Under the pieces are notes generated by a model that saw only the letters and a list, made by a program, of their open reading frames with translations, was not told the origin of the DNA and ran no database searches. This document shows, piece by piece, positions 1-64,000 of a DNA stretch of 64,000 nucleotides. A program made the translations under genes and the position numbers. The stretch is from Neopararhizobium haloflavum (GTDB lineage Bacteria > Pseudomonadota > Alphaproteobacteria > Rhizobiales > Rhizobiaceae): NCBI RefSeq assembly GCF_002750855.1, contig NZ_NWUC01000005.1, positions 287,066 through 351,065 on the forward strand, written 5' to 3'. Each line of letters starts with the position of its first letter. Positions within the stretch are counted from its first letter, which is position 1.

Positions 1-589
1 GGAAATTGCGGCCGACAAGATCTTCGCGGCGCATCAGCTTCCAGATGTCGAAGAACGGACCATTGACCAGTTCGATCGTCAGGTCGCGGTCTGTCAGGAC
101 CACGCCCATCGGCATGGCCTGAATGGCATCCTCCAGTTCCTTGTTCCGAGTCTCGGTCGGGGTCACCACACCCGTGCCATCGTCGCACGGCTTGTCCTCG
201 ACCGGCGCCTCGGCGCGCAACTGCAGATCGATCCGCGGATCGTGTGCGAGGACATGAAGGGCCCCACGCGGCCCGCGGATGCGGTGGAAGATCATCTGGC
301 CGCCAGCACGGTCACGGGCAGACCCGGCGAGCCGCTGGCTCTTGCCGAACACCAGGCAGCGCCGTTCCGCCTCATCGCGCGCGCGGTCGTAGCCCTCCTC
401 TTCGCGGCCGGGATCGCCTTGCCCCACAAGCGCTCCAGGCAGCATGCCCCGTTCCACGGCATAAGGTCCGCTCACGGCTTGAAAACGCAGTTCTCCGCTC
501 TTGAGATATGCGGGCAGCTTGGCGGCGCCGACGCGCTCGATCAAGGCCTCGAATTCGGATTGATCAAGCTCTTCGTGTGCTGATGACAC
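1..589 (-). CDS. PAS-domain signalling protein, N-terminal part (cut by window edge)
   Basis: An open minus-strand frame starts at a GTG at 589 and runs off the left edge, giving 196 visible residues. GTG is chosen because a GAGG ribosome-binding sequence lies 8 bases upstream and no ATG is available nearby. The first 130 residues are acidic and unfamiliar. From about residue 147 the text LEDAIQAMPMGVVLTDRD followed by LVNGPFFDIWK is the opening of a PAS fold of the kind found at the N-terminus of alphaproteobacterial sensor kinases and diguanylate cyclase/phosphodiesterases. The output domain lies outside the window, so kinase versus cyclic-di-GMP enzyme cannot be decided. It lies downstream of the polyamine-type ABC operon on the same strand with a 115-base gap and is probably a separate unit. 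Confidence 0.7.
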   Translation of the reverse strand, partial: MSSAHEELDQSEFEALIERVGAAKLPAYLKSGELRFQAVSGPYAVERGMLPGALVGQGDPGREEEGYDRARDEAERRCLVFGKSQRLAGSARDRAGGQMIFHRIRGPRGALHVLAHDPRIDLQLRAEAPVEDKPCDDGTGVVTPTETRNKELEDAIQAMPMGVVLTDRDLTIELVNGPFFDIWKLMRREDLVGRNF

Positions 590-704
590 GGGCACCACCT
601 CGCCAAAGAATCCATGCGGGAGGCATTCCTGCCCCCCGTCCCCCTATGCAGAATGCATGGCCGGCTTGAAGAATGTGTTAACCACGTTCCGTTGGATGGC
701 AGTT

Positions 705-1556
705 TCAGCCCGGAGACATGCCGCGCATACGCTCCTGCCGCCTGCGGATGAGCTCGAGCGTCGTCAGCAGAATGATCGACATGAAGACGAGCACGGACGC
801 GACGGCGAGGATCGTCGGATTGATATTCTCGCGAAGCCCGGAGAACATGCGCACCGTCATCGGCTCCTGTGCAGGACCGGCGAGGAACAGCACCACCACG
901 ACTTCGTCGAGCGAGGTGATGAACGCAAAGAGCGCACCCGAAATGACGCCCGGCAGAAGCAACGGCAGAATGATCTTGAAGAACGTCGTCGTCTGGCTGG
1001 CGCCGAGGTTCTGCGCGGCCCGGATCAGGCTCTGGTCGAAGCCCGATAGCGCCGCAGTGACAGTGATGACGACGAAAGGCGTGCCGAGAACGACATGCGC
1101 CAGGATGATGGAAACGAAGGATTCCGTCAGGTTGAGACGCGCATAGAACGAAAAGAGCGCAGCGCCTGTGATGATCAGCGGCACGACCATCGGCGAAATC
1201 AGGAAGGCGGTGATGAAAGCGCGCGCGGGCATGTGCGGCCGGCTGAGGCCGAGCGCGGCGAGCGTGCCGAGCGTCGTGGCGATGAGCGTCGAACAGATCG
1301 CGATGAAGAACGAATTCTGGATCGCCGCCATCCAGCGCGAGCTGTTGAACAGCGCGTTATACCACCTGGTGGAAAAGCCCTCCGGATTGAGTGACAGCAT
1401 CTCGCGGGTGAAGGTGAAATAGGGCTGGGCGTTGAACGAGAGCGGCACGATCACGATGATCGGGAACATCAGGAACAGGAAGATCAGGCCGCAGATGACC
1501 CTGTAGCTGTAGTACCAGGCGCGTTCGCCGGTCGAAGCATAGGCGGGCAGAGACAT
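705..1556 (-). CDS. Spermidine/putrescine-type ABC transporter permease (PotC-like)
   Basis: 283-residue inner-membrane permease with about six membrane segments, starting at residues 20-42 (CGLIFLFLMFPIIVIVPLSF). The cytoplasmic EAA loop that contacts the ATPase is visible as LIRAAQNLGASQTTTFFKII followed by LPLLLPGVISG. These are marks of the binding-protein-dependent permease family, and the length is normal for PotC. It is the last gene of a four-gene minus-strand operon in the order ATPase, binding protein, PotB-like, PotC-like, starting 10 bases after the PotB-like gene ends. The substrate is assigned only by family; putrescine, spermidine or another cationic or amino-acid-like solute is possible. 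Confidence 0.88.
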   Translation of the reverse strand: MSLPAYASTGERAWYYSYRVICGLIFLFLMFPIIVIVPLSFNAQPYFTFTREMLSLNPEGFSTRWYNALFNSSRWMAAIQNSFFIAICSTLIATTLGTLAALGLSRPHMPARAFITAFLISPMVVPLIITGAALFSFYARLNLTESFVSIILAHVVLGTPFVVITVTAALSGFDQSLIRAAQNLGASQTTTFFKIILPLLLPGVISGALFAFITSLDEVVVVLFLAGPAQEPMTVRMFSGLRENINPTILAVASVLVFMSIILLTTLELIRRRQERMRGMSPG

Positions 1557-1566
1557 GGGTTTCCTC

Positions 1567-2847
1567 CTAGCCGAACTTCAATCGGTCAACGCCGATCAGC
1601 TTGTTGAACACGAAGTAGAACAGCATGACGAGGACCAGCAGGATCGTCGCGAGCGCCGCACCCAGTTTGAGGTTGGCCAGCGAACTCTGCATGTTCGAAG
1701 CGATCAGGTTCGAGATGAAGATGCCGCTGTCGCCGCCGACCAGAGCCGGCGTGATGTAATAGCCGATCGCCAGGATGAAGACGAGCAGCACGCCGGCGGC
1801 AAGCCCCGGAATGGTCAGCGGCAGGTAGACACGCGTGAAGGCGTAGGTCTGCGTCGCACCGAGCGAGCGCGCCGCGCGCATGTAGGACGGCGGTATCGTC
1901 TTCATGACGGAATAGAGCGGGAGGATCATGAACGGCAGCAGGATATGCGTCATCGCGATGATCGTGCCCGTCTTGTTGTAGATCATCCGCAGACGCCCGC
2001 TATCGGTGACGACGCCGAGCCACACGAGCATGTCGTTTATCACCCCCTGCTGCTGCAAGAGCACGATCCACGAGGATGTGCGCACGAGAAGCGACGTCCA
2101 GAACGGCAGGAGCACCAAGATCATCAGGATGTTGGCGATCCGCAATGGCTGGGTCGCCAGAAGATGCGCGATCGGATAGCCGAGCAGAACGCAGAGCGCC
2201 GTGATGGTGAGGCTCATCCAGGCGGTTCGCCAGAACAGGGTACGATAGACCTGGTAATTCTCCGGACGCTGTACGATCTCGCCTTCGGCGTTGTACTCAA
2301 GATCGGTGGCGATCAGGTAATAGGCGGGCGTGATGATGCGGGTTTCGCGCTTGAGGAAGCGCCAGAGCGCCTGTTCGCCCCACCCTTCGTCGTCGGCCAG
2401 GAAGGCCTCGCGGTAGGGAGGCTGCAATTCTTCGGCCGAGCGTGACAGGCCCATGATCATTGATCGCGTGCCGGGCATTTCGCGGTTGATGCGCGCGGCA
2501 ACCCGGCCGATCGTGCGGTTCTCCGCCCCAACGACCATGTCGGCCGCCAGCGCGGCAAACACTTCCTCGTCCGGTACTCCCTCGCCGTTCCAGCCCGAAA
2601 GCGCACTGGAGGTTTCAGGCAGATAGCTTGCGACTTCCGGATTGTAGACCGAACGCGTGACCAATTGGCCGATCGGGATGATGAAGGATGCGACGAGAAG
2701 GGCAAGCAGTGGCAGGACCAGAAGGAAGGCCCGCCGCCGCTCGACGCTCTGCGAAGCCTTCAGCGCGGCCTTCAGCGAACGGCCGTCGCTGGTCTTGAGT
2801 TCCTGTCCGCCGGAAGCGGCCATATCTGCCATCGTAGCGTCGGTCAT
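1567..2847 (-). CDS. Spermidine/putrescine-type ABC transporter permease (PotB-like), long form
   Basis: 426-residue permease, about 120-140 residues longer than a typical PotB. The first membrane segment is at about residues 39-60 (AFLLVLPLLALLVASFIIPI). A hydrophilic stretch of roughly 150 residues then follows before the second segment, so it carries an extended periplasmic loop, a pattern known in some rhizobial PotB-like proteins. The EAA loop MRAARSLGATQTYAFTRVYL is present near residue 330. It starts 80 bases after the binding-protein gene and ends 10 bases before the PotC-like gene, so the two permeases should form a heterodimer. Confidence 0.87.
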   Translation of the reverse strand: MTDATMADMAASGGQELKTSDGRSLKAALKASQSVERRRAFLLVLPLLALLVASFIIPIGQLVTRSVYNPEVASYLPETSSALSGWNGEGVPDEEVFAALAADMVVGAENRTIGRVAARINREMPGTRSMIMGLSRSAEELQPPYREAFLADDEGWGEQALWRFLKRETRIITPAYYLIATDLEYNAEGEIVQRPENYQVYRTLFWRTAWMSLTITALCVLLGYPIAHLLATQPLRIANILMILVLLPFWTSLLVRTSSWIVLLQQQGVINDMLVWLGVVTDSGRLRMIYNKTGTIIAMTHILLPFMILPLYSVMKTIPPSYMRAARSLGATQTYAFTRVYLPLTIPGLAAGVLLVFILAIGYYITPALVGGDSGIFISNLIASNMQSSLANLKLGAALATILLVLVMLFYFVFNKLIGVDRLKFG

Positions 2848-2927
2848 CCGGCGTCCGCCTGGTTATTGCGATCGAGTGTTGACCCGCCGACCGGTCTGAT
2901 CGACCGGTCGGCGGCAGGCATCGGCTG

Positions 2928-4028
2928 TTACTGCGCCAGCCAGGCGTTGAAGCGCTCTTCGAGAGCGTCGCCGTAGTCGGCCCAGAACTGAACGTCGAAG
3001 GCGATCGCCGTTTCGAGGTTCTCCGGGTTGGTCGGCATGTGCGGCGCCATCTCGATGTCGGTGCCTTCGAAGGTCGAGACCTTGGATGCCGAGGAATTGC
3101 GCGCCGGACCGTAGGCGATGTACTGCGCCTGGTCGGCAAGCCGCTGCGTGTCAGTCGAGAAGCGGATGAATTCCTTGATCGTGTCCAGCTCGTCCTCATT
3201 GCCGACCGGGATGACCCAGCCGTCGACTTCGAACATCTGGTGATCCCACATGATCTCGAAGGGCTGGTCCTCGTTCATCTGCGCATCGAAGATGCGGCCG
3301 TTGTAAGCCGTCGCGATCACGGCTTCCTGGTCGGCGAGAAGCTGCGGCGGCTGAGCGCCTTCTTCCCACCAGATGACGCTGTCGCGGATTTCGTCCAGCT
3401 TGGCGAAAGCCTGATCCTGGCCCTCTTCCGTCGCCAGCACCTCATAGACCTGATCCGGCTCGACGCCGTCGGCAAGAAGCGCCCATTCAAGGTTCTTCTG
3501 CGGGATGCGCTGCAGGGCACGCGTGCCGGGGAACGCTTCCAGATCCCAGATGTCCTCGACCGTCTGCGGGCCACCGTCCGGGAAAGCCTCGGTGTTGTAG
3601 GCGAACATGGTGGCGTAAAGGATCTGCGGAATGAAGCAGTCGCCCATCGTGTTCTCGATGAAGTCTTCTTCCGGCGGGGTGCCGTCGTCGCCATCGGCCA
3701 GCCATTCGGCCGGGTCGATCACTTCGAGGAGCCCCTCGTCGCAGGCGCGCTGTGCGTCGGACTGAAGAAGGTCGACGACGTCCCACGAGACGTTGCCGGC
3801 CTCGACCTGCGAGCGGATGCCGGCAAGCCCGTTGGCCGATTCCGATTCCTGCAGGATTTCGACCCCGGTCTCTTCGGTGAAGGGCTCGTAATAGGCCAGT
3901 TGCTGGGACCGCTCATAGGCGCCGCCCCAGGAGACGATCGTCAGGCTGTCGGCGTCCTGCGTGAGCGCCGGTGTGGCAGCGGTCACGACGACCGTTGCAG
4001 CAGATGCAAGCAGCATTTTCCTAAGCAT
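2928..4028 (-). CDS. Periplasmic polyamine-type solute-binding protein (PotD-like)
   Basis: 366 residues with a cleavable signal peptide (MLRKMLLASAATVVVTAATPALTQ). The mature part begins DADSLTIVSWGGAYERSQQ, the usual opening of PotD/PotF-type family 1 binding proteins. The protein is very acidic, as are several other binding proteins in this window, which would suit a saline habitat. It sits between the ATPase gene (119-base gap) and the two permease genes. The preference among polyamines or related solutes cannot be read from sequence. AGGGAGAACAG lies just upstream as ribosome-binding site. Confidence 0.87.
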   Translation of the reverse strand: MLRKMLLASAATVVVTAATPALTQDADSLTIVSWGGAYERSQQLAYYEPFTEETGVEILQESESANGLAGIRSQVEAGNVSWDVVDLLQSDAQRACDEGLLEVIDPAEWLADGDDGTPPEEDFIENTMGDCFIPQILYATMFAYNTEAFPDGGPQTVEDIWDLEAFPGTRALQRIPQKNLEWALLADGVEPDQVYEVLATEEGQDQAFAKLDEIRDSVIWWEEGAQPPQLLADQEAVIATAYNGRIFDAQMNEDQPFEIMWDHQMFEVDGWVIPVGNEDELDTIKEFIRFSTDTQRLADQAQYIAYGPARNSSASKVSTFEGTDIEMAPHMPTNPENLETAIAFDVQFWADYGDALEERFNAWLAQ

Positions 4029-4089
4029 TTACTGTTCTCCCTGTGGTGATTACCGCCGCACCGATGGGTGTGGCGGACATTCCGGCCAG

Positions 4090-4103
4090 CCGGAACGTTC
4101 CGG
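4090..4103. repeat. Perfect 14-base palindrome in the potA-potD gap
   Basis: CCGGAACGTTCCGG is a perfect inverted repeat in the 119-base gap between the ATPase gene and the binding-protein gene. In a transcript it could form a short hairpin. In such operons hairpins between the ATPase and the highly expressed binding protein can adjust relative expression, but a protein-binding site or chance are equally possible. Confidence 0.35.
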
Positions 4104-4147
4104 CGGCAATTTCGCGCAATGCGACAGGAGCGGAACGCGCCGCGCCG

Positions 4148-5257
4148 TCACTGCACATGGTCGAGCGCCTTGCAGTCGCTGGCACGCCAACCAACATCAA
4201 GTTCCTGCCCTTCCTTGAGCTTCTGCTCGCCGGAACGGTTGCGAACCTTGACGACGAAATCCGGGTTGCCCGCAATGTTCATGCGAACCCGGATGTGATC
4301 CCCGAGATAAATCAATTCCTCGATGTGTCCGCGCACGACATTCTCCATGCCGTCGAGACCCGAAGTCTCGACCCGCTCCGGGCGCAGGGACAGCGTGGTC
4401 AGATCGCCGACGCTGCTGACATTGACCTTTTCGGCCTTAAGCTGCGTACCGTCGGTCAGTCGAACCGAGCAATAATCGGCATCGATACTCTCGACCTTTC
4501 CGTCGAGCTTGTTGTTCTCGCCGATGAACTGGGCGACGAAGGAATTGCGCGGCGATTCGTACAGCGTGTCAGGCGGTGACAATTGCTGAATGACGCCATC
4601 GTTGAAGACCGCCACCCGGTCCGACATGACGAGCGCCTCCGTCTGGTCGTGCGTGACATAGACGACGGTGACACCGAGACTTTCGTGGATGTGCTTGATC
4701 TCGAACTGCATCTGTTCGCGCAGTTGCTTGTCGAGCGCGCCGAGGGGCTCGTCCATCAACACCAGATCGGGCTCGAACACCAGCGCCCGGGCCACGGCGA
4801 CGCGCTGCTGCTGACCGCCGGAAAGCTGCGCCGGACGACGGCCGCCCATGGTCGGCAACTCGACCATTTCGAGCGCCCTCTTCACCTTGGCTTCCTGATC
4901 GGCCTTGCTCATCTTGCGTACCTGAAGGGGGAAGGCAAGATTTTCGGCGACTGTCATGTGCGGAAAGAGCGCGTAGTTCTGAAACACCATGCCGATCCCG
5001 CGCTTGTGCGGCGGCACGTCGTTGATCGGTGCGTTGTTCAGAAAGATCTCGCCATTGGTCGCCGGCTCGAACCCTGCGAGCATCATGAGGCAGGTCGTCT
5101 TGCCCGAGCCGGACGGCCCCAGCATGGTGAGAAACTCACCGCGCTTGATGTCGATGTTGAGATCTTTGACGACGAGCGTTTCGCCGTCATAGCTTTTCTG
5201 AACATTTTCGTAGCGCACGTTTGCGCCACGGCTTTGCGATGCGTTTTCTGCTGTCAT
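4148..5257 (-). CDS. Polyamine-type ABC transporter ATP-binding protein (PotA-like)
   Basis: 369 residues, the usual PotA length. Walker A is GPSGSGKTT at residues 47-55, the Q-loop is FQNYALFPH near 93, the ABC signature is LSGGQQQR near 145 and Walker B is DLVLMDEP. A C-terminal TOBE-type region from about residue 285 is typical of importers with regulatory tails. As first gene of the minus-strand operon it should energise the PotB-like/PotC-like pore. GTGAGGG lies just before the ATG at 5257. Confidence 0.92.
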   Translation of the reverse strand: MTAENASQSRGANVRYENVQKSYDGETLVVKDLNIDIKRGEFLTMLGPSGSGKTTCLMMLAGFEPATNGEIFLNNAPINDVPPHKRGIGMVFQNYALFPHMTVAENLAFPLQVRKMSKADQEAKVKRALEMVELPTMGGRRPAQLSGGQQQRVAVARALVFEPDLVLMDEPLGALDKQLREQMQFEIKHIHESLGVTVVYVTHDQTEALVMSDRVAVFNDGVIQQLSPPDTLYESPRNSFVAQFIGENNKLDGKVESIDADYCSVRLTDGTQLKAEKVNVSSVGDLTTLSLRPERVETSGLDGMENVVRGHIEELIYLGDHIRVRMNIAGNPDFVVKVRNRSGEQKLKEGQELDVGWRASDCKALDHVQ

Positions 5258-5881
5258 CGGCCCTCACCGCTTCCGGCACGATCGGACCAAGAATCGCGGC
5301 GCTTCACAATGTCGCAAACAGGATATGCGTGCTGACGAAGCGACACGCCTTGCGACGGCCACATTGGTGCATCTGATAGGTCATGAAATCCGGACTTCAC
5401 GCCCGAAATTGGTGAGAGAAGTTCCAAAGAACGCCTTCCCAATTGAGCAAATCTCGACGAGTGAGATTTGCTTATGTTCCCCTTACAGCGCTTTGTGCGC
5501 TTGTTTTGATGGGGCTAAGCATGTCACTTTTTGGCCAGAGATCAACACTCGCCTCAAAAATTCCTTCGACTATTTTGCAACGCACCATCGCGATGCTCGG
5601 GCCGTCTTCGACGCGCCGCGTATTTTTCTATCAGCGACATGCGTGCGGCGCATTTTGCACGGCCACACGCCTCCCCCTCTGACATTGTCCGGCGACGGGA
5701 GGATTAAAATGTGCCACAGCGGTTGCCATCCGAATACAGCGCCGGTATCGTCCGCGCCATTCCGATCCCACGCCCTATTTCAAACTCATCGACAAACATT
5801 CAAGGCAACGCCAAGCGGCATCTTGCCCGTCAATTCGCGTTGATCGCGATCATTCAGCCAATCTCTATTTGAACGGACCTC
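5258..5881. promoter_or_regulatory. Long divergent intergenic region between potA-like and proV
   Basis: This 624-base stretch separates two divergent transporter operons and must hold both promoters. It is more AT-rich than its surroundings. It contains an inverted repeat at 5447-5471 (arms GCAAATCTC and GAGATTTGC, 7-base loop). A TTG-started frame at 5443-5682 encodes a basic N-terminus and one hydrophobic stretch (VPLTALCALVLMGLSMSLF), but it has no good ribosome site and a cysteine/arginine-rich tail, so I do not call it. No other gene was seen. Confidence 0.5.
5447..5471. repeat. Inverted repeat, candidate operator or terminator
   Basis: GCAAATCTC and GAGATTTGC are perfect 9-base arms around a 7-base spacer, in the long gap between two divergent transporter operons. 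The arms are AT-rich in a GC-rich genome and TTAT follows on the plus strand. An operator for a regulator of either operon, or an RNA hairpin, are both possible. Confidence 0.4.
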
Positions 5882-7105
5882 ATGGCAACCAAGGTTACAG
5901 CGAAAAATATATACAAGATATTTGGTGACGACACAGATCCGGCCTTCGAACTTCTGAAGAACGGCCGATCCAAGGCTGAGATCCTGGCGGAAACCAGCCA
6001 TACGGTGGGCGTGAACGATGCCAGCTTCGATGTCGCCGAGGGTGAGATCTTCGTCGTGATGGGGCTGTCCGGCTCGGGCAAGTCCACGCTCGTGCGCATG
6101 ATCAATGGCCTCATCGCGCCGACGCGCGGAGAAATCCTGATCGACGGCACCGACGTTGCTTCGTGCCCGGCCGAGACACTGCGTCAGGTGCGGCGCGAGA
6201 AGGTCGCGATGGTCTTTCAGCATTTCGCGCTGTTTCCGCACAAGACGGTTGTCGACAACGTCGCTTACGGCCTCAAGGTCAAGGGCATGGCGGTGGCCGA
6301 GCGCCGCGAGAAGGCCCTCGCCGCGCTCGCGCAAGTCGGGCTCGACACTTACGCCGACAGCTATCCCGACGAACTGTCGGGAGGCATGCAGCAACGTGTC
6401 GGCCTGGCGCGCGGCCTCGCCGCCGAGCCCGAAATCCTCTTGATGGACGAGCCGTTTTCGGCCCTCGATCCTCTCATCAGGCGCGACATGCAGGAAGAAC
6501 TCCTCGTTCTTCAGCGGACGCTGAAGAAGACCATCATCTTCATCACCCATGACCTGAACGAAGCGCTGATCCTCGGCGACAAGATCGCGATCATGAAGGA
6601 CGGCCGCTTCGTGCAGGTCGGGACGGCGCAGGAGATCGTCGGCAGCCCCGCCGACGATTACGTCGCCGCGTTCACCCAGGACATCGACCGCTCGCGCGTC
6701 TTTTCCGTCGACAGCATCGCGATGGACCCTGCGCCGATCGAACTTGGAAGCGACACGATCGGGGATGCCCTGGCGCGCATGGAAGACCTCGGTCGCGACG
6801 CCCTGTTCGCAACCGAGAACGGATCGGTCACCGGCATTGCGACCTACCGCGCGCTTGCCGCGGCCAGCCGCCGAAACAAGAACGAAGACATCCGCACCGT
6901 CCTGCGCCGCGACTTCGAGACGATCGCCGCGGACGCCGAGCTTCATGCGCTCTACGAGAAATCCACCACCGGCCTGCCGGTCGGCGTGGTCGATGCGGAG
7001 GGAACACTGGTCGGCGTCGTCGAACCGCAAGCGATCTTCGCCCAACTCGTGCGCGGCGAATCCGAAGCAGCGGCAGCCGCCGACAAGCGCGTGACGCCCG
7101 CCTGA
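5882..7105 (+). CDS. proV: Glycine betaine/proline ABC transporter ATP-binding protein
   Basis: 407 residues. Walker A is GLSGSGKST near residue 61, the Q-loop is FQHFALFPH, the signature is LSGGMQQR and Walker B is ILLMDEPFSALD. The region after about residue 270 (GDALARMEDLGRDALFAT and later VGVVDAEGTLVGVVEP) reads as a pair of CBS modules, which in the OpuA/ProV family sense ionic strength. First gene of proVWX on the plus strand, 41 bases before proW. It should drive uptake of compatible solutes under osmotic stress. Confidence 0.93.
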   Translation: MATKVTAKNIYKIFGDDTDPAFELLKNGRSKAEILAETSHTVGVNDASFDVAEGEIFVVMGLSGSGKSTLVRMINGLIAPTRGEILIDGTDVASCPAETLRQVRREKVAMVFQHFALFPHKTVVDNVAYGLKVKGMAVAERREKALAALAQVGLDTYADSYPDELSGGMQQRVGLARGLAAEPEILLMDEPFSALDPLIRRDMQEELLVLQRTLKKTIIFITHDLNEALILGDKIAIMKDGRFVQVGTAQEIVGSPADDYVAAFTQDIDRSRVFSVDSIAMDPAPIELGSDTIGDALARMEDLGRDALFATENGSVTGIATYRALAAASRRNKNEDIRTVLRRDFETIAADAELHALYEKSTTGLPVGVVDAEGTLVGVVEPQAIFAQLVRGESEAAAAADKRVTPA

Positions 7106-7146
7106 GCCGGCGGTCGCCTCTTGAAATTCAGTCCGGAGCGATTGGT

Positions 7147-8091
7147 ATGTTTAGCCCGTCAGATCTTTTTGAAATCCCCTTTGGCGACTGGATCGACGCC
7201 GGCGTGAAGGATTGGCTGGTGCCGAACTTCCGGCCCCTCTTCCGCTCCATGCAGGTGCCGATCTCATGGGTGCTGGATGGACTCGACGCGTTCTTGAACG
7301 CAATGCCGATGCTCCTCTTCGCGGCGATCCTCACGCTCATCGCCTGGCGAACGGCCGGCCGTGGCGTCGCGATCTTCACCGCTTTGGCACTGGTTTTTCT
7401 CGACCTGATCGGCGTCTGGTCGCAGACGATGACGACGCTCGCCATGATCGTCACGGCGGTCTTCTTCTGCGCCCTGATCGGCATCCCGCTTGGCATTCTC
7501 GGCGCCCGCAACGACCGCTTCATGTCGGTTCTCCGCCCGATCCTCGACATCATGCAGACGATCCCGCCTTTCGTCTATCTCGTGCCGATCGTCATGCTTT
7601 TCGGCGTCGGCACCGTACCAGGCGTCATCGCGACAATCATATTCGCGCTGCCACCCATCATCCGCCTGACGAATCTCGGCATTCGCGGGGTGCGCTCCGA
7701 CCTCGTCGAGGCTGCCTACGCCTTCGGGTCCACGCCGCGCCAGGTGCTCTGGGAAGTGCAGTTTCCTTTGGCGCTTCGCACCATCATGGCAGGGCTCAAC
7801 CAGACGCTCATGATGGCGCTCTCCATGGCCGTCATCGCGGCCCTGATCGGCGCCGGCGGGCTCGGCCTGACGGTCAACACCGGCCTTGGGCGTCTGGACG
7901 TCGGCACCGCCATGGAAGGCGGGGTCGGCATCGTGATTCTGGCGATCATCCTCGACCGGATCACCCAGTCGTTTGCCGAACGCAAATCGGTGAAGACACC
8001 GTCGCTTCTGGCGACCTTCAAATCCTATTTCAGCCCGGCAGGGCGCACCGCATCCGCTCCGGCGGACAAGCCGGCGCCGTCCGCCCGCTGA
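7147..8091 (+). CDS. proW: Glycine betaine/proline ABC transporter permease
   Basis: 314-residue inner-membrane protein with several membrane segments and the permease EAA-type loop (DLVEAAYAFGSTPRQVLWEV, then QFPLALRTIMAG). The N-terminal FGDWIDAGVKDWLVPNF resembles ProW N-termini. It lies between proV and proX, so the three form one osmoprotectant importer. The C-terminal tail after about residue 290 is alanine/proline rich and probably unstructured. Confidence 0.92.
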   Translation: MFSPSDLFEIPFGDWIDAGVKDWLVPNFRPLFRSMQVPISWVLDGLDAFLNAMPMLLFAAILTLIAWRTAGRGVAIFTALALVFLDLIGVWSQTMTTLAMIVTAVFFCALIGIPLGILGARNDRFMSVLRPILDIMQTIPPFVYLVPIVMLFGVGTVPGVIATIIFALPPIIRLTNLGIRGVRSDLVEAAYAFGSTPRQVLWEVQFPLALRTIMAGLNQTLMMALSMAVIAALIGAGGLGLTVNTGLGRLDVGTAMEGGVGIVILAIILDRITQSFAERKSVKTPSLLATFKSYFSPAGRTASAPADKPAPSAR

Positions 8092-8172
8092 ACGCCGCTG
8101 CACGCGGACCGAACGGTTCCTGCGCCAACTGGCGCAGGAACGACGAAAAAACCGACATAGGGAGACCACATC

Positions 8173-9219
8173 ATGTCAGCATCGAACCTCATCACACGGC
8201 TCTCCGGCGGCGTCGCCGTTGCCGCTCTCTGCCTGACAGCGGCAACCGGGGCTTTCGCGCAGGAAGACATGCCGGGCGAAGGCGTAACGATCAACATGGC
8301 CCAGCCGACCTGGGACACCGGCTATTTCTACACCCAGATCTACAAGCAGATGCTGGAAGAGCTGGGCTACACGGTCGAAGGCCCGAGCGCGCTCGACAAC
8401 CCGATCTTCTACCAATCGGTCGCACAGGGCGACATGGACCTGTGGGTCGATGGCTGGTTCCCGCTGCACAACACCTATGAGGACGACTTCTCAAGCGGAG
8501 CCGAAAAGGTCGGCACGGTCGCCGAAGGCGGCGCCCTGGAAGGCTATCTGATCGACAAGGCGACGGCCGACGAGCACGGCATCGACAACCTCGAGGACTT
8601 CAAGGACCCCGAGATCGCCGAACTGTTCGACCGCGATGGCGACGGCAAGGCCGATCTCGTCGCCTGCCCGCCCGGCTGGGGCTGTGAGGAGGGCATCGAG
8701 CACCATCTCGACGCCTATGGCCTGCGCGACACGGTCAATCCGATCAAGGCCGGCTATTCGGCCTCCATGGCGGACGCCGTTGCAGCGCATGAGCAGGGCG
8801 AGCCGATCTTCTTCTACACCTGGACGCCGAACTGGACCGTCAATGTCCTGAAGCCCGGCGAGGACGTCGTGTGGATCGAAGTGCCGGAGATCGACCTGCC
8901 GGAATCGACCAAGGGCCTTGAAGACGCCGCCACGCTGGAAGGCGTCGAAGGCTGCGTCAACGATCCTTGCGCCCTCGGCTTCCCGGCCAACGACATCGTG
9001 CCGGTCGCCAACAGCGCCTTCCTCGAGGAAAACCCGTCGGTCCGCGCTCTTCTCGAAGCGGCATCCGTGCCCCTTGCGGACGTGTTCGAGCAGAACGCCA
9101 AGATGTACGAAGGCGAGAACGAGACCGCCGACATCGAAGCCCATGCGGCCGAGTGGATCGAAGAGAACCGGGCGGAAGTCGACGAGTGGCTGACGGCCGC
9201 GCGTGAAGCCGCATCCTGA
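8173..9219 (+). CDS. proX: Glycine betaine/proline-binding periplasmic protein
   Basis: 348 residues with a signal peptide ending near AFAQ (residue 30). The mature protein contains QPTWDTGYFYTQIYKQMLE and MDLWVDGWFPLHNTY, the tryptophan/tyrosine-rich segments that make the aromatic cage around the quaternary ammonium in ProX/OpuAC proteins. AGGGAGA lies 9 bases before the ATG. It is the last gene of proVWX and is followed by a strong hairpin at 9243-9269. The protein is strikingly acidic. Confidence 0.93.
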   Translation: MSASNLITRLSGGVAVAALCLTAATGAFAQEDMPGEGVTINMAQPTWDTGYFYTQIYKQMLEELGYTVEGPSALDNPIFYQSVAQGDMDLWVDGWFPLHNTYEDDFSSGAEKVGTVAEGGALEGYLIDKATADEHGIDNLEDFKDPEIAELFDRDGDGKADLVACPPGWGCEEGIEHHLDAYGLRDTVNPIKAGYSASMADAVAAHEQGEPIFFYTWTPNWTVNVLKPGEDVVWIEVPEIDLPESTKGLEDAATLEGVEGCVNDPCALGFPANDIVPVANSAFLEENPSVRALLEAASVPLADVFEQNAKMYEGENETADIEAHAAEWIEENRAEVDEWLTAAREAAS

Positions 9220-9242
9220 TTGCGGCATCATCGAACCGATTG

Positions 9243-9269
9243 CAACGGGCCCTCATCGAGGGCCCGTTG
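9243..9269 (+). terminator. Hairpin terminator after proX
   Basis: Perfect 12-base arms (CAACGGGCCCTC and GAGGGCCCGTTG) around a 3-base loop, 24 bases after the proX stop. The downstream T-run is weak (TGCATTT), but the stem is very stable and the position fits the end of proVWX. Confidence 0.75.
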
Positions 9270-9483
9270 TGCATTTAGGACCGCGCAGAGGTCAAAATGC
9301 GGTGAGATGGGCAACGCGTCGTGCAGAACCGCGATTGCGGCGAAGCGTCAGGCCGGGCATGCTCTTCCCATAGGCGAGCGCCGGTGATAGAGAGCGCGCC
9401 AATTGCGGCCCCAGGCGTCGAATTGACGGCCGGGGGAACGAAAACAACGACAATCGGGCGCTCAATGTCGCCCGCGGGGAACG

Positions 9484-10299
9484 ATGTCAGCCATTATCGA
9501 GGTCAAGGGCGTCACAAAGCGCTTTGGCGGCTTCCGCGCCGTCAACGACTGCAGCCTGTCGGTGGAGCGTGGATCGGTCACCGGGCTGATCGGCCCGAAT
9601 GGCGCGGGAAAGTCGACGCTTTTCAACATGGTCGCGGGAAACTTTCCTCCAACGTCAGGCGCCATCCTTCTTGATGGGCAGGACGTGACCGGGCTTCCCG
9701 CCCACGTTCTTTTTCATCGCCACCTTCTGCGCACCTTCCAGATCGCCCACGAATTCTCCAACATGACCGTCCTGGAAAACCTGATGATGGTCCCGGACGG
9801 CCAGACGGGCGAGGGTCTTGGCGGCGCATGGTTCCTGCCCGGCCGCGTCGCCCGACAGGAATCGGAAATCCGCCGCAAGGCGGAGGAAGTCCTCGACTTC
9901 CTGAAGATCACCCATGTGAAGCACGAACTAGCCGGCAACCTCTCCGGCGGCCAGAAAAAGCTTCTCGAACTCGGCCGCACGATGATGGCCGATGCCAAGG
10001 TGGTGCTGCTCGACGAGATCGCAGCCGGGGTCAACCGCACGCTGCTGAACGATCTTGCTTCCAACATCGAGCGGCTGAACAGGGAGATGGGTTACACCTT
10101 CTTCGTCATCGAGCACGATATGGACCTCATCGCACGGCTCTGCGATCCGGTGATCGTCATGGCCGCCGGCAGCGTGATGACCAAGGGACATATCGAGGAC
10201 ATCCAGAAGGATCCGGCCGTCATCGAGGCCTATTTCGGCGGCTCGCCGACCGGCAATGCCACCTCCTACCACGTGGAAGACGAGGAGGCGCGCGCATGA
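9484..10299 (+). CDS. livG: Branched-chain amino-acid-type ABC transporter ATPase (LivG-like)
   Basis: 271 residues. Walker A is GPNGAGKST near residue 38, the signature is LSGGQKKLLELGR and Walker B is VVLLDEIAAGVN. The C-terminal extension with MTKGHIEDIQKDPAVIEAYFG is the LivG hallmark. Its stop overlaps the livF start by four bases (ATGA). It is the first gene of livG-livF-livH-livM and lacks an adjacent binding-protein gene on this strand. The substrate may be branched-chain amino acids, amides or urea-like solutes; HAAT-family members vary. Confidence 0.9.
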   Translation: MSAIIEVKGVTKRFGGFRAVNDCSLSVERGSVTGLIGPNGAGKSTLFNMVAGNFPPTSGAILLDGQDVTGLPAHVLFHRHLLRTFQIAHEFSNMTVLENLMMVPDGQTGEGLGGAWFLPGRVARQESEIRRKAEEVLDFLKITHVKHELAGNLSGGQKKLLELGRTMMADAKVVLLDEIAAGVNRTLLNDLASNIERLNREMGYTFFVIEHDMDLIARLCDPVIVMAAGSVMTKGHIEDIQKDPAVIEAYFGGSPTGNATSYHVEDEEARA

Positions 10300-11000
10300 G
10301 CCTGCTCGAGATCCGCGACCTGCACGCCGGCTATGGCCAGATGATGATCCTCAAGGGCGTCAACCTGACGCTCGAAGAAGGCGAGATCGGCGTAATCGTC
10401 GGCCCCAACGGCGCCGGAAAGTCAACGACGCTGAAGGCCATCTTCGGCATGCTGAACATCACCGCCGGTTCGATCCATTTCGACGGCCGCGACATTACCG
10501 GCATGAGCCCGGAGAAGCTTGCGGCACACAGGATCGCCATGGTGCCCCAGGAAGACAATGTCTTCCCGACACTGACCGTGCACGAGAACCTGGAGATGGG
10601 CGCCTACACGCGGCGCGATGACTTCTCGCACGTTCTCGACGAAATCTATGCGCTGTTTCCGCCGCTGAAGGACAAGCGCCGCCAACCGGCCGGCGAGCTG
10701 TCCGGCGGCCAGCGCCAGATGGTCGCCTTCGGCCGGGCGCTGATGATCGAGCCGAAGATGATCCTGCTCGATGAGCCGACGGCTGGGCTGTCTCCGATGT
10801 ACATGTCGGAAATTTTCGACCGCGTCATCGCCATCAACAAGACCGGCGTCACCGTCGCGATGGTCGAGCAGAACGCCAAGCAGGCGCTCGCCATTGCCCA
10901 CAAGGGCTTCGTTCTTGCCAACGGGCACAATTCCTACACCGACACCGGCCGGGCCCTGCTCGACAATCCGGAAGTCGCCAAGAGCTTCCTGGGAGGATAG
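10296..11000 (+). CDS. livF: Branched-chain amino-acid-type ABC transporter ATPase (LivF-like)
   Basis: 234 residues starting MSLLEIRDLHAGYGQMMILK. Walker A is GPNGAGKST, the Q-loop is MVPQEDNVFPTLTV, the signature is LSGGQRQMVAFGRAL and Walker B is MILLDEPTAGLSP. The short C-terminus ending LLDNPEVAKSFLGG is diagnostic for LivF. The ATG at 10296 overlaps the livG stop, implying translational coupling, and livH begins 9 bases after the stop. LivF and LivG should form the ATPase heterodimer. Confidence 0.9.
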   Translation: MSLLEIRDLHAGYGQMMILKGVNLTLEEGEIGVIVGPNGAGKSTTLKAIFGMLNITAGSIHFDGRDITGMSPEKLAAHRIAMVPQEDNVFPTLTVHENLEMGAYTRRDDFSHVLDEIYALFPPLKDKRRQPAGELSGGQRQMVAFGRALMIEPKMILLDEPTAGLSPMYMSEIFDRVIAINKTGVTVAMVEQNAKQALAIAHKGFVLANGHNSYTDTGRALLDNPEVAKSFLGG

Positions 11001-11008
11001 AGGGTCCG

Positions 11009-12007
11009 ATGAACGAACTCGTCTTCTTCATCAACAAGGGCATTTTCGCCGGCGCGATCATCGGCTCGATCTATGCCTTGGGCGCGATCGGCGTGACGCT
11101 GATCTTCGGCATCCTGCGCTTCGCCCATTTCGCCCATGGCGACATGATGACCCTCGGCGCCTTCGTCGCCTATGCGATGGCCGCGGCGCTGGCAGCGGCC
11201 GGGGTCACGGCGCCGCTGCCCCTTGCAATGATGATGTTGCCCGTCGTCATGCTGGTCACGGCGGGGATGGCGATCGGCATCGACCGGGCCTTCTACCGTC
11301 CGTTGCGCAACGCCGGCGCGCGCGGCATCGTCCTGGTCATGGCTTCGATCGGCGTGACCTTGATGCTGCAGGGCGTCATCCGACTGTTCGCCGGCCCCTC
11401 TTCCCGCGAGATGTATTTCAACGAACGCAAGGACATTTTCCGCATCGAGGTGCCGGGCGCCAATCAGATGATCACGCTGACGGAGCCGCAGATCGCGCTG
11501 TTCATCGTGACGGCGATCGCCGTCGTCGCACTGCATTATTTCCTGTCGCGCTCGCGCCTCGGCAAGGCAATGCGTGCTGTCTCCGACAATCCCTCGCTCG
11601 CACAGGTCACCGGGATTTCCATCGAAACCGTCGTGCGCACCACCTGGATCATCGGCGGCGGGCTGGCGGCTCTTGCCGGGACCATGCTCGCGCTCGACGT
11701 GTCTTTGAAGCCCGACCTGTCCTTCAATATCCTGCTGCCGATCTTCGCCGCCACGATCGTCGGCGGCATCGGCCAGCCTTACGGCGCAATCGCAGGCGGT
11801 TTCGTGGTCGGCTATGCCGAAACGCTCGCGGTCTTCAACTGGTCCGTGCTGCTCCGGCCGATCGCCCGAATGACAGACGGCGCGTTCGAGGTGCCCCCCT
11901 CGCTGGCTTTCGTACCAACCGAATACAAGCTGATGGTCCCGTTTGTCCTCCTCATTATCATCCTGATCTACCGCCCGACCGGCATCTTCAAGGGAAGGGT
12001 GCTGTGA
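11009..12007 (+). CDS. livH: Branched-chain amino-acid-type ABC transporter permease (LivH-like)
   Basis: 332-residue integral membrane protein opening with FINKGIFAGAIIGSIYALGA and LIFGILRFAHFAHGDMM, the conserved first segments of LivH. The coupling loop AVSDNPSLAQVTGISIE, matching the LivH AMAQNPEAARLMGID-type loop, is at about residues 191-207. The stop codon (TGA at 12005) overlaps the livM ATG by one base. It pairs with LivM to form the pore. Confidence 0.9.
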   Translation: MNELVFFINKGIFAGAIIGSIYALGAIGVTLIFGILRFAHFAHGDMMTLGAFVAYAMAAALAAAGVTAPLPLAMMMLPVVMLVTAGMAIGIDRAFYRPLRNAGARGIVLVMASIGVTLMLQGVIRLFAGPSSREMYFNERKDIFRIEVPGANQMITLTEPQIALFIVTAIAVVALHYFLSRSRLGKAMRAVSDNPSLAQVTGISIETVVRTTWIIGGGLAALAGTMLALDVSLKPDLSFNILLPIFAATIVGGIGQPYGAIAGGFVVGYAETLAVFNWSVLLRPIARMTDGAFEVPPSLAFVPTEYKLMVPFVLLIIILIYRPTGIFKGRVL

Positions 12008-13284
12008 TGGCCAGCTTCACCGCCGGCGACAATCGCCGCGATCTCCTGCTCTTTGCCGCGCTCGGCGTTCTGCTCCTTGCCGTGTTCATGTCGCAGGGCA
12101 CCGCCTACGCGCTTCGTGTCACCGTGGAAGCGCTGTGCTACGCGCTGATCGCCTTCGGCCTGTCGCTGCAATGGGGCACGGCCGGTCTCTTCAATGTCGG
12201 GATCATGGGCTTCATCGCGGCGGGTGCATTCGCCTCGATGTTCATCAGCTATCCCGTGAACGGCGCCTTCTGGGCTTCCGACGGCCCGTCCCTTATCGGC
12301 GACATCGCGGTCAAGATCGTCATCGGGGCTGGCCTGGTCTTCGCCGTTTCCCGGTCGGGAAAGCTTGGTCTGCCCAAGGGACTGGTCACGTTCCTGACGC
12401 TCGTAACCCTCGCAATCGCCTATCTCGTCGTGTCCCAAAGCCTCGATCCGGCCGCCCGCTATATCGAGAGCGAGGCTGGCTTCGTCGGTGGGCTCGGCCT
12501 GCCCGTCTACATCGGATGGGGCTTTGCGGGTGTCGTCGCTGGCGCCATCGCCTGGGTGGTCGGCAAGATCTGCCTCGGCCTGCGCTCGGACTATCTTGCC
12601 ATCGCGACGCTGGGCATCGCCCAGATCATCAAGACCTTCCTGAAAAATGCCGACTGGCTGACGCGCGGCACGCAGACGGTATCGCCCCTGCCCTGGCCGC
12701 TCCCGACGGCAAGCGAGATCGGCTTCACCGCCGCCCGATCGGGATATCTCGTGATGACGGCGGTCATGCTCGTTATCGTTTATCTTCTCCTGCAGCGGGC
12801 CTATGGCGCGCCGTGGGGCCGCATGATGCGGGCCATCCGCGACAATGAGGACGCGGCCGCCGCAATGGGCAAGGACGTCAACCGGCGGCGCCTGCAGATC
12901 TTCGTCTTCGGCTGCGTTCTGATGGGCATCGGCGGGGCCGCCCTCATCCATTTCAATACCATTTTCGACCCGAATGGCTTTCTCGACCTCAACCACACCT
13001 TCCTGATCTGGGTGATGGTCATCCTCGGCGGGCCTGGAAACAATCGCGGCGCGATCTTCGGCGCCTTGCTGGTCTACATCATCTGGACGATGTCCGAGCC
13101 CGTGACGCTCTATATCTTCGATCATATCCGCACGATTGGTCAGTCCTTCGGCTGGCAGCCGCCGGCCGATCTCGATAGCCGCGCGCTCTCCATGCGCGTT
13201 TTCGTCATCGGGCTGACCATCACGCTCGTCCTCAGGTTCGCACCGAAGGGGCTGATGCCGGAACGGCTCTCCCGAAAGGGCTGA
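12007..13284 (+). CDS. livM: Branched-chain amino-acid-type ABC transporter permease (LivM-like)
   Basis: 425-residue permease starting MASFTAGDNRRDLLLF. It contains LQWGTAGLFNVGIMGFIAAG, the LivM signature for the first core segment, and the coupling loop MRAIRDNEDAAAAMGKDVNR. It is longer than a minimal LivM (about 300-350) because of extra residues between the early membrane segments. It is the last gene of the livGFHM unit and faces the cyclic-di-GMP gene tail to tail across 24 bases. Confidence 0.9.
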   Translation: MASFTAGDNRRDLLLFAALGVLLLAVFMSQGTAYALRVTVEALCYALIAFGLSLQWGTAGLFNVGIMGFIAAGAFASMFISYPVNGAFWASDGPSLIGDIAVKIVIGAGLVFAVSRSGKLGLPKGLVTFLTLVTLAIAYLVVSQSLDPAARYIESEAGFVGGLGLPVYIGWGFAGVVAGAIAWVVGKICLGLRSDYLAIATLGIAQIIKTFLKNADWLTRGTQTVSPLPWPLPTASEIGFTAARSGYLVMTAVMLVIVYLLLQRAYGAPWGRMMRAIRDNEDAAAAMGKDVNRRRLQIFVFGCVLMGIGGAALIHFNTIFDPNGFLDLNHTFLIWVMVILGGPGNNRGAIFGALLVYIIWTMSEPVTLYIFDHIRTIGQSFGWQPPADLDSRALSMRVFVIGLTITLVLRFAPKGLMPERLSRKG

Positions 13285-13291
13285 GCATGCG

Positions 13292-13324
13292 CCGCCCGGC
13301 CGGATTTCTTACCCGGCCTGGCGG
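13292..13324. terminator. Hairpin between convergent livM and GGDEF-EAL genes
   Basis: Arms CCGCCCGGCCGG and CCGGCCTGGCGG pair over 12 bases with one mismatch around a 9-base loop. The loop includes TTTCTT and the right arm enters the end of the opposing gene. The site between two converging transcripts fits a bidirectional terminator, though no long T-run follows. Confidence 0.45.
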
Positions 13325-15555
13325 GTGTTCCCGCCCCATTGCGCCAACACCGCGTCGGGATGCACAGGCGGGCTGAAAAGGTAACCCTGTGCGAACTGAC
13401 ATCCGTTGACCCGCAGCATCTCCATCTGCATGTCGGTCTCCACGCCTTCCGCGACGACCGTCTTGCCGAGGCGTTCCGCCAGCAGAAGCACGGTCTGCAC
13501 GATCGCCATGTCCGCCTGAGAAGTCAGCATCGACTGGATGAACGACATGTCGAGCTTGATGATATCGATCTCGAACTGGCGCAGGTGGACCAGCGAGGCA
13601 TAACCCGTGCCGAAATCGTCGAAGGCGACCTTGATGCCGCGCTCCGAAAGCCGCCTGAGCGCGACGTCCACCGTGCCGCTGGTCGATAGCAGCACTCCTT
13701 CCGTCACCTCAACCTGAATGTCCGTCGGGGCAAGGCATGCCGCGTCCATCCTGGCCATGAGATCGTCGACGAAGCTGCGCCCCGCGAACTGGCTCGACGA
13801 CACGTTGATCGCGATATGGCCGAAGTCGAAGTCGATGGCCCGCCAGGCGCGCGCCTGTTCCACCGCAGCCTCGATAACGAAGGCGCCGATGCGTCGCGAC
13901 ATTTCCGGATCTTCGAGCGCCGCCAGGAAATGACCGGGCGTCTTGAAGTTCCCGTCATCCTGGCGCCAGCGGATCAGCGCCTCGAACCCGACGAGTTTCT
14001 GGTCGGAAAGGCGAACCTTCGGCTGGTAGAAAAGGACGAACTCCCGCCGCTCGATCGCCTGCCGTGCACGGCTGATCAGGTTGAACCGCTTGAGGGCCGT
14101 GCGATGAAGATCGGATGAGTAGGACGCCACGCAATTGCGCCCCGAGGCCTTCGCCTTGTAGACGGCAAGATCGGCCTGCTGGACCAGCTCCATTGCCGTC
14201 ATGGCCTTTCGCCCACCATCCCAGAGCGCAAGGCCGATCGAGACCGAAACCTGGAACGTCAGGCCTTTCCACTCGATCGGCTGTCCCACGGCCTGGCGCA
14301 GCCCCTCGAAGCGGGCAAGGGTATCGTCGCTGTCGCCGTTGCGGGCAAAAACGATCGTGAACTCGTCGCCGCCGGGCCGCACGAGGATCGACGTGTTGTT
14401 GCAGTACTCACGCAAGCGGGCTGCCACAACCTTGAGACATGCGTCTCCCGCCCCGTGACCATAGCTGTCGTTGATCGACTTGAATCCGTCGAGATCAAGT
14501 ATCGCGACGCCGCGCAAACGGTCGGGATGGGCAGCCAGGAACTGGTCGGCCTGCCGCAGAAAGTAGTTGCGATTGTAGAGCCCGGTGAGTGGATCGCGAT
14601 TGGCCAGGTAGTCCAGCCGGTCGACCATGCGCTTCTGGCGGCTGACGTCCTGCATGATACCGAAGCGCCGGACCGGCTCGCCATTCTCATATTCGAACCC
14701 GACCCGCACCCTCACCCATCGCTTTGCGCCCTTTGCGGTGCGGATCGACGCTTCGATGTCGACCGTCTGCCGCGTTTCCATCGCATGACGGACGGCGCGA
14801 ACGTACTGCGCCAGATCCTTGCGCGAATAGAACTGCTTGAGATGGCTGAAATCGTTGGTCGACTGGATATCTCCTTCTATCTCGTGGATCCGCTTCATGG
14901 AATCGCTCCAGCGGGTCCGGCCGGTTCGCATGTCGTAGTCGAAGGCTCCCATCTCGCCGAGGACCGAGGCGTCTTCCAGCATCCGATGCATCACGTCGAG
15001 TTCGCGCGCCTGCGCCCGCAACTGCTCGCCGTCAGCCAGCACGGTGCGCGAAAGATCGGCAAGCCGGCGCGCATCGCTGTCCTGCCGCAACAACACTTCG
15101 GCGAGCGTCGCCAGGTTCTGCAACTGCCCTATCTGCTGTTCCGTGATCTCCCGCGCCGATGTGTCGATGACGCACAGCGCCCCGACCGGCTGGCCCGACG
15201 GTCCTCGCAACGGCACGCCGGCATAAAAGCGCACGCCGTCGGCGACGAACGGATTGTCGACGAACCGCTGGTCCTGCGCCGCATCGGTTACGAAGAACGG
15301 CTGGTTTCCGAAGACGGTCAGATTGCAGAACGCGTGGTGGCGCGGCACCGTCCGGCCGCGAAAGCCGACCTTGGCGAGAATTCGCTGCGTGTCCTTGTCG
15401 ATGAGGCTCAACAGCGCGGTTGGCGCATCGCATATGCTGCAGGCGAGCGCGACGATCGCTTCCATCTCCGCGCTTGCCTGCCCATCACCTGGGCTGAGCG
15501 CCAGAAGCTCACGCAATCTTGCCTCTTCGTCGGCTGGAACCGGAAAATGGATCAT
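13309..15555 (-). CDS. GAF-PAS-GGDEF-EAL cyclic-di-GMP turnover protein
   Basis: 748 residues from the ATG at 15555, which has AGGGGG 8 bases upstream; an ATG 24 bases further up has no such site. Domains in order: GAF at about residues 20-160 (RHHAFCNLTVFGNQPFFVTD), PAS/PAC at about 195-315, GGDEF at about 330-480 with intact RPGGDEF motif, EAL at about 500-740 with intact FEALIRW and later DDFGTGYAS. Both catalytic motifs look active, so it could make and degrade cyclic-di-GMP. No membrane segment is seen, so it is probably cytoplasmic. The signal sensed by GAF and PAS is unknown. Confidence 0.92.
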   Translation of the reverse strand: MIHFPVPADEEARLRELLALSPGDGQASAEMEAIVALACSICDAPTALLSLIDKDTQRILAKVGFRGRTVPRHHAFCNLTVFGNQPFFVTDAAQDQRFVDNPFVADGVRFYAGVPLRGPSGQPVGALCVIDTSAREITEQQIGQLQNLATLAEVLLRQDSDARRLADLSRTVLADGEQLRAQARELDVMHRMLEDASVLGEMGAFDYDMRTGRTRWSDSMKRIHEIEGDIQSTNDFSHLKQFYSRKDLAQYVRAVRHAMETRQTVDIEASIRTAKGAKRWVRVRVGFEYENGEPVRRFGIMQDVSRQKRMVDRLDYLANRDPLTGLYNRNYFLRQADQFLAAHPDRLRGVAILDLDGFKSINDSYGHGAGDACLKVVAARLREYCNNTSILVRPGGDEFTIVFARNGDSDDTLARFEGLRQAVGQPIEWKGLTFQVSVSIGLALWDGGRKAMTAMELVQQADLAVYKAKASGRNCVASYSSDLHRTALKRFNLISRARQAIERREFVLFYQPKVRLSDQKLVGFEALIRWRQDDGNFKTPGHFLAALEDPEMSRRIGAFVIEAAVEQARAWRAIDFDFGHIAINVSSSQFAGRSFVDDLMARMDAACLAPTDIQVEVTEGVLLSTSGTVDVALRRLSERGIKVAFDDFGTGYASLVHLRQFEIDIIKLDMSFIQSMLTSQADMAIVQTVLLLAERLGKTVVAEGVETDMQMEMLRVNGCQFAQGYLFSPPVHPDAVLAQWGGNTRQAG

Positions 15556-15659
15556 GAGACGCCCCCTGCCATGCCACACTTAAATGGCTAAAGACGCCGG
15601 GTTTCCAATCCGTTACGCAAACGCTCCGAAAAATGGGACTAAGTCGGTCGGCTCGACGT

Positions 15660-15694
15660 AAAAACAGCCCGCGTGCTGCAATGCACGCGGGCTG
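15660..15694 (-). terminator. Rho-independent terminator after the LivK-like gene
   Basis: Read on the minus strand, perfect 12-base arms CAGCCCGCGTGC and GCACGCGGGCTG around a 6-base loop are followed by TTTTTACG. It lies 37 bases after the end of the minus-strand LivK-like gene and isolates it from the GGDEF-EAL gene downstream. Confidence 0.85.
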
Positions 15695-15731
15695 CCTCAG
15701 GACTTAGTAAAGATCAACCGGCCGAAGAGCC

Positions 15732-16943
15732 TTAGCTGGCTGGACCGACGAGCGTGAACTCGCCGCCCTCGACGACCATCTCGTCGAACACGCCGGGGAC
15801 GTCGCCGGCATCGTCGAACTCGTGGCTGCCCGAGGCACCTTCGTAGTTGATGTCCTCGCCAGCCGCGATCAGCTCAACGGCCTTTTCCCATTCGCCAGGC
15901 AGGATCGTTTCGCCGGGTTCGGTCGCCACTTCGCGCAGGGCCTCGTTCAACCCCTCCTTCTCGCCGCCGTTCTTCTCCAGCGCGAGCGCCAGCAGGAACG
16001 CTGCGTCATAGGACTGGGCCGCGAAGGTGGCATTGGGATCGAAGCCCGCCTCTTCGGCTGCAGCCTCGTAGGCGTCGCGTCCCGGCAGGTCCGGCGAGCC
16101 CGGACGCGTGGCGATCATGCCGTCTGCGCCTTCGCCGACCAGTTCGCCAAGCCGGCCGCCGACCATGCCGTCGGCGCCCGCGAACTGCGAAAAGTCGCCG
16201 CCTTCGACTGCCTGTCGGATGAGCGTGCCGCCAGAGCCATCGACATAGGCAAGCACCACCAGCATTTCCGCACCCGTCGAAGACAGCGAGCCGAGTTCGG
16301 CGCGGTAGTCTGCCTTGCCGTCCTCATGCGCTTCGGACGTCAGGACCTCGCCGCCAGCGGCCTGAAAGGCCGTGCCGAAGGCATCGGCAAGGCCGCTGCC
16401 GTAGTCGTTGTTGACGTAGCTGACTGCAACGCTGGTGATTCCCTTGTCGGCCAGGAGATTGGCCAGGACCTCGCCCTGAAACGCATCCGACGGCGCGGTT
16501 CGAAAGACCAGATCACTGTCTTCCAGCGTGGTCAGCGACGGCGCTGTGGAGGCCGGCGAAACCATGACGACACCGCCGGGAACAGCCGCATTGTTGGCGG
16601 CCGAAACGCTTGCGCCCGAGCACATCGCGCCAACGATCGCCGCAACGCCGTCGACGTTGACCAGACGGTCGGCCGCGTCGGCAGCACGGGTGGCTTCGCA
16701 GCCGGTATCCCCGACGGCGAGCGAGCCCTGGCTGCCGTCACCGAAGAATCCGCCCTGCTCGTTCGCCTGGTTGATCGCCAGTTCGGCGCCTGCCTGGATG
16801 GGCGGCATCAGGCTTTCGATCGGACCGGTGATGCCGCCGAGAAAGCCTACCGTGAAATCTTCCGCCAGTGTCGCCGTCGAAAAGCCTGCGACCGCGACGC
16901 CCGTGGCGAGCGCGAGTTTGAGTTTTGGCAACATCATGAACAT
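15732..16943 (-). CDS. Branched-chain amino-acid-type periplasmic binding protein (LivK-like)
   Basis: About 400 residues with a signal peptide (KLKLALATGVAVAGFSTATLA). The mature region FTVGFLGGITGPIESLMPPI then INQANEQGGFFGDG is the family-6 receptor opening, and CEATRAADAADRLVNVDGVA matches the ligand-binding lobe 1. Starts at residue 3 or 4 (16937 or 16934) have better spacing from GGGAGA than the outermost ATG. It is separated from livGFHM by the cyclic-di-GMP gene and has its own terminator. It may serve that importer, but this is inference. Very acidic protein. Confidence 0.87.
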   Translation of the reverse strand: MFMMLPKLKLALATGVAVAGFSTATLAEDFTVGFLGGITGPIESLMPPIQAGAELAINQANEQGGFFGDGSQGSLAVGDTGCEATRAADAADRLVNVDGVAAIVGAMCSGASVSAANNAAVPGGVVMVSPASTAPSLTTLEDSDLVFRTAPSDAFQGEVLANLLADKGITSVAVSYVNNDYGSGLADAFGTAFQAAGGEVLTSEAHEDGKADYRAELGSLSSTGAEMLVVLAYVDGSGGTLIRQAVEGGDFSQFAGADGMVGGRLGELVGEGADGMIATRPGSPDLPGRDAYEAAAEEAGFDPNATFAAQSYDAAFLLALALEKNGGEKEGLNEALREVATEPGETILPGEWEKAVELIAAGEDINYEGASGSHEFDDAGDVPGVFDEMVVEGGEFTLVGPAS

Positions 16944-17398
16944 TATCTCCCTGAATGCCGGCCGTCTTTTGCAGCCGGGGTCCTCTCTGGATGCTCCTTC
17001 CGATTGCGACCGGAAGTTGGCCGATCATACCGATTAGCGCCATACTGGGAAGGCGATTCGGCAAAAATCGCGCGGCGATGAAGCGCCATCGTTAATCTCC
17101 GCCGCCGCACGGGTTTCAGCAGGCGAGCGCAATGGCGGCTTGACTTTCGGCGGGAAAAGCACGACATGCGACCAAGCTTTCCCTTTCGGCCGCCGCGTGA
17201 GCTGGCTCTTTCGGACAAACTTCATCCGATCAAAAAGGTTTAAAGCGGCGTCAGCGTGCATGGCCTATCGGCCCTGACAAAGCTAAACGCCCGAAGGCTT
17301 TCGTTCATCCAAGTTCCCATTCACGCGGGGTTCTTGAGGCCGACCGATCGGACATCAGTCCGAGCGGCGTGCTGCCCACGCCTGAAAGGCATATTATT
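16944..17398. other. Divergent intergenic region, no gene seen
   Basis: About 450 bases between the divergent LivK-like and RhlE-like genes. It should contain both promoters. I saw no convincing reading frame, strong hairpin or recognisable operator; TTCGGGCGT-type GC-rich sequence alternates with an AT-rich segment at 17215-17290 (CAAAAAGGTTTAAAG). Confidence 0.4.
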
Positions 17399-18706
17399 TT
17401 GCAGAATTTTCAGACGCTTGGCCTGTCCAAGCTCGTCCTCCAGTCGATCGAATCGCTCGGCTACGAAATACCGACACCCATCCAGAATGAAGCGATTCCG
17501 CTGGTGCTGAAGGGACACGACCTCGTCGGTCTCGCCCAGACCGGAACCGGCAAGACGGCCGCATTCGGCCTTCCGCTCATCGACGGCCTCATCGCCGAAG
17601 GCAAGCGGCCCGAACCGCGCTCTGCCCGCACCCTGATTCTCGCGCCGACCCGCGAACTGGTCAATCAGATCGCGGTCAACCTGAAATCGTTCGTCAAGAA
17701 GACGCCGCTCAAGGTCGGCGTCGTCGTCGGTGGCGTGTCGATCAACGGCCAGATCCGCATGATGGACAAGGGTGTCGACATTCTCGTCTCCACGCCGGGC
17801 CGTTTGCTCGACCTCGTCGATCGCAAGGCGCTGAGCCTGCACCAGACGCATCGTCTCGTCCTCGATGAGGCCGACCAGATGCTCGACCTCGGCTTTATCC
17901 ACGATCTGAGAAAGATCGTGAAGCTCGTACCGAAGAAGCGCCAGACGCTTCTGTTCTCGGCCACAATGCCGAAGCAGATCGCCGAACTGGCCGCCAGCTA
18001 CCTGACCGACCCGATACGCGTCGAGGTCAGCCCGCCCGGAAAGGCCGCGGACAAGGTCGAGCAGAGCGTGCATTTCGTCACCGACAAGTCGGGCAAGACG
18101 GCGCTGCTCATGGAAAGCCTTCGAGCCAATCCCAATGGTCTGGCGCTCGTCTTCGGCCGCACCAAGCACGGCTCGGAAAAGCTTATGAAACAGCTTGCCG
18201 CTGCCGGCTTCGAGGCCGCCTCGATCCATGGCAACAAGAGCCAGAACCAGCGCGAGCGTGCCCTGAAGGGTTTTCGTGAGGGCAAGATTCGCGTTCTTGT
18301 CGCCACCGACGTCGCTGCGCGCGGCATCGACATTCCCGGCGTCACGCATGTCTATAACTACGATCTGCCGGAAGTCCCCGACGCCTATGTGCATCGCATC
18401 GGACGCACCGCCCGTGCCGGGCGTGACGGCGAAGCCGTGGCATTCTGCGCGCCGGACGAGATCCGCCTGTTGCGCGACATCGAGAAGCTGATGGGCATTT
18501 CGATTTCGGTGGCCAGCGGCGACGCGCCGGCCGATCAGGCCCGTCCGAAACGCGGTGGCGGTGGTGGCCGCGGCCCGCGCGGCGCCGGCAACGGCGGCCA
18601 GAGGGAGCGGCGCGGCAATGCACCGTCCGCCCGTCCCCAGCGCAAGAAATTCCGCGGCAAGGCCGGTCAGCGCCGATCGGGCGAAGGCCAGCGCCGCACC
18701 GCCTGA
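17399..18706 (+). CDS. rhlE: DEAD-box ATP-dependent RNA helicase, RhlE type
   Basis: About 435 residues starting at TTG 17399 (MQNFQTLGLSK), 9 bases after AAAGG; a GTG at 17369 is an alternative. Helicase motifs in order: Q motif (PTPIQNEAIP), motif I AQTGTGKT, Ia PTRELVNQ, Ib TPGRLLD, II DEADQML, III SAT, IV ALVFGRTK, V ATDVAARGID, VI HRIGRTARAG. The C-terminal tail from about residue 385 is glycine/arginine-rich (RGGGGGRGPRGAGNGG), typical of RhlE RNA-binding tails. Role: ribosome assembly or mRNA remodelling, often in cold. Confidence 0.93.
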   Translation: MQNFQTLGLSKLVLQSIESLGYEIPTPIQNEAIPLVLKGHDLVGLAQTGTGKTAAFGLPLIDGLIAEGKRPEPRSARTLILAPTRELVNQIAVNLKSFVKKTPLKVGVVVGGVSINGQIRMMDKGVDILVSTPGRLLDLVDRKALSLHQTHRLVLDEADQMLDLGFIHDLRKIVKLVPKKRQTLLFSATMPKQIAELAASYLTDPIRVEVSPPGKAADKVEQSVHFVTDKSGKTALLMESLRANPNGLALVFGRTKHGSEKLMKQLAAAGFEAASIHGNKSQNQRERALKGFREGKIRVLVATDVAARGIDIPGVTHVYNYDLPEVPDAYVHRIGRTARAGRDGEAVAFCAPDEIRLLRDIEKLMGISISVASGDAPADQARPKRGGGGGRGPRGAGNGGQRERRGNAPSARPQRKKFRGKAGQRRSGEGQRRTA

Positions 18707-18731
18707 CGCATTGCGCGCCAGGAAGAAACGA

Positions 18732-18759
18732 CAAACGGCCGCCATCGAGCGGCCGTTTG
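18732..18759. terminator. Hairpin terminator after rhlE
   Basis: Arms CAAACGGCCGC and GCGGCCGTTTG are perfect over 11 bases with a 6-base loop, 25 bases after the rhlE stop and 33 bases before the end of the convergent EamA gene. On the minus strand the stem is preceded and followed by short A/T stretches, so it may serve both transcripts. Confidence 0.7.
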
Positions 18760-18791
18760 CATGTCCGGCGGCCCTATCACGAACCAGTCGC

Positions 18792-19664
18792 TTATTTCCG
18801 GTTTGTCAGATAGACGCCGATCGCCACCACAACCGTGCCGACGATCATCGGCAACGGCAGGTCCTCGCCGAAATAGAGAAACGCCTGAACGGCGACAGTC
18901 GGCGGCACCAGATAGATCAGCGAGGCCGCGCGCGAGACCTGGCCACGGCGGATAAGGTATAGCAGCAGCGCGATCGCCAGCGCCGAAAGCCCGAAGACCG
19001 ACCACAAGAGCGCGACCCAGACTTCGAAATTCCAGACGATCCGCATGTCCTCGAGCAGCAGCACGGCCGGCACGGTGACAACGAACGCGCCGAGATACTG
19101 CAATGTGGCGATGGTTCGAAGATCGCCTGTCTGAAGGTACCGCTTCTGATAGAGCGTGCCGGCGGTGACCGAGAACATCGCCACCACGTTGACGATGAGG
19201 GGGACGATCGCCGCGCCGACTTCGGCGGGATCGAGTGCAGCGATATTCGGCACGATCGCGATCAACAGCCCGACCAGACCCAGCACGATGCCGAGCCTTT
19301 GGCCGGACGACAGCCGCTCGCCGACGATGAACGGAGCGCTCAATGCTGTCAGAAGCGGCTGGAGGGCAGCGATCAACCCCGAAAGCGCGGTCGGAACGCC
19401 ATGCGCGATCGCCCACCAGACGCCGCCGAGATAGATCGCGTGGAGCAGCACGCCGGAGAGAGCGGCGTGACCCCATTCGGCGCGTGTCCGCGGCCAGTTG
19501 GCTCGCACGATGACGCAGAACACGAGGAAGACGAGGCCGGCGAAGGCGTAGCGAAGGGACAGGAAGAAGAGCGGATCGGCGTGCGGCGCAGCATAGCGTG
19601 CAACGATCCATCCGGTCGACCAGAGCAGCACGAAGAGTGCGGGCACGAGGCGTTCGATTGTCAT
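18792..19664 (-). CDS. EamA-family (drug/metabolite superfamily) transporter
   Basis: 290 residues from the ATG at 19664, which has CGAGG 6 bases upstream; a farther ATG at 19691 lacks one. About ten membrane segments fall in two similar halves, beginning LVPALFVLLWSTGWIVARYA and repeating around LIAIVPNIAALDP to the end. The first-segment pattern with RYAFAGLVFLVF is typical of EamA repeats. Such inner-membrane transporters export amino acids or metabolites; the substrate here is unknown. Confidence 0.85.
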   Translation of the reverse strand: MTIERLVPALFVLLWSTGWIVARYAAPHADPLFFLSLRYAFAGLVFLVFCVIVRANWPRTRAEWGHAALSGVLLHAIYLGGVWWAIAHGVPTALSGLIAALQPLLTALSAPFIVGERLSSGQRLGIVLGLVGLLIAIVPNIAALDPAEVGAAIVPLIVNVVAMFSVTAGTLYQKRYLQTGDLRTIATLQYLGAFVVTVPAVLLLEDMRIVWNFEVWVALLWSVFGLSALAIALLLYLIRRGQVSRAASLIYLVPPTVAVQAFLYFGEDLPLPMIVGTVVVAIGVYLTNRK

Positions 19665-19861
19665 TTGTAGCCTCGGCACAAGCTGGGGCACAAGAGGCAG
19701 GACCCGATCCCGACCTTGGAAGAGCGATCAGATGTCGATAGGCCTGCCGGCCCCGCAAGTCAAAGCCGCCGATCCAATTCTTCAGCTCTCTGCGCCCAAA
19801 AAACAGGCAGATCAAATCAAGTGAAATCGGTGTCTTGCAATGGGCAGGGCTTTGCTCTTTG

Positions 19862-21298
19862 ATGAAGAAAAAGGGGAATTTCGATTTGCCTTTCAATGAA
19901 ATGATGGCGTCGGACGATGATGTCCGCGCGCCCTATTCCAAGTATTTCGACTGGTATCGCGAGCAGGATCGTGCGCGCCTGGTGATGAAATCGCGCGATG
20001 CCGAAGCAATCTTCCGAAAGACCGGAATCACGTTCGCGGTTTACGGCAAGGAAGAAGCGGCCGAGCGCCTCATTCCGTTCGACATCGTGCCACGCATCAT
20101 ATCCGGCAAGGAATGGCGCCGCCTGGCGCAAGGCATCGAGCAGCGCGTCGCCGCGCTCAACGCCTTTCTCGACGACATCTACCACAAGCAGGAGATCATC
20201 CGCGCCGGCCGCATCCCGCGCCAGTTGATCGAACAGAACGTGGCGTTCCTGCCCGAGATGATCGGCATGCGGCCGCCCGGCGGTGTCTACACCCACATCA
20301 TCGGCACCGATATCGTGCGCACCGGCGAAGACCAGTTCTACGTCCTGGAGGACAATGCCCGCACGCCGTCCGGCGTCTCTTACATGCTGGAGAACCGGGA
20401 AACGATGATGCAGATGTTTCCCGAGCTGTTCCACCGCATCAAGGTGCGGCCGGTCGAGAACTATCCGATGCTGCTTCGCCAGAGCCTGGAAGCCTGTGCG
20501 CCGCCGGGATGCGAGGGCAAGCCGCGCGTCGCCGTCCTGACGCCGGGCATCTACAATTCGGCCTATTACGAGCACGCCTTTCTGGCCGACCAGATGGGCG
20601 CCGAACTCGTCGAGGGGTCGGATCTGCGCGTGGTCGACGGGCGCGTTGCGATGCGCACGACGCAAGGCTACAAGCCGATCGACGTCCTTTATCGGCGCGT
20701 CGACGATGACTTTCTGGATCCCCTCACCTTTCGCCCCGATTCCGCCCTCGGCGTCGCCGGCATCATGGATGTCTACCGGGCCGGCAACATCACGATCGCC
20801 AATGCGCCCGGCACCGGCATTTCCGACGACAAGGCGATCTACTCCTACATGCCGGAGATCGTCGAGTTCTACACCGGCCGCAAGCCGCTTCTTCAGAATG
20901 TGCCCACGTGGCGCTGCTCGGAGCCTGAGAGCCTGCAATATGTCCTCGACAACCTGGCGGATCTGGTCGTCAAGGAGGTCCACGGTTCCGGCGGCTATGG
21001 CATGCTGGTCGGCCCGACCGCATCCAAGAAGGACCGCGCGTCCTTCGCCGCCAAGCTCAAGGCTCGGCCGGGCAATTACATCGCCCAGCCAACCCTGTCG
21101 CTCTCCACCGTCCCGATCCTCGTCAAGAAGGGTGTGGCGCCGCGTCACGTCGACCTGCGGCCTTTCGTGCTCGTTTCGCCAGGCCGGATCCAGATCATAC
21201 CCGGCGGCCTCACCCGCGTCGCGCTGAAGGCCGGCTCGCTGGTCGTCAATTCCAGCCAGGGCGGAGGCACCAAGGACACCTGGGTGCTGGAGGATTGA
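19862..21298 (+). CDS. Circularly permuted ATP-grasp protein of the Anbu operon (COG2308-type)
   Basis: About 478 residues; the start is uncertain (ATG 19862, or 19901 at FNEMMAS). Recognisable stretches are YVLEDNARTPSGVSYMLENR, VAVLTPGIYNSAYYEHAFLA, VLYRRVDDDFLDPL and ending VVNSSQGGGTKDTWVLE, all typical of the circularly permuted type-2 ATP-grasp family. The family is predicted to form amide bonds, like glutathionylspermidine-type ligases. The alpha-E gene follows 4 bases later, then transglutaminase and Anbu peptidase genes: the standard Anbu gene neighbourhood. Substrate and product are unknown. Confidence 0.9.
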   Translation: MKKKGNFDLPFNEMMASDDDVRAPYSKYFDWYREQDRARLVMKSRDAEAIFRKTGITFAVYGKEEAAERLIPFDIVPRIISGKEWRRLAQGIEQRVAALNAFLDDIYHKQEIIRAGRIPRQLIEQNVAFLPEMIGMRPPGGVYTHIIGTDIVRTGEDQFYVLEDNARTPSGVSYMLENRETMMQMFPELFHRIKVRPVENYPMLLRQSLEACAPPGCEGKPRVAVLTPGIYNSAYYEHAFLADQMGAELVEGSDLRVVDGRVAMRTTQGYKPIDVLYRRVDDDFLDPLTFRPDSALGVAGIMDVYRAGNITIANAPGTGISDDKAIYSYMPEIVEFYTGRKPLLQNVPTWRCSEPESLQYVLDNLADLVVKEVHGSGGYGMLVGPTASKKDRASFAAKLKARPGNYIAQPTLSLSTVPILVKKGVAPRHVDLRPFVLVSPGRIQIIPGGLTRVALKAGSLVVNSSQGGGTKDTWVLED

Positions 21299-21302
21299 TG
21301 CG

Positions 21303-22244
21303 ATGATGCTGGGACGTACAGCCAATGGCCTGTTCTGGATGTTCCGCTACATCGAGCGCGCGGAAAACACCGCCCGCCTGATCGACGCCGGCGTGCGCAT
21401 GTCGCTGACCGCATCCAACGGGTCGGATGACGAATGGGTGTCCGTGCTCAAGAGCGCCGGCGCCGAAGACGCCTATCGCCAGCATCACGAGACGGTGACG
21501 GGTCCGGACGCCATCGACTTCCTGCTGCGCGACACGGCCAACCCTTCCAGCGTGATGTCTGTGATCGACAGCGCCCGCAATAATGCCCGCATGGTGCGCA
21601 CCGCCCTGACGCGTGAAGCCTGGGAGAGCACCAACGAATGCTGGATCGAGATGAAGCACCGTCTCTCCCGGCGCGTTCGCGATACCGACCTGCCCGGTGT
21701 TCTCGACATGATCAAGCAGCGCACCGGCCTCATCCGCGGGGCGTTTCACGGCACGATGCTGCGCAACGAGATCTTCAATTTCTCACGCATCGGCACATTC
21801 ATAGAGCGTGCCGACAACACGGCCCGGATCCTCGACGTCAAATACTACCTGCTACTGCCGGCCGTGACCTATGTCGGCTCCTCGCTCGACAATGTCCAAT
21901 GGGTCTCGATCCTGCGTTCGGTTTCGGCCCACCGATCCTATGGATGGGTCTACGAATCCGATCTGAACCCCGTCAACATCGCGGACTTTCTCATCCTGAA
22001 CGGGCGCATGCCCCGGTCGCTGGCATACTGCCATGAGAAGATCTCGAACAATCTCGGCTATCTGGCAGCGGAATATTCCGAACGCCACCCCGCCCACGAC
22101 ACCGCGCTTGAGATCCTGGAATCGTTCAGGAACCGCGACATCCGCGCTATCATCGATGCGGGCCTGCACCAATTCCTCGAAGATTTCATCACCCGCAATG
22201 CCCGCCTCGGCAACGAGATCGCGCAAGCCTATCGGTTCTATTGA
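21303..22244 (+). CDS. Alpha-E domain protein of the Anbu operon (COG2307-type)
   Basis: 313 residues, rich in alpha helix. The opening MLGRTANGLFWMFRYIERAENTARL (read from residue 2) and the internal IGTFIERADNTARILDVKYY are the two characteristic repeats of alpha-E proteins, each carrying an ERAxNTAR motif. The family is always found with the ATP-grasp protein preceding it here and is thought to act in the same peptide- or amide-forming step. It starts 4 bases after the ATP-grasp stop and overlaps an alternative TTG of the next gene, so the genes are co-translated. Confidence 0.9.
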   Translation: MMLGRTANGLFWMFRYIERAENTARLIDAGVRMSLTASNGSDDEWVSVLKSAGAEDAYRQHHETVTGPDAIDFLLRDTANPSSVMSVIDSARNNARMVRTALTREAWESTNECWIEMKHRLSRRVRDTDLPGVLDMIKQRTGLIRGAFHGTMLRNEIFNFSRIGTFIERADNTARILDVKYYLLLPAVTYVGSSLDNVQWVSILRSVSAHRSYGWVYESDLNPVNIADFLILNGRMPRSLAYCHEKISNNLGYLAAEYSERHPAHDTALEILESFRNRDIRAIIDAGLHQFLEDFITRNARLGNEIAQAYRFY

Positions 22245-22246
22245 TC

Positions 22247-23041
22247 ATGCATCTGAAGATCAGCCACACGACCGAATACAACTACGACCAACCGGTCGGA
22301 TACGCACTCCAGCGCCTGCGGCTGACGCCGCTCTCGGGCCGTGGCCAGACGGTGCTGCACTGGAATACGGAAATCGAGGGCGGGAACGTCGAAGTCGCCT
22401 ATGACGATCACTACGGCAACTTCGTGCAGATGGTGAGTACACATCCGGGCAGCGACATGATCCGGGTCATTGCTTCAGGTGAAATCGACACGGAGGATCG
22501 CCACGGCGTTGCCGGACCGCACATCGGTTTCTCGCCGCTCTGGCTTTATCTTCGTGAGACCCGCCTGACCAAGCCGGCCAAGCCGATCAGGGATCTCGCC
22601 CGTTCGGTCGACAATGATGAGCCGCTGGAGCGCCTTCACGCACTCATGGCGCGCATTGCCGAGACTGTCGCCTATGAGATCGGCACGACCGACGCGGAAA
22701 CGACTGCCGAGGAAGCGCTGGAAGCGGGGAGCGGCGTCTGCCAGGATCACGCCCACATCTTCCTCAGCGCTGCCCGCTATCTCGACTTTCCCGCGCGTTA
22801 TGTCTCCGGCTATCTGATGATGAACGACCGGACCGAACAGGTTGCGACACATGCCTGGGCCGAAGCCCATGTCGAAGGTCTCGGCTGGGTTGGCTTCGAC
22901 GCGGCGAACGGCATTTCCCCCGACGAACGCTATGTGCGCATGGCAACCGGCCTGGACTATGTCGACGCCGCCCCCATCTCGGGCATACGGCTTGGAAACG
23001 CGGCGGAAACGCTTGCCGTTTCGATCACGGTCGAGCAGTAA
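22247..23041 (+). CDS. Transglutaminase-like cysteine protease of the Anbu operon (COG1305-type)
   Basis: 264 residues. An N-terminal beta-rich region (MHLKISHTTEYNYDQPV) precedes the transglutaminase-like core, in which the catalytic triad is visible: Cys165 in GSGVCQDHAH, His202 in THAWAEAH and Asp218 in GWVGFDAANG. No signal peptide, so it is probably cytoplasmic. The ATG at 22247 is 2 bases after the alpha-E stop. In this neighbourhood the enzyme is expected to hydrolyse or transfer a peptide or amide bond, perhaps opposing the ATP-grasp ligase. Confidence 0.9.
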   Translation: MHLKISHTTEYNYDQPVGYALQRLRLTPLSGRGQTVLHWNTEIEGGNVEVAYDDHYGNFVQMVSTHPGSDMIRVIASGEIDTEDRHGVAGPHIGFSPLWLYLRETRLTKPAKPIRDLARSVDNDEPLERLHALMARIAETVAYEIGTTDAETTAEEALEAGSGVCQDHAHIFLSAARYLDFPARYVSGYLMMNDRTEQVATHAWAEAHVEGLGWVGFDAANGISPDERYVRMATGLDYVDAAPISGIRLGNAAETLAVSITVEQ

Positions 23042-23130
23042 TATTCGCTGCTGAACGACGGTCGGTCGTTCGATTCGCCGGCGCAGGCGGGAAGGACGGT
23101 GCGCCCGGCCACGACGGGGTTGAAACGGCA

Positions 23131-23883
23131 ATGACTTACTGTGTCGGTCTTCGGCTGAGGCGCGGGCTGATGTTCATGTCCGATACCCGCACGAATGCGG
23201 GTGTCGACAACATTTCCTCGTTCCGCAAGATGTATACGTGGGAGCGACCGGGCGACCGGATCATCACATTGCTCTCTGCCGGCAACCTGGCCACCACCCA
23301 GACCGTCGTCTCGATGCTGGAAGAGCGGCACAAGACGACCGAAGAGCGCGATCCCGACATCTACGAAGTGCCGTCCATGTTCAAGGCCGCCAAGCTCGTC
23401 GGCGATACGGTGCGCAGCGTCATCCGTGAGATCGCCGACGGCGGCGGCTTCAAGAGCGAAGCCAGCTTCGGCGCCACCTTCATCCTCGGCGGGCAGATCG
23501 CCGGCGGCGAAACCCGGATGTATCTCATCTATCCGGAAGGCAATTTCATCGAGGCGACGGACGACAACCCGTTCTTCCAGATCGGCGAGCACAAATACGG
23601 CAAACCGATTCTGGTTCGCGCCTACGACCCGGACATGAGCTTCGAGGAAGCTGCGAAGCTTTTGATCGTGTCCTTTGATTCGACTCTCAAATCCAACCTC
23701 TCGGTCGGCCTGCCGCTCGATATCCAGACCTATGTGAGCAACAGCCTTGAGCGCGGCGCCGAACGGCGCCTGATGGCCTCCGATCCCTACTACCAGGAGA
23801 TATCGGAAGGCTGGTCGGAGGCACTGCGCGAAGCATTTCAGCGCCTTCCGAACTATGAGGGACTGTACAAGTCCAACAGCTGA
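23131..23883 (+). CDS. Anbu, ancestral proteasome-like peptidase (COG3484-type)
   Basis: 250 residues opening MTYCVGLRLRRGLMFMSDTR. After removal of Met1, Thr would be the N-terminal nucleophile; Asp18 in MSDTRTN and Lys33 in FRKMY (Met numbering) occupy the proteasome Asp17/Lys33 positions. The fold text SFGATFILGGQIAGGETRMY is typical of Anbu. Family structures assemble into open or helical rings. It ends the ATP-grasp/alpha-E/transglutaminase operon after an 89-base gap and meets ureG tail to tail with no gap. Confidence 0.92.
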   Translation: MTYCVGLRLRRGLMFMSDTRTNAGVDNISSFRKMYTWERPGDRIITLLSAGNLATTQTVVSMLEERHKTTEERDPDIYEVPSMFKAAKLVGDTVRSVIREIADGGGFKSEASFGATFILGGQIAGGETRMYLIYPEGNFIEATDDNPFFQIGEHKYGKPILVRAYDPDMSFEEAAKLLIVSFDSTLKSNLSVGLPLDIQTYVSNSLERGAERRLMASDPYYQEISEGWSEALREAFQRLPNYEGLYKSNS

Positions 23884-23894
23884 CTATTCAGCTG
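23877..23894. terminator. Small hairpin spanning the Anbu/ureG stop codons
   Basis: CAGCTGA and TCAGCTG form a perfect 7-base stem with a CTAT loop, exactly where the converging Anbu and ureG genes end (stops at 23881-23883 and 23884-23886). There is no T-run, so termination is only plausible, but the symmetry and position suggest a compact bidirectional signal. Confidence 0.35.
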
Positions 23895-24522
23895 CTGCCG
23901 CCCGGCGTTCCAAGCCTCCGGTCTCGATGAGAAAGTCCACCACCGCGTCAAGTCCCGCGCCGCGGCTGAGATCGGTGAAAAGCAGCGGGCGGCCGGCACG
24001 CATGCGCCTGGCATCCGCATCCATCTGGTCGAGATCCACGCCCACATAAGGTGCCAGATCGGTCTTGTTGATGATGAGCAGATCGGAACGGGTGATACCC
24101 GGCCCGCCTTTCCTCGGAATGTCACCGCCCTGGCAGACCGAGACGACGTAGAGCGTGAGGTCGGCCAGATCGGGCGAAAAGGTCGCCGCCAGATTGTCTC
24201 CGCCTGATTCGATGAAGACGAGATCAAGGTCCGGATGCCGGCGACAAAGGTCGTCGATCGCCCGCAGATTGATCGAGGCGTCCTCGCGGATCGCCGTATG
24301 CGGACACCCGCCCGTCTCCACGCCGACGATACGGTCCTGCGGCAGCGCCTGGAGACGCGTCAGCATCTCTGCATCTTCCTTTGTGTAGATGTCGTTGGTG
24401 ACGACGCCGATGGAAAATTCATCGCGCATTGCCTTGCACAGCTTTTCGGTCAGCGTCGACTTGCCGACGCCGACCGGCCCGCCGATGCCGACGCGCAAGG
24501 GACCGTGATGAGATTGAGTCAT
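23884..24522 (-). CDS. ureG: Urease accessory GTPase UreG
   Basis: 212 residues from the ATG at 24522, which overlaps the ureF stop (ATGA). It shows P-loop [10 protein letters not shown], the metal-binding GGCPHT motif, the [13 protein letters not shown] switch region and the guanine-specifying NKTD. UreG hydrolyses GTP to power nickel delivery into apo-urease with UreD, UreF and UreE. It is the last gene of the urease cluster on the minus strand. An alanine-rich C-terminal tail (RRAAAAE) is unremarkable. Confidence 0.96.
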
Positions 24523-25217
24523 GATCTGAATAGCCTCGAATATTGCGTTTCGTGTCTCATGGACAGGATCTCCGACTTGAAGCTGCACGAGCCGAGATCG
24601 TCGAGCGTCGCGTTCGCCGCACGTTCGGCCGTGTGCACGACACACGCTTCGAGTTGGGCGAGAGCCGCAACCCCGTCGCGTTGGCCAAGTGGCACGAGCC
24701 GCACCGCAGCCTGCACCAGATTGGCGGCAAAGGCATGGAGCAAACCGGCAAGCATGGGCTCCAGCGCAATGCCGCGCCGTGCGGCTGTCGCACCGATGGC
24801 GACCGGATAGGCCATGGACCGCTCCATCGGTAGCGCGCCGTCACCGCCCGGCCACGCATTGCCCGACCAGGCATCGACTGCATCGATGAATGCCTCGCCC
24901 TGCGCCATCGTCTCGAGGTGACGCTCGCCCGAACCTGCTAACGCCTCGGCAAGCTCCGCCAGCGCCTTCAGCGCCGTCATCTTCCCGGCCCGTCGCCATG
25001 CCTCGGCCGACAGGACGGCATCGTTCCAGCCGGAGCCCCTTGCCAACACGTCCTCCAGCCATTCGATAAGGCCGGCGCGATCGACGATGAGCCCGTCATG
25101 GACGGCCCGCTCGACACCATGACTGTAGCTGAAGGCCCCGACTGGAAAGGCGGGCGACAAGAACGTCATCAAGCGCAGCAGTTCCAGCTGGCTAGCCCCT
25201 TCATTTTCGGTTTCCAT
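24519..25217 (-). CDS. ureF: Urease accessory protein UreF
   Basis: About 232 residues of mostly helix. The opening [24 protein letters not shown] is the UreF signature. The ATG at 25217 is used; a TTG at 25232 overlapping the ureE stop (TTGA) would add five residues and is a real alternative because coupled starts are common in this cluster. The end overlaps the ureG start. UreF bridges UreD and UreG in the activation complex. Confidence 0.94.
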
Positions 25218-25228
25218 GCCGCCCGCCG

Positions 25229-25720
25229 TCAATCGGAATGGCTATGGGAATGACTGTGAGCGTCGTGCGTGTGGGCGTGGCCGTGATCGCCATAGGCGCC
25301 GCCTTCCGGGTCGAACGGCGCAATGATCTCCCGCACGCTCGCGCCGAGCCCGCTCAGCATGTCGCGGATGACATGATCGCGCCGGATCAGGATCCGATCG
25401 CTGAAAATCTGTGCAGGCAAGTGCCGGTTGCCGAGATGCCAGGCAAGCTGCAGAAGGCGTTCGGGCGACGGGTTCGCGGCGCGCACCTCGTAGAGTGCCT
25501 CGGGTGCGGCCCGCACAAGGATGGTTCCGCCATCCGGCAGCGGCAGTCCGTCTCCATCGCGAAGGAGCGTGGTTTCGGGCAGGTCGAGCAGGATTGCTCG
25601 GCCGCCATCGGTCGTCAGGCGGATGCGTCTGCGGTGCCGGCCGGTCTCGTCGAGCGTGATCGTGTCGGCGGCGTCGCCTGACCAGTCGCCCTTTCGTGTG
25701 ATGCGTTCGATGCGTTGCAT
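25229..25720 (-). CDS. ureE: Urease accessory nickel chaperone UreE
   Basis: 163 residues from the ATG at 25720, with GGAGGG ahead. The N-terminal domain begins MQRIERITRKGDW, and the metal-binding domain has LAWHLGNRHLPAQIFSDRIL containing the conserved GNRH. The C-terminus is a histidine-rich tail (HGHAHTHDAHSHSHSHSD), which stores or delivers nickel. The gene is followed by ureF with an overlapping junction. Upstream lie two non-urease genes, so ureEFG may be read through them from ureC. Confidence 0.94.
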   Translation of the reverse strand: MQRIERITRKGDWSGDAADTITLDETGRHRRRIRLTTDGGRAILLDLPETTLLRDGDGLPLPDGGTILVRAAPEALYEVRAANPSPERLLQLAWHLGNRHLPAQIFSDRILIRRDHVIRDMLSGLGASVREIIAPFDPEGGAYGDHGHAHTHDAHSHSHSHSD

Positions 25721-25751
25721 GATCCCTCCGATCGTAGGGGAGTTCCATGCA

Positions 25752-26162
25752 TCAATTGTGCCAGAGGGAGAATGCCGACGCGATGGCGTAGGTGACGCCA
25801 GCGGTGAAGGCGCTGAGCGCGGCGCCCCATATGATATCGACCATTGCAACCGTCGCATCGAAACCCTTCATCGTGGAAAGGTTCGTCGCGTCATAGGTCA
25901 TGTAGCAGAACATGCCGAAAAGGCCGGCATTGAAGACGGCGAGCCAGAAGCTTCCTGCCGCAAGTCCCGGGGCGATCGCGAAATAGACGAGACCGATCAC
26001 GAATATCGCGTAAAAGCCGGCCGCGATGGCGAAACGCGGCTGGTCCAGCAGCAGATCGCCCATGCGGGATTTGTAAAAGTCACGGGCAACATAGCCGAGC
26101 CAGACAGCGTCGATCGCCAGAAAGATGAAAGCCGCGACGAGATAGACCCAGAAAAATTTCAT
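25752..26162 (-). CDS. DUF2177-family small membrane protein
   Basis: 136 residues with about four membrane segments, starting MKFFWVYLVAAFIFLAIDAVWLGY. The IDAVWLGYVARDFYK stretch and the later MFCYMTYDATNLSTMKGFD match the DUF2177 family as I recall it. Its function is unknown. It sits inside the urease cluster between ureE (31-base gap) and the host-attachment gene and is co-directional, so it is probably co-transcribed. A link to nickel or urea metabolism has no direct support. Confidence 0.8.
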   Translation of the reverse strand: MKFFWVYLVAAFIFLAIDAVWLGYVARDFYKSRMGDLLLDQPRFAIAAGFYAIFVIGLVYFAIAPGLAAGSFWLAVFNAGLFGMFCYMTYDATNLSTMKGFDATVAMVDIIWGAALSAFTAGVTYAIASAFSLWHN

Positions 26163-26233
26163 GCTGAATCCTCTCGCCGCGGCGCCTTGGCTTGCCGCGC
26201 AGGGACGCGGGCCAGTACAGCCTTTCTACGCGA

Positions 26234-26680
26234 TCAGTGCAAAAGCAGATCTTCGATCTTGTCGATGGAATGATTGGTCAGCGTTTTTGGAACTTCGCTG
26301 ACGATTCGCTCGGCCACTTCCGTGTGCAGTTCCTTGCGCATGTCGCCAAGCACCGTGGGCGGAGCGACGAGAACGAGTCTGTCGAACCGTCCCGAGTGCG
26401 CGTATTTGTACAGCCTCGCCGCGATATCCTTGGCGAACCGCTCCTTGCCGATCTGATGCCAGTCCGTATCCGCGACGCCCGAGCGGTGCCCCGGACCTGC
26501 GTCATGCATGCGGCCGGGTTTGTCGGTCCCCTGTTCGCGGGTTGCGGGATTTTCCTGCGCCATTTCCCGAAACACTTCCAGGTTCGGGTTCATCGCGTCG
26601 CCCTCGTTGCGCAGGAAAAGCGCCTTTTCGCCATCGGCGACCACCACCCAGCCATCGTGTTTCAGCATGATGCCGCTCAT
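26234..26680 (-). CDS. Host-attachment family protein (rhizobial, release-factor-like fold)
   Basis: 148 residues beginning MSGIMLKHDGWVVVADGEKALFLRN. That opening, plus RFAKDIAARLYKYAHSGRFD and LVLVAPPTVLGDMRKEL, is typical of the proteins annotated 'host attachment protein' in Agrobacterium and Rhizobium, whose fold relates to bacterial/archaeal eRF1-like (baeRF) domains. The actual function is not established. It lies between ureC and the DUF2177 gene. GGAGG lies just before the ATG. Confidence 0.82.
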   Translation of the reverse strand: MSGIMLKHDGWVVVADGEKALFLRNEGDAMNPNLEVFREMAQENPATREQGTDKPGRMHDAGPGHRSGVADTDWHQIGKERFAKDIAARLYKYAHSGRFDRLVLVAPPTVLGDMRKELHTEVAERIVSEVPKTLTNHSIDKIEDLLLH

Positions 26681-26738
26681 CGTCGAGCCTCCTTCGTTTC
26701 ATTGCGAAGGGCCAACGGATGGTTTCGGGACGGGTTCC

Positions 26739-28451
26739 TCAGAAAAGGAAATAGCGCTGCGCCATGGGCAGCACATCCGCCGGCTCGCAGGTCAGCAACT
26801 CCCCGTCGGCGCGCACTTCATAGGTTTCCGGGTCCACATCGATATGCGGCGTCGCGTCATTGAGCCGCATGGATCCCTTCGAGATGCCGCCACGGGTGTT
26901 CTCGACCGCGATCATTGGCTTTTCCACGCCAAGCGCTGCAGCAAGCCCGTTCTCCTTCGCAGCGCATGAGACGAACATCACCGAGGAGTGGGCCGCGGTC
27001 TTGCCGAATGCACCGAACATCATGCGGTAATGGACGGGTTGCGGCGTCGGGATGGAGGCGTTGGGATCGCCCATCGGTGCGGCCGCAATGGTCCCGCCGA
27101 CGAGAACCAGCGCCGGCTTCACCCCGAAAAAGGCCGGGTCCCAGACAACCAGATCCGCCCGCTTGCCCACCTCGACCGATCCGATATGAGCGCTCATCCC
27201 GTGCGCGATCGCCGGGTTGATCGTATATTTCGCGATATAGCGCTTGACCCTGAAATTGTCGTTCTCGCCGGTTTCCTCGCGCAGACGGCCGCGCTGCCGC
27301 TTCATCTTGTCCGCCGTCTGCCAGGTGCGGATCAGCACCTCGCCCACCCTGCCCATCGCCTGGCTGTCGGATGCGATGATGGAGAAGGCCCCCATGTCAT
27401 GCAGGATATCTTCGGCCGCGATCGTTTCCTTGCGGATGCGGCTTTCGGCGAAGGCGATGTCTTCGGGAATGGACGGCGACAGATGGTGGCACACCATCAG
27501 CATGTCGAGGTGCTCGGCAATGGTGTTGTGGGTATAGGGGCGAGTCGGGTTGGTCGACGAGGGAATGACGTTCGCCAGACCGCAGACCTTGATGATGTCC
27601 GGCGCGTGTCCGCCTCCTGCCCCTTCGGTGTGGAAAGCGTGGATGGTGCGCCCCTTGAAGGCATCCACGGTGCTTTCGACAAAGCCGCTCTCGTTCAAGG
27701 TGTCGGTGTGGATCATCACCTGAACGTCATGGTCGTCGGCGACGGAAAGGCAATTGTCGATCGCGGCCGGTGTCGTGCCCCAGTCCTCGTGGAGCTTGAG
27801 CGCACAGGCGCCGCCCAGCACAATCTCCTCCAATGCCCCGGGAAGCGAGGCATTCCCTTTGCCGGAAAGCCCGATGTTCATCGGGAAGGCGTCGAGCGAC
27901 TGGATCATGCGCGCCAGATGCCACGGTCCGGGCGTGCAGGTCGTCGCCAGCGTTCCATGCGCCGGCCCGGTGCCACCGCCGAGCATCGTTGTGACGCCCG
28001 ACATCAACGCTTCCTCGATCTGCTGCGGGCAGATGAAATGGATATGGGAATCGAAGCCACCGGCGGTGACGATCTTTCCTTCCCCGGCGATCGCTTCCGT
28101 CCCGGGACCGATAACGATATCGACCCCAGGCTGCGTATCGGGGTTTCCCGCCTTGCCGATCGCCACGATCAAACCGTCCTTCAGCCCGATATCGGCCTTC
28201 ACGATGCCGGTATGATCGACGATCAGGGCGTTGGTTATGACCGTGTCGACCGCACCGTCCGCCCGGCTGACCTGGCTCTGGCCCATGCCGTCCCGCACGA
28301 CCTTGCCGCCGCCGAATTTGGCTTCCTCGCCATAGCGCGTGCGGTCCTCTTCGACCTCGATGAAGAGTTCGGTGTCGGCAAGGCGCACGCGGTCGCCCAC
28401 CGTCGGACCGAACATGCCAGCATAGGAGGCGCGGTCAATTCTCGCGGGCAT
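26739..28451 (-). CDS. ureC: Urease alpha subunit (catalytic)
   Basis: 570 residues, full family length. Nickel ligands are visible: HIHFICPQQ (two His), the carbamylated Lys in [29 protein letters not shown], and Asp in [11 protein letters not shown]; the flap region [12 protein letters not shown] carries the catalytic His. It hydrolyses urea to ammonia and carbamate. The catalytic subunit is separated from ureB by 693 bases holding an opposite-strand gene, so it probably has its own promoter or depends on read-through. Confidence 0.97.
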
Positions 28452-28596
28452 GGCAGAAGCTCCGTGGCAGTCTATTGAAATTGGAAGGCGCGATAATCAC
28501 GTTCGACAACGAGCCTCGCGATGGTTTATGAGCGGGCTCGAGCTGATGCGGGGCGAAGCACGCGCCGAGAGAAACGACAAATGAATGGAGAGAAGG

Positions 28597-29121
28597 ATGG
28601 GAATTGCGATCAAGACCGGGCTGAAAGGCGTGGAGAGCCGCGTCCGGACACTCTTGCTCGCCGGGACCTGCGCCCTTCTCACCGCAACGCCGGCGATCTC
28701 GCAGAGCTTCGAGAACCGGGACGCATCGGAAAACATCGCCGATTCGGAAATTTCGGTTGAGGACACCAGCGCCGCCGAACGTGTCGACGACCTGCAGCAG
28801 ACGATCGCCGATCTGCGCGAAAGCATCGATCGGGTGAAGATCATCACCAACATGGAGAAGATCGACGTCGTCTATCTCAGTGACATGATCGAAAATGCGC
28901 CGCCCGAAGTGGAAGAAGCGATCGAGGCAAGCAGCGAACGCATCCTGGAGCTTCAAAAGGCATTGGAAGCCAGCGCCATCTTCTACAACGCCCTGACTTC
29001 GCGAGAGGTGAACATTCCCGATGTCGTGTCGATCGACCTCGACGAGCCCGATGCCACCATCTTCGTCCGCGGCGTGGCGCCCGATCAGGGCGTGACCATC
29101 GACGAAGCCGAAGGCGAATAA
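28597..29121 (+). CDS. Unrecognised secreted coiled-coil protein inside the urease cluster
   Basis: 174 residues from the ATG at 28597, 6 bases after GGAG; two earlier ATGs (28581, 28585) are weaker. A probable signal peptide with core TLLLAGTCALLTATPAISQ ends near residue 37. Residues about 60-130 are a charged amphipathic helix (VDDLQQTIADLRESIDRVK, later EEAIEASSERILELQKALEA), likely a coiled coil. The C-terminus is acidic. I do not recognise the family. It lies antisense between ureB and ureC, which is odd for a urease operon. Confidence 0.65.
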   Translation: MGIAIKTGLKGVESRVRTLLLAGTCALLTATPAISQSFENRDASENIADSEISVEDTSAAERVDDLQQTIADLRESIDRVKIITNMEKIDVVYLSDMIENAPPEVEEAIEASSERILELQKALEASAIFYNALTSREVNIPDVVSIDLDEPDATIFVRGVAPDQGVTIDEAEGE

Positions 29122-29144
29122 ACCGCCGCGCTTTCCGCCCGGAC

Positions 29145-29450
29145 TCAAAGATCACCCATAACCTGTTGACGGAAGCCGAAAACCCGACGGCTTCCGCCAA
29201 TCGGGATCAGCGTCACCTCGCGCTCCTGGCCGGGCTCGAAGCGCACCGCCGTACCCGACGCGATGTCGAGCCGCATGCCGCGCGCCTTGTCGCGGTCGAA
29301 GGCAAGCGCGGGGTTCGTCTCGAAGAAGTGGTAGTGGCTGCCCACCTGCACCGGCCGGTCGCCGGTGTTGGCGACGATCAGCGTCGTCGTCTGGGCGCCT
29401 GAATTGAGTTCGATATCGCCAGCTGCCGTAATCACTTCGCCCGGAATCAT
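29145..29450 (-). CDS. ureB: Urease beta subunit
   Basis: 101 residues starting [16 protein letters not shown], with the family core [20 protein letters not shown] and [18 protein letters not shown]. The length is normal for a separate bacterial beta subunit. It begins 12 bases after ureA ends. The next urease gene downstream (ureC) is nearly 700 bases away across an opposite-strand gene. Confidence 0.96.
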
Positions 29451-29462
29451 ATCGTGCTCCTG

Positions 29463-29765
29463 TCAGCGGATGGGTTCATGAACGGTGACGAGCTTTGTTC
29501 CATCGGGAAACGTCGCCTCGACCTGCACGTCGTGGATCATCTCGGCCACGCCCTCCATCACCTCGGCTCGCGTCAGCACTTCGGCGCCGGCCTGCATCAG
29601 TTCGGCGACCGGACGCCCGTCCCGCGCGCCTTCGACGACGAAGTCGGTGATCAAGGCGATCGCTTCCGGATGGTTGAGCTTCACGCCACGCTCCAGGCGG
29701 CGGCGCGCGACCATGGCAGCCATCGAAATGAGCAGCTTGTCTTTTTCACGCGGTGTGAGATTCAT
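29463..29765 (-). CDS. ureA: Urease gamma subunit
   Basis: 100 residues starting [20 protein letters not shown], with [20 protein letters not shown] and the ending [12 protein letters not shown], all diagnostic of UreA. It forms the (UreABC)3 core with UreB and UreC. The order ureD-ureA-ureB is compact, with a 34-base gap after ureD and AGGAGG before the ATG. Confidence 0.96.
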
Positions 29766-29799
29766 CCCCTCGAAAATCCTCCTTTAAGCCGGCGCCCCG

Positions 29800-30642
29800 T
29801 CAGCTTGCCCATATCTTGGGCAATGGTGCCCGCCCGTTAAGCAATGCGAGCAGCGGCATCAGGGTCTTGCGCAGGGCCAGACTGCTTTCTGCTGAAAGAC
29901 GAGCAAGAATCTTGCCACGTCCGCCCACCGTCCACGCGCTCACGCCGCCGGCATCGCCGATCAGGTCGCGGGCAGGCTCAAGCAGTTGCTCGGCATCATC
30001 GGCGATCAGCAAAAGGCTTGCCAGTGCGATATGGCCGCCGGCGATCGCCGGCCGGTCAAGCTGCGCCTGCCCGCTTCCAGCGAACGCCAGATCCTCGGCA
30101 TGGATGAGACGATTGCCGCACTGAATGCGCCACCGGTCATGAAAATCCACCTTCTCGACCACCTCGCCCATCGCGGCGCGTCCGAAGATCAGCGGTTCGA
30201 CCACAAGCAGGCGCGCGTCAACGGCCATGTCGACCTGAAGATTGCGCCTGAACCGGGCGCGGTCGAAAAGGATCGTCTCCTGCGGCACCCAGGCGAGCGT
30301 GGCGCCATCGGCCAGATCGAGCCGTGTGCTGGCGAGCGCCTCCGCGCCGGTCGATCGATAGATGCGTTCGCAGGCCTGTGTGGTGACGGACGCATGAGCG
30401 CCCTGCCCGACCTCGACCGACCAGGTCATGCGGTCACCACCGGTCATGCCACCGGACGTGTTGATCAGCACCGCTTCGAGCGGCGCACTTCGAACGGGCC
30501 ACGGCAGTCTGATCTTTGCGCAGCCATCCTGGTAGAGCGTTGCGAGCCTGCTTTCCCCGTCGACCGACTTGACCGCGAGCCGGCCTTCTCCACGGGCACG
30601 CTGAAGCGCTGGCTCTATGACGACTGGTGCTGTCTCATGCAT
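29800..30642 (-). CDS. ureD: Urease accessory protein UreD
   Basis: About 280 residues from the ATG at 30642 (MHETAPVV). An ATG 36 bases upstream is possible; neither has a strong ribosome site. Recognisable UreD text: VLINTSGGMTGGDRMTW, TQACERIYRS, WVPQETILFDRARFRR. UreD is the scaffold that recruits UreF and UreG to apo-urease. It is first in the urease gene order and starts only 28 bases after the MATE gene ends on the same strand, so the two may share a promoter. Confidence 0.93.
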   Translation of the reverse strand: MHETAPVVIEPALQRARGEGRLAVKSVDGESRLATLYQDGCAKIRLPWPVRSAPLEAVLINTSGGMTGGDRMTWSVEVGQGAHASVTTQACERIYRSTGAEALASTRLDLADGATLAWVPQETILFDRARFRRNLQVDMAVDARLLVVEPLIFGRAAMGEVVEKVDFHDRWRIQCGNRLIHAEDLAFAGSGQAQLDRPAIAGGHIALASLLLIADDAEQLLEPARDLIGDAGGVSAWTVGGRGKILARLSAESSLALRKTLMPLLALLNGRAPLPKIWAS

Positions 30643-30670
30643 GGCCGGCGACTTTATGGATTTTGCCCGC

Positions 30671-32092
30671 TCACGCAATCTCGCTGTGGGGTGTCGTCAG
30701 GCCCAGCCTGTCGCGTTCGCCGAAGCGCCAGGACATCAGCACCGCGGCGGCGGTCAACCCTGCTGCAAGACCCCACCATATTCCGACCGCGCCGAGACCA
30801 ATCGGAAATGCCAGGACGTATCCTGCCGGCAGCCCGATGAACCAGTAGCTGACGATTGCGATGATCATCGGCATGCGGGTATCCTTCAGCCCGCGCAGGT
30901 TGCCCGCGGAGACCGCCTGGATCCCGTCCACGATCTGGAATGCCGCCGCCACGTAAAGCAGCGGCACGGCGAAGGCGATGACCTCGCTCGCCGTCGCATT
31001 GGTTTCATCGAGATAGAGCCCGACCAGAAGTTCAGGGACAAGCCAGAAGGTGAGCGCCGCCGCAAGGCCGATGCCCGCGGCCATGACCACGGCCGACCAT
31101 CCGGCGCGCATCAGGCCTGTCCAGTCCTCACGTCCATGGGCAAGCCCCACCCGCACGGTCGAGGCGCTGGCCAGACCAAGCGGAATCATGAAGGCGATCG
31201 AAGCCAGTTGCAGGGCAATGCCGTGCGCCGCCAAAGGGATGGTGCCGAGCCAGCCGACCATGATGGACGCCGCCGAGAACAGGCCTGCCTCGGCTATGAT
31301 CGTCAGGCCAATCGGCCAGCCCAGTCGAATCACTTCGAAGAAGGCAGGCCAATCGGGTCGCCAGAACCGGACGTAGAGCTCGTATTTCTTCAGCTGCGGC
31401 TTCGTGCTTGTGTATTGCATGAGCCAAAGCGCGCCGAAAAGATTGGTGCCGAGGGATGCAACGGCGGCACCGACGATGCCCAGCGCCGGCGCGCCGAGAT
31501 TGCCGAAGATGAAGATGTAGTTGAGCCCGATATTGAGCGCCACGCCCGCGAACGTCGCCCACATCAGCACATGTGCCTTGCCGATCACGGCCAGATAGGA
31601 TCGCAGCCCCATCAGGAACAGCGCGGGGAACATCGCCCACTGCGCGACCCGCATGTACTGGCCGGCGAGCGCCGAGGTTTCGGGCGCCTGCCCGAGAGCC
31701 AGCAGGATGGGCTCGATCTGCCAGAGCGGCACCATGACGACGGCGGAATAAAGGGCGAGCACCCAAAGGCCCATTCGCACCGAGCGGCGCACGCCACGCA
31801 CATCGCCCCGCCCCTCGGCATGCGCCGCGACCGGCATGACGGCCTGGGCGAACCCGACACCGAAAATGAAGACAAGGAAAAAGGCCTGCGTCGCAAGGAC
31901 GGCCGCCGCAAGCTCGGTCGCGCCGAGCCAGCCGACCATCACCGTATCGCTGATGTTGATGGCCATATGGCCGAGTTGGGCACCGATCAACGGCGTGGCG
32001 AGCACCACGGTTGCGCGGGCATGACCACCCCAGGACATGCCGGGACGCAGGCCTGCCTGATCGACGATTGCAGCGTCGACGCGCGTGTCCAT
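30671..32092 (-). CDS. MATE-family efflux transporter
   Basis: 473 residues from the ATG at 32092, 6 bases after GGAG (an ATG at 32155 is less likely). Twelve membrane segments fall in two homologous halves. Key text is ATPLIGAQLGHMAINISDTVMVG, typical of NorM-like MATE proteins, with the equivalent helix of the second half at LGWPIGLTIIAEAGLFSAAS. It exports cationic compounds using a sodium or proton gradient. It precedes the urease genes on the same strand, but a functional link is not evident. Confidence 0.92.
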   Translation of the reverse strand: MDTRVDAAIVDQAGLRPGMSWGGHARATVVLATPLIGAQLGHMAINISDTVMVGWLGATELAAAVLATQAFFLVFIFGVGFAQAVMPVAAHAEGRGDVRGVRRSVRMGLWVLALYSAVVMVPLWQIEPILLALGQAPETSALAGQYMRVAQWAMFPALFLMGLRSYLAVIGKAHVLMWATFAGVALNIGLNYIFIFGNLGAPALGIVGAAVASLGTNLFGALWLMQYTSTKPQLKKYELYVRFWRPDWPAFFEVIRLGWPIGLTIIAEAGLFSAASIMVGWLGTIPLAAHGIALQLASIAFMIPLGLASASTVRVGLAHGREDWTGLMRAGWSAVVMAAGIGLAAALTFWLVPELLVGLYLDETNATASEVIAFAVPLLYVAAAFQIVDGIQAVSAGNLRGLKDTRMPMIIAIVSYWFIGLPAGYVLAFPIGLGAVGIWWGLAAGLTAAAVLMSWRFGERDRLGLTTPHSEIA

Positions 32093-32246
32093 GTCTGTCT
32101 CCGAATAGATCGCGGCCACCGGCACCATGGCAGGGCGGCCAATGCCAACTGCCATACCGCAATTCTCGGCGAGACGAAATCGCTTCTGCGATGAGAGTTT
32201 TTGATGGATGCGATCAGCGCGGCGGACGGGATACGCACGGCTCTAC

Positions 32247-32513
32247 TCAGTGAAGAATGAATTCGCCGTTGAGCATGCGCCACTCGCGCGGCGCGATCAG
32301 GCGCTGATGGGTATAGCGAACCGAATGGAGCAATCCATCGAGGGTGGACTGCCAAAAATCGAGGAAACCGCGCATCAGCGGAAAATCCGGCGCAAGATCA
32401 TAGTCCTGCCATATGTAGGATTGCAGGACGACGGGATGATCCGGCAACCTGTAGAGAATATGGGCGGTCGTCAGACCGTATCCCTTCAACTGCCTTTCAA
32501 AGTCGCTTTCCAT
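32247..32513 (-). CDS. usg: Usg-family protein
   Basis: 88 residues: MESDFERQLKGYGLTTAHIL and QSYIWQDYDLAPDFPLMRGF match the small alphaproteobacterial Usg family, first named from a gene near trp genes in Caulobacter. The molecular role is not known. It stands alone here, between the MATE gene and the acyl carrier protein gene, preceded by an AT-rich stretch at 32580-32640 that probably holds its promoter. Confidence 0.88.
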   Translation of the reverse strand: MESDFERQLKGYGLTTAHILYRLPDHPVVLQSYIWQDYDLAPDFPLMRGFLDFWQSTLDGLLHSVRYTHQRLIAPREWRMLNGEFILH

Positions 32514-32689
32514 GTGACCTCACAACGGCAACCGCATTCGCACCGCCAAGTGTGCGCGCTTCAAACCGTCCGGTCCACCAGAAACTTCGATAATACTACA
32601 ATTTCATTAGTTAAATCAGCCAACTAGCAGCATATCAGCGAAACTGCTACCAATCATCCGCCTTGACGTTGCTTTCGGCTCTTGCGTGC

Positions 32690-32938
32690 TCAGGCCGCTT
32701 TGGCGGACAGCAACTCGCCGACCGCGTGGATGATGTCGTTGACGGTCCGGAACGATCGCCACAGGTCGATCGAGTCCGTCTCCACGCCGTAGCGCTCTTC
32801 AAGGTCGAGTACGATCTCGGTCATCTCCAGGGAATGAATTCCCAGGTCGTCGATGCTCGTGTCGCCCTCAACTTCGGCCACGTCACGGTCGCTGTAGCTG
32901 GCGATATAATGGATGATTTCGTCGGAAAGCTGGGTCAT
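32690..32938 (-). CDS. Orphan acyl carrier protein
   Basis: 82 residues from the ATG at 32938 with GAGGG 6 bases upstream. The phosphopantetheine attachment site is Ser36 in DDLGIHSLEMTEIVLDLEE, where the usual DSL is HSL. It is acidic, as acyl carrier proteins are. No synthase, ligase or acyltransferase lies next to it, so it is not the housekeeping fatty-acid carrier (normally beside fabD/fabF). It may serve a specialised acyl chain or D-alanyl/aminoacyl transfer; undetermined. Confidence 0.85.
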   Translation of the reverse strand: MTQLSDEIIHYIASYSDRDVAEVEGDTSIDDLGIHSLEMTEIVLDLEERYGVETDSIDLWRSFRTVNDIIHAVGELLSAKAA

Positions 32939-33083
32939 GGCTTGCCCTCGATGGCCGCCTCTTGCGGCCTTGCGCCGGTGAAGTCTGAGGACCTGTCCGG
33001 AACCCATTTCCGCACTGGCCGGTCTTGCGGCAGGTCGGCGCCGACGAGATGCCGCTTCCGGCCTCATTCATAATTCGGAAAGC

Positions 33084-34184
33084 TTAACGATTTCTGACAG
33101 CGTCGCCGGATGTGTCCTGATCGAGGACAAACGGTATGATCTCGTCTTCGACGAAGGCATGCAGGTCATCCTTGTAACCCGACCGTCCCGAGGGCTGGTC
33201 GGTGTCGGAGGTGATTACGACCGTCATGTCGAGCTCCGGCAGGATGTAGAGCATCTGACCGCCATAGCCCCAAGCATAGAAACAGTCGTATCCGTCCATA
33301 TTCCGGATGAACCAGTTGTAGCCGTAGCGCTCGCCCGAAAAGACGGAATTGGTGCGCGCCGTCCACGACTGGGTGATCCACGCGGCCGGAACAACGGTCT
33401 CGCCGTCGAATTCTCCGCCGTTGCGATAGAGTTCGCCAAAGGCGAAGAGGGCCTTCGGGCTTACCGCCATCTGGTTGCCGCCGAGCGGTATGCCCTGAGG
33501 GTCGCGCTCCCAGTCGGCGATGCGAAAAGCGCCATCCATGGAGAGCCACTCATTGGCAAGGGCCATCGTATCGCGTCCGCCCACCCTGGTGAGGATGGCG
33601 GAAAGCAGATGGCTGCTGCCCGTCGAATAGAGCATCCCCGTGCCCGGTTCGGCCACGAATGGCTGGGCGAGTGCGGCGCTCACCCAGTTGGGGTTGGCGA
33701 TCCACCGCCCGTAGTTGCCGCCGGACGTGCGCTGCAATCCTGCCTGCATCGAAAGGAGATGACCGATCGTGATCTCGTTAAGACGCGGATCGGGATTTTC
33801 GGGAAAGCTGTCTGAAAGAAAATCGGCGATGGGTTGATCCACACCCTCGATCAGTCCCTTGTCGATCGCGATCCCGACCATAGCGGAGAGGATCGATTTC
33901 GATGCCGATTTTATGTTGGTCGGCTGGCTTGGCAGGTGGCCGTCGAAGCCCTCCTCGATCAGCACATTGCCGCTTCTTGCAACGATGAGCGTCTGGAGCG
34001 GTTCGAACGCATCGGCTGTCGCGATGATCGCCGCGCGGCCGGAACGCGCACCATCATTCTCGACCATGCCGTCGGGGGATGAGGGAACGGGCACCTGCGA
34101 TGGCAGGGGTTGTCCTGTCGCGCTCGTTCCCAGAAGGAGCAGAACGAACAAACTGAAGATCGATTGGCGCTTTGGATGAATCAT
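33084..34184 (-). CDS. Serine hydrolase of the beta-lactamase class C / DD-peptidase family, secreted
   Basis: 366 residues with a signal peptide (core IFSLFVLLLLGTSATG). The catalytic SxxK is the SASK in NIKSASKSILSAMVG. A tyrosine-based second motif is probably YSTGSS, and YGYNWF and AWGYGGQMLYILPELD complete the serine-hydrolase fold. The family includes esterases, 6-aminohexanoate-type hydrolases and penicillin-binding enzymes; the substrate is not determined. Periplasmic or secreted location is inferred from the signal. Confidence 0.87.
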   Translation of the reverse strand: MIHPKRQSIFSLFVLLLLGTSATGQPLPSQVPVPSSPDGMVENDGARSGRAAIIATADAFEPLQTLIVARSGNVLIEEGFDGHLPSQPTNIKSASKSILSAMVGIAIDKGLIEGVDQPIADFLSDSFPENPDPRLNEITIGHLLSMQAGLQRTSGGNYGRWIANPNWVSAALAQPFVAEPGTGMLYSTGSSHLLSAILTRVGGRDTMALANEWLSMDGAFRIADWERDPQGIPLGGNQMAVSPKALFAFGELYRNGGEFDGETVVPAAWITQSWTARTNSVFSGERYGYNWFIRNMDGYDCFYAWGYGGQMLYILPELDMTVVITSDTDQPSGRSGYKDDLHAFVEDEIIPFVLDQDTSGDAVRNR

Positions 34185-34259
34185 GATGCCGGCATCTGAC
34201 CGATCAGAGCCGATCGCGGCAATTCACACCGCCGTGAAAGATGATTTTCGGGGGATGTC

Positions 34260-34739
34260 TTATGCGGGCCGCAGCCCCGTCTCCACCAGCAAACCCTTGC
34301 GCTTGGCGTCGTAATAGTAGCCGCTGGCATAGAACCGAACTGCGCGGTCGTGATCGCCATCGGCGACGAGGTAGGCGCCGCGCAGATATTTTACCGCGTA
34401 GCGAAGATTGGTCTCCGCATCGAGCAGTCCCTTTGGCTCGCCGCGATACCCCATGGTGCGCGCCGTGTCGTAGCGGATCTGCATGAGGCCCCAGTTTCCC
34501 GCATTGTACGCGCCGGGATTGAAGCGGCTTTCACGTTGGACCACCCGTCGCACCAACGACAGCGGCACGTCGTAATGGGCTGCATAACGGGCGATCATCC
34601 GATCGAGATCGGTCTGTGGCGCAGCGGCGGGCGCGGTGACCGTCTCCGGCTCCTCTTTCACCGTCGTGCACCCAGTGGCCATCGAAAGGACAGCAAGCGC
34701 GCAAAAAGACAAGACCGACCGACGGCTGAGTGCCGGCAT
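34260..34739 (-). CDS. Lytic transglycosylase (SLT domain) lipoprotein
   Basis: 159 residues. Signal peptide with lipobox MATGC (Cys24), so the mature protein is probably anchored in the outer membrane. The SLT domain starts at about residue 46, with catalytic Glu in VVQRESRFNPGAYN and then NWGLMQIRYDTARTMGYRG and LLDAETNLRYAVKYLRGAY. It cleaves peptidoglycan glycan strands to 1,6-anhydro ends. The short length means only the catalytic domain is present. Confidence 0.9.
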   Translation of the reverse strand: MPALSRRSVLSFCALAVLSMATGCTTVKEEPETVTAPAAAPQTDLDRMIARYAAHYDVPLSLVRRVVQRESRFNPGAYNAGNWGLMQIRYDTARTMGYRGEPKGLLDAETNLRYAVKYLRGAYLVADGDHDRAVRFYASGYYYDAKRKGLLVETGLRPA

Positions 34740-34935
34740 TGGGAAACTCCTGGATGATGGACCGCCGGAGCGGCAAGCTCGTCCCTTTCATGGCGCATCG
34801 GACACGGATGCGGCGTTTTTGTGGACAGCCGGACGATCGGACCGCCTGCATGGAACGCATGGCACCCATGCCTTCAAGCTTATTGTGCGCCGCACAAGGC
34901 AGCCTACCTTTGCTAGACAAAGAAGGAAGCTAGTC

Positions 34936-35091
34936 ATGAAGAACATTATTCAGCGGATGAACCGCCTGTTCGACGGGTCGCCACGCCGCGACCGGGAGAA
35001 CGCCTATCTCAACGGAGCGACCTCGATCGTCGATCTGGAAATGCGTATGCGCGAAATCGACCAGGGCCGTTTCCGGGGTCGTTTCGGCTGA
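34936..35091 (+). CDS. DUF3563-family small protein
   Basis: 51 residues: MKNIIQRMNRLFDGS, then ENAYLNGATSIVDLEMRMRE and a basic end. The pattern AYLxxxxSIVDLExRMRE is the DUF3563 family. GAAGGAAG lies 7 bases before the ATG. Role unknown; family members are often single small genes. It is divergent from the transglycosylase gene, so the 195 bases between contain both promoters. Confidence 0.85.
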   Translation: MKNIIQRMNRLFDGSPRRDRENAYLNGATSIVDLEMRMREIDQGRFRGRFG

Positions 35092-35216
35092 CACCCGCTT
35101 GAAACGACCCGGTCTTTGCGGTCTTCTCGGGACGCTGCCCGCTTAAGGGGCGCGACAGCGGGAAGATCGATGGCCAGTTCACTAGAATACCGCCGCGGCG
35201 GTCACGCGCAATACAG

Positions 35217-36482
35217 ATGACCGGCTCGCGAAACCGGGGCAGGATTCGCGTCGACGTAGCGGTGGTCGGCGCCGGGATCGTCGGGGTCAGCTGCGCCCAT
35301 GCGCTGGCGTCGCGCGGGCTCAGCGTAGCGCTCATCGACCGAACGGGCATCGGCGAGGAGACCAGCGCGGGCAATGCCGGAGCATTCGCATTTTCTGACA
35401 TCTTGCCTCTCGCCTCGCCCGGCATCCTCTGGAAAGCGCCGAAGTGGCTGGTCGATCCAAGCGGACCGCTTTCGCTCCCGCCCTCCCATCTGCCCGCCAT
35501 CGCGCCCTGGCTATGGCGCTTCTTCCGCGCCGGTCGCCTGCCGAGATATCGTCGCAGCATCGAAGCGCAGGCCGCGCTGATGCAACTTTCCCAGCGCGAG
35601 ACTTCGGCCCTGATCGCCGCCCTCGATCTCAAAGGCATGGTGCACGACCATGGCGCCCTTCATCTGCACGACACTGCCCGAAGCTTCGAGGCGGCCAAAC
35701 CGGGATGGGACGTGCGCGAGCGCCACGGCATCGCGTTTCGTCACCTCGACCGGGCCGGCATCGATGCCATCCAACCCGGCCTCGCCCGCCACTTCAGCCA
35801 TGCCACCTTCGTGCCGGAATGGTCGAATGTCGGCGATCCGCAGGTCTATACCAAAACGGTCGGCAGCGCGGCGACCGATCGCGGGGCCAGCTTTCTGCGA
35901 GACGCCATAACGGCCGTGACGACGAATGAAGACGGCGTCACATTGCGCGGCGATGCCATCGGCAGCCTGGAGGCCGGCCAGGCTGTGATCGCGGCCGGCG
36001 CCTGGTCTCATCACCTTGCCGCACAGGTCGGCGACCGCATACCGCTGGAAACCGAGCGCGGATACAACACGACGCTGGCGTCCGACGCGTTCGACCTGCG
36101 CTGTCAGCTTGTGTTCGATGATCACGGCTTCGTCGTCTCGCCGCTCGATTGTGGCGTACGCGTCGGCGGCGCCGTTGAATTGGCCGGCCTGAAGCGACCG
36201 CCTGACTATCGCCGTTGCGAAGTGATGCTGGCCAAGGCTGCGCGCTTCATGCCGGGATTGAAGACCGACGGCGGAACGCAGTGGATGGGCTTTCGCCCCT
36301 CGCTTCCAGACACCCTGCCGGTGATCGGACGTTCACCCGGTGCGCCTCGTGTGATCTACGCCTTCGGCCACGGTCACCTCGGCCTCACACAAGCCGCTGC
36401 GACGGCGAGACTCGTTGCCGACCTCGCCGGCGGCCAGCCCGCGGCACTCCCGCTTGCGCCCTACGCTCCCGACCGCTTTTGA
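35217..36482 (+). CDS. FAD-dependent D-amino-acid dehydrogenase (DadA-like), probable D-hydroxyproline dehydrogenase
   Basis: 421 residues. The FAD-binding dinucleotide fold VAVVGAGIVGVSCAHALASR starts at residue 13. The C-terminal WMGFRPSLPDTLPVIGRSPG and YAFGHGHLGLTQAAATARLV are the DAO-family FAD/substrate region found in DadA-like enzymes. The gene ends 10 bases before the hydroxyproline epimerase gene, so the likely substrate is cis-4-hydroxy-D-proline, oxidised at the membrane or in the cytosol. That assignment is from context. Confidence 0.87.
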   Translation: MTGSRNRGRIRVDVAVVGAGIVGVSCAHALASRGLSVALIDRTGIGEETSAGNAGAFAFSDILPLASPGILWKAPKWLVDPSGPLSLPPSHLPAIAPWLWRFFRAGRLPRYRRSIEAQAALMQLSQRETSALIAALDLKGMVHDHGALHLHDTARSFEAAKPGWDVRERHGIAFRHLDRAGIDAIQPGLARHFSHATFVPEWSNVGDPQVYTKTVGSAATDRGASFLRDAITAVTTNEDGVTLRGDAIGSLEAGQAVIAAGAWSHHLAAQVGDRIPLETERGYNTTLASDAFDLRCQLVFDDHGFVVSPLDCGVRVGGAVELAGLKRPPDYRRCEVMLAKAARFMPGLKTDGGTQWMGFRPSLPDTLPVIGRSPGAPRVIYAFGHGHLGLTQAAATARLVADLAGGQPAALPLAPYAPDRF

Positions 36483-36492
36483 AAGATCACCC

Positions 36493-37503
36493 ATGGCACG
36501 CAACACCTTTTTCTGCATCGACGGCCACACCTGCGGCAATCCGGTTCGTGTCGTCGCCGGCGGCGCGCCGCAACTGGAAGGCGCGACCATGCTGGAGCGG
36601 CGCGCACATTTCATCGCCGAATACGACTGGATCCGCACGGGCCTGATGTTCGAGCCGCGCGGCCACGACATCATGTCCGGCTCGATCCTCTACCCGCCGA
36701 CGCGGGAAGACTGCGACATCGCCATCCTGTTCATCGAGACCTCGGGTTGCCTGCCCATGTGCGGCCACGGCACCATTGGCACGGTGACGACCATGATCGA
36801 GCACGGTCTGGTGAAGCCGAAGACGCCTGGGATTGTTCGCCTCGACACGCCAGCCGGACTGGTCACGGCGACCTACCGCCAGGAGGGTGACCATGTCGAG
36901 GAAGTGCGCATCACCAACGTGCCGTCCTTTCTTCATGCACAAGGACTGACGGCGAATGTCGAGGGTCTGGGCGAGATCACCGTGGATGTCGCCTATGGCG
37001 GCAATTTCTATGCGATCGTCGAGCCCCAGGAGGCCTTTTCGGACATCGCCGACGTGACGGTGAACGACCTTTTGACGTGGAGCCCCAAGCTGCGCGCGTC
37101 ACTGAACGAAGAATATGCGTTCCAGCACCCTGAGCACGCTGCCATCAAGGGATTGCGGCACGTGCTCTGGGCCGGCGCACCGCGCGACCCGGCAGCGCAT
37201 GCCCGAAATGCCGTCTTTTACGGCGAAGCCGCGATCGACCGCTCGCCGTGCGGCACGGGAACGTCGGCCCGGATGGCGCATTGGGCCGCCAAGGGCCGGC
37301 TCAGGGCCGGCGACGCGTTCATCCATGAAAGCATCATCGGCTCTCTGTTCCACGGACGAGTGGAAGCCGAAACCACCGTGGCGGACCGGCCCGCGATCGT
37401 TCCCTCGATCGGTGGATGGGCACGGGTGACCGGCCTCAACACGATCACCATCGACGATCGCGACCCATACGCTCATGGCTTTTCCCTTTATACAGCAAAA
37501 TAG
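36493..37503 (+). CDS. 4-hydroxyproline 2-epimerase
   Basis: 336 residues of the proline racemase family. Both catalytic cysteines are present: CLPMCGHGTIG and RSPCGTGTSARM. Two cysteines indicate an epimerase/racemase; the dehydratase relatives replace the second or first. It opens FFCIDGHTCGNPVRVVAGG, typical of hydroxyproline epimerases. Together with the DadA-like oxidase just upstream it converts trans-4-hydroxy-L-proline to the D-form and then to a pyrroline product; the later enzymes of the route are not in the window. Confidence 0.93.
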   Translation: MARNTFFCIDGHTCGNPVRVVAGGAPQLEGATMLERRAHFIAEYDWIRTGLMFEPRGHDIMSGSILYPPTREDCDIAILFIETSGCLPMCGHGTIGTVTTMIEHGLVKPKTPGIVRLDTPAGLVTATYRQEGDHVEEVRITNVPSFLHAQGLTANVEGLGEITVDVAYGGNFYAIVEPQEAFSDIADVTVNDLLTWSPKLRASLNEEYAFQHPEHAAIKGLRHVLWAGAPRDPAAHARNAVFYGEAAIDRSPCGTGTSARMAHWAAKGRLRAGDAFIHESIIGSLFHGRVEAETTVADRPAIVPSIGGWARVTGLNTITIDDRDPYAHGFSLYTAK

Positions 37504-37654
37504 CGCATAATTATGTCCGCAGTTCTTTCTGATCGAATTTCAGGAGACAATCGGCGCATTTCGACCAGCATCGATCGTCTTTTGGTTGTAGACGCTCGAA
37601 CGCTCGCATAATCTGGGCGCGATCAGAGGCTCGCACCCAAGGCATCAGCGGATT
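37504..37654. promoter_or_regulatory. Upstream region of the tungstate transporter with repeated GCATAAT elements
   Basis: The 151-base gap before tupB contains the palindrome CATAATTATG (37506-37515) and an inverted pair GCATAATC (37606-37613) and GATTATGC (37651-37658). The second arm covers the tupB start codon. These are candidate binding sites for the metallate-responsive regulator encoded at 43795-44676. No clear promoter boxes could be named. Confidence 0.4.
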
Positions 37655-38362
37655 ATGCATAGTTTTGCAGAAGCGTTCGGACAGGCTTTCGCGCTGATCG
37701 TCAATTTCGATGCCGATCTGCGCGAGATCGTGTTCCTGTCGCTGCAAGTCAGTCTGACCGCGGTGCTGGTTGCCGCCATCATCGGGCTTCCCTTCGGCGC
37801 GCTGCTTGCGGTGTCGCGCTTTCCTGGCCGCGGTGCGCTCGTCGTCGGCATAACCGCGCTGATGGGGCTGCCGCCGGTGGTCGTCGGCCTTGTCGTCTAT
37901 CTGCTTCTGTCCAATGCCGGGGTGCTGGGCCCGCTGCAGCTTCTCTACACGCCGACGGCGATGATCATCGCCCAGGCTCTGCTTATCACTCCGATCATCG
38001 CCGCGCTGGCCCGTCAGACGATAGAAGATCTCAATGACGAGTACGATCAGCAGATGACGCTGTTCGGTCTCAACGCGATCCAGCGGCTCGTCACGCTCCT
38101 GTGGGAAGGCCGCTTCTCGCTGATGACGGCGCTGCTCGCCGGCTTTGGCCGCGCCATCGCGGAGGTCGGCGCCGTCATCGTCGTGGGCGGCAACATCAAC
38201 CACGTGACCCGCGTCATGACGACGACGATCGCGCTGGAAACCGCCAAGGGAAACCTTGCCCTCGCATTGGGTCTCGGCATCATCCTCGTGGCGATCGCTG
38301 TCACCGTGAACGCCATGGTTTTTGCCCTGCGCGGTACGGCGGAGCGCGCGGCCTATGCTTGA
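37655..38362 (+). CDS. tupB: Tungstate ABC transporter permease TupB
   Basis: 235-residue inner-membrane permease with about five membrane segments. The coupling loop reads QMTLFGLNAIQRLVTLLWEG and the ending GGNINHVTRVMTTTIALETAKGN is characteristic of TupB-type permeases. It overlaps the ATPase gene by 8 bases, and the TupA binding protein follows. The presence of TupA fixes the substrate as tungstate or, less likely, molybdate. Confidence 0.92.
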   Translation: MHSFAEAFGQAFALIVNFDADLREIVFLSLQVSLTAVLVAAIIGLPFGALLAVSRFPGRGALVVGITALMGLPPVVVGLVVYLLLSNAGVLGPLQLLYTPTAMIIAQALLITPIIAALARQTIEDLNDEYDQQMTLFGLNAIQRLVTLLWEGRFSLMTALLAGFGRAIAEVGAVIVVGGNINHVTRVMTTTIALETAKGNLALALGLGIILVAIAVTVNAMVFALRGTAERAAYA

Positions 38363-39095
38363 TCGAACAAGCCAGATCGCCGCAGTAACGCCCGTTTGCG
38401 GCCGCGCCCTTCAGATCACCCGTGCCGGGCGCGTCCTCCTGGACGTCTCGGACATCGAGTTCGGCGAGCGGTCCGTCACCGCGATCGTCGGCCCGAACGG
38501 CGCCGGCAAGTCGATGCTGATCAAGACGCTGTGCGGCCTGATGCGTCCCGATCGTGGCAACGTCACCTGGAACGGGCGTCCGCCCGCCCGCAGCGACTAT
38601 CGGCGGCTCGGCATGCTGCTTCAGCATCCCGTCCTCTTGCGCCGCTCGGCCCTCGCCAATGTCGCTTACGCGCTCAAATGTGCCGGCCATGACCGTTCTC
38701 GGGCAGAACGCCTAGCCCTCGCAGCCCTGGAGCATGCAGGACTTTCCCACATCGCGGCAACGTCCGCCCGGCGGCTTTCGGGCGGTGAAAAGCAGCGTCT
38801 GGCGATGGCACGAGCCATGGCCATGCGCCCGGAAATTCTGTTTCTCGACGAACCGACCGCCAGCCTCGATCCGGCTTCGACCCTGCGCATTGAGGAGATG
38901 ATCGACAAGGCACGGGAGGAAGGCACCTCGATCGTACTCGTCACCCACGACATGGCTCAAGCGCGCCGCCTCGCCGACACGGTGATGCTGATGCACCGCG
39001 GCGGGATCGTCGAGCACGCGCCGACCCAACGCTTTTTCGACGCCCCGGCGACCGACGAGGCCCGCGCCTTCGCCGCCGGCGAAATACTGATCTGA
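38355..39095 (+). CDS. tupC: Tungstate ABC transporter ATPase TupC
   Basis: 246 residues from the ATG at 38355, overlapping tupB. Walker A is GPNGAGKS at residues 46-53, the Q-loop is MLLQHPVLLRRS, the signature is LSGGEKQRLAMARAM and Walker B is ILFLDEPTASLDP. The MLLQxPVLLRRSA segment is typical of TupC. It drives uptake through TupB. Confidence 0.92.
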   Translation: MLDRTSQIAAVTPVCGRALQITRAGRVLLDVSDIEFGERSVTAIVGPNGAGKSMLIKTLCGLMRPDRGNVTWNGRPPARSDYRRLGMLLQHPVLLRRSALANVAYALKCAGHDRSRAERLALAALEHAGLSHIAATSARRLSGGEKQRLAMARAMAMRPEILFLDEPTASLDPASTLRIEEMIDKAREEGTSIVLVTHDMAQARRLADTVMLMHRGGIVEHAPTQRFFDAPATDEARAFAAGEILI

Positions 39096-39116
39096 GGCCA
39101 ACAAAGGGAGAAAACC

Positions 39117-39956
39117 ATGAAGACCAATGCAATTCGGTGGAGCGCGGTCGTCCTCGCAGGGTCCGTGCTGACAAGCGGTTCGGCGCTTGCACAGGAAGAC
39201 GAATTCATCATTGTCCAGTCGACGACGTCGACGGAGGCTTCAGGCCTTTACGAGCATCTTTTGCCGATGTTCCAGGAGGAGAGCGGTCTCGAAGTGCGCG
39301 TCGTCGCCGTGGGAACCGGCCAGGCCATCAACAACGCGGAAAATTGCGACGGCGACGTGCTGCTCGTCCATGCCCGCGAGCAGGAAGAAGCCTTCGTCGA
39401 ATCCGGCTATGGGGTCTCGCGCGAGCCGCTGATGTACAACGATTTCGTCATCGTCGGCCCACCTGCCGATCCGGCGGGCGTCGCCGGCTCAAGCGACGTG
39501 GTCGATGCCATGACCAAGATCGCCGAAAGCCAGGCGCCGTTCGCCTCGCGCGGCGATGATTCCGGCACGCACTCCAAGGAGCTGCAGCTTTGGGAAGAAG
39601 CCGGCATCGACGTTGCCGGCACCGATGGCGGCTGGTACCGCGAGACGGGCTCCGGCATGGGGGAGACACTGAACACCGGCGTTGGCATGGGCGCTTATGT
39701 CCTCACCGACCGCGCCACCTGGATCAATTACGGCAACAAGGGCGACTACGAAATCGCGGTCGAGGGCGACGAGGCGATGTTCAACCCCTATGGCATCATC
39801 CTCGTCAGTTCCGACCACTGCGAGAACGTCAAGACCGAGGCCGGCCAGCAATTCATCGACTGGATGCTGTCGGACGAAGGCCAGCAAGCGATCGCAGACT
39901 ACAAGATCGACGGCCAGCAACTGTTCTTCCCCGATGCTGATGAAAGCGACAGCTGA
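39117..39956 (+). CDS. tupA: Tungstate-binding periplasmic protein TupA
   Basis: 279 residues with a signal peptide ending SALAQ (residue 26). The oxyanion-binding motif QSTTSTEASGLYEHLLP and the ASRGDDSGTHSKEL motif are the two TupA signatures, which bind tungstate with high affinity. AAGGGAG precedes the ATG. The 3' end overlaps the start of the ModA-like gene, so the two are translationally coupled. Confidence 0.94.
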   Translation: MKTNAIRWSAVVLAGSVLTSGSALAQEDEFIIVQSTTSTEASGLYEHLLPMFQEESGLEVRVVAVGTGQAINNAENCDGDVLLVHAREQEEAFVESGYGVSREPLMYNDFVIVGPPADPAGVAGSSDVVDAMTKIAESQAPFASRGDDSGTHSKELQLWEEAGIDVAGTDGGWYRETGSGMGETLNTGVGMGAYVLTDRATWINYGNKGDYEIAVEGDEAMFNPYGIILVSSDHCENVKTEAGQQFIDWMLSDEGQQAIADYKIDGQQLFFPDADESDS

Positions 39957-40737
39957 GAACAGGACAGCCACGCCCCCGGCCGTCGATGACGACGGTCGGG
40001 TGCATCTCTGTGCGGCAGGCAGCCTGAAGGCCGCAGCCGCCGGCGTTGCTGATCGCTTCAGCCAATCCACAGGGATTTCCATCTCGATGGAGTTCGGTGC
40101 GTCGGGACTGCTACGCGGCCGCATCGAGGCAGACCATCGGGCCGACCTTTTCCTATCTGCCGACATGGCCCATCCCCGCGCCCTCCTCAAGAGCGGACTG
40201 GCGGTCACCGTTGCCCCGCTTCTCACCAATCGGTTGTGCCTCCTGACGCGCCGTGAGCTTGCCACCGGAGTGAGCGATCCTGCATCGCTTCTGCTTGATC
40301 CATCTCTATCTGTCGGAATGTCCACGCCAGGAAACGACCCATCCGGCGACTACGCCCTCGAACTCTTCCGGCGTATCGAGACAACCCGCACGGGTGCTTT
40401 CGCTGCGCTTGTTGAGAAGGCCTTGCGACTGACAGGCGCACCGGGTCTTCCCCCCGCGCCAGCGGGCCGCAATATCTATGGCTGGCTCATGGAAACGGAA
40501 AAGGCCGACATCTTCGTCACCTATCGGACGAACGCGACGCGCGCCATGGCCGAAGTCGAGGGTCTGGCGATCATCGATCTGCCAGCACCGCTAGCCGTCG
40601 ATGCGCATTATGGCCTGGCGCAACTCGCCGGAGCCGGCCCGTCCGCCAAGGCTTTCCATAGCTATCTCTCAAGTGCGGAGGCGACAGCCCATTTCAATCG
40701 GTTCGGGTTTATCGGGATCAAGGGCGAACAGGCATGA
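39940..40737 (+). CDS. ModA-like oxyanion-binding protein without a signal peptide
   Basis: About 265 residues starting inside the tupA 3' end (ATG 39940, or 39934). ModA landmarks are present: CAAGSLKAAAAGVADRF (first oxyanion serine), FGASGLLRGRIE, RADLFLSADM, STPGNDPSGDYALELF and ADIFVTYRTN. The N-terminus is MKATAENRTATPPAVDDDG, with no hydrophobic or lipoprotein signal, and the frame upstream does not supply one. So it is predicted to stay in the cytoplasm, unlike normal binding proteins, and might buffer, sense or hand over molybdate/tungstate. Export by another route is possible. Confidence 0.82.
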   Translation: MKATAENRTATPPAVDDDGRVHLCAAGSLKAAAAGVADRFSQSTGISISMEFGASGLLRGRIEADHRADLFLSADMAHPRALLKSGLAVTVAPLLTNRLCLLTRRELATGVSDPASLLLDPSLSVGMSTPGNDPSGDYALELFRRIETTRTGAFAALVEKALRLTGAPGLPPAPAGRNIYGWLMETEKADIFVTYRTNATRAMAEVEGLAIIDLPAPLAVDAHYGLAQLAGAGPSAKAFHSYLSSAEATAHFNRFGFIGIKGEQA

Positions 40738-41783
40738 TCTTGCAACGGCTAGCCATAGTCGCGGGCCTCGTGATCGCGCTCCTGACCGGCCCGGCATCGG
40801 CACGACAGATCGTCGATTCGGCCGGCCGGACGATCGATATCCCCGACAGGATCGATCGCGTCTATGCGGCGGGGCCTCCGGCAATGGTGCTGCTCTACGC
40901 TCTCAAGCCCGAAGCAATGGTCGGCTGGCCACGTCGACCCTATCCCGAAGAGCTGCCGTTCATCGCAGAGCCCTATCGCGATCTGCCTGAGACCGGGCGT
41001 TTGACGGGGCGCGGCGGCGAAGCCAACCTGGAGGTCGTCCTTGGCATCGCGCCCGACCTCATTCTCGACTTTGGCTCGGTCAGCGATACCTATGTCTCGC
41101 TTGCCGATCGCGTTCAGTCGCAGACAGGAATTCCCTACGTCCTGATCGATGGGCGATTTGCCAATACGGCCGAGGCCCTGCGCCTTGTCGGTGACATCCT
41201 CGGCGTTGCCGAACGCGGCGATGCGCTTGCCCGCTATAGCGAGGCGACTTTCGCGAAGATCGATTCGGTGCTCGCCGTCACGCCGCCCTCCGACCGGCCG
41301 CGGACCTATCTGGCACGCGGGCCGGCCGGGCTCGAGACCGGGCTGAAAGGCTCGATCAACACCGAGATCATCGAGCGCGCTGGCGGCATCAATGTCGCCG
41401 ATCCGGGTAACGGCCAGCGCGGTCTGGTGGAGACATCGATCGAACAGGTGATCGTCGCCGATCCCGACACGATCGTGACATGGGACCGCGCCTTCTATGA
41501 TGCCGTGTGGACCGACCCACTGTGGCAAGGCATCGATGCGGTGGCGAATGGGCGCGTCTATCTCAGCCCGACAGCCCCGTTCGGATGGATTGATCGCCCG
41601 CCATCCATCAACCGTCTGATCGGATTGAACTGGCTGGCAGCATCCTTCTTTCCGGATGCATTCGCGTTCGATCTGGAAGCCGAGACCCGCCGTTTCTACA
41701 AATTGTTCTATCATGTCGATCTGACCGACAGCGAACTTGCGACACTCATCGAATGGACCAAAGGCCGGCCGCCGCAGCAGTGA
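40734..41783 (+). CDS. FecB/BtuF-type periplasmic binding protein in a metallate locus
   Basis: 349 residues with a signal peptide (core LAIVAGLVIALLTGPASA). The fold text RQIVDSAGRTIDIPDRIDRV, LEVVLGIAPDLILDFG and NGRVYLSPTAPFGWIDRPPS is class III (iron-siderophore/vitamin B12 type). Its ATG overlaps the ModA-like stop (ATGA). Because it lies between Tup/ModA-like genes and Mop/regulator genes, molybdate or tungstate, as in the Haemophilus MolBCA system, is as likely as an iron chelate. Confidence 0.87.
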   Translation: MILQRLAIVAGLVIALLTGPASARQIVDSAGRTIDIPDRIDRVYAAGPPAMVLLYALKPEAMVGWPRRPYPEELPFIAEPYRDLPETGRLTGRGGEANLEVVLGIAPDLILDFGSVSDTYVSLADRVQSQTGIPYVLIDGRFANTAEALRLVGDILGVAERGDALARYSEATFAKIDSVLAVTPPSDRPRTYLARGPAGLETGLKGSINTEIIERAGGINVADPGNGQRGLVETSIEQVIVADPDTIVTWDRAFYDAVWTDPLWQGIDAVANGRVYLSPTAPFGWIDRPPSINRLIGLNWLAASFFPDAFAFDLEAETRRFYKLFYHVDLTDSELATLIEWTKGRPPQQ

Positions 41784-42796
41784 GATCGAAAGCCCGCAGC
41801 GCGACATCGCAAGCGGCGCTTTTCGGCGCCCTCGCCGCACTGGTGATCGTCACGGCGCTGACAGCGGTCTCGGTTGGGGCCTATCCCGTCACGCTGTCCG
41901 ATCTCCTGGCATTGATGGTCGGCCGGGCGCCGGCCGATCCGCAGGCGGCGACCGTGGTCCAGTCCATCCGCCTGCCGCGGGTGCTGGCCGCCCTTGCGCT
42001 CGGTGCCTGCCTTGCTGCTGCCGGCAGCGTCTTTCAACAGATTTTCCGCAATCCGCTCGTATCGCCCGACATCCTTGGCGTCTCGGCCGGTGCCGGCCTT
42101 GGCGCGGTACTCGGGATCTTTCTTTCGCTACCCGTTCCGGGCATCCAGTTTCTCGCCTTCGCCGGCGGGCTCGGCGCGGTATTCTGTGTCATGGCCATAG
42201 CCGGCGTCGTCAGGCGACAGGATACCATCCTGGTCCTCGTCCTGTCGGGCGTCGTCATCGGCGCTCTCGCCGGCTCGGCCACGTCGCTCATCAAGGTCCT
42301 TGCCGATCCCTACGACCAACTGCCCGCGATCACGTTCTGGTTGCTCGGTAGCCTTGCGGCGATCCATGCCAACGACATGACCGCCGCCCTGCCGGTTGCT
42401 GCCTGCGCGATGATCCCCTTGATCTTGCTGCGGTGGAAGGTCGACGTGCTCGCCATGGGCGACGAAGAAGCGTGCGCGCTCGGTGTCGATACGCGGCGCA
42501 TCCGCTTGATCCTGATCCTGGCGGCAACCCTGATCACCGCGTCGGTCGTTTCCTTTGCCGGCGTGGTCGGATGGGTGGGCCTGATCATTCCGCATTGCGC
42601 GCGCATGCTGGTCGGGCCGGGGTTCGCCAGGCTCTTGCCGACCGCGATCCTGCTCGGTGCGATCTTCATGATCATCGTCGACACGATTGCGCGCAGCATC
42701 GCGGCAACGGAAGTGCCCCTCGGGATCCTGACGTCCGTCATCGGAGCGCCGGTTTTCGTTTTCCTGATGGCCCGTGGCCGCAACGCGTGGTCGTGA
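41753..42796 (+). CDS. FecCD-family ABC transporter permease
   Basis: 347 residues with about ten membrane segments. FecCD signatures: VQSIRLPRVLAALALGACLA, AAGSVFQQIFRNPLVSPDIL, GVSAGAGLGAVLGI and FAGVVGWVGLIIPHCARMLV. It overlaps the binding-protein gene by 31 bases and the ATPase gene start, so translation is coupled. It should form a homodimeric pore as in BtuC/MolB. Confidence 0.93.
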   Translation: MDQRPAAAAVRSKARSATSQAALFGALAALVIVTALTAVSVGAYPVTLSDLLALMVGRAPADPQAATVVQSIRLPRVLAALALGACLAAAGSVFQQIFRNPLVSPDILGVSAGAGLGAVLGIFLSLPVPGIQFLAFAGGLGAVFCVMAIAGVVRRQDTILVLVLSGVVIGALAGSATSLIKVLADPYDQLPAITFWLLGSLAAIHANDMTAALPVAACAMIPLILLRWKVDVLAMGDEEACALGVDTRRIRLILILAATLITASVVSFAGVVGWVGLIIPHCARMLVGPGFARLLPTAILLGAIFMIIVDTIARSIAATEVPLGILTSVIGAPVFVFLMARGRNAWS

Positions 42797-42798
42797 GC

Positions 42799-43593
42799 AT
42801 GATAGAAGCGCGCGGCCTATCGATCGGCTATGGCAGTCGCCATCCGGTGGCAACCGACATCGCACTCGACGTGGCCGCCGGCAGCATCACCTGCCTGCTC
42901 GGCCCGAACGGCTGCGGCAAGACCACCTTGCTCAAGACCCTGATCGGGGCCATTCCGATCCTGTGCGGCTCCGTCCGCGTTGAGGGCATGCCAATCGACA
43001 CGATGACGCCGGCTGAACGGGCCCGCCGCCTTGCCTCCGTCCCGCAACAGCATGCACCACCATTTCCGTTCACCGTATCGGATGTTGTCATGCTGGGCCG
43101 CCAGGCGCGCCTGGGCTTATTCGAAGCACCTGGATCTGAAGACCGTAAGCGCGTCCAAGCGGTCCTTGCCCACCTTGGCTGCAGCCATCTAGCCGACCGC
43201 GACTATTCCAGAATCTCCGGCGGCCAGCGCCAGATGGTGCTCATCGCTCGGGCGCTCGTACAGGATACCCATGCGCTTGTCCTCGACGAACCAACCGCCA
43301 GTCTTGACTACGGCAACCAGATTGTCGTGCTCAACGAGATCGCGAAATTGGCAAGGGATGGCTATACAGTCCTATTTTCGACCCATGATCCGAACCACGC
43401 CCTGGCCGTCGCCGACCGCGCCGTCCTCATGGGAAACGGACGCATTCTCGCAAACGGCCCGGCGGGCGGGACGCTGACTGGTGAAAGGCTGAGCGAGGTC
43501 TACGGCGTGCGGATCGAGGTGACGAGACTGGCTGACCTTACGACGATATGCGTGCCGCGCCTCGGCTATGGTCTCAATCGGCTCCGAGAATGA
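42799..43593 (+). CDS. FecE-type ABC transporter ATPase
   Basis: 264 residues from the ATG at 42799; a GTG at 42793 overlapping the permease stop (GTGA) would add two residues. Walker A is GPNGCGKTT, the Q-loop is VPQQHAPPFPFTVSDVV, the signature is ISGGQRQMVLIARAL and Walker B is ALVLDEPTASLDYGNQ. It energises the FecCD-type pore. Its last 20 bases overlap the end of the convergent Mop-domain gene. Confidence 0.92.
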   Translation: MIEARGLSIGYGSRHPVATDIALDVAAGSITCLLGPNGCGKTTLLKTLIGAIPILCGSVRVEGMPIDTMTPAERARRLASVPQQHAPPFPFTVSDVVMLGRQARLGLFEAPGSEDRKRVQAVLAHLGCSHLADRDYSRISGGQRQMVLIARALVQDTHALVLDEPTASLDYGNQIVVLNEIAKLARDGYTVLFSTHDPNHALAVADRAVLMGNGRILANGPAGGTLTGERLSEVYGVRIEVTRLADLTTICVPRLGYGLNRLRE

Positions 43594-43783
43594 TGTCGGA
43601 TGCCTTGATGATGGCGCTGACGCTCTTGCCTTTCTCCAGGCGCAGTTCCTCGACGGCCTCGACGGTGACGGTGGAGGTGATGTGATGACCGCCCCCGATA
43701 TCGATCTTGACCTTGGCGGCGACGGCGCCCTTCGTCACGTCGACGACCGTGCCCGTCAGGACATTCCTTGCACTCAGCTTCAT
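43574..43783 (-). CDS. Mop-domain molybdate/tungstate-binding protein (molbindin)
   Basis: 69 residues from the ATG at 43783 with GGAG 6 bases upstream. MKLSARNVLTGTVVDVTKGA, the metallate loop IGGGHHITSTVTVEA and the end VSAIIKASDIILG make a single Mop domain. Such molbindins assemble into rings that store or buffer molybdate and tungstate in the cytoplasm. It starts 11 bases after the regulator gene ends, so both are one transcript. Confidence 0.93.
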   Translation of the reverse strand: MKLSARNVLTGTVVDVTKGAVAAKVKIDIGGGHHITSTVTVEAVEELRLEKGKSVSAIIKASDIILGAD

Positions 43784-43794
43784 CGGGTGCTCCT

Positions 43795-44676
43795 TCAAGC
43801 TCCGTTATATATGATCCGGCCCGTCGCCTCGACATCGTAGCCGCCCATCTGGCGGGCGTGCTCGGCAAAGGCGGCGGTCCGCGTGAAGTCCATCAATCGC
43901 TGCATCGGCGGCTCGCAGAAATCGCGCCGCCACGCGAGCAGGTCGTACCGTTCGGTCTCGAGCGGTACGAAAGCCAGCTTGTGCTGACGCGCGACTGCTT
44001 CGATGCCGAATCCGAGATCGGCGCTGCCGTGCGCCACCGCTTCGGCAAGATCGCTCTGGCTGCGTGCCACTTCCGGCAATCTCGTAAAGTCGCTCTCATC
44101 CACGCCGCCTTGCCCAAGGAGAAGGGAAAAGAGCGCTTCGCTGCCGGCGCCGGCCTGCCGGCACACCACCCGCCGGCCGGCGACATCCTCGATCGATCTG
44201 ATGCCATCGGCCAGTTCCGGCTTGATGATCAGTCCCTGGACGCGTCGCGCCCATTCCACGAGGACCACGGGCTCGTGCACCATTTCGGCCGAGACCCGGT
44301 CGACCGTCGCGGTGCCCTCCTGCGCGCTGTGAAAATGCACACCCGCGGCAACGGCCTGGCCGGCTTTCAGCCGCTTCAGGCCATCCGCCGAGCCGTCATA
44401 GTAGGTTGCAAGCTCGCTGCCGGAGGCGCGAAGCGCCCAGTCGAGCAATGGATCGTGACTGCCCGCAACGACCGCCGGATGCGCCATCAGGGCAGGCAGG
44501 GCCGAGCCGTAGTCGGTATTGTGCCTCAGCCATGCCATCAGGGCATCGCGCGGAAAGATGAGCTTGCCGGTGACCTTGGTGACGGGCAAGGCGCCTTCCG
44601 AGGTCAGATCGTAGAGCTTGCGCTCCTTGATCCGCAGCAGATCGGCGACTTCGCGGACGGTGAGAAATTCATGCAT
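43795..44676 (-). CDS. Helix-turn-helix regulator fused to a periplasmic-binding-protein-like domain
   Basis: 293 residues. Residues 4-50 are an excisionase-type helix-turn-helix (LTVREVADLLRIKERKLYDL, then PRDALMAWL). Residues about 60-280 form a PBP-like ligand domain related to ModA/TupA (HSAQEGTATVDRVSAEMV, AGSEALFSLLLGQGGVDESD, GSADLGFGIEAVARQH). No signal peptide. This one-component architecture is associated with molybdate/tungstate regulation. It is co-transcribed with the Mop gene and convergent to the importer operon it may control. Confidence 0.87.
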   Translation of the reverse strand: MHEFLTVREVADLLRIKERKLYDLTSEGALPVTKVTGKLIFPRDALMAWLRHNTDYGSALPALMAHPAVVAGSHDPLLDWALRASGSELATYYDGSADGLKRLKAGQAVAAGVHFHSAQEGTATVDRVSAEMVHEPVVLVEWARRVQGLIIKPELADGIRSIEDVAGRRVVCRQAGAGSEALFSLLLGQGGVDESDFTRLPEVARSQSDLAEAVAHGSADLGFGIEAVARQHKLAFVPLETERYDLLAWRRDFCEPPMQRLMDFTRTAAFAEHARQMGGYDVEATGRIIYNGA

Positions 44677-44715
44677 GGTCTTGCATCATAACGGCGCAGC
44701 ATATCCCTGCAATGG

Positions 44716-45930
44716 TCAAACGCGGCGGCGCTGCCCGGTGACGGACTGAACGCCGCCGACAAGGCCGCTGCCGCCATAAAGCCATTGCACAGCGTCATAC
44801 CACTCGTCTTGCGATTTGGCGGCCATGACAGTGTTGCGCAAATGGGCATGCGCCCCGGCCGGGTGGTAGATGTGTTCGCCGATCAGGCGGGACTGGAGCT
44901 GCACCTTCGTCGTGCGGTCGATACGGGCCGCCTGATAGCGCGCGATGGCGGTTTCGAAATCGCCCGAGGCTTCATAAAGGGCATCGGCAAGGCAGACCGC
45001 ATCTTCCATCGCCATGCAGGCGCCCTGGGCGAAATATTGCAGCATCGGGTGCGCCGCGTCGCCCAGCAACACGACACGTCCGTCGACCCATCGATCGGTC
45101 GGCGCACGATCGCACAGCACCCAGAGCTTCCAGTCGCGGCCGTGTTCGATGATCTGCCGCGCTCTTGGATGCACGTGTTCGAAACCGCGCTCCACCGCCT
45201 CGCGTGAGACGGGCTGTCCGGCAACCGGCTCCGGCGCGTCGTTGTGATAGGTCACGACCAGGTTGAAGACCTTCCAGCCGGACAGCGGATAATGGACGAT
45301 GTGGCATTTCGGGCCGGCCCAAAGCGTCGCCGCGTTCCAGCGCAGATCCTCCGGCATCTGTTCGACCGGGATGACGGACCGATAGGTCGTGTGGCCGGAA
45401 ACGACCGGTGTGCCGTCTCTAACCAGCTGACCGCGGATGGCCGACCACAGTCCGTCTGCCGCGACGAGACCCGCTCCCTCGACAATCGTCCCGTCCGCAA
45501 GGCGCGCGGCCACGCCGTCCGGCCGGTGTTCGTATCCTTCAACCGCGCTCGATGTGCGCAATTCCACCAGATCGCTGTCGCGGCAGGCCTTGAGGAATAC
45601 GCCGTGCAGGTCCCCCCGATGCACCACCGCATACGGATTGCCAAACCGTTGGCGAAAGCGCTCGGTCAGATCGATATGGGTGATCTCCTCACCCGACAGC
45701 GCATCCATCAGGCGCAGCGCATCGATATAAACGGCCATTTTCCGCGCCGCGTCGCCGACGCCGAGATAGTCGAACGCATGGAAGGCATTGGGGCCGAGCT
45801 GAATGCCTGCCCCGATCTCGCCGAGGCGTGCGGCCTTTTCCAGCACGATCGACCGGAACCCCTTGCGCGCCAGCCCGACGGCGGTGGCCAGACCGCCGAT
45901 GCCGCCGCCGGCGATGACGATGGGCTTCAT
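44716..45930 (-). CDS. FAD-dependent aromatic hydroxylase, probable 3-hydroxybenzoate 6-monooxygenase
   Basis: 404 residues. FAD-binding fold IVIAGGGIGGLATAVGLARK at the N-terminus, NADH/FAD motif VAADGLWSAIRGQL, and GDAAHPMLQYFAQGACMAMEDA at about residue 290. The last stretch with GACMAMEDA is common to salicylate/3-hydroxybenzoate 6-hydroxylases. The ATG at 45930 is chosen; an ATG at 45957 overlapping the preceding stop (ATGA) is an alternative. The neighbouring maleylpyruvate isomerase points to 3-hydroxybenzoate to gentisate rather than salicylate to catechol. Confidence 0.85.
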   Translation of the reverse strand: MKPIVIAGGGIGGLATAVGLARKGFRSIVLEKAARLGEIGAGIQLGPNAFHAFDYLGVGDAARKMAVYIDALRLMDALSGEEITHIDLTERFRQRFGNPYAVVHRGDLHGVFLKACRDSDLVELRTSSAVEGYEHRPDGVAARLADGTIVEGAGLVAADGLWSAIRGQLVRDGTPVVSGHTTYRSVIPVEQMPEDLRWNAATLWAGPKCHIVHYPLSGWKVFNLVVTYHNDAPEPVAGQPVSREAVERGFEHVHPRARQIIEHGRDWKLWVLCDRAPTDRWVDGRVVLLGDAAHPMLQYFAQGACMAMEDAVCLADALYEASGDFETAIARYQAARIDRTTKVQLQSRLIGEHIYHPAGAHAHLRNTVMAAKSQDEWYDAVQWLYGGSGLVGGVQSVTGQRRRV

Positions 45931-45953
45931 CGCCCTAGCCCGCGCCGCCCCGG

Positions 45954-46601
45954 TCATTCCGCGTCCGGCTGGTTTTCCGGCCGCGCCGCCGCAAAGGCTT
46001 CGCTTTCCTCGCACGCGGCGAAGATGCGCATGATGGTCGGATAGACCTCGCTCGGCACTGCGAAGCGGCGATTGTTGATCACCTGGGCATAGAGGTAGAC
46101 GTCGGCCAGGGTCGGCGTGTCGCCGTGACAAAAACGCCCGGTCTCCGCGTCATTGGAAAGGCGTCTTTCCAGCGGCGCGAATGTTTCGCCCACCCAGTGA
46201 CGAAACCATTCGGCCACGGCGTCATCGTCGGCATCAAAGCGCGTCTTGAGCGCATTCAGCACCCGCAGATTGTTCAGCGGATGGATTTCGCATCCGATCA
46301 TAGCCGCCAGCGCGCGCACCCGCGCCCGCCCTTGAATATCGCCGGGAAGCAGCGGCGGCTCGGGATGGGCTTCCTCCAGCCACTCCAGGATCGCCGGCGA
46401 CTGCGTGAGGGTCACGCCCGTGTCCGTTACCAGCGCGGGCACCAGCCCCTGCGGATTGACGTCCAGGTAATCCACCGTCCGGTGCTCACCCTTGCGCAGG
46501 TGATGCGTGACCTGCTCATACGCCAGCCCCTTGTAGTTCAGCGCAACGCGCACGCGCAGCGACGTTGAAGAACGAAAATAACCATGCAGCGTCAGAGCCA
46601 T
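45954..46601 (-). CDS. Maleylpyruvate (or maleylacetoacetate) isomerase, glutathione-S-transferase zeta type
   Basis: 215 residues from the ATG at 46601 with AGGAGG 10 bases upstream. The glutathione site LHGYFRSSTSLRVRVALNYK carries the SS(T/C)xxRVR motif of zeta-class enzymes; NPQGLVPAL and LTQSPAILEWLEE complete the thioredoxin-like domain, and CEIHPLNNLRVL is the zeta C-terminal mark. It would isomerise maleylpyruvate to fumarylpyruvate in the gentisate pathway. It is first in a two-gene unit with the hydroxylase. Confidence 0.87.
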   Translation of the reverse strand: MALTLHGYFRSSTSLRVRVALNYKGLAYEQVTHHLRKGEHRTVDYLDVNPQGLVPALVTDTGVTLTQSPAILEWLEEAHPEPPLLPGDIQGRARVRALAAMIGCEIHPLNNLRVLNALKTRFDADDDAVAEWFRHWVGETFAPLERRLSNDAETGRFCHGDTPTLADVYLYAQVINNRRFAVPSEVYPTIMRIFAACEESEAFAAARPENQPDAE

Positions 46602-46792
46602 GGATGCGGTGCCTCCTACCAGATGTCCTCGCCCTGCCATGTGCCGCATCCGCTCGCAACCGGCAAGGGCCGAGGACGGCACGCGATCGCGCCGTGTCTC
46701 CGGCGTTGCCAATCCGCGCCCGTTGGGCTAGGCGCCTGCCTTGACAGGGCGGCCCGCGCCGCCGAGGACGAAGAAGCGACAGGATAGAGCCC

Positions 46793-47338
46793 ATGAGCAC
46801 CAGAGACATTGTGCATATCGCCCTTTTTGCAGCATTCACAGCGGCGCTCGGCCTGTTTCCGCCCGTGACGCTGCCGCTCACCGGCGTACCGATCACGGCA
46901 CAGTCGATGGGTCCGATGCTGGCGGGTGCGATCATCGGCGCGCGCAAGGGCTTTCTCTCCCAGGCGCTTCTGCTGGTCCTCGTCGCGGCCGGTCTGCCGC
47001 TCCTGGCCGGCGGACGCGGCGGCTTCGGTGTCTTTCTCGGACCGACCGGCGGCTTCCTTCTCGGCTGGGCGATTTCCGCATGGCTGATCGGCTGGCTCTT
47101 CGAACGCAACTGGCGCAATCTGACGGCGTTGAAGGCGACGGCGTACATCTTCATCGGCGGCATTCCCGCCCTCTATCTGATCGGCACCGCCTGGGTCGCG
47201 GTGGTCGTCGACCTGAGCTACATGCAGGCCCTGCTGGCCAACGCGCCGTTTGTCGCCGGCGACCTGGTCAAGGTTGCCATTGCTACGATCGTGGCCATGA
47301 CCGTGCGGCGCGCTTATCCGATGATGGCCAGGGCCTGA
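46793..47338 (+). CDS. bioY: Biotin ECF transporter substrate-binding subunit BioY
   Basis: 181 residues with about six membrane segments. The opening IALFAAFTAALGLFPPVTLP, VPITAQSMGPMLAGAIIGAR and the GGRGGFGVFLGPTGGFLLGW motif are BioY signatures. It is the first gene of bioYMN, with 22 bases before bioM. It captures biotin at the membrane. The 190-base upstream region is very GC-rich, and no BioR-type TTATCTATAA site was seen. Confidence 0.94.
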   Translation: MSTRDIVHIALFAAFTAALGLFPPVTLPLTGVPITAQSMGPMLAGAIIGARKGFLSQALLLVLVAAGLPLLAGGRGGFGVFLGPTGGFLLGWAISAWLIGWLFERNWRNLTALKATAYIFIGGIPALYLIGTAWVAVVVDLSYMQALLANAPFVAGDLVKVAIATIVAMTVRRAYPMMARA

Positions 47339-47360
47339 CGGTCCCTGGAGGGTATCGCGC

Positions 47361-48035
47361 ATGATCCGCCTCGCCGGCGTATCCCATCAGTTCGACGAGC
47401 GGCCGGTTCTTGAGGACCTCGATCTTGCCTTGAGCGAACGCCGCATCGGCGTCGTCGGCGCCAATGGCTCGGGCAAGAGCACTTTTGCCCGCCTCCTCAA
47501 CGGCCTCATCGTCCCGAGTCTGGGCACGGTGACGGTCGATGGGCTCGACACGGCCGATCATGGCAAGGCCGTGCGCCGCAAGGTCGGCTTCATCTTCCAG
47601 AATCCCGACAACCAGATCGTCTATCCGATCGTCAAGGAGGACATCGCGTTCGGGCTGAAGCGCCTGGATCTGCCCAGGGCCGAGAAAGAGGCGCGGATCG
47701 CCTCCGTGCTCACCCGCTTCGGCCTCGATGGTCTGAGCGAGCGCTCGACGCAGACGCTCAGCGGCGGGCAGAAACAGTTGCTCGCCATCGCTGGCGTCAT
47801 GATCATGGAACCGGAGGTGATCGTATTCGACGAACCGACGACACTTCTCGACCTGCGCAACCGGAACCACGTCGCACAGGTGATCGCTGGCCTCGACCAG
47901 CCGGTGATCACCGTTTCGCACGATCTCGATCTGGTCCGCGACTACGATCGGGTCCTCGTCTTCGATGAAGGCCGCATCCTGGCCGATGACGTGCCTGGCC
48001 CTGCGCTCGCCCGTTATGTGGCAGCGATGTCGTGA
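47361..48035 (+). CDS. bioM: Biotin ECF transporter ATPase BioM
   Basis: 224 residues. Walker A GANGSGKST, Q-loop FIFQNPDNQIVYPIVKEDIA (the FQNPxxQI form typical of ECF ATPases), signature LSGGQKQLLAIAGV and Walker B VIVFDEPTTLLDL. The stop overlaps the bioN start by one base (TGATG). It powers biotin uptake with BioN and BioY. Confidence 0.94.
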   Translation: MIRLAGVSHQFDERPVLEDLDLALSERRIGVVGANGSGKSTFARLLNGLIVPSLGTVTVDGLDTADHGKAVRRKVGFIFQNPDNQIVYPIVKEDIAFGLKRLDLPRAEKEARIASVLTRFGLDGLSERSTQTLSGGQKQLLAIAGVMIMEPEVIVFDEPTTLLDLRNRNHVAQVIAGLDQPVITVSHDLDLVRDYDRVLVFDEGRILADDVPGPALARYVAAMS

Positions 48036-48622
48036 TGCTCGGCCTATACCGTCACGGCGAATCGGTGCTCCATCGCCTGCCGGCCGGGTCCAAGCTGCTG
48101 GGCCTTGTCATCGCCGGCACCGCGATTTTCCTCATCGCCAATCCGTTCCACATCGCTGGCATCCTGGTGCTCGTATGCGTGGCCTACCGGATTGCCGGCC
48201 TCGATGCGCGCACGCTCATCGCTCAAATCCGGCCAGCGCTCTGGTTGCTGGCGCTGATCTTCGCGCTTCAGCTATGGCTCAATGACTGGCAGGCCGGCGC
48301 GCTCGTCACTCTCCGGCTCTCCACCCTCATCCTCCTGGCGTCGCTGGTCACGCTGACGACGCAGGTATCGGCCATGCTGGCAGCGATGGAGCGCGGTTTG
48401 GCGCCGCTGCGCCATTTCGGCGTCGACCCGTCAAGGGTGAGCCTCGCGCTGTCGATGGCGCTACGCTTCATTCCGCTGATCGCCGACGTCACTGCCCAGG
48501 TGCGCGAGGCACAGAAGGCGCGCGGCCTCGAGCGTTCGGTCATCGCCGTCGCCGTTCCCGTCATCCTGCGCCTGCTCAAGATGGCCGACGATATCGCCGA
48601 TGCGATCGACGCGCGCTCGTGA
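48035..48622 (+). CDS. bioN: Biotin ECF transporter energy-coupling subunit BioN
   Basis: 195 residues from the ATG at 48035; a GTG at 48032 is possible. Membrane segments around LLGLVIAGTAIFLIANPFHI and LWLLALIFALQLWL, and the T-subunit coupling motif AQKARGLERSV near the end, which contains the conserved ARG that docks on the ATPase. It completes bioYMN. Confidence 0.93.
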   Translation: MLGLYRHGESVLHRLPAGSKLLGLVIAGTAIFLIANPFHIAGILVLVCVAYRIAGLDARTLIAQIRPALWLLALIFALQLWLNDWQAGALVTLRLSTLILLASLVTLTTQVSAMLAAMERGLAPLRHFGVDPSRVSLALSMALRFIPLIADVTAQVREAQKARGLERSVIAVAVPVILRLLKMADDIADAIDARS

Positions 48623-48659
48623 AGATTGAGCCAGTTCGCGCGCCGTGCTCGAAGACCGT

Positions 48660-49082
48660 TCAGCTGCGCTGGCGAAGGATTTTCCAGATCCCTTGCGCTG
48701 AAGCGACCAGCGTGCCGTCGGCCAGGATCTGCCCTTCCAGAAACACCATGCTGCGTGTCATGCGGATGACGCGCGGTTCGACTTCGACGAACGCGCCGAT
48801 TGGCGCCGCCGCGATGAACTGGGTGTTGAACTGCAGGGTCACACACGGCGTATCGCCTGCCGCCTTCCAGGCCTCCAGTCCAAGCGCCCGGTCGGCAAAG
48901 GTCATCAGCATGCCGCCCTGGACCACATTCAAAAGGTTGGCATGGCGTGGCTCGGCAAGGAATCCGTAGGCCGGGTGTTCGCCGACCATGCGGGTCCAGA
49001 ACGGGCCGACAAGGCCGACGAAGCCGTCATCTGCCTGCATCGTCCAGCCGGCAGTGCGCGGATCGTTCATTGATGTTGTCAT
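48660..49082 (-). CDS. PaaI-family hotdog thioesterase
   Basis: 140 residues. The hotdog core HANLLNVVQGGMLMTFADRA contains the conserved NxxxxxHGG-like arrangement (here NVVQGG) that positions the thioester, followed by VTLQFNTQFIAAAPIGAFVE. Family members hydrolyse acyl-CoA esters. It lies just downstream of the IclR regulator on the same strand (48-base gap), so it is probably part of the CoA-ester catabolic block, clearing dead-end acyl-CoAs. Confidence 0.87.
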   Translation of the reverse strand: MTTSMNDPRTAGWTMQADDGFVGLVGPFWTRMVGEHPAYGFLAEPRHANLLNVVQGGMLMTFADRALGLEAWKAAGDTPCVTLQFNTQFIAAAPIGAFVEVEPRVIRMTRSMVFLEGQILADGTLVASAQGIWKILRQRS

Positions 49083-49130
49083 GCGTTGGTCCTGAAACTC
49101 TCTCTCGTTGGCAGCCGCGCGGTCAGGGCT

Positions 49131-49886
49131 TCACGATCGCCCACGCATCTTGCCCGAGGCGAAGGATTGAAGAGTGCTGGCGATGATCGCGGCAAGTTCG
49201 GCGTGTCTTGGCTCCATGCGATGGCGCGGGCCGGCGATGCAGATTCCGAACTCGTCGTTGCCGATCTTGACCGGCATGGCGATCGCCACGACGTCGGCGA
49301 CGTTTTCGCCCAGCGTCATCTGATAGCCGCGCGCGATGCCCTCATCGAGATCCGCGACGAGCCGACCGCGATCGGATATCGTGTTGTCGGTCATCTGGCG
49401 CAAAGGCAGCTTTTCGATCAGCGCGAGACGGTCTGCCCGATCCAGTGCGCCGAGAACAACCTTGCCGATCGCGCTGGAATGCATCGGCTTGAGCTCTCCC
49501 ACCTGCGCGGTGTAGCGCACGGTGTGCAATCCTTCTACGACCTTGAGATAGACGATCTCGTTGCTCTGGCGTCGACCGAGAATGATGGTCTCGCCCGTCG
49601 CGTCGCGCAGCGTTTCCATCACCGGCACGAGTTGCATGAGATGGGGTTCGTGCTCGGCGATCGCCAGCGAGCGCTCCAGCATGCGCCGCGTCGGGTAGAG
49701 CGCCTTGCGCTCGCCGACCTCGTAGAGAAACCCACGGCTTTTCAGCGTCTTCACGATGGAAAAGCAACTGGACGGCGCGACGCCGATTGCCTTGGACAGC
49801 TCGGAAAGACTGAGCGGGCGGCGCTCGCGTGCGAAAACCTCGAAAAGGTCCAATGTGCGTCCTGTGCTTCTGGACATCGCTTCCAA
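49131..49886 (-). CDS. IclR-family transcriptional regulator
   Basis: 251 residues. An N-terminal winged helix (SLSELSKAIGVAPSSCFSIV then LKSRGFLYEVGERKALYPT) is followed from about residue 80 by the IclR effector domain with ETIILGRRQSNEIVYLKVVE and HSSAIGKVVLGAL. It is divergent from the crotonase/mutase operon, and the shared 244-base gap has several palindromes. It is likely to be its regulator, sensing the substrate or CoA-linked metabolite. Confidence 0.92.
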   Translation of the reverse strand: MEAMSRSTGRTLDLFEVFARERRPLSLSELSKAIGVAPSSCFSIVKTLKSRGFLYEVGERKALYPTRRMLERSLAIAEHEPHLMQLVPVMETLRDATGETIILGRRQSNEIVYLKVVEGLHTVRYTAQVGELKPMHSSAIGKVVLGALDRADRLALIEKLPLRQMTDNTISDRGRLVADLDEGIARGYQMTLGENVADVVAIAMPVKIGNDEFGICIAGPRHRMEPRHAELAAIIASTLQSFASGKMRGRS

Positions 49887-50130
49887 TCCTGCAGCTCGCC
49901 GCCCGATCGCGCGACCTGTGCCAACGATTCTATTTTAGAAAATAGTTTTTTCCATTTCGAATGCCCACCCCCGACCTTCGCGCCGCCTCCCCGATTTGAT
50001 CAGCGGATCGTCCATCCTGGCTGCGCACCACACGCGATGCAGCCGCTATTCCATATCCCCCGCGCTTGACACAATATATTCGAAATGCCAAACACTCTTT
50101 CCGTATTTCGAATGTGGAGGAGCGTTCGGC
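49887..50130. promoter_or_regulatory. Divergent control region of the IclR gene and the mutase operon
   Basis: It contains a perfect palindrome CTATTTT-AG-AAAATAG (49930-49945), near the regulator start, and three TTCGAA-centred elements: CATTTCGAATG (49953-49963), TATTCGAAATG (50077-50087) and TATTTCGAATG (50104-50114). TTGACA at 50066-50071 could be a -35 box with a weak -10 17 bases on. The last two elements overlap that promoter, a layout suited to repression or activation by IclR. Confidence 0.6.
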
Positions 50131-50907
50131 ATGGATAGACCCGGATTGCAGGTAACGCGCGCAGATGGCGTGCTGCGGGTCCATATCGATCGCGCGGAAA
50201 AGCGGAATGCGCTCAGCCGGTCCCTTCTCGCCGCGATCGGCGAAGCGTTCCGCGAAAGCGCGGCGGATAATTCGTTGAAACTTGCGCTGCTCACCAGCGC
50301 CGGCGACCGAAGCTTTGCCGCCGGCGGCGACCTTCGCGATCTCGCCGAAGTCCAGGGCGACCTGGCCGCCGAAGAGATGGCCCGCGATGCCAAGCATGCG
50401 CTTCAGGCCATCCGCGATTTTCCCGTGCCGGTGGTCGCCGGCCTCAACGGCGATGCGCTCGGCGGAGGGGCCGAACTTGCCGTCGCCTGCGACATGCGCG
50501 TCGCAGCCGCCCATGCGCGGATCGGCTTCATTCAAGGCAGACTTGCGATCGCCAGCGCCTGGGGCGGCGGAGTGGATCTGATGCGCCTCGTCGGTCCGTC
50601 GCGGGCGCTCCGCCTGCTCGCCCGTTCGGAGATGCTGGACGCCGAACAGGCCATCACCATGGGTCTCATCGATGCAGCGGCTGGCGAAAGCGAGACGTTG
50701 GACGAGGCGATGGACCGCTTCATCTCTCCGATGCTCTCCCAGGCCCCGCAGGTTATGCGCGCCTTCAAGGCGCTCGCCATCGAAGCGAAAAACGCGGGCC
50801 GCGACACCATGGATGGCATCGAAACGGCCCGCTTCGGCGAGGTCTGGGCCCACCCGGACCACGACGCGGCCGTCGACGCAATCCTCAACAAGGCGAAAAG
50901 AGCATGA
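50131..50907 (+). CDS. Crotonase-family protein, probable acyl-CoA decarboxylase-like enzyme
   Basis: 258 residues from the ATG at 50131 with GGAGGAG 9 bases upstream. Oxyanion-hole segments are SFAAGGDLRDL and LNGDALGGGAELAVACDMR. The first catalytic Glu of hydratases is Glu115, but the position of the second (rat Glu164) is Gln135 in IGFIQGRLAIASAWGGG. That pattern resembles methylmalonyl/ethylmalonyl-CoA decarboxylases more than hydratases, by comparison from memory. It overlaps the mutase gene by four bases, supporting a decarboxylation step beside the mutase. Confidence 0.85.
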   Translation: MDRPGLQVTRADGVLRVHIDRAEKRNALSRSLLAAIGEAFRESAADNSLKLALLTSAGDRSFAAGGDLRDLAEVQGDLAAEEMARDAKHALQAIRDFPVPVVAGLNGDALGGGAELAVACDMRVAAAHARIGFIQGRLAIASAWGGGVDLMRLVGPSRALRLLARSEMLDAEQAITMGLIDAAAGESETLDEAMDRFISPMLSQAPQVMRAFKALAIEAKNAGRDTMDGIETARFGEVWAHPDHDAAVDAILNKAKRA

Positions 50908-52529
50908 GCGTCCCCGCTGCCAAGAAAACCGAGCAAGCCGCGACGCAGTTCGATGCGCTCGGCACGACGCCTTCCGGCATCGAGGTCCCCATCACGGTGA
51001 CGCCTGAGATGACCGTGTCCGACGGCAGCGGCCCGGGCGAGTTCCCCTACACACGCGGCATCTTTCCAAACGGCTACCGCGGCCGCCTCTGGACGATCCG
51101 GCAATATTCCGGCTTCGGCACGGCCGAGGCAACCAATGAGCGTTACCGCTTTCTGCTCGATCGCGGCCAGACTGGGCTCTCGGTCGCGCTCGATCTGCCA
51201 ACCCAGTGCGGCTACGATCCGACCGACCCGATCGCCAGATCGGAGATCGGCAAGGTTGGCGTCTCCCTATCCAATCTGGCCGAAGCCGAAATCCTGTTCG
51301 ACTCGATCGATCTGTCGAAGATTTCCACCTCCTTCACCATCAATGGAACGGCGGCGATCGTCTATGCACTCTATCTGGCTGCGGCCGACAAGAAGGGCGT
51401 CGCGCGCGAGAAGCTGACTGGCACGATCCAGAACGACATCCTCAAGGAGTATGTGGCGCGCGGCACCTGGATCTTCCCCGTTCGCCCGTCCATGCGACTG
51501 ATCGCCGACAGCGTGCTCTATGCCAACGAGCAGACGCCGCGCTTCAATCCGATATCGATCGCCGGCGCCCATGTACGCGACGCGGGCTCCACCGCCGTCG
51601 AGGAAATGGGCTACACACTCGCCAACGGCCTGGCTTATGTCGAGGAATTCATGCGCCGCGGCGGCGACGTCAACGCCTTCGCCAAGCGTCTCAGCTTCTT
51701 CTTCTACGTCCATATGGATCTTTTCGAGGAAGTTGCGAAGTTCCGTGCCGGTCGGCGCATATGGGCCAAACTCCTGTCCGAACGTTTCGGCGTAACGGAC
51801 GAGAAAGCCTTGCATTTCCGCTTCGGGGTCGTGTGCGGCGGCTCCTCCCTGACGGCGGCGCAACCCTATAACAACATCGTGCGGGTCGGCATCGAGACGG
51901 TTGCCGCCGTGATGGGTGGCGCACAGTCGATCTTCACCTGCGCCTTCGACGAGGCCTTTCAGATCCCGACCGAGACGAGTGCCGAAATCGCGCTGAGGAC
52001 GCAGCAGATCGTCGCCCATGAAAGCGGCGTCGCGCGCACCGTCGATCCGCTCGGCGGCAGCTACTACGCCGAGTGGCTGACCGACCGGATGGAAGAGGAA
52101 ATCCTCAAGGTCATGCGCGGCATCGACGACTATGGCGGCGTCGTGAAATCCATCGAGGACGGCTATCTCCAGGCGCAGATCGCCGAGCGCGCCCGCGAGC
52201 GCAAACAGGCGGTCGACGACGGCCTGCGCAAGGTCGTGGGTGTCAATCTCGGCGAACGCGCAACGCGCGACCAGGATAGCGGCGAAGTCTTCCGGCTCGA
52301 TCCCGAAGGCGTGCGTCAGGTGCTGGAGAAGTATCAGAAGGTCCGCGACAGCCGCGACGATGCGGCCGTCGAACGCTCGCTTGCCCGCCTTGGGGAGGCA
52401 GCAGCCAAGGATGACGAGAACGTCATGCCCTACCTCGTCGAGTGCTGCCACGCCTACGCCACCGTTGGCGAGATGGTTGCTGCGCTCAAGAAGGAATGGG
52501 GCGAGTTCCGCGAACCCATCAGGTTTTGA
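50904..52529 (+). CDS. B12-dependent acyl-CoA mutase, large subunit (methylmalonyl-CoA mutase family)
   Basis: 541 residues: a TIM-barrel mutase domain without the B12-binding domain, which is encoded next. Key residues, by alignment from memory with Propionibacterium enzyme: Tyr68 in TIRQYSGF (Tyr89) and Arg186 in YVARGTWIFP (Arg207), both associated with carboxylated acyl-CoA substrates; His223 in GAHVRDAG (His244), but the usual Tyr243 is Ala222. So it is not a 2-hydroxyisobutyryl- or isobutyryl-type enzyme; methylmalonyl, ethylmalonyl or a larger relative is likely. It overlaps the crotonase gene. Confidence 0.9.
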   Translation: MSVPAAKKTEQAATQFDALGTTPSGIEVPITVTPEMTVSDGSGPGEFPYTRGIFPNGYRGRLWTIRQYSGFGTAEATNERYRFLLDRGQTGLSVALDLPTQCGYDPTDPIARSEIGKVGVSLSNLAEAEILFDSIDLSKISTSFTINGTAAIVYALYLAAADKKGVAREKLTGTIQNDILKEYVARGTWIFPVRPSMRLIADSVLYANEQTPRFNPISIAGAHVRDAGSTAVEEMGYTLANGLAYVEEFMRRGGDVNAFAKRLSFFFYVHMDLFEEVAKFRAGRRIWAKLLSERFGVTDEKALHFRFGVVCGGSSLTAAQPYNNIVRVGIETVAAVMGGAQSIFTCAFDEAFQIPTETSAEIALRTQQIVAHESGVARTVDPLGGSYYAEWLTDRMEEEILKVMRGIDDYGGVVKSIEDGYLQAQIAERARERKQAVDDGLRKVVGVNLGERATRDQDSGEVFRLDPEGVRQVLEKYQKVRDSRDDAAVERSLARLGEAAAKDDENVMPYLVECCHAYATVGEMVAALKKEWGEFREPIRF

Positions 52530-52534
52530 TAGCC

Positions 52535-52936
52535 ATGAGTCTTGCCAGAAAACGAATTCTCATCGCAAAACCCGGCCTCGACGGCCACGACGTCGGTGCG
52601 AAGGTGATCGCGCTGGCGCTCCGCGATGCGGGGGCCGACGTCATCTACACGGGGCTTCGCCGCACGCCTGACTACATCGTGCGCATCGCCGTCGAAGAGG
52701 ACGTCGACATGCTTGGCCTGTCGATTCTCTCCGGCAGTCACAAGGAACTCGTCGAGGATGTCATCGCCAAGCTGCGTGAGGCCGATGCCGGCGACATCAA
52801 GGTGTTCGTCGGCGGCACGATCCCCGTGGAGGATCACGAAGCGCTCCTCAAGGCGGGCGTGTGCGGCGTCTTCACCAGCGAAATGAAGATCGACAGCGTG
52901 ATAGGCGCGATCGACAGAGAACTGGCGGAGGGCTGA
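52535..52936 (+). CDS. B12-binding small subunit of the acyl-CoA mutase
   Basis: 133 residues from the ATG at 52535, 5 bases after the large-subunit stop. The cobalamin motif DGHDVG (His18 would be the lower cobalt ligand), LSILSGSHKELV and FVGGTIPVED match the DxHxxG...SxL...GG pattern. Separate small subunits are known in isobutyryl-CoA, 2-hydroxyisobutyryl-CoA and archaeal methylmalonyl-CoA mutases. Cytoplasmic. Confidence 0.95.
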   Translation: MSLARKRILIAKPGLDGHDVGAKVIALALRDAGADVIYTGLRRTPDYIVRIAVEEDVDMLGLSILSGSHKELVEDVIAKLREADAGDIKVFVGGTIPVEDHEALLKAGVCGVFTSEMKIDSVIGAIDRELAEG

Positions 52937-52937
52937 G

Positions 52938-54077
52938 TTGCCGGGTCCGCTCGCGGGAAAGCGCATCATCGAGGTCGGTCACATGCTGGCCGGACCGTAT
53001 TGCGGCATGCTGCTTGCCGATCTCGGCGCCGACGTCATCAAGGTCGAAGGCCCGGACGGCGACATTGGTCGCCACATCAGCCCGCATGCGATCGGGCCGC
53101 ACAATGCCTATTTCGCCAGCCTGAACCGCAGCAAGAAGAGCGTCGTTCTTGATCTGGCGACCGAGGCGGGCCGCAACGATCTGCACCGCCTTGCGCAATC
53201 CGCCGATGGTCTTTTCACCAACCTGCGGCCCTCGGCAATCAAGAAGCTCGGCCTGACCTACGAGGCCTTGCGCGCTGTCAATCCGCGCCTCGCCTGTCTC
53301 GCGCTCACCGGCTATGGGCTGGACGGACCGTTTTCGGATTCGCCGGCCTATGATTATGTCATCCAGGCCATGACCGGGGTCATGATGATGACCGGCGATC
53401 CGGACGGCCCTCCCGTGAAACCGGGTTTTTCGGCCGTCGACAATTCGGCCGGCATCATGGGCGCCCTTGCGCTCGTCTCCAAGCTCGTGGAGGGCAAGGG
53501 CGGCCAGCTCGACGTGTCCATGCACGACACGATGCTCTCCCAGCTCAACTATCTGGCATCGAGCTACCTCAACGCCGGCGCCGTCACCTCACGGGTCCGT
53601 GGCGGTGGCCATCCCTATATCGTGCCGGCACAGCTGTTCCCCACCCGCGACGGCTACGTTGTCCTGTTCATCACGCATGACAAGTTCTGGCGCATCTTCG
53701 CCGAGGCGCTGGACGAGAGCGAATGGCTGAGCGATCCCCGCTTTGCAACGATGAAGGGGCGCTCGGCCAACCGTGATCTGGTGATCGATTCCATCGCCGC
53801 ACGGCTGACCGAGCGCGACGCAGCCGACTGGGTGTTGAGGCTGGCTCCACTCGGCCTTGTGATTGCCGCCGTGGAGAATCTGCCTGACGCGCTCGACGGT
53901 CCGCTGACCAAATCGCGCGACATGGTGGTGGAGATTCCGACAATGGGCGACAGCCTTCGCCTTATCGCGAGTCCGATCCGGATCGAAGGCAATACCGTCG
54001 ACTATCGTCCGCCGCCGCTTCTCGGTGAGCACTCCACCCAATTCCTCGATGACGCGAAGGCAAAGGCGGTGCCATGA
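52938..54077 (+). CDS. Class III CoA-transferase (CaiB/BaiF family)
   Basis: 379 residues from a TTG at 52938 with GGAGGG 5 bases upstream. The opening LAGKRIIEVGHMLAGPYCGM, NRSKKSVVLDL and the catalytic Asp168 in PGFSAVDNSAG are family III landmarks. It moves CoA between carboxylic acids, here presumably from a product CoA ester to the imported substrate. It starts 1 base after the small mutase subunit and overlaps the GTPase gene by four bases. Confidence 0.92.
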   Translation: MPGPLAGKRIIEVGHMLAGPYCGMLLADLGADVIKVEGPDGDIGRHISPHAIGPHNAYFASLNRSKKSVVLDLATEAGRNDLHRLAQSADGLFTNLRPSAIKKLGLTYEALRAVNPRLACLALTGYGLDGPFSDSPAYDYVIQAMTGVMMMTGDPDGPPVKPGFSAVDNSAGIMGALALVSKLVEGKGGQLDVSMHDTMLSQLNYLASSYLNAGAVTSRVRGGGHPYIVPAQLFPTRDGYVVLFITHDKFWRIFAEALDESEWLSDPRFATMKGRSANRDLVIDSIAARLTERDAADWVLRLAPLGLVIAAVENLPDALDGPLTKSRDMVVEIPTMGDSLRLIASPIRIEGNTVDYRPPPLLGEHSTQFLDDAKAKAVP

Positions 54078-54943
54078 CCGACCCGTTTCCGCGCCGCGCC
54101 ATCGCAAGGGAGTTGAGCCGCGTCGTCAACGCGCCGGTCGGCGACGTGCTCGCGGAAATTGGCGATGCGAGCACGGCGTCTGCCCGCCGCATCGGGATCA
54201 CCGGCCCGCCGGGCGGTGGCAAGAGCACGCTGATCAGCGCCCTGGCGGCACACCGGCTGGAAAAGAACCGGGACAGGACTGTCGCGGTGCTGGCCATCGA
54301 TCCGACAAGCCCGTTGAGCGGCGGCTCGATCCTTGGCGACCGCATCCGTATGGATGCCATCGCCGACCTGCCCCGGCTGTTCATCCGTTCCGTGCCAAGC
54401 CGCGGCGCCAGAAATGGCCTTTGCGACAACGTCGTCGATCTCATGACGACTCTCGAGCGCCATCGTTTCGAGGAAATCCTCTTGGAGACCGTCGGCATCG
54501 GTCAGGCGGAGATCGATGTCAGAGAACTCGTCGATACGGTGGTCCTGGTGGTGCCGCCCGATGCTGGCGACTCCGTGCAGGCCATGAAGGCCGGCATCAT
54601 CGAGATCGCGGATATCTTCGTCGTGACGAAATCCGAAAACCCCGCCGCACGGCAAATGGCCGCCGAAATTCGCGGCATTGTCGGCGCGCGCAAGAGCGCC
54701 TCGCCGCCTGCGGTGGTGATGACCGCCGCGAATGGCAGCGGCATTGCCGAACTCAGCGACGCGATCGATGCACACCACCATGCGCGTGATAACGGCGATA
54801 CCGCCGAAAGACGCCGGCACTACCATTTGAAGGCCCTCATCGGCCGCGAGATCGACGCTGTCCTGTCAGGGAACGGCGAGATGGCAAGGGGTGATTTGAG
54901 GTCATCCTACAACAGGCTGCTACAGCATCTGAGGAGGTACTGA
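54074..54943 (+). CDS. MeaB/ArgK-type P-loop GTPase, mutase chaperone
   Basis: 289 residues. P-loop TGPPGGGKST (43-52), IDPTSPLSGGSILGDRIRMD and LLETVGIGQAEIDV are MeaB/ArgK signatures; these proteins protect and reload the B12 mutase. The guanine-specificity motif, normally NKxD, reads TKSE (185-188), so nucleotide preference may have changed. The order next to the mutase genes confirms the role. The C-terminal helices are shorter than in E. coli ArgK (331 residues). Confidence 0.9.
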   Translation: MTDPFPRRAIARELSRVVNAPVGDVLAEIGDASTASARRIGITGPPGGGKSTLISALAAHRLEKNRDRTVAVLAIDPTSPLSGGSILGDRIRMDAIADLPRLFIRSVPSRGARNGLCDNVVDLMTTLERHRFEEILLETVGIGQAEIDVRELVDTVVLVVPPDAGDSVQAMKAGIIEIADIFVVTKSENPAARQMAAEIRGIVGARKSASPPAVVMTAANGSGIAELSDAIDAHHHARDNGDTAERRRHYHLKALIGREIDAVLSGNGEMARGDLRSSYNRLLQHLRRY

Positions 54944-54970
54944 GCAGCCGGCAACGGGAGGAGAAAAACC

Positions 54971-55945
54971 GTGAAGCGCAACACAACACTTCTTTTGGCA
55001 TGCGGCCTTGTCGCAGCCTTGGCTGCACCGGCAACCGCCCAGCAGCGTCTGACGATGGGCGGAACCCACAGCAGCTCTTCGTTCTATGCCTATCAGGTCG
55101 GCATATCGAACTACCTGTCGAACACGATCGACGACATCTCGATCAACATCAGCGAACTTGGCGGCGCCGAGGTCTCGACCGAAGCGCTTCTGCGCGACGA
55201 GATCGACATGGGCATTGCCGTTACATCGAGCGATTTCGCCGCCGTCGAGGGCGAGGCCCCTTTCAGCGCGCCGGCGGACACTCTGCGCACGCTCTTCTTC
55301 TTTGCGCCGCTGCCTCTCAATTTCGTCGTCGCTGCAGACAGCGAGGTCGAGAGCATCGCCGATCTCGCCGGCGTCTCCTTCAATCCCGGCGGCAGGGGAA
55401 CATCGACGGAAGCGCAGGTCGAAAACATCTTCGCCAGCATCGAGATCGAACCGGAGCTTATGATCGCCGAGGGCAACGATGCACTGGAAGCCTATCAGAA
55501 CCGCAACATCCAGGGCTTCGTGAAGGGCGGCCTGCACCCTGACGGTTACATCCAGCAGGCACATTCCTCGCGCCCGATCCGGATTCTTTCCTTCGATGCC
55601 GATCAGGTCTCCGCCGTGACCGAAGCCTTCCCCTATTTCAGCGGCACGACAACGGATGCCGGCGACAATTACGGTGACGCGGCAAGCGGCAGCTATGAGA
55701 CGATCCAGACCGCGATCGGCATCAACACGACGACCAACCTCGACGAGGAAACGGCCTACCAGATCGCCAAGGCGGTGTTCTCGGAAGAAGGCAAGCAGGC
55801 GGCAACCGATGTCTATCCGCCGGCCGCCCAGGTGGATGCCGTCGAACTGACGCTGTCGGCTGCCGTCGCCCCGCTCCATGCCGGCGTTGTCCGGTATCTG
55901 GAGGAGATCGGTGCGGACATTCCCGACCGCTTGATCGCCGAATAA
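54971..55945 (+). CDS. TAXI-family TRAP transporter solute-binding protein
   Basis: 324 residues with a signal peptide ending ATAQ (residue 24). The mature start QRLTMGGTHSSSSFYAYQVG and the later GRGTSTEAQVENIFASIEIE are TAXI binding-protein marks. GGGAGGAG lies 8 bases before the GTG/ATG region at 54971. It is followed after 27 bases by the fused TRAP permease, so it is the receptor for that importer. TAXI systems carry dicarboxylates and related organic acids. Confidence 0.9.
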   Translation: MKRNTTLLLACGLVAALAAPATAQQRLTMGGTHSSSSFYAYQVGISNYLSNTIDDISINISELGGAEVSTEALLRDEIDMGIAVTSSDFAAVEGEAPFSAPADTLRTLFFFAPLPLNFVVAADSEVESIADLAGVSFNPGGRGTSTEAQVENIFASIEIEPELMIAEGNDALEAYQNRNIQGFVKGGLHPDGYIQQAHSSRPIRILSFDADQVSAVTEAFPYFSGTTTDAGDNYGDAASGSYETIQTAIGINTTTNLDEETAYQIAKAVFSEEGKQAATDVYPPAAQVDAVELTLSAAVAPLHAGVVRYLEEIGADIPDRLIAE

Positions 55946-55972
55946 CGGCGCCGACACGCAAGGAGCTGTCTG

Positions 55973-57913
55973 ATGAGCGATCCCGAGGTTGAGACTGCCC
56001 CGCAAAAGGACGCGATCGGCCGCCTGCTGGTCCCGCTCGCGATCCTGTGGGCGCTTTATCATCTCTTCGGCGCAGGCCTCGGCTATGCCGGGGCCCATGA
56101 TCTGCGAGCCGTCCATATCGCCGGCGCGATCACGCTCATCGTGGCATGGCGGCCGCTCCCCGCCCCCTTTCGCATCATCGACCTTGCCCTGATCGCCGTC
56201 ACGGTGACGGCGATCAGCTACCTTATCGCCAATGCGGACGAAATCGTCGGCGCCAACTGGTTCACCAACGAACCGCTGCAGCGTGCATTGGGACTTGCGC
56301 TCTTCATCTGTCTCATGGAGGCGATCCGCCGCGCGCTCGGCTGGGTGTTCGTCGGTCTCATTTCCATCTTCCTGGCCTATGCTGTTCTCGGGCCATACAT
56401 CCCCGGCATGCTCGGCCATCGCGGTCTCGGCTTCGACCGCCTCATCTACAGTTTCTATCTCGGCAACCAGGGTGTCTTCGGCTCGCTGATCGGCATTTCG
56501 GCCGGCGTCGTGGCGCTGTTCCTGATTTTCGGCGAAATCCTGAATGCCGGCGGCGCCGGCCGCACATTCATCAACATCGCCATACGGATCGGCGGCCGCC
56601 TGAAGGGCGGCGCCGGCATGGTCGCCGTCATCGGCAGTGCCTTCATGGGCATGGTCAATGGCAGCGCGGTCGCCAACGTCACGAGCACCGGGGTCCTGAC
56701 CATTCCCTTGATGCGTCGGCTCGGCTTCTCGCGCAATCTGGCCGGCGCCATCGAGGCCGTCGCCTCGACCGGCGGCCAGTTCATGCCGCCCATCATGGGT
56801 CCCGGCGCGTTCCTCCTCGCCGAACTTCTCGGCATATCCTATCTCGAGGTGGCAACCGCGGCCCTCATCCCCTCGGCGCTCTTCTATCTCGGCCTCCTTT
56901 TCGCCGTCTGGCTCTTTGCGGGCAAACGCGGCCTTCAGCCCGTGCCGGAAGACATGATCCCGAGCCGCGCAGAAACCTACGCGCCTGCCGCCATGGTTGC
57001 GCTCTTCGTACCGATCGGCCTGCTCATCGGTTTCATCCTTGCAAGATACACGGTCCAGTACGCGGTCTTCTGGGCGATCGTCGCCGCCATCGGGCTCTTC
57101 GCGCTGCAGACACTCGCGGTGCGGCTCGTCGGTCAGAAAACGGCAAAGGGCGAAACGCACGCCGCACCCATCCGGTTCGGTCCTGCCATCTATGACGCCT
57201 TCGCGCGCGCGGCCGATACCATCGCCTACATCGCGATGATCGTCACCGCGGCACAGCTGATCGTGGCGATCATCAATCTCAGCGGTCTCGGCGTGACCCT
57301 GTCGCAGATCATCGTATCGCTTGGCCAGGACAGCGCGATCCTTTCACTGATCCTCACGATGATCGTCGCCATACTGCTCGGGATGGGCATGCCGACACCC
57401 GCCGCCTATGCCATCGCCGCTGCCGTTCTCGGCCCGCCGCTGGGCCAACTCGGCTATCAGCAACTGCCGTCCCACCTCTTCATCTACTACTTCGCCTGCC
57501 TCGCCGCGATCACGCCGCCGGTCGCCTCCGCGGTCTTCGCGGCAACCGCGATCAGCCGCGGCAAGGTCTTCCCGACCGCCGGCTATGCCGTGATGCTCTC
57601 GCTCAGCCTGTTCATCATCCCCTTCCTGTTCATCGACAATCCCGTATTGCTGATGGACGGCGACATATCCGAGGTCATGCTGGTGAGCGTGACGGCGGCC
57701 ATCGGCGTTGCGACATTGTCGCTGGCGACGATCGGCCACTTCCAGCATGCGATCCAGCCGGCACTGCGCCTGGCGCTGGGGGCCGCGGCCCTTGCCATGA
57801 TCGTTCCGGGCATTCTATCGGACGTCATCGGGCTGGTGTTGATGGCAGGATCGTTGTTCCTTCATCTGAAGAGGCCGCAGCAGCGCATGGTGATGCGATC
57901 GAAGGACATCTGA
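55973..57913 (+). CDS. TRAP transporter fused permease (4TM plus 12TM)
   Basis: 646 residues with about 16-18 membrane segments. The fused TAXI-type permease signature is visible in GGRLKGGAGMVAVIGSAFMG, MVNGSAVANVTSTGVLTIPL and AVASTGGQFMPPIMGPGAFL, and again in ILLGMGMPTPAAYAIAAAVL. It uses a sodium or proton gradient to import the ligand delivered by the upstream TAXI protein. Its stop overlaps the putative CTG start of the MFS gene. Confidence 0.93.
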   Translation: MSDPEVETAPQKDAIGRLLVPLAILWALYHLFGAGLGYAGAHDLRAVHIAGAITLIVAWRPLPAPFRIIDLALIAVTVTAISYLIANADEIVGANWFTNEPLQRALGLALFICLMEAIRRALGWVFVGLISIFLAYAVLGPYIPGMLGHRGLGFDRLIYSFYLGNQGVFGSLIGISAGVVALFLIFGEILNAGGAGRTFINIAIRIGGRLKGGAGMVAVIGSAFMGMVNGSAVANVTSTGVLTIPLMRRLGFSRNLAGAIEAVASTGGQFMPPIMGPGAFLLAELLGISYLEVATAALIPSALFYLGLLFAVWLFAGKRGLQPVPEDMIPSRAETYAPAAMVALFVPIGLLIGFILARYTVQYAVFWAIVAAIGLFALQTLAVRLVGQKTAKGETHAAPIRFGPAIYDAFARAADTIAYIAMIVTAAQLIVAIINLSGLGVTLSQIIVSLGQDSAILSLILTMIVAILLGMGMPTPAAYAIAAAVLGPPLGQLGYQQLPSHLFIYYFACLAAITPPVASAVFAATAISRGKVFPTAGYAVMLSLSLFIIPFLFIDNPVLLMDGDISEVMLVSVTAAIGVATLSLATIGHFQHAIQPALRLALGAAALAMIVPGILSDVIGLVLMAGSLFLHLKRPQQRMVMRSKDI

Positions 57914-59094
57914 CATCCGGCCCGCCGCCGCTGGGGCGCACGCTCGCCGCAGCGCTCGCCATTCAGGCCTTCGCAAGCGTATCGGTCTTCGCCCTGCCGA
58001 CGATCGCGCCCATCGCGGCTCTTGAACTTGGCGTTCCGCCGGGGCTGGTCGGGATCCAGACAAGCCTCGTCTACCTGACTGCCACGGCAATGTCGGTCTT
58101 CGCCGGCACGGTATTGCGGCGCAATGGCCCGGTCCGCACCTCGCAGCTGGCACTCGCCGCCGTGGCGCTCGGCCTATTCACCCTCGCCGCGGGCGGCCTG
58201 CCCGCATTCTTCTTCGCCGCCGCCCTTATCGGCTGCGGCTACGCCCTGACAAACCCGGCAGGCGCCGAGATGCTGGCGCGCAGCACGACGGCGCAAAGGC
58301 GCAATCTCGTCTTCTCCATCAAGCAGACCGCCGTGCCGCTGGGCGGCATTCTCGCCGGGCTCGCGCTGCCGCTCTTGTCCGCCGTCTTCGGCTGGCAGGC
58401 CGCCTTCGTCCTGACCGCCGGGGCCATCACGCTGATCGCGATCGCGCTTCAACCGCTGCGCCGCGTGTGGGACCAGCGCATGGCGGAGCGCGCCGCCGCA
58501 CCTTCCCCGCCGCTTGCAGCGCTGCGCCAGGTCCTCAAAAGCCGGCCGCTCCGCAGCCTTGCGGCAACCGGCTTTCTCTATTCCACCATCCAGCTGGCAC
58601 TGGCGTCCTATGGCGTCGTCATGCTGGTATCCGAATTTGGCTGGAGCCTCGTGGCGGCTGGCTCGGGCGCTGCGGCGCTCCAGTTCGGCGGGGTGATCGG
58701 CCGCGTCCTTTGGGGCGCGATCGCCGACCGGGTCTCGGGCGGTTTCGGCGTGCTCGCCATCATCGGCATCGCCACAACGGCCATCACCTGGCTGTTGCCG
58801 ACGGCGATCGGCGCGCCCCCCGCATTCGTCATCGCCGTGCTCTTCGCCCTCGGTGTGACGGCCGTCGGGTGGAACGGCGTGCTGCTCGCCGACACGACGC
58901 GCCATGTCGATGCCGTCGACGCGGGCGGCGTGACCGCGATCGTGCTGATGTTCACCTTTTCCGGCGTCGTCCTCGGCCCACTGACCCTCGCAGCGTTCGC
59001 CTGGCTCACCGGCTCCTACGCAATGGCCTTCGCGATACTCGCAACAGCCCCACTGGCCGCCGCCCTGTTGCTCTTGCTGAACCGATCCACATGA
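57910..59094 (+). CDS. MFS transporter with a probable CTG start
   Basis: About 394 residues if begun at CTG 57910, giving the twelve membrane segments expected of MFS proteins (first LAAALAIQAFASVSVFALPT). The frame has no ATG, GTG or TTG nearby upstream; the first ATG is 58090 and would delete the first membrane segment. The CTG overlaps the permease stop (CTGA) and has GAAGGA 3 bases before it. The family fold is MFS general (RNLVFSIKQTAVPLGGILAG, which resembles the cyanate/organic-acid type). It may export or import a pathway acid. Confidence 0.82.
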   Translation: MTSGPPPLGRTLAAALAIQAFASVSVFALPTIAPIAALELGVPPGLVGIQTSLVYLTATAMSVFAGTVLRRNGPVRTSQLALAAVALGLFTLAAGGLPAFFFAAALIGCGYALTNPAGAEMLARSTTAQRRNLVFSIKQTAVPLGGILAGLALPLLSAVFGWQAAFVLTAGAITLIAIALQPLRRVWDQRMAERAAAPSPPLAALRQVLKSRPLRSLAATGFLYSTIQLALASYGVVMLVSEFGWSLVAAGSGAAALQFGGVIGRVLWGAIADRVSGGFGVLAIIGIATTAITWLLPTAIGAPPAFVIAVLFALGVTAVGWNGVLLADTTRHVDAVDAGGVTAIVLMFTFSGVVLGPLTLAAFAWLTGSYAMAFAILATAPLAAALLLLLNRST

Positions 59095-59567
59095 CAATGC
59101 CCCGCTTGCCGGCGCAATTGCGCCAAGCGGCCGATCAAAAGCGATCGCAGGTGACTTGTGGAAAAGCGAAAACTGGCGCGCAGTGCCGGGCGAAGATGAT
59201 AACTACGTCTACGCCATAGCCCTCCAACTGTAGGCTCAAGCCAATTGGCTCTTTTGGGGTGGTTTGCGGATCGGCAGGTTTTGGATGAGTCCGCGGCAAA
59301 AGCAGCCTCGATGAGCAACGAAGCCGTCGAGAACGCGCGTCCGTCAGCAGCGCTTCGGAGACAGCACCCTCCCCGAGGTGCAAAGTGATTGGTTCAGCCA
59401 TGATCCTGCAGGGATTGTGATCGCTGGCGATGCGTAGCATAGCCCTTTGCTGTCCACGTTTTTTCGATCCGGGTGCCAGCGAGATGAAATCACGATGTTC
59501 CAGATGACCGCGATGCTGGCCCTGTCAGTGCGTTGCTTTTTACGTGCACGGGCAAGTGCTGTGTTCC
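59095..59567. other. Intergenic region without a recognised gene
   Basis: 473 bases between the MFS gene and the HI0933-family gene. A perfect 14-base palindrome GGCGCAATTGCGCC near 59112 could form a hairpin at the end of the long operon. TTTTTTC at 59459-59465 and assorted short open frames were seen, but none has a ribosome site or recognisable product. Confidence 0.4.
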
Positions 59568-60776
59568 ATGCAGCTTGAAACCTTCGATACCGTCATCCTC
59601 GGCGCGGGCGCGGCAGGCCTGATGTGCGCGATCCATGCCGCTGCGCGCGGCGGCCGTGTGCTGGTGGTGGATCATGCGAAGGCACCCGGCGAAAAGATCC
59701 GCATTTCCGGCGGCGGACGTTGCAATTTCACCAATATCGGGACAAGCGCGAAAAACTTCATCTCCAACAACCCGCATTTCTCCAAGTCGGCGCTTGGTCG
59801 CTACACGCCGCACGATTTCATCGCGCTCGTCGAAAAGCACGGCATCGCCTGGCACGAGAAGACGCTTGGCCAGCTCTTCTGCGATACATCGGCGAAACAG
59901 GTCGTCGCGATGCTTCTGGAAGAGATGAACCAGGTAAAGTGCGAATTGCGGTTGAGAACCACGCTCGAATCGATCGAGCGCGACATGAGCGGCTTTACCG
60001 TCACGCTCGGCGGCGATGGGGCGGCGAAGATCCGCTGCCGGCATTTCGTCGTCGCCTGCGGCGGCAAGTCGATTCCGAAAATGGGTGCGACCGGCCTTGG
60101 CTACCAGATCGCAGAACAATTCGGACTCGCTGTTTCCGAAACGCGACCAGCGCTCGTCCCGCTGACCTTCGGAGAGGGTGTGCTCGCCGGTTTCAGGGAT
60201 ATAGCGGGGGTTGCGGCCAGTGCGCGCGTTTCCTGCGGCAAAACGGCGTTCGAGGAAGCATTGCTTTTCACGCATCGTGGTCTTTCAGGGCCGGCGATCC
60301 TTCAAATCTCGTCCTATTGGCGCGAAAGGCAGCCAATCCGCATCGCGTTCCTGCCCGGCAACGACGTCAGTGCCTCGCTTGCCTCGGCCAAGCGAGAAAA
60401 CGGCCGCCGTGCGATCTCAACCGTGCTCAGCGACATCCTGCCCAAACGCCTCGCACTCCATCTCGCCGAAACCCATGGCTGGACCGGACCGATCGGCGAG
60501 GCGAGCGATAGAAAACTCGCCGCAATCGCCGCGACCCTTCAAGATTGGGAGGTGTTTCCGATCGGCTCGGAAGGCTACCGCACAGCCGAGGTGACGCTTG
60601 GTGGCGTCGACACGGACGGGCTGAATTCACGGACAATGGCAGCCAAAGCCGTGGAGGGGCTCTATTTCATCGGCGAGGTAGTCGATGTCACCGGCTGGCT
60701 CGGCGGCTACAATTTCCAGTGGGCGTGGTCGTCCGGCTGGGCGGCGGGAACGGCGATTTCTGAGCGGGCGGGGTGA
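59568..60776 (+). CDS. HI0933/BaiN-type flavoprotein oxidoreductase
   Basis: 402 residues from the ATG at 59568. The FAD-binding fold TVILGAGAAGLMCAIHAAAR, the family motif PGEKIRISGGGRCNFTNI and near the C-terminus GLYFIGEVVDVTGWLGGYN with NFQWAWSSGWAAG are the HI0933 family hallmarks. These are NAD(P)/FAD-dependent oxidoreductases of poorly defined substrate. It appears to be monocistronic and the last core-like gene before the mobile segment. Confidence 0.9.
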   Translation: MQLETFDTVILGAGAAGLMCAIHAAARGGRVLVVDHAKAPGEKIRISGGGRCNFTNIGTSAKNFISNNPHFSKSALGRYTPHDFIALVEKHGIAWHEKTLGQLFCDTSAKQVVAMLLEEMNQVKCELRLRTTLESIERDMSGFTVTLGGDGAAKIRCRHFVVACGGKSIPKMGATGLGYQIAEQFGLAVSETRPALVPLTFGEGVLAGFRDIAGVAASARVSCGKTAFEEALLFTHRGLSGPAILQISSYWRERQPIRIAFLPGNDVSASLASAKRENGRRAISTVLSDILPKRLALHLAETHGWTGPIGEASDRKLAAIAATLQDWEVFPIGSEGYRTAEVTLGGVDTDGLNSRTMAAKAVEGLYFIGEVVDVTGWLGGYNFQWAWSSGWAAGTAISERAG

Positions 60777-61200
60777 ACAACGCGCTCACAGACCATCTTG
60801 CCATCGCAGTCGGCGATGCATCATCAAGCCCGTCATTTTCCGGGCGCTCGAACCGGGACGCGCCGATGATGGAGACAGCTTGAGGCTCCACGAAAGGCAG
60901 CTTTCGGGGAACTATACGTTAGGTTGGAACGGTCGAATTGAGGTCGGGATTTGCCGTCGCCAGCCTTCGAACTTTATCGCGCTGTAACATGGAAACGGCG
61001 GTTTCGCATGCCGGTTGGCGGGTGTGCGGTGATCGGCTGCAATATCGCACTGTAGAGGGCAATTGACGGGAAAATGGCGCGCCCCAGAGGATGAAACTGG
61101 GAACTGCTATATAATTGTAGGAGCTATATAATTTTCGCAGGGCAGGAACTGTGAGGTGGAGCGCGCCCGACTCGACTAGAATGCTGAAAAGGGGGCGCGA
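60777..61200. promoter_or_regulatory. Gene-free region with two TATAAT-containing direct repeats
   Basis: 424 bases upstream of the unrecognised gene. The 11-mer GCTATATAATT occurs twice, at 61107-61117 and 61124-61134, a 17-base period; TATAAT is the consensus -10 box, so tandem promoters are possible, although no good -35 is seen. Composition shifts to lower GC from about 60.9 kb. No gene was found. Confidence 0.5.
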
Positions 61201-62094
61201 ATGAGTGCAATCTGGCGGGAAGCGATTATCGACTGGAAACAGCCGAAGGCTTGGGCTTCGGCTGTTTCCCGATGGCTCCGCCCTTTTCTGAACGAGCGGG
61301 GCATCCGCCACATGCACCAGATGGGTGAGCAGGACATCTGCTGGGACGATTCCGATTGGCTGAAAAAGACGCAACGCATCCTTCGTTTCGAAGTCGAATA
61401 TGTCGTTCAACATCTCGCTGACGCCCTGTCCGTCTCGACCGCGCGGACCTACCATGGCTGCCGCACAGAGGATGCAGGCCGCTATCATCAAGCTGGTATC
61501 GTCCTGAACGATCCGGCTACGCTGGCCGATGAGGTCCGGCGCATCGTGAGGGAAGAGGACCAGCTCGCTCGTCTTCGCCCTGCTATTGAACAACGCCTCC
61601 ATGACTTTGACAGCGCGGAGCGCGATACGGGCAGGCTGTATCTCGTGATGGATGACCGGGGCCTGACGAACAGCGCTGGCCACTATCTGCTTTACGGCAG
61701 CGAGTGGATTCAATGCGTCCTGGGGTTTGAAGCCCACGAGGCGCTTCGGCGGAGAGGGGTTCCGACCGTTCTTGCGGTCGACCTGCCCCTAAGCATGGTC
61801 ACATCGCACGAACGGGAACAGCTTGCCGAAAAGCTGTTACGCGAATGGACGCGGATCAAGGTGAACAGGCCGGATTGGGTGCCGGAACTGGATTTCACGT
61901 TCTGCCTGCGAGAGGTCATTCCCGGTGCGATGGTCATTGCGCACTTTCACCCGGAAGTGATCTGCGACCCTTTTTATCGGAACATAATGCGTCGTGTCGG
62001 CCCGCAGAGCTGTCCGAGTTGCGCGGTCGCCCGGCCTCCCGCGAAGGCAACGTCGCAGGCTCTCTATGATGCGACGAGCAGCGAAGTCAGTTGA
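61201..62094 (+). CDS. Unrecognised protein with a weak ADP-ribosyltransferase-like pattern
   Basis: 297 residues from ATG 61201. I do not recognise the family with certainty. TYHGCRTEDAGRYHQAGIVL near residue 83 resembles the YHG...GI loop at the NAD-binding His of ADP-ribosyltransferases, and RGLTNSAGHYLLYGSEWIQC near residue 157 resembles the Tyr strand. A candidate acidic third residue is not certain. The C-terminus has a CPSC pair. No signal or membrane segment. Codon use and GC are less extreme than in the core genes, and it lies in the mobile segment. Confidence 0.7.
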   Translation: MSAIWREAIIDWKQPKAWASAVSRWLRPFLNERGIRHMHQMGEQDICWDDSDWLKKTQRILRFEVEYVVQHLADALSVSTARTYHGCRTEDAGRYHQAGIVLNDPATLADEVRRIVREEDQLARLRPAIEQRLHDFDSAERDTGRLYLVMDDRGLTNSAGHYLLYGSEWIQCVLGFEAHEALRRRGVPTVLAVDLPLSMVTSHEREQLAEKLLREWTRIKVNRPDWVPELDFTFCLREVIPGAMVIAHFHPEVICDPFYRNIMRRVGPQSCPSCAVARPPAKATSQALYDATSSEVS

Positions 62095-62347
62095 AGGGCC
62101 GCCGACGCGAACAGGCAGAGAAACCCGAGCACGAGGAGCCAATAATGCTGTGCCTTCTCGACATGTTCGGTTGAATTGGCGAGGTTGTAGATGTCGCCGG
62201 ATGAGCGCATCAGCTGCTGAATGTTGCCCTCGTGCGCCTTCACCACGAGGGCAAGGGCTTCAAGGATACCTTGACGCGCCAAGCGAGCAGACCGGAGCCG
62301 ACAAGACTAAGCACGGCAGCGATTATCTTAAGTGTCGTTGGATTCAT
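62064..62347 (-). pseudogene. Small membrane protein gene, apparently frameshifted
   Basis: An ATG at 62347 with GGGGGAG upstream starts a 36-residue frame (MNPTTLKIIAAVLSLVGSGL then LAWRVKVSLKPLPSW). A second frame, shifted by one base, continues from LARQGILEALALVVKAHEGN and has a C-terminal membrane helix (HYWLLVLGFLCLFASAAL). Joining RVK to GILEALALVV needs one extra G in AAGG(G)TATCC and would make a protein of about 95 residues with a membrane helix at each end. It could be two small genes instead. The 3' end overlaps the convergent gene. Confidence 0.55.
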
Positions 62348-62396
62348 AACTCCCCCGTTAATTCCCAGATAGATAGAATATGCTGACGGCCGCCAC

Positions 62397-62405
62397 CTAT
62401 ATAAT
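62397..62405. repeat. Third copy of the CTATATAAT element
   Basis: CTATATAAT recurs exactly at the point where the recombinase remnant becomes open, matching the two copies at 61108-61116 and 61125-61133. The three copies bracket the two unknown genes. Confidence 0.45.
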
Positions 62406-63204
62406 CTCGAAACCTGTGCACAGGCTCAGGCCAAGTTGGCGGTACTGCGACATTCGACGCGCTTCAGGCGATGTTGCGGGCCAAGAATCCGAGGGCGACG
62501 CCTCCACGCGTCGTCACAGGCCCAATCCTTCTGACTGGCATCGCAACATGTGCAAGCTGCGGCGGCGGGATGACGCTCCGTACCGGCAAATCCGGGCGGT
62601 ATCGGTACTACACTTGTGCGACATACGCCCAGAAGGGGAAGGCCGCCTGCAAGGGCCGTTCAATTCCTATGGACAAGCTTGATCGGCTGGTCAGCGACCG
62701 CCTCGCCGAACAGCTGCTCACGCCTGAGCGGGTCCGCAAGCTTCTCATAGGCATCATGGAACGCCAGTCGGCGAAGGATGAAGATTATTCCGCGCGCTTA
62801 TCGGCGTTGCGCGCAAAGCTCACCGACGCTCAGGACCGTCTGGGGAGGCTCTATGCCGCGATTGAAAACGGCATCGCCGACCCATCCGACGCGACGCTCA
62901 ACGACCGTATTGGAGTGGTGAAAACCGAGCGCGACATCGCACAGGTCGCGTTCGACCGGGCCGTTTCGGCGATGCGGCCAAGTGTGCGCATCACCGAGGA
63001 CAATATCGCTGCGTTCGCTGACGTGATGCGAACGAATGTCCTGAACGGGGAAATCCCTTTCAGGCGAGCTTATATCCGCTCACTGATCGGCCAGGTTGAG
63101 GTCGACGACACGGAAATCCGCATCCACGGGCGGCGGTCAGTCCTGGAGCGGCTGGTGATGGGTGGCGGGGCGCGGCTCCGGCTGGAGTGCCCAGTTTTGT
63201 TTGA
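62405..63204 (+). pseudogene. Large serine recombinase remnant (C-terminal part only)
   Basis: Frame open from 62405, after TAA at 62402-62404. It contains FDALQAMLRAKNPRATPPRV, the zinc-ribbon CASCGGGMTLRTGKSGRYRY with YTC and AAC, and a coiled-coil region (RLSALRAKLTDAQDRLGRLY), as in large serine recombinases/integrases. The N-terminal catalytic Ser domain and the DNA-recombinase core are missing. After GGG the frame drifts; shifting one base reads APAGVPSFV then TGA at 63202-63204, a usual C-terminus, so there is also a frameshift. Not functional as it stands. Confidence 0.8.
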
Positions 63205-64000
63205 ACGACCCGAGACATCGGTGACGTTTTGTACCGGACACATGGGTAACACTTTTCGCTTTGCGGGAGGTGTTGATGCCGTGGAAGGAGTGTTCGGTTA
63301 TGGACGAGCGGGTTCGTTTCGTCGGCCGTATTCTGGACGGCGAGGGCATGAGCGAGGTGTGCCGGGCGTTCGGCATATCGCGCAAGACCGGCTACAAGAT
63401 CTGGGGCCGCTACCGGCAGGAGGGGCTGGAGGCGCTGACGGACCGCTCGCGCCGGCCGGTGCGCTACGCCAACCAGTTGCCCGACCAGATCGAGCGGCTG
63501 ATCGTGGAGACGAAGAAGGGCAAGCCGCACTGGGGCGCCAGGAAGATCAGGGAACTGCTGGTTCGCCGGCTGGCGGGCGACATGCGCATTCCCGCCAAGT
63601 CGACGGTGCATGCCGTGCTCGACCGCCACGGCCTGGTGAGCCGCGCCCGTCAGCGGCGGCGCTGCAAGGCCGAGGGCACGGCGCTGTCGCGAGCCACCGC
63701 GCCCAACGATCTGTGGTGCGCCGACTTCAAGGGCGAGTTCAAGCTGGGCGATGGCCGCTATTGCTACCCCCTGACGGTGACCGACCAGGTCTCGCGCATG
63801 ATCCTGACCTGCGAAGCCCTCGAGAGCACGAAGGAACTGCCCGTCATCGAGGCCTTCCTGAGCCTGTTCAGGGAGCGCGGCCTGCCAGCCGCGATCCGAA
63901 GCGACAACGGCCTGCCCTTCGCCTCGCCGAACGGGCTCTACAACCTGTCGAAGCTGTCGGTGTTCTGGCTAAGGCTCGGCATCGCGATCGAGCGCATCAG
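63199..64000 (+). mobile_element. IS481-family-like insertion sequence, left part
   Basis: The left end is placed near TGTTTGAACGACCCGAGACA at 63199, since IS481 ends begin TGT; the exact boundary is not proven. It carries the transposase frame and continues past the window. It abuts the C-terminus of the recombinase remnant, so an insertion there or an older rearrangement is likely. Confidence 0.6.
63276..64000 (+). CDS. IS481-type transposase, N-terminal part (cut by window edge)
   Basis: 241 residues visible from the ATG at 63276, with GGGAGG 5 bases upstream. The N-terminal helix-turn-helix GMSEVCRAFGISRKTGYKIW, the linker EALTDRSRRPVRYANQLPDQ and the DDE core (NDLWCADFKGEFKLGDGRYC carrying the first Asp, then IRSDNGLPFAS with the second) are typical of IS481. 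The final Glu should lie just beyond the window. The frame is uninterrupted so far. Confidence 0.9.
   Translation, partial: MPWKECSVMDERVRFVGRILDGEGMSEVCRAFGISRKTGYKIWGRYRQEGLEALTDRSRRPVRYANQLPDQIERLIVETKKGKPHWGARKIRELLVRRLAGDMRIPAKSTVHAVLDRHGLVSRARQRRRCKAEGTALSRATAPNDLWCADFKGEFKLGDGRYCYPLTVTDQVSRMILTCEALESTKELPVIEAFLSLFRERGLPAAIRSDNGLPFASPNGLYNLSKLSVFWLRLGIAIERI

Follow-up and report, generated by a model that had tools for sequence, protein, structure and literature searches.

Which acid, if any, is metabolized by an operon that places a split B12-dependent mutase beside a crotonase-fold protein, a class III CoA-transferase and a TRAP importer? This question is raised by a locus of Neopararhizobium haloflavum, analyzed here within a stretch of 64,000 nt, hereafter the window (assembly GCF_002750855.1, contig NZ_NWUC01000005.1, positions 287,066 to 351,065 of the forward strand). 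To our knowledge, the substrate is known for only a few B12 acyl-CoA mutases, and every class of them has opened a pathway. A literature search on the gene set and related chemistry, conducted mostly outside subscription journals, found no description of the operon among the papers listed.

Gene content of the locus

The operon comprises seven genes, all on the plus strand and each without interruption, from 50131 to 57913 (Table 1). They are joined by 4-nt overlaps (twice) or separated by gaps of 1 to 27 nt. Gene calls and family matches located all seven where the first-pass annotation of this DNA had placed them, together with the divergent IclR gene and the thioesterase gene. That annotation did not include the MFS gene that ends at 59094, downstream of the TRAP permease. 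The start of this gene is unclear because the first standard start codon lies at 58090, yet the homology to MFS proteins begins at about 57958 in the same open frame; the CTG at 57910 is a possible start.

Table 1. Features of the locus, in window positions
Feature	Position	Strand	Evidence or remark
Hotdog (4HBT) thioesterase, behind the IclR gene	48660-49082	-	PF03061
IclR-family regulator, divergent from the operon	49131-49886	-	PF01614 and PF09339
Candidate operator, ATTTCGAAT/ATTCGAAAT boxes at 49954, 50078 and 50105	49954-50114	.	Exact-copy search
Crotonase-fold protein, predicted substituted-malonyl-CoA decarboxylase	50131-50907	+	PF00378
AdoCbl acyl-CoA mutase large subunit	50904-52529	+	PF01642, 636 bits, 512/512 positions
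B12-binding small subunit	52535-52936	+	PF02310, 84 bits; TIGR00640, 139.5 bits; motif DGHDVG
Class III CoA-transferase	52938-54077	+	PF02515, 354.5 bits; TTG start
MeaB-type chaperone GTPase	54074-54943	+	PF03308
TAXI-type TRAP substrate-binding protein	54971-55945	+	TIGR02122, 132.5 bits (cut-off 84.35); GTG start
Fused TRAP permease	55973-57913	+	TIGR02123, 513 bits (cut-off 320.65)
MFS transporter, possible eighth gene	57910-59094, start uncertain	+	PF07690, 115 bits from ~57958

Conservation of the cassette

The conservation of the neighborhood, which the first-pass annotation had proposed as a check, was examined in 89 related loci, and the cassette was found to be kept across them. These loci represent the best 80 of 541 confirmed relatives, five of seven plasmid records with more than 60% identity and four whole-genome loci, a sample that is by construction rich in close relatives (L013 and L014 are close relatives of each other, and L066 and L136, the latter L108 in the residue count, are probably one record, both contigs having 149201 bases). 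The B12 subunit adjoins the mutase in all 89 loci and the crotonase does so in 84 of the 87 loci with room for the gene. The class III CoA-transferase comes next in order in 69/88 loci and is absent from the other 19, where the CoA ester must have another origin, and MeaB is next in order in 72/82. The same tandem order was seen in alpha-, beta- and gammaproteobacteria, and this gene order is beyond chance. Related genes were found in 4 of 398 sampled proteobacterial genomes (~1%), and relatives that are annotated appear under labels like methylmalonyl-CoA mutase family protein.

The surrounding genes are more variable. The carboxylate-type importers 3' of MeaB differ between individual loci (TAXI-TRAP, TctC-type protein or DctP-type TRAP). 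When counted anywhere in the DNA of each locus (within 9 kb for TAXI), with many loci being short, an IclR homologue was seen in 56/89 loci, an MFS homologue in 12/89 and a TAXI protein in 12/89, other loci having TctC-, DctP- or ABC-type binding proteins. In the window operon both TAXI-TRAP profiles score over their cut-offs, but TAXI is not obligatory to the system. The thioesterase had no above-threshold match in the 89 loci, so it probably lies outside the system, as a bystander.

The catabolic neighbor genes also differ between loci and indicate no single acid. No common substrate emerged from a Pfam survey of 57 of 129 proteins in nine of the 19 loci that lack the CoA-transferase, 10 proteins of which were viewed singly. 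An IPNS-like oxygenase is present in 15/89 loci; among solved proteins it comes closest to an ethylene/succinate-forming enzyme (E 2e-45), and a DAO chain matched far less well (E 4e-13), so that auxin was set aside as the substrate. Sulfopyruvate-decarboxylase-like genes occur in 10/89 loci with profile scores below the cut-off; a sulfonate substrate is conceivable but was dropped, with no extra cationic residue noticed among the positions compared. For the importer, we compared the TAXI protein with chain 8s4j, which we take to be VcGluP from the fit of its numbering. The glutamate determinants of VcGluP are Tyr45 and Gln93 (PMC11574862); Phe38 and Val84 stand in their place here, and glutamate was rejected as the ligand on these residues.

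Residues and phylogeny of the mutase

The mutase presents the features of AdoCbl-dependent acyl-CoA mutases: the PF01642 domain, the DxHxxG motif, His244 and Gln197. The last two (His223 and Gln176 in the window protein) are kept in 89/89 clade mutases, as are Tyr68 and Arg186, which correspond to the carboxylate-binding pair Tyr89/Arg207. Two other positions, which presumably line the substrate pocket, are changed in all 89 sequences: Tyr243 is replaced by Ala222 and Gln330 by Val310. Identity is about 70-83% inside the clade and reaches 51% for the best outsider among the matches listed; the clade is discrete and separate. The predicted model of the mutase has a mean pLDDT of 81.6.

These residues were compared with those of the characterized classes. 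Positions 89 and 207 are Ile/Gln in HcmA and Phe/Gln in IcmF, versus Tyr/Arg in 89/89 members of the window clade, which rules out an isobutyryl- or 2-hydroxyisobutyryl-CoA mutase. A methylmalonyl-CoA mutase (MCM) proper was ruled out by the Ala and Val at positions 243 and 330 and by the placement of the clade outside the 6-row MCM clade. The ethylmalonyl-CoA mutase Ecm/MeaA, which acts on methylsuccinyl/ethylmalonyl-CoA, likewise keeps Tyr89 and Arg207; unlike the window mutase it also keeps Tyr243 and Gln330, and it was ruled out by these changes, by an identity of 36% and by its separate place in the tree, where it is a single row on a long branch. The Ecm of L100 is a 661-aa chain near a ccr-like ORF (ccr being named by sequence look). 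In the host genome, the PF01642 matches are a canonical MCM pair and the window mutase only, which also ruled out an ethylmalonyl-CoA pathway in this host.

In two trees the window clade stands beside iaa-like mutases with support values (86/95 and 83/91) that lie below the mark of the tree tool; the trees included seven clade members and no genuine IaaG, and the second tree omitted two divergent rows, IcmF and Sphingobium. The residues uniquely common with the window clade number two for the iaa-like mutases, two for Ecm and 0-1 for the other groups. Judged by residues and tree, the mutase falls in none of the characterized classes, and it appears to be an uncharacterized branch of the AdoCbl acyl-CoA mutases.

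The indoleacetate (iaa) operon of Aromatoleum aromaticum (IaaL, IaaGH and IaaF) is a precedent for the order of CoA-transferase, split mutase and decarboxylation proposed below: its pathway uses a class III CoA-transferase, a split B12 mutase that converts arylsuccinyl-CoA to benzylmalonyl-CoA, and then the loss of CO2 (PMC8360864). That loss is catalyzed by IaaF, a decarboxylating acyl-CoA dehydrogenase that carries a GGG motif, whereas the window operon has a crotonase. The iaa-like locus L135, whose mutase is possibly sister to the window clade (83/91), has an IaaF-type GGG-motif gene and hydantoinase-like and Mo-hydroxylase-like genes, and no match to MeaB was found in it. The window operon has none of these three genes, so it does not present the context of the IaaGH phenylsuccinyl-CoA mutase, and iaa-like mutases keep Tyr243 where the window clade has Ala.

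Candidate pathway, alternatives and regulation

The partner enzymes add to this picture. The CoA-transferase belongs to class III, with the PF02515 domain and a candidate catalytic residue, Asp168, that matches an Asp in the alignment with 10uh; among NCBIfam profiles it scores highest against the succinate-glutarate, oxalate and mesaconate CoA-transferases, without reaching the cut-off of any of them. The MeaB of the operon is the only one found in the host genome at E 1e-15. Among 84 crotonase sequences, Glu115 and Trp239 are invariant (84/84) and position 135 is Gln in 77 and His in seven but never Glu. The absence of the second hydratase Glu counts against hydration and leaves decarboxylation open, this departure from the Glu pair being not specific to decarboxylases. 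ECHDC1, an animal ethyl- and methylmalonyl-CoA decarboxylase, offers a comparison. In what we take to be its sequence, the first Glu and the Trp are common with the window crotonase and the second-Glu position is His. The crotonase-fold enzyme is thus predicted from its residues to be an alkyl- or substituted-malonyl-CoA decarboxylase.

We propose with moderate confidence that the operon serves the catabolism of a 2-substituted succinate. TAXI-TRAP, and perhaps also the MFS protein, would import the dicarboxylate, onto which the CoA-transferase would load CoA, with either succinyl-CoA or the product acyl-CoA as donor. The split mutase, kept active by MeaB, would shift the CO-S-CoA group to the position adjacent to the free carboxylate (HOOC-CH2-CH(R)-CO-SCoA -> HOOC-CH(CH2R)-CO-SCoA), and the crotonase-fold enzyme would convert the substituted malonyl-CoA to R-CH2-CH2-CO-SCoA and CO2, the product entering beta-oxidation. 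The replacement of two conserved residues by Ala and Val, together with a possible iaa-type kinship of the mutase, suggests that the substituted succinate is a bulkier one, with R probably larger than methyl. The sequence of import, CoA-ester formation, rearrangement and decarboxylation suggested by the first-pass annotation is thus supported as a class (Arg207, dicarboxylate profiles, missing second Glu), but not for an exact acid. Succinate itself is unlikely because of the divergent pocket residues and the separate canonical MCM in the genome, and methylsuccinate, which that annotation named, is possible but not favored, given the Ala/Val residues and a known B12-free route that needs no mutase. 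From a clade with two invariant changes beside a probable decarboxylase, one would predict that branched dicarboxylates are handled aerobically by a second logic, besides the dehydrogenase route. A handful of succinyl-CoA analogues would be enough to test this prediction, and wider-pocket mutases would be of use for synthetic carbon pathways.

A module specific for methylsuccinate (or ethylmalonate), running from methylsuccinyl-CoA through ethylmalonyl-CoA to butyryl-CoA, would be the smallest-R case of the proposed pathway, and we regard it as unlikely. The regiochemistry would be that of ethylmalonyl-CoA mutase, Gly308 and Val309 are common to the clade and the ccr-linked Ecm, and the crotonase has an ECHDC1-like residue pattern; Ecm nevertheless keeps Tyr and Gln where the clade has Ala222 and Val310. 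Itaconate-type Ich- and Ccl-like genes lie near L058, beyond an apparent transposase, but occur together in this locus only, of 89. The pseudomonad itaconate/methylsuccinate cluster (Ict, Mcd, Ich, Ccl, Msi) also starts the use of a branched C5 dicarboxylate with a CoA-transferase but proceeds by dehydrogenase, hydratase and lyase instead of a B12 mutase, the word mutase being absent from the main text of both papers searched (PMC12290011, PMC9875883), and a TRAP importer accompanies such a cluster (PMC12599236).

More speculatively, and with rather low probability, the clade could be an unrecognized class of B12 mutase whose substrates are succinyl-CoAs resistant to ordinary beta-oxidation. 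An example would be 2,2-dimethylsuccinyl-CoA derived from gem-dimethyl terpenoids, which the mutase would turn into isopropylmalonyl-CoA and the crotonase would decarboxylate to isovaleryl-CoA. The genes would then form a portable module, passed from one proteobacterium to another, with exchangeable importers. Such a mutase would be the dicarboxylic counterpart of pivalyl-CoA mutase.

It is improbable that the crotonase-mutase pair clears or interconverts intracellular alkylmalonyl-CoA side products, the importer and CoA-transferase being later additions. ECHDC1 is reported to clear such products in animals, and three of the 19 loci without CoA-transferase (L070, L083 and L093) lie near an ORF that is aconitase-like by sequence look; yet most loci keep the CoA-transferase (69/88) and many have an IclR gene nearby (56/89). 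We give just as little credit to a crotonase that acts as hydratase, isomerase or thioesterase while the mutase turns a malonyl-CoA derivative into a succinyl-CoA derivative. AdoCbl mutases of this type are reversible, and by overall sequence and fold (AlphaFold model, mean pLDDT 93.9) ordinary hydratases are the closest to the crotonase: its nearest solved matches are hydratases and isomerases, its 25% identity to the presumed ECHDC1 sequence is below the 29% to a solved hydratase, and the fold search does not separate decarboxylases from hydratases. On the other hand, no Glu occupies the second hydratase position in any of the 84 sequences, and none of the genes in the cassette would supply a malonyl-CoA derivative.

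The first-pass annotation had likened the operon to E. coli scpA-argK-scpB-scpC (sbm-ygfD-ygfG-ygfH), which likewise groups a mutase, a GTPase, a crotonase-fold decarboxylase and a CoA-transferase. The parallel holds in its logic and for the homologous mutase (43%) and GTPase (37%), but the crotonase is only distantly related to ScpB (21.5%) and the CoA-transferase lacks meaningful similarity to ScpC (best match 44 residues at E 9.5), so the operon is not of the Scp type. The E. coli mutase is also a single chain where that of the window is split, and the scp stretch shown lacks the importer and IclR gene found here. A Scp-like cycle, in which succinyl-CoA would yield methylmalonyl-CoA and propionyl-CoA with CoA recycled to succinate, has these four functions in its favor but is very unlikely, given two mutase residues unlike every methylmalonyl-CoA mutase examined, the host's own included, and a crotonase position 135 unlike that of ScpB.

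The IclR protein may control the operon, perhaps through the ATTTCGAAT boxes. No such boxes were found in seven related loci checked. The three boxes are the only exact copies of ATTTCGAAT/ATTCGAAAT in the 64-kb window, and those at 50078 and 50105 form a perfect 9-nt inverted repeat.

Gene content and conservation of the cassette

The gene list and gene order that the first-pass annotation had proposed for the operon were confirmed by open reading frames, translations and family scans (see table). The genes are joined by two 4-nt overlaps and otherwise separated by gaps of 1–27 nt, and the iclR and hotdog thioesterase genes are oriented away from them. Open reading frames and a family scan also place an MFS gene, whose start position is ambiguous, downstream of the operon. 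GC content differs little between the operon (0.636) and the remainder of the window (0.627).

Elsewhere in the window, a BioY-like protein and a BioN-like membrane protein (named by sequence inspection; no NCBIfam match) flank an energy-coupling-factor-type ATPase whose own match is below cut-off. Both genes of the putative gentisate-type pathway score above cut-off.

Coordinates of the operon, of neighboring genes in the window and of a separate plasmid operon
Sequence	Coordinates	Strand	Feature
Window	44716-46616	-	3-hydroxybenzoate 6-monooxygenase and maleylacetoacetate-isomerase-family gene; probably a gentisate-type pathway
Window	46793-48622		likely biotin ECF transporter
Window	50131-57913		crotonase, mutase, B12 subunit, class III CoA-transferase, MeaB, TAXI receptor, fused TRAP permease (in this order)
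L101, Sinorhizobium sp. C101 plasmid	1994-10366		separate mutase operon

An ortholog alignment was used for a single scan of the genome collection, from which the top 80 of the 541 relatives confirmed were taken; with five plasmid records and four whole-genome loci these form a set of 89 loci, in which one pair is probably a single record. The crotonase gene adjoins the mutase gene in 84 of the 87 loci with room for it (absent from three, cut off in two) and the B12 subunit is found in all 89. The CoA-transferase is present in 69/88 loci (absent from 19, cut off in one) and MeaB in 72/82 (absent from 10, cut off in seven). Anywhere in the DNA examined at the 89 loci, we found IclR (56 loci), TAXI (12), TctC-like (13) and DctP-like (8) importers, an ABC-type binding protein (6), MFS (12) and adenosyltransferase (7). 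The importer is thus variable while the enzymes are mostly constant. The cassette is therefore genuine and conserved in its gene content, and the 19 loci lacking the CoA-transferase show that its core consists of the mutase and the crotonase. A plasmid search matched the mutase in 428 records (80–90% identity, n = 1; 60–80%, n = 6; <60%, n = 421). The same five core genes, the mutase gene among them, make up the annotated neighborhoods of Sulfitobacter dubius, Marinobacter sp. M3C, Diaphorobacter sp. HDW4B and Paraburkholderia, the GTPase gene being unannotated in two of these neighborhoods.

The mutase clade and its distribution

Residues Tyr89, Gln197, Arg207 and His244 of the Propionibacterium shermanii methylmalonyl-CoA mutase (MCM), in a numbering fitted from the alignment and the literature, are all kept here as Tyr68, Gln176, Arg186 and His223. 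In contrast, positions 89 and 207 are Ile and Gln in HcmA, and Phe and Gln in IcmF. Two residues, which presumably line the substrate pocket, are changed: Tyr243 to Ala222 and Gln330 to Val310. All other proteins of the comparison set have Tyr and Gln there, except a divergent Sphingobium one, and among 28 further mutases outside the clade of window-type mutases Tyr is found in 28 and Gln in 27, the iaa-like mutase L008 having Gly. We found no literature on the MCM residues in question. Ten of the 11 counted positions are invariant in all 89 clade members (best 80 of 541 relatives included); the eleventh is Cys in 75 and Ala in 14. The window mutase belongs to a distinct, uncharacterized clade.

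The mutase encoded by the separate operon of L101 has Val and Gln at 89 and 207 and groups with HcmA; this operon also includes genes for a crotonase of its own, MeaB, an aminotransferase, an AMP-binding protein and an MFS protein. In the very divergent mutase of the Sphingobium sp. TomTYG65 plasmid (L103), the positions aligned with the catalytic His and with Arg207 are Gln and Val, respectively; another gene annotated as a mutase and a gene for a GTPase lie next to it. In the window's own genome, the single MeaB gene found is that of the operon, though a two-subunit MCM is present on contig C20.

The window clade is placed as a possible sister to the mutase of genome G020 (L008, L135), with a support of 86/95 in a 25-row tree and 83/91 in a 24-row tree that included a second iaa-like mutase and excluded two divergent rows; by the criteria of the tree tool, these values neither establish the grouping nor reject it. 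The neighbors of the G020 mutase encode an acyl-CoA dehydrogenase with a GGG motif, a CoA-transferase that shares 29% identity with that of the window, and hydantoinase-like and xanthine-dehydrogenase-like proteins (named by sequence inspection). Excerpts of one study give GGG replacing YEG as the hallmark of IaaF (PMC8360864). The clade uniquely shares two residues with the iaa-like pair, two with the single ethylmalonyl-CoA mutase row and 0–1 with six other groups, so the putative kinship with mutases of the indoleacetate (iaa) operon is a lead only. The iaa-like operon L135 and the second iaa-like mutase (L138 in genome G255; 66–67% identical to that of L135) both belong to the window's taxonomic order; G255 possesses a window-type mutase, the iaa-like mutase and a third at 43%.

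Counting the window's genome, mutases of at least 74% identity were found in 4/297 genomes of the order and 4/398 of the phylum (next best matches, 46% and 47%, respectively). At E 1e-150, no window-type mutase was detected in the three other genomes of the genus or in 21 other genomes of the family. This patchy distribution may point to horizontal spread. The nearest relatives in the plasmid search and among the top 80 of the 541 genomic matches (Sulfitobacter dubius, 82.6%; Vannielia, 82%; Hoeflea, 81%; Pontibrevibacter, 80%) share the window's gene arrangement as far as the TAXI-TRAP genes, but their iclR gene, also upstream, has the same orientation as the cassette. One contig of Bradyrhizobium manausense SZCCT0118 carries two copies ~31 kb apart in different surroundings (L043 and L058); an additional CoA-transferase and an additional crotonase-like ORF are present at L058, with Ich/Ccl-like genes nearby. 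L042 and L055 are titled as a Klebsiella pneumoniae MAG, a name that looks wrong: their surroundings match the gammaproteobacterial MAGs L030 and L040.

Predicted chemistry and substrate

Across 84 crotonases, the window's included, Glu115 (the first hydratase Glu) and Trp239 are always kept, and position 135 (the second hydratase Glu) is occupied by Gln in 77 sequences and by His in seven. ECHDC1 has Glu, His and Trp at these three positions. The corresponding residues are Glu, Glu and Phe in the solved hydratase/isomerase 7eum, and Glu, Pro and Tyr in E. coli ScpB. Of these three proteins, 7eum (29% identity) is the closest to the crotonase by overall score, ahead of ECHDC1 (25%) and ScpB (21.5%), and the 50 Foldseek matches listed for its modeled fold belong to the crotonase family at large, most of them being hydratases or isomerases. 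Set against this similarity and these fold matches, the residue pattern supports a loss of hydration better than a gain of decarboxylation.

The best NCBIfam profiles of the CoA-transferase are dicarboxylate transferases, every one below cut-off, and Asp168 lies at its predicted catalytic position. The TAXI receptor scores above its subfamily cut-off, but the glutamate determinants of VcGluP, as given in literature excerpts, are replaced (Tyr45 by Phe38, Gln93 by Val84, Glu125 by Leu114). Upstream, the 64 kb contain three copies of ATTTCGAAT or its complement, each lying between iclR and the crotonase gene; none was found in the seven relatives checked, whose IclR proteins are 39–47% identical to the window's. 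Sites resembling promoters or terminators did not exceed their frequency in shuffled sequences.

The nearest known chemistry is that of the indoleacetate route, and no published description of the operon was found in the literature searched. Excerpts of two studies describe methylsuccinate use in pseudomonads via a CoA-transferase, dehydrogenase, hydratase and lyase (PMC12290011, PMC9875883). In terms of chemistry, the operon is best read, as originally proposed, as a scheme in which import is followed by CoA transfer, rearrangement and decarboxylation, and this reading is reasonably probable. Genes for ThDP enzymes, reductases or oxygenases adjoin the cassette in eleven alphaproteobacterial-type loci, many marine by title, and in six, mostly betaproteobacterial, loci an ABC-type binding protein is accompanied by an IPNS-like oxygenase. 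These varied genes suggest that the dicarboxylate may arise inside the cell from different precursors, but they point to no single acid. Ten loci (L027, L031, L033, L044, L046, L048, L063, L067, L069 and L076) carry at the cassette sulfopyruvate/phosphonopyruvate-decarboxylase-like ThDP genes and a tartronate-semialdehyde-reductase-like gene, both below cut-off.
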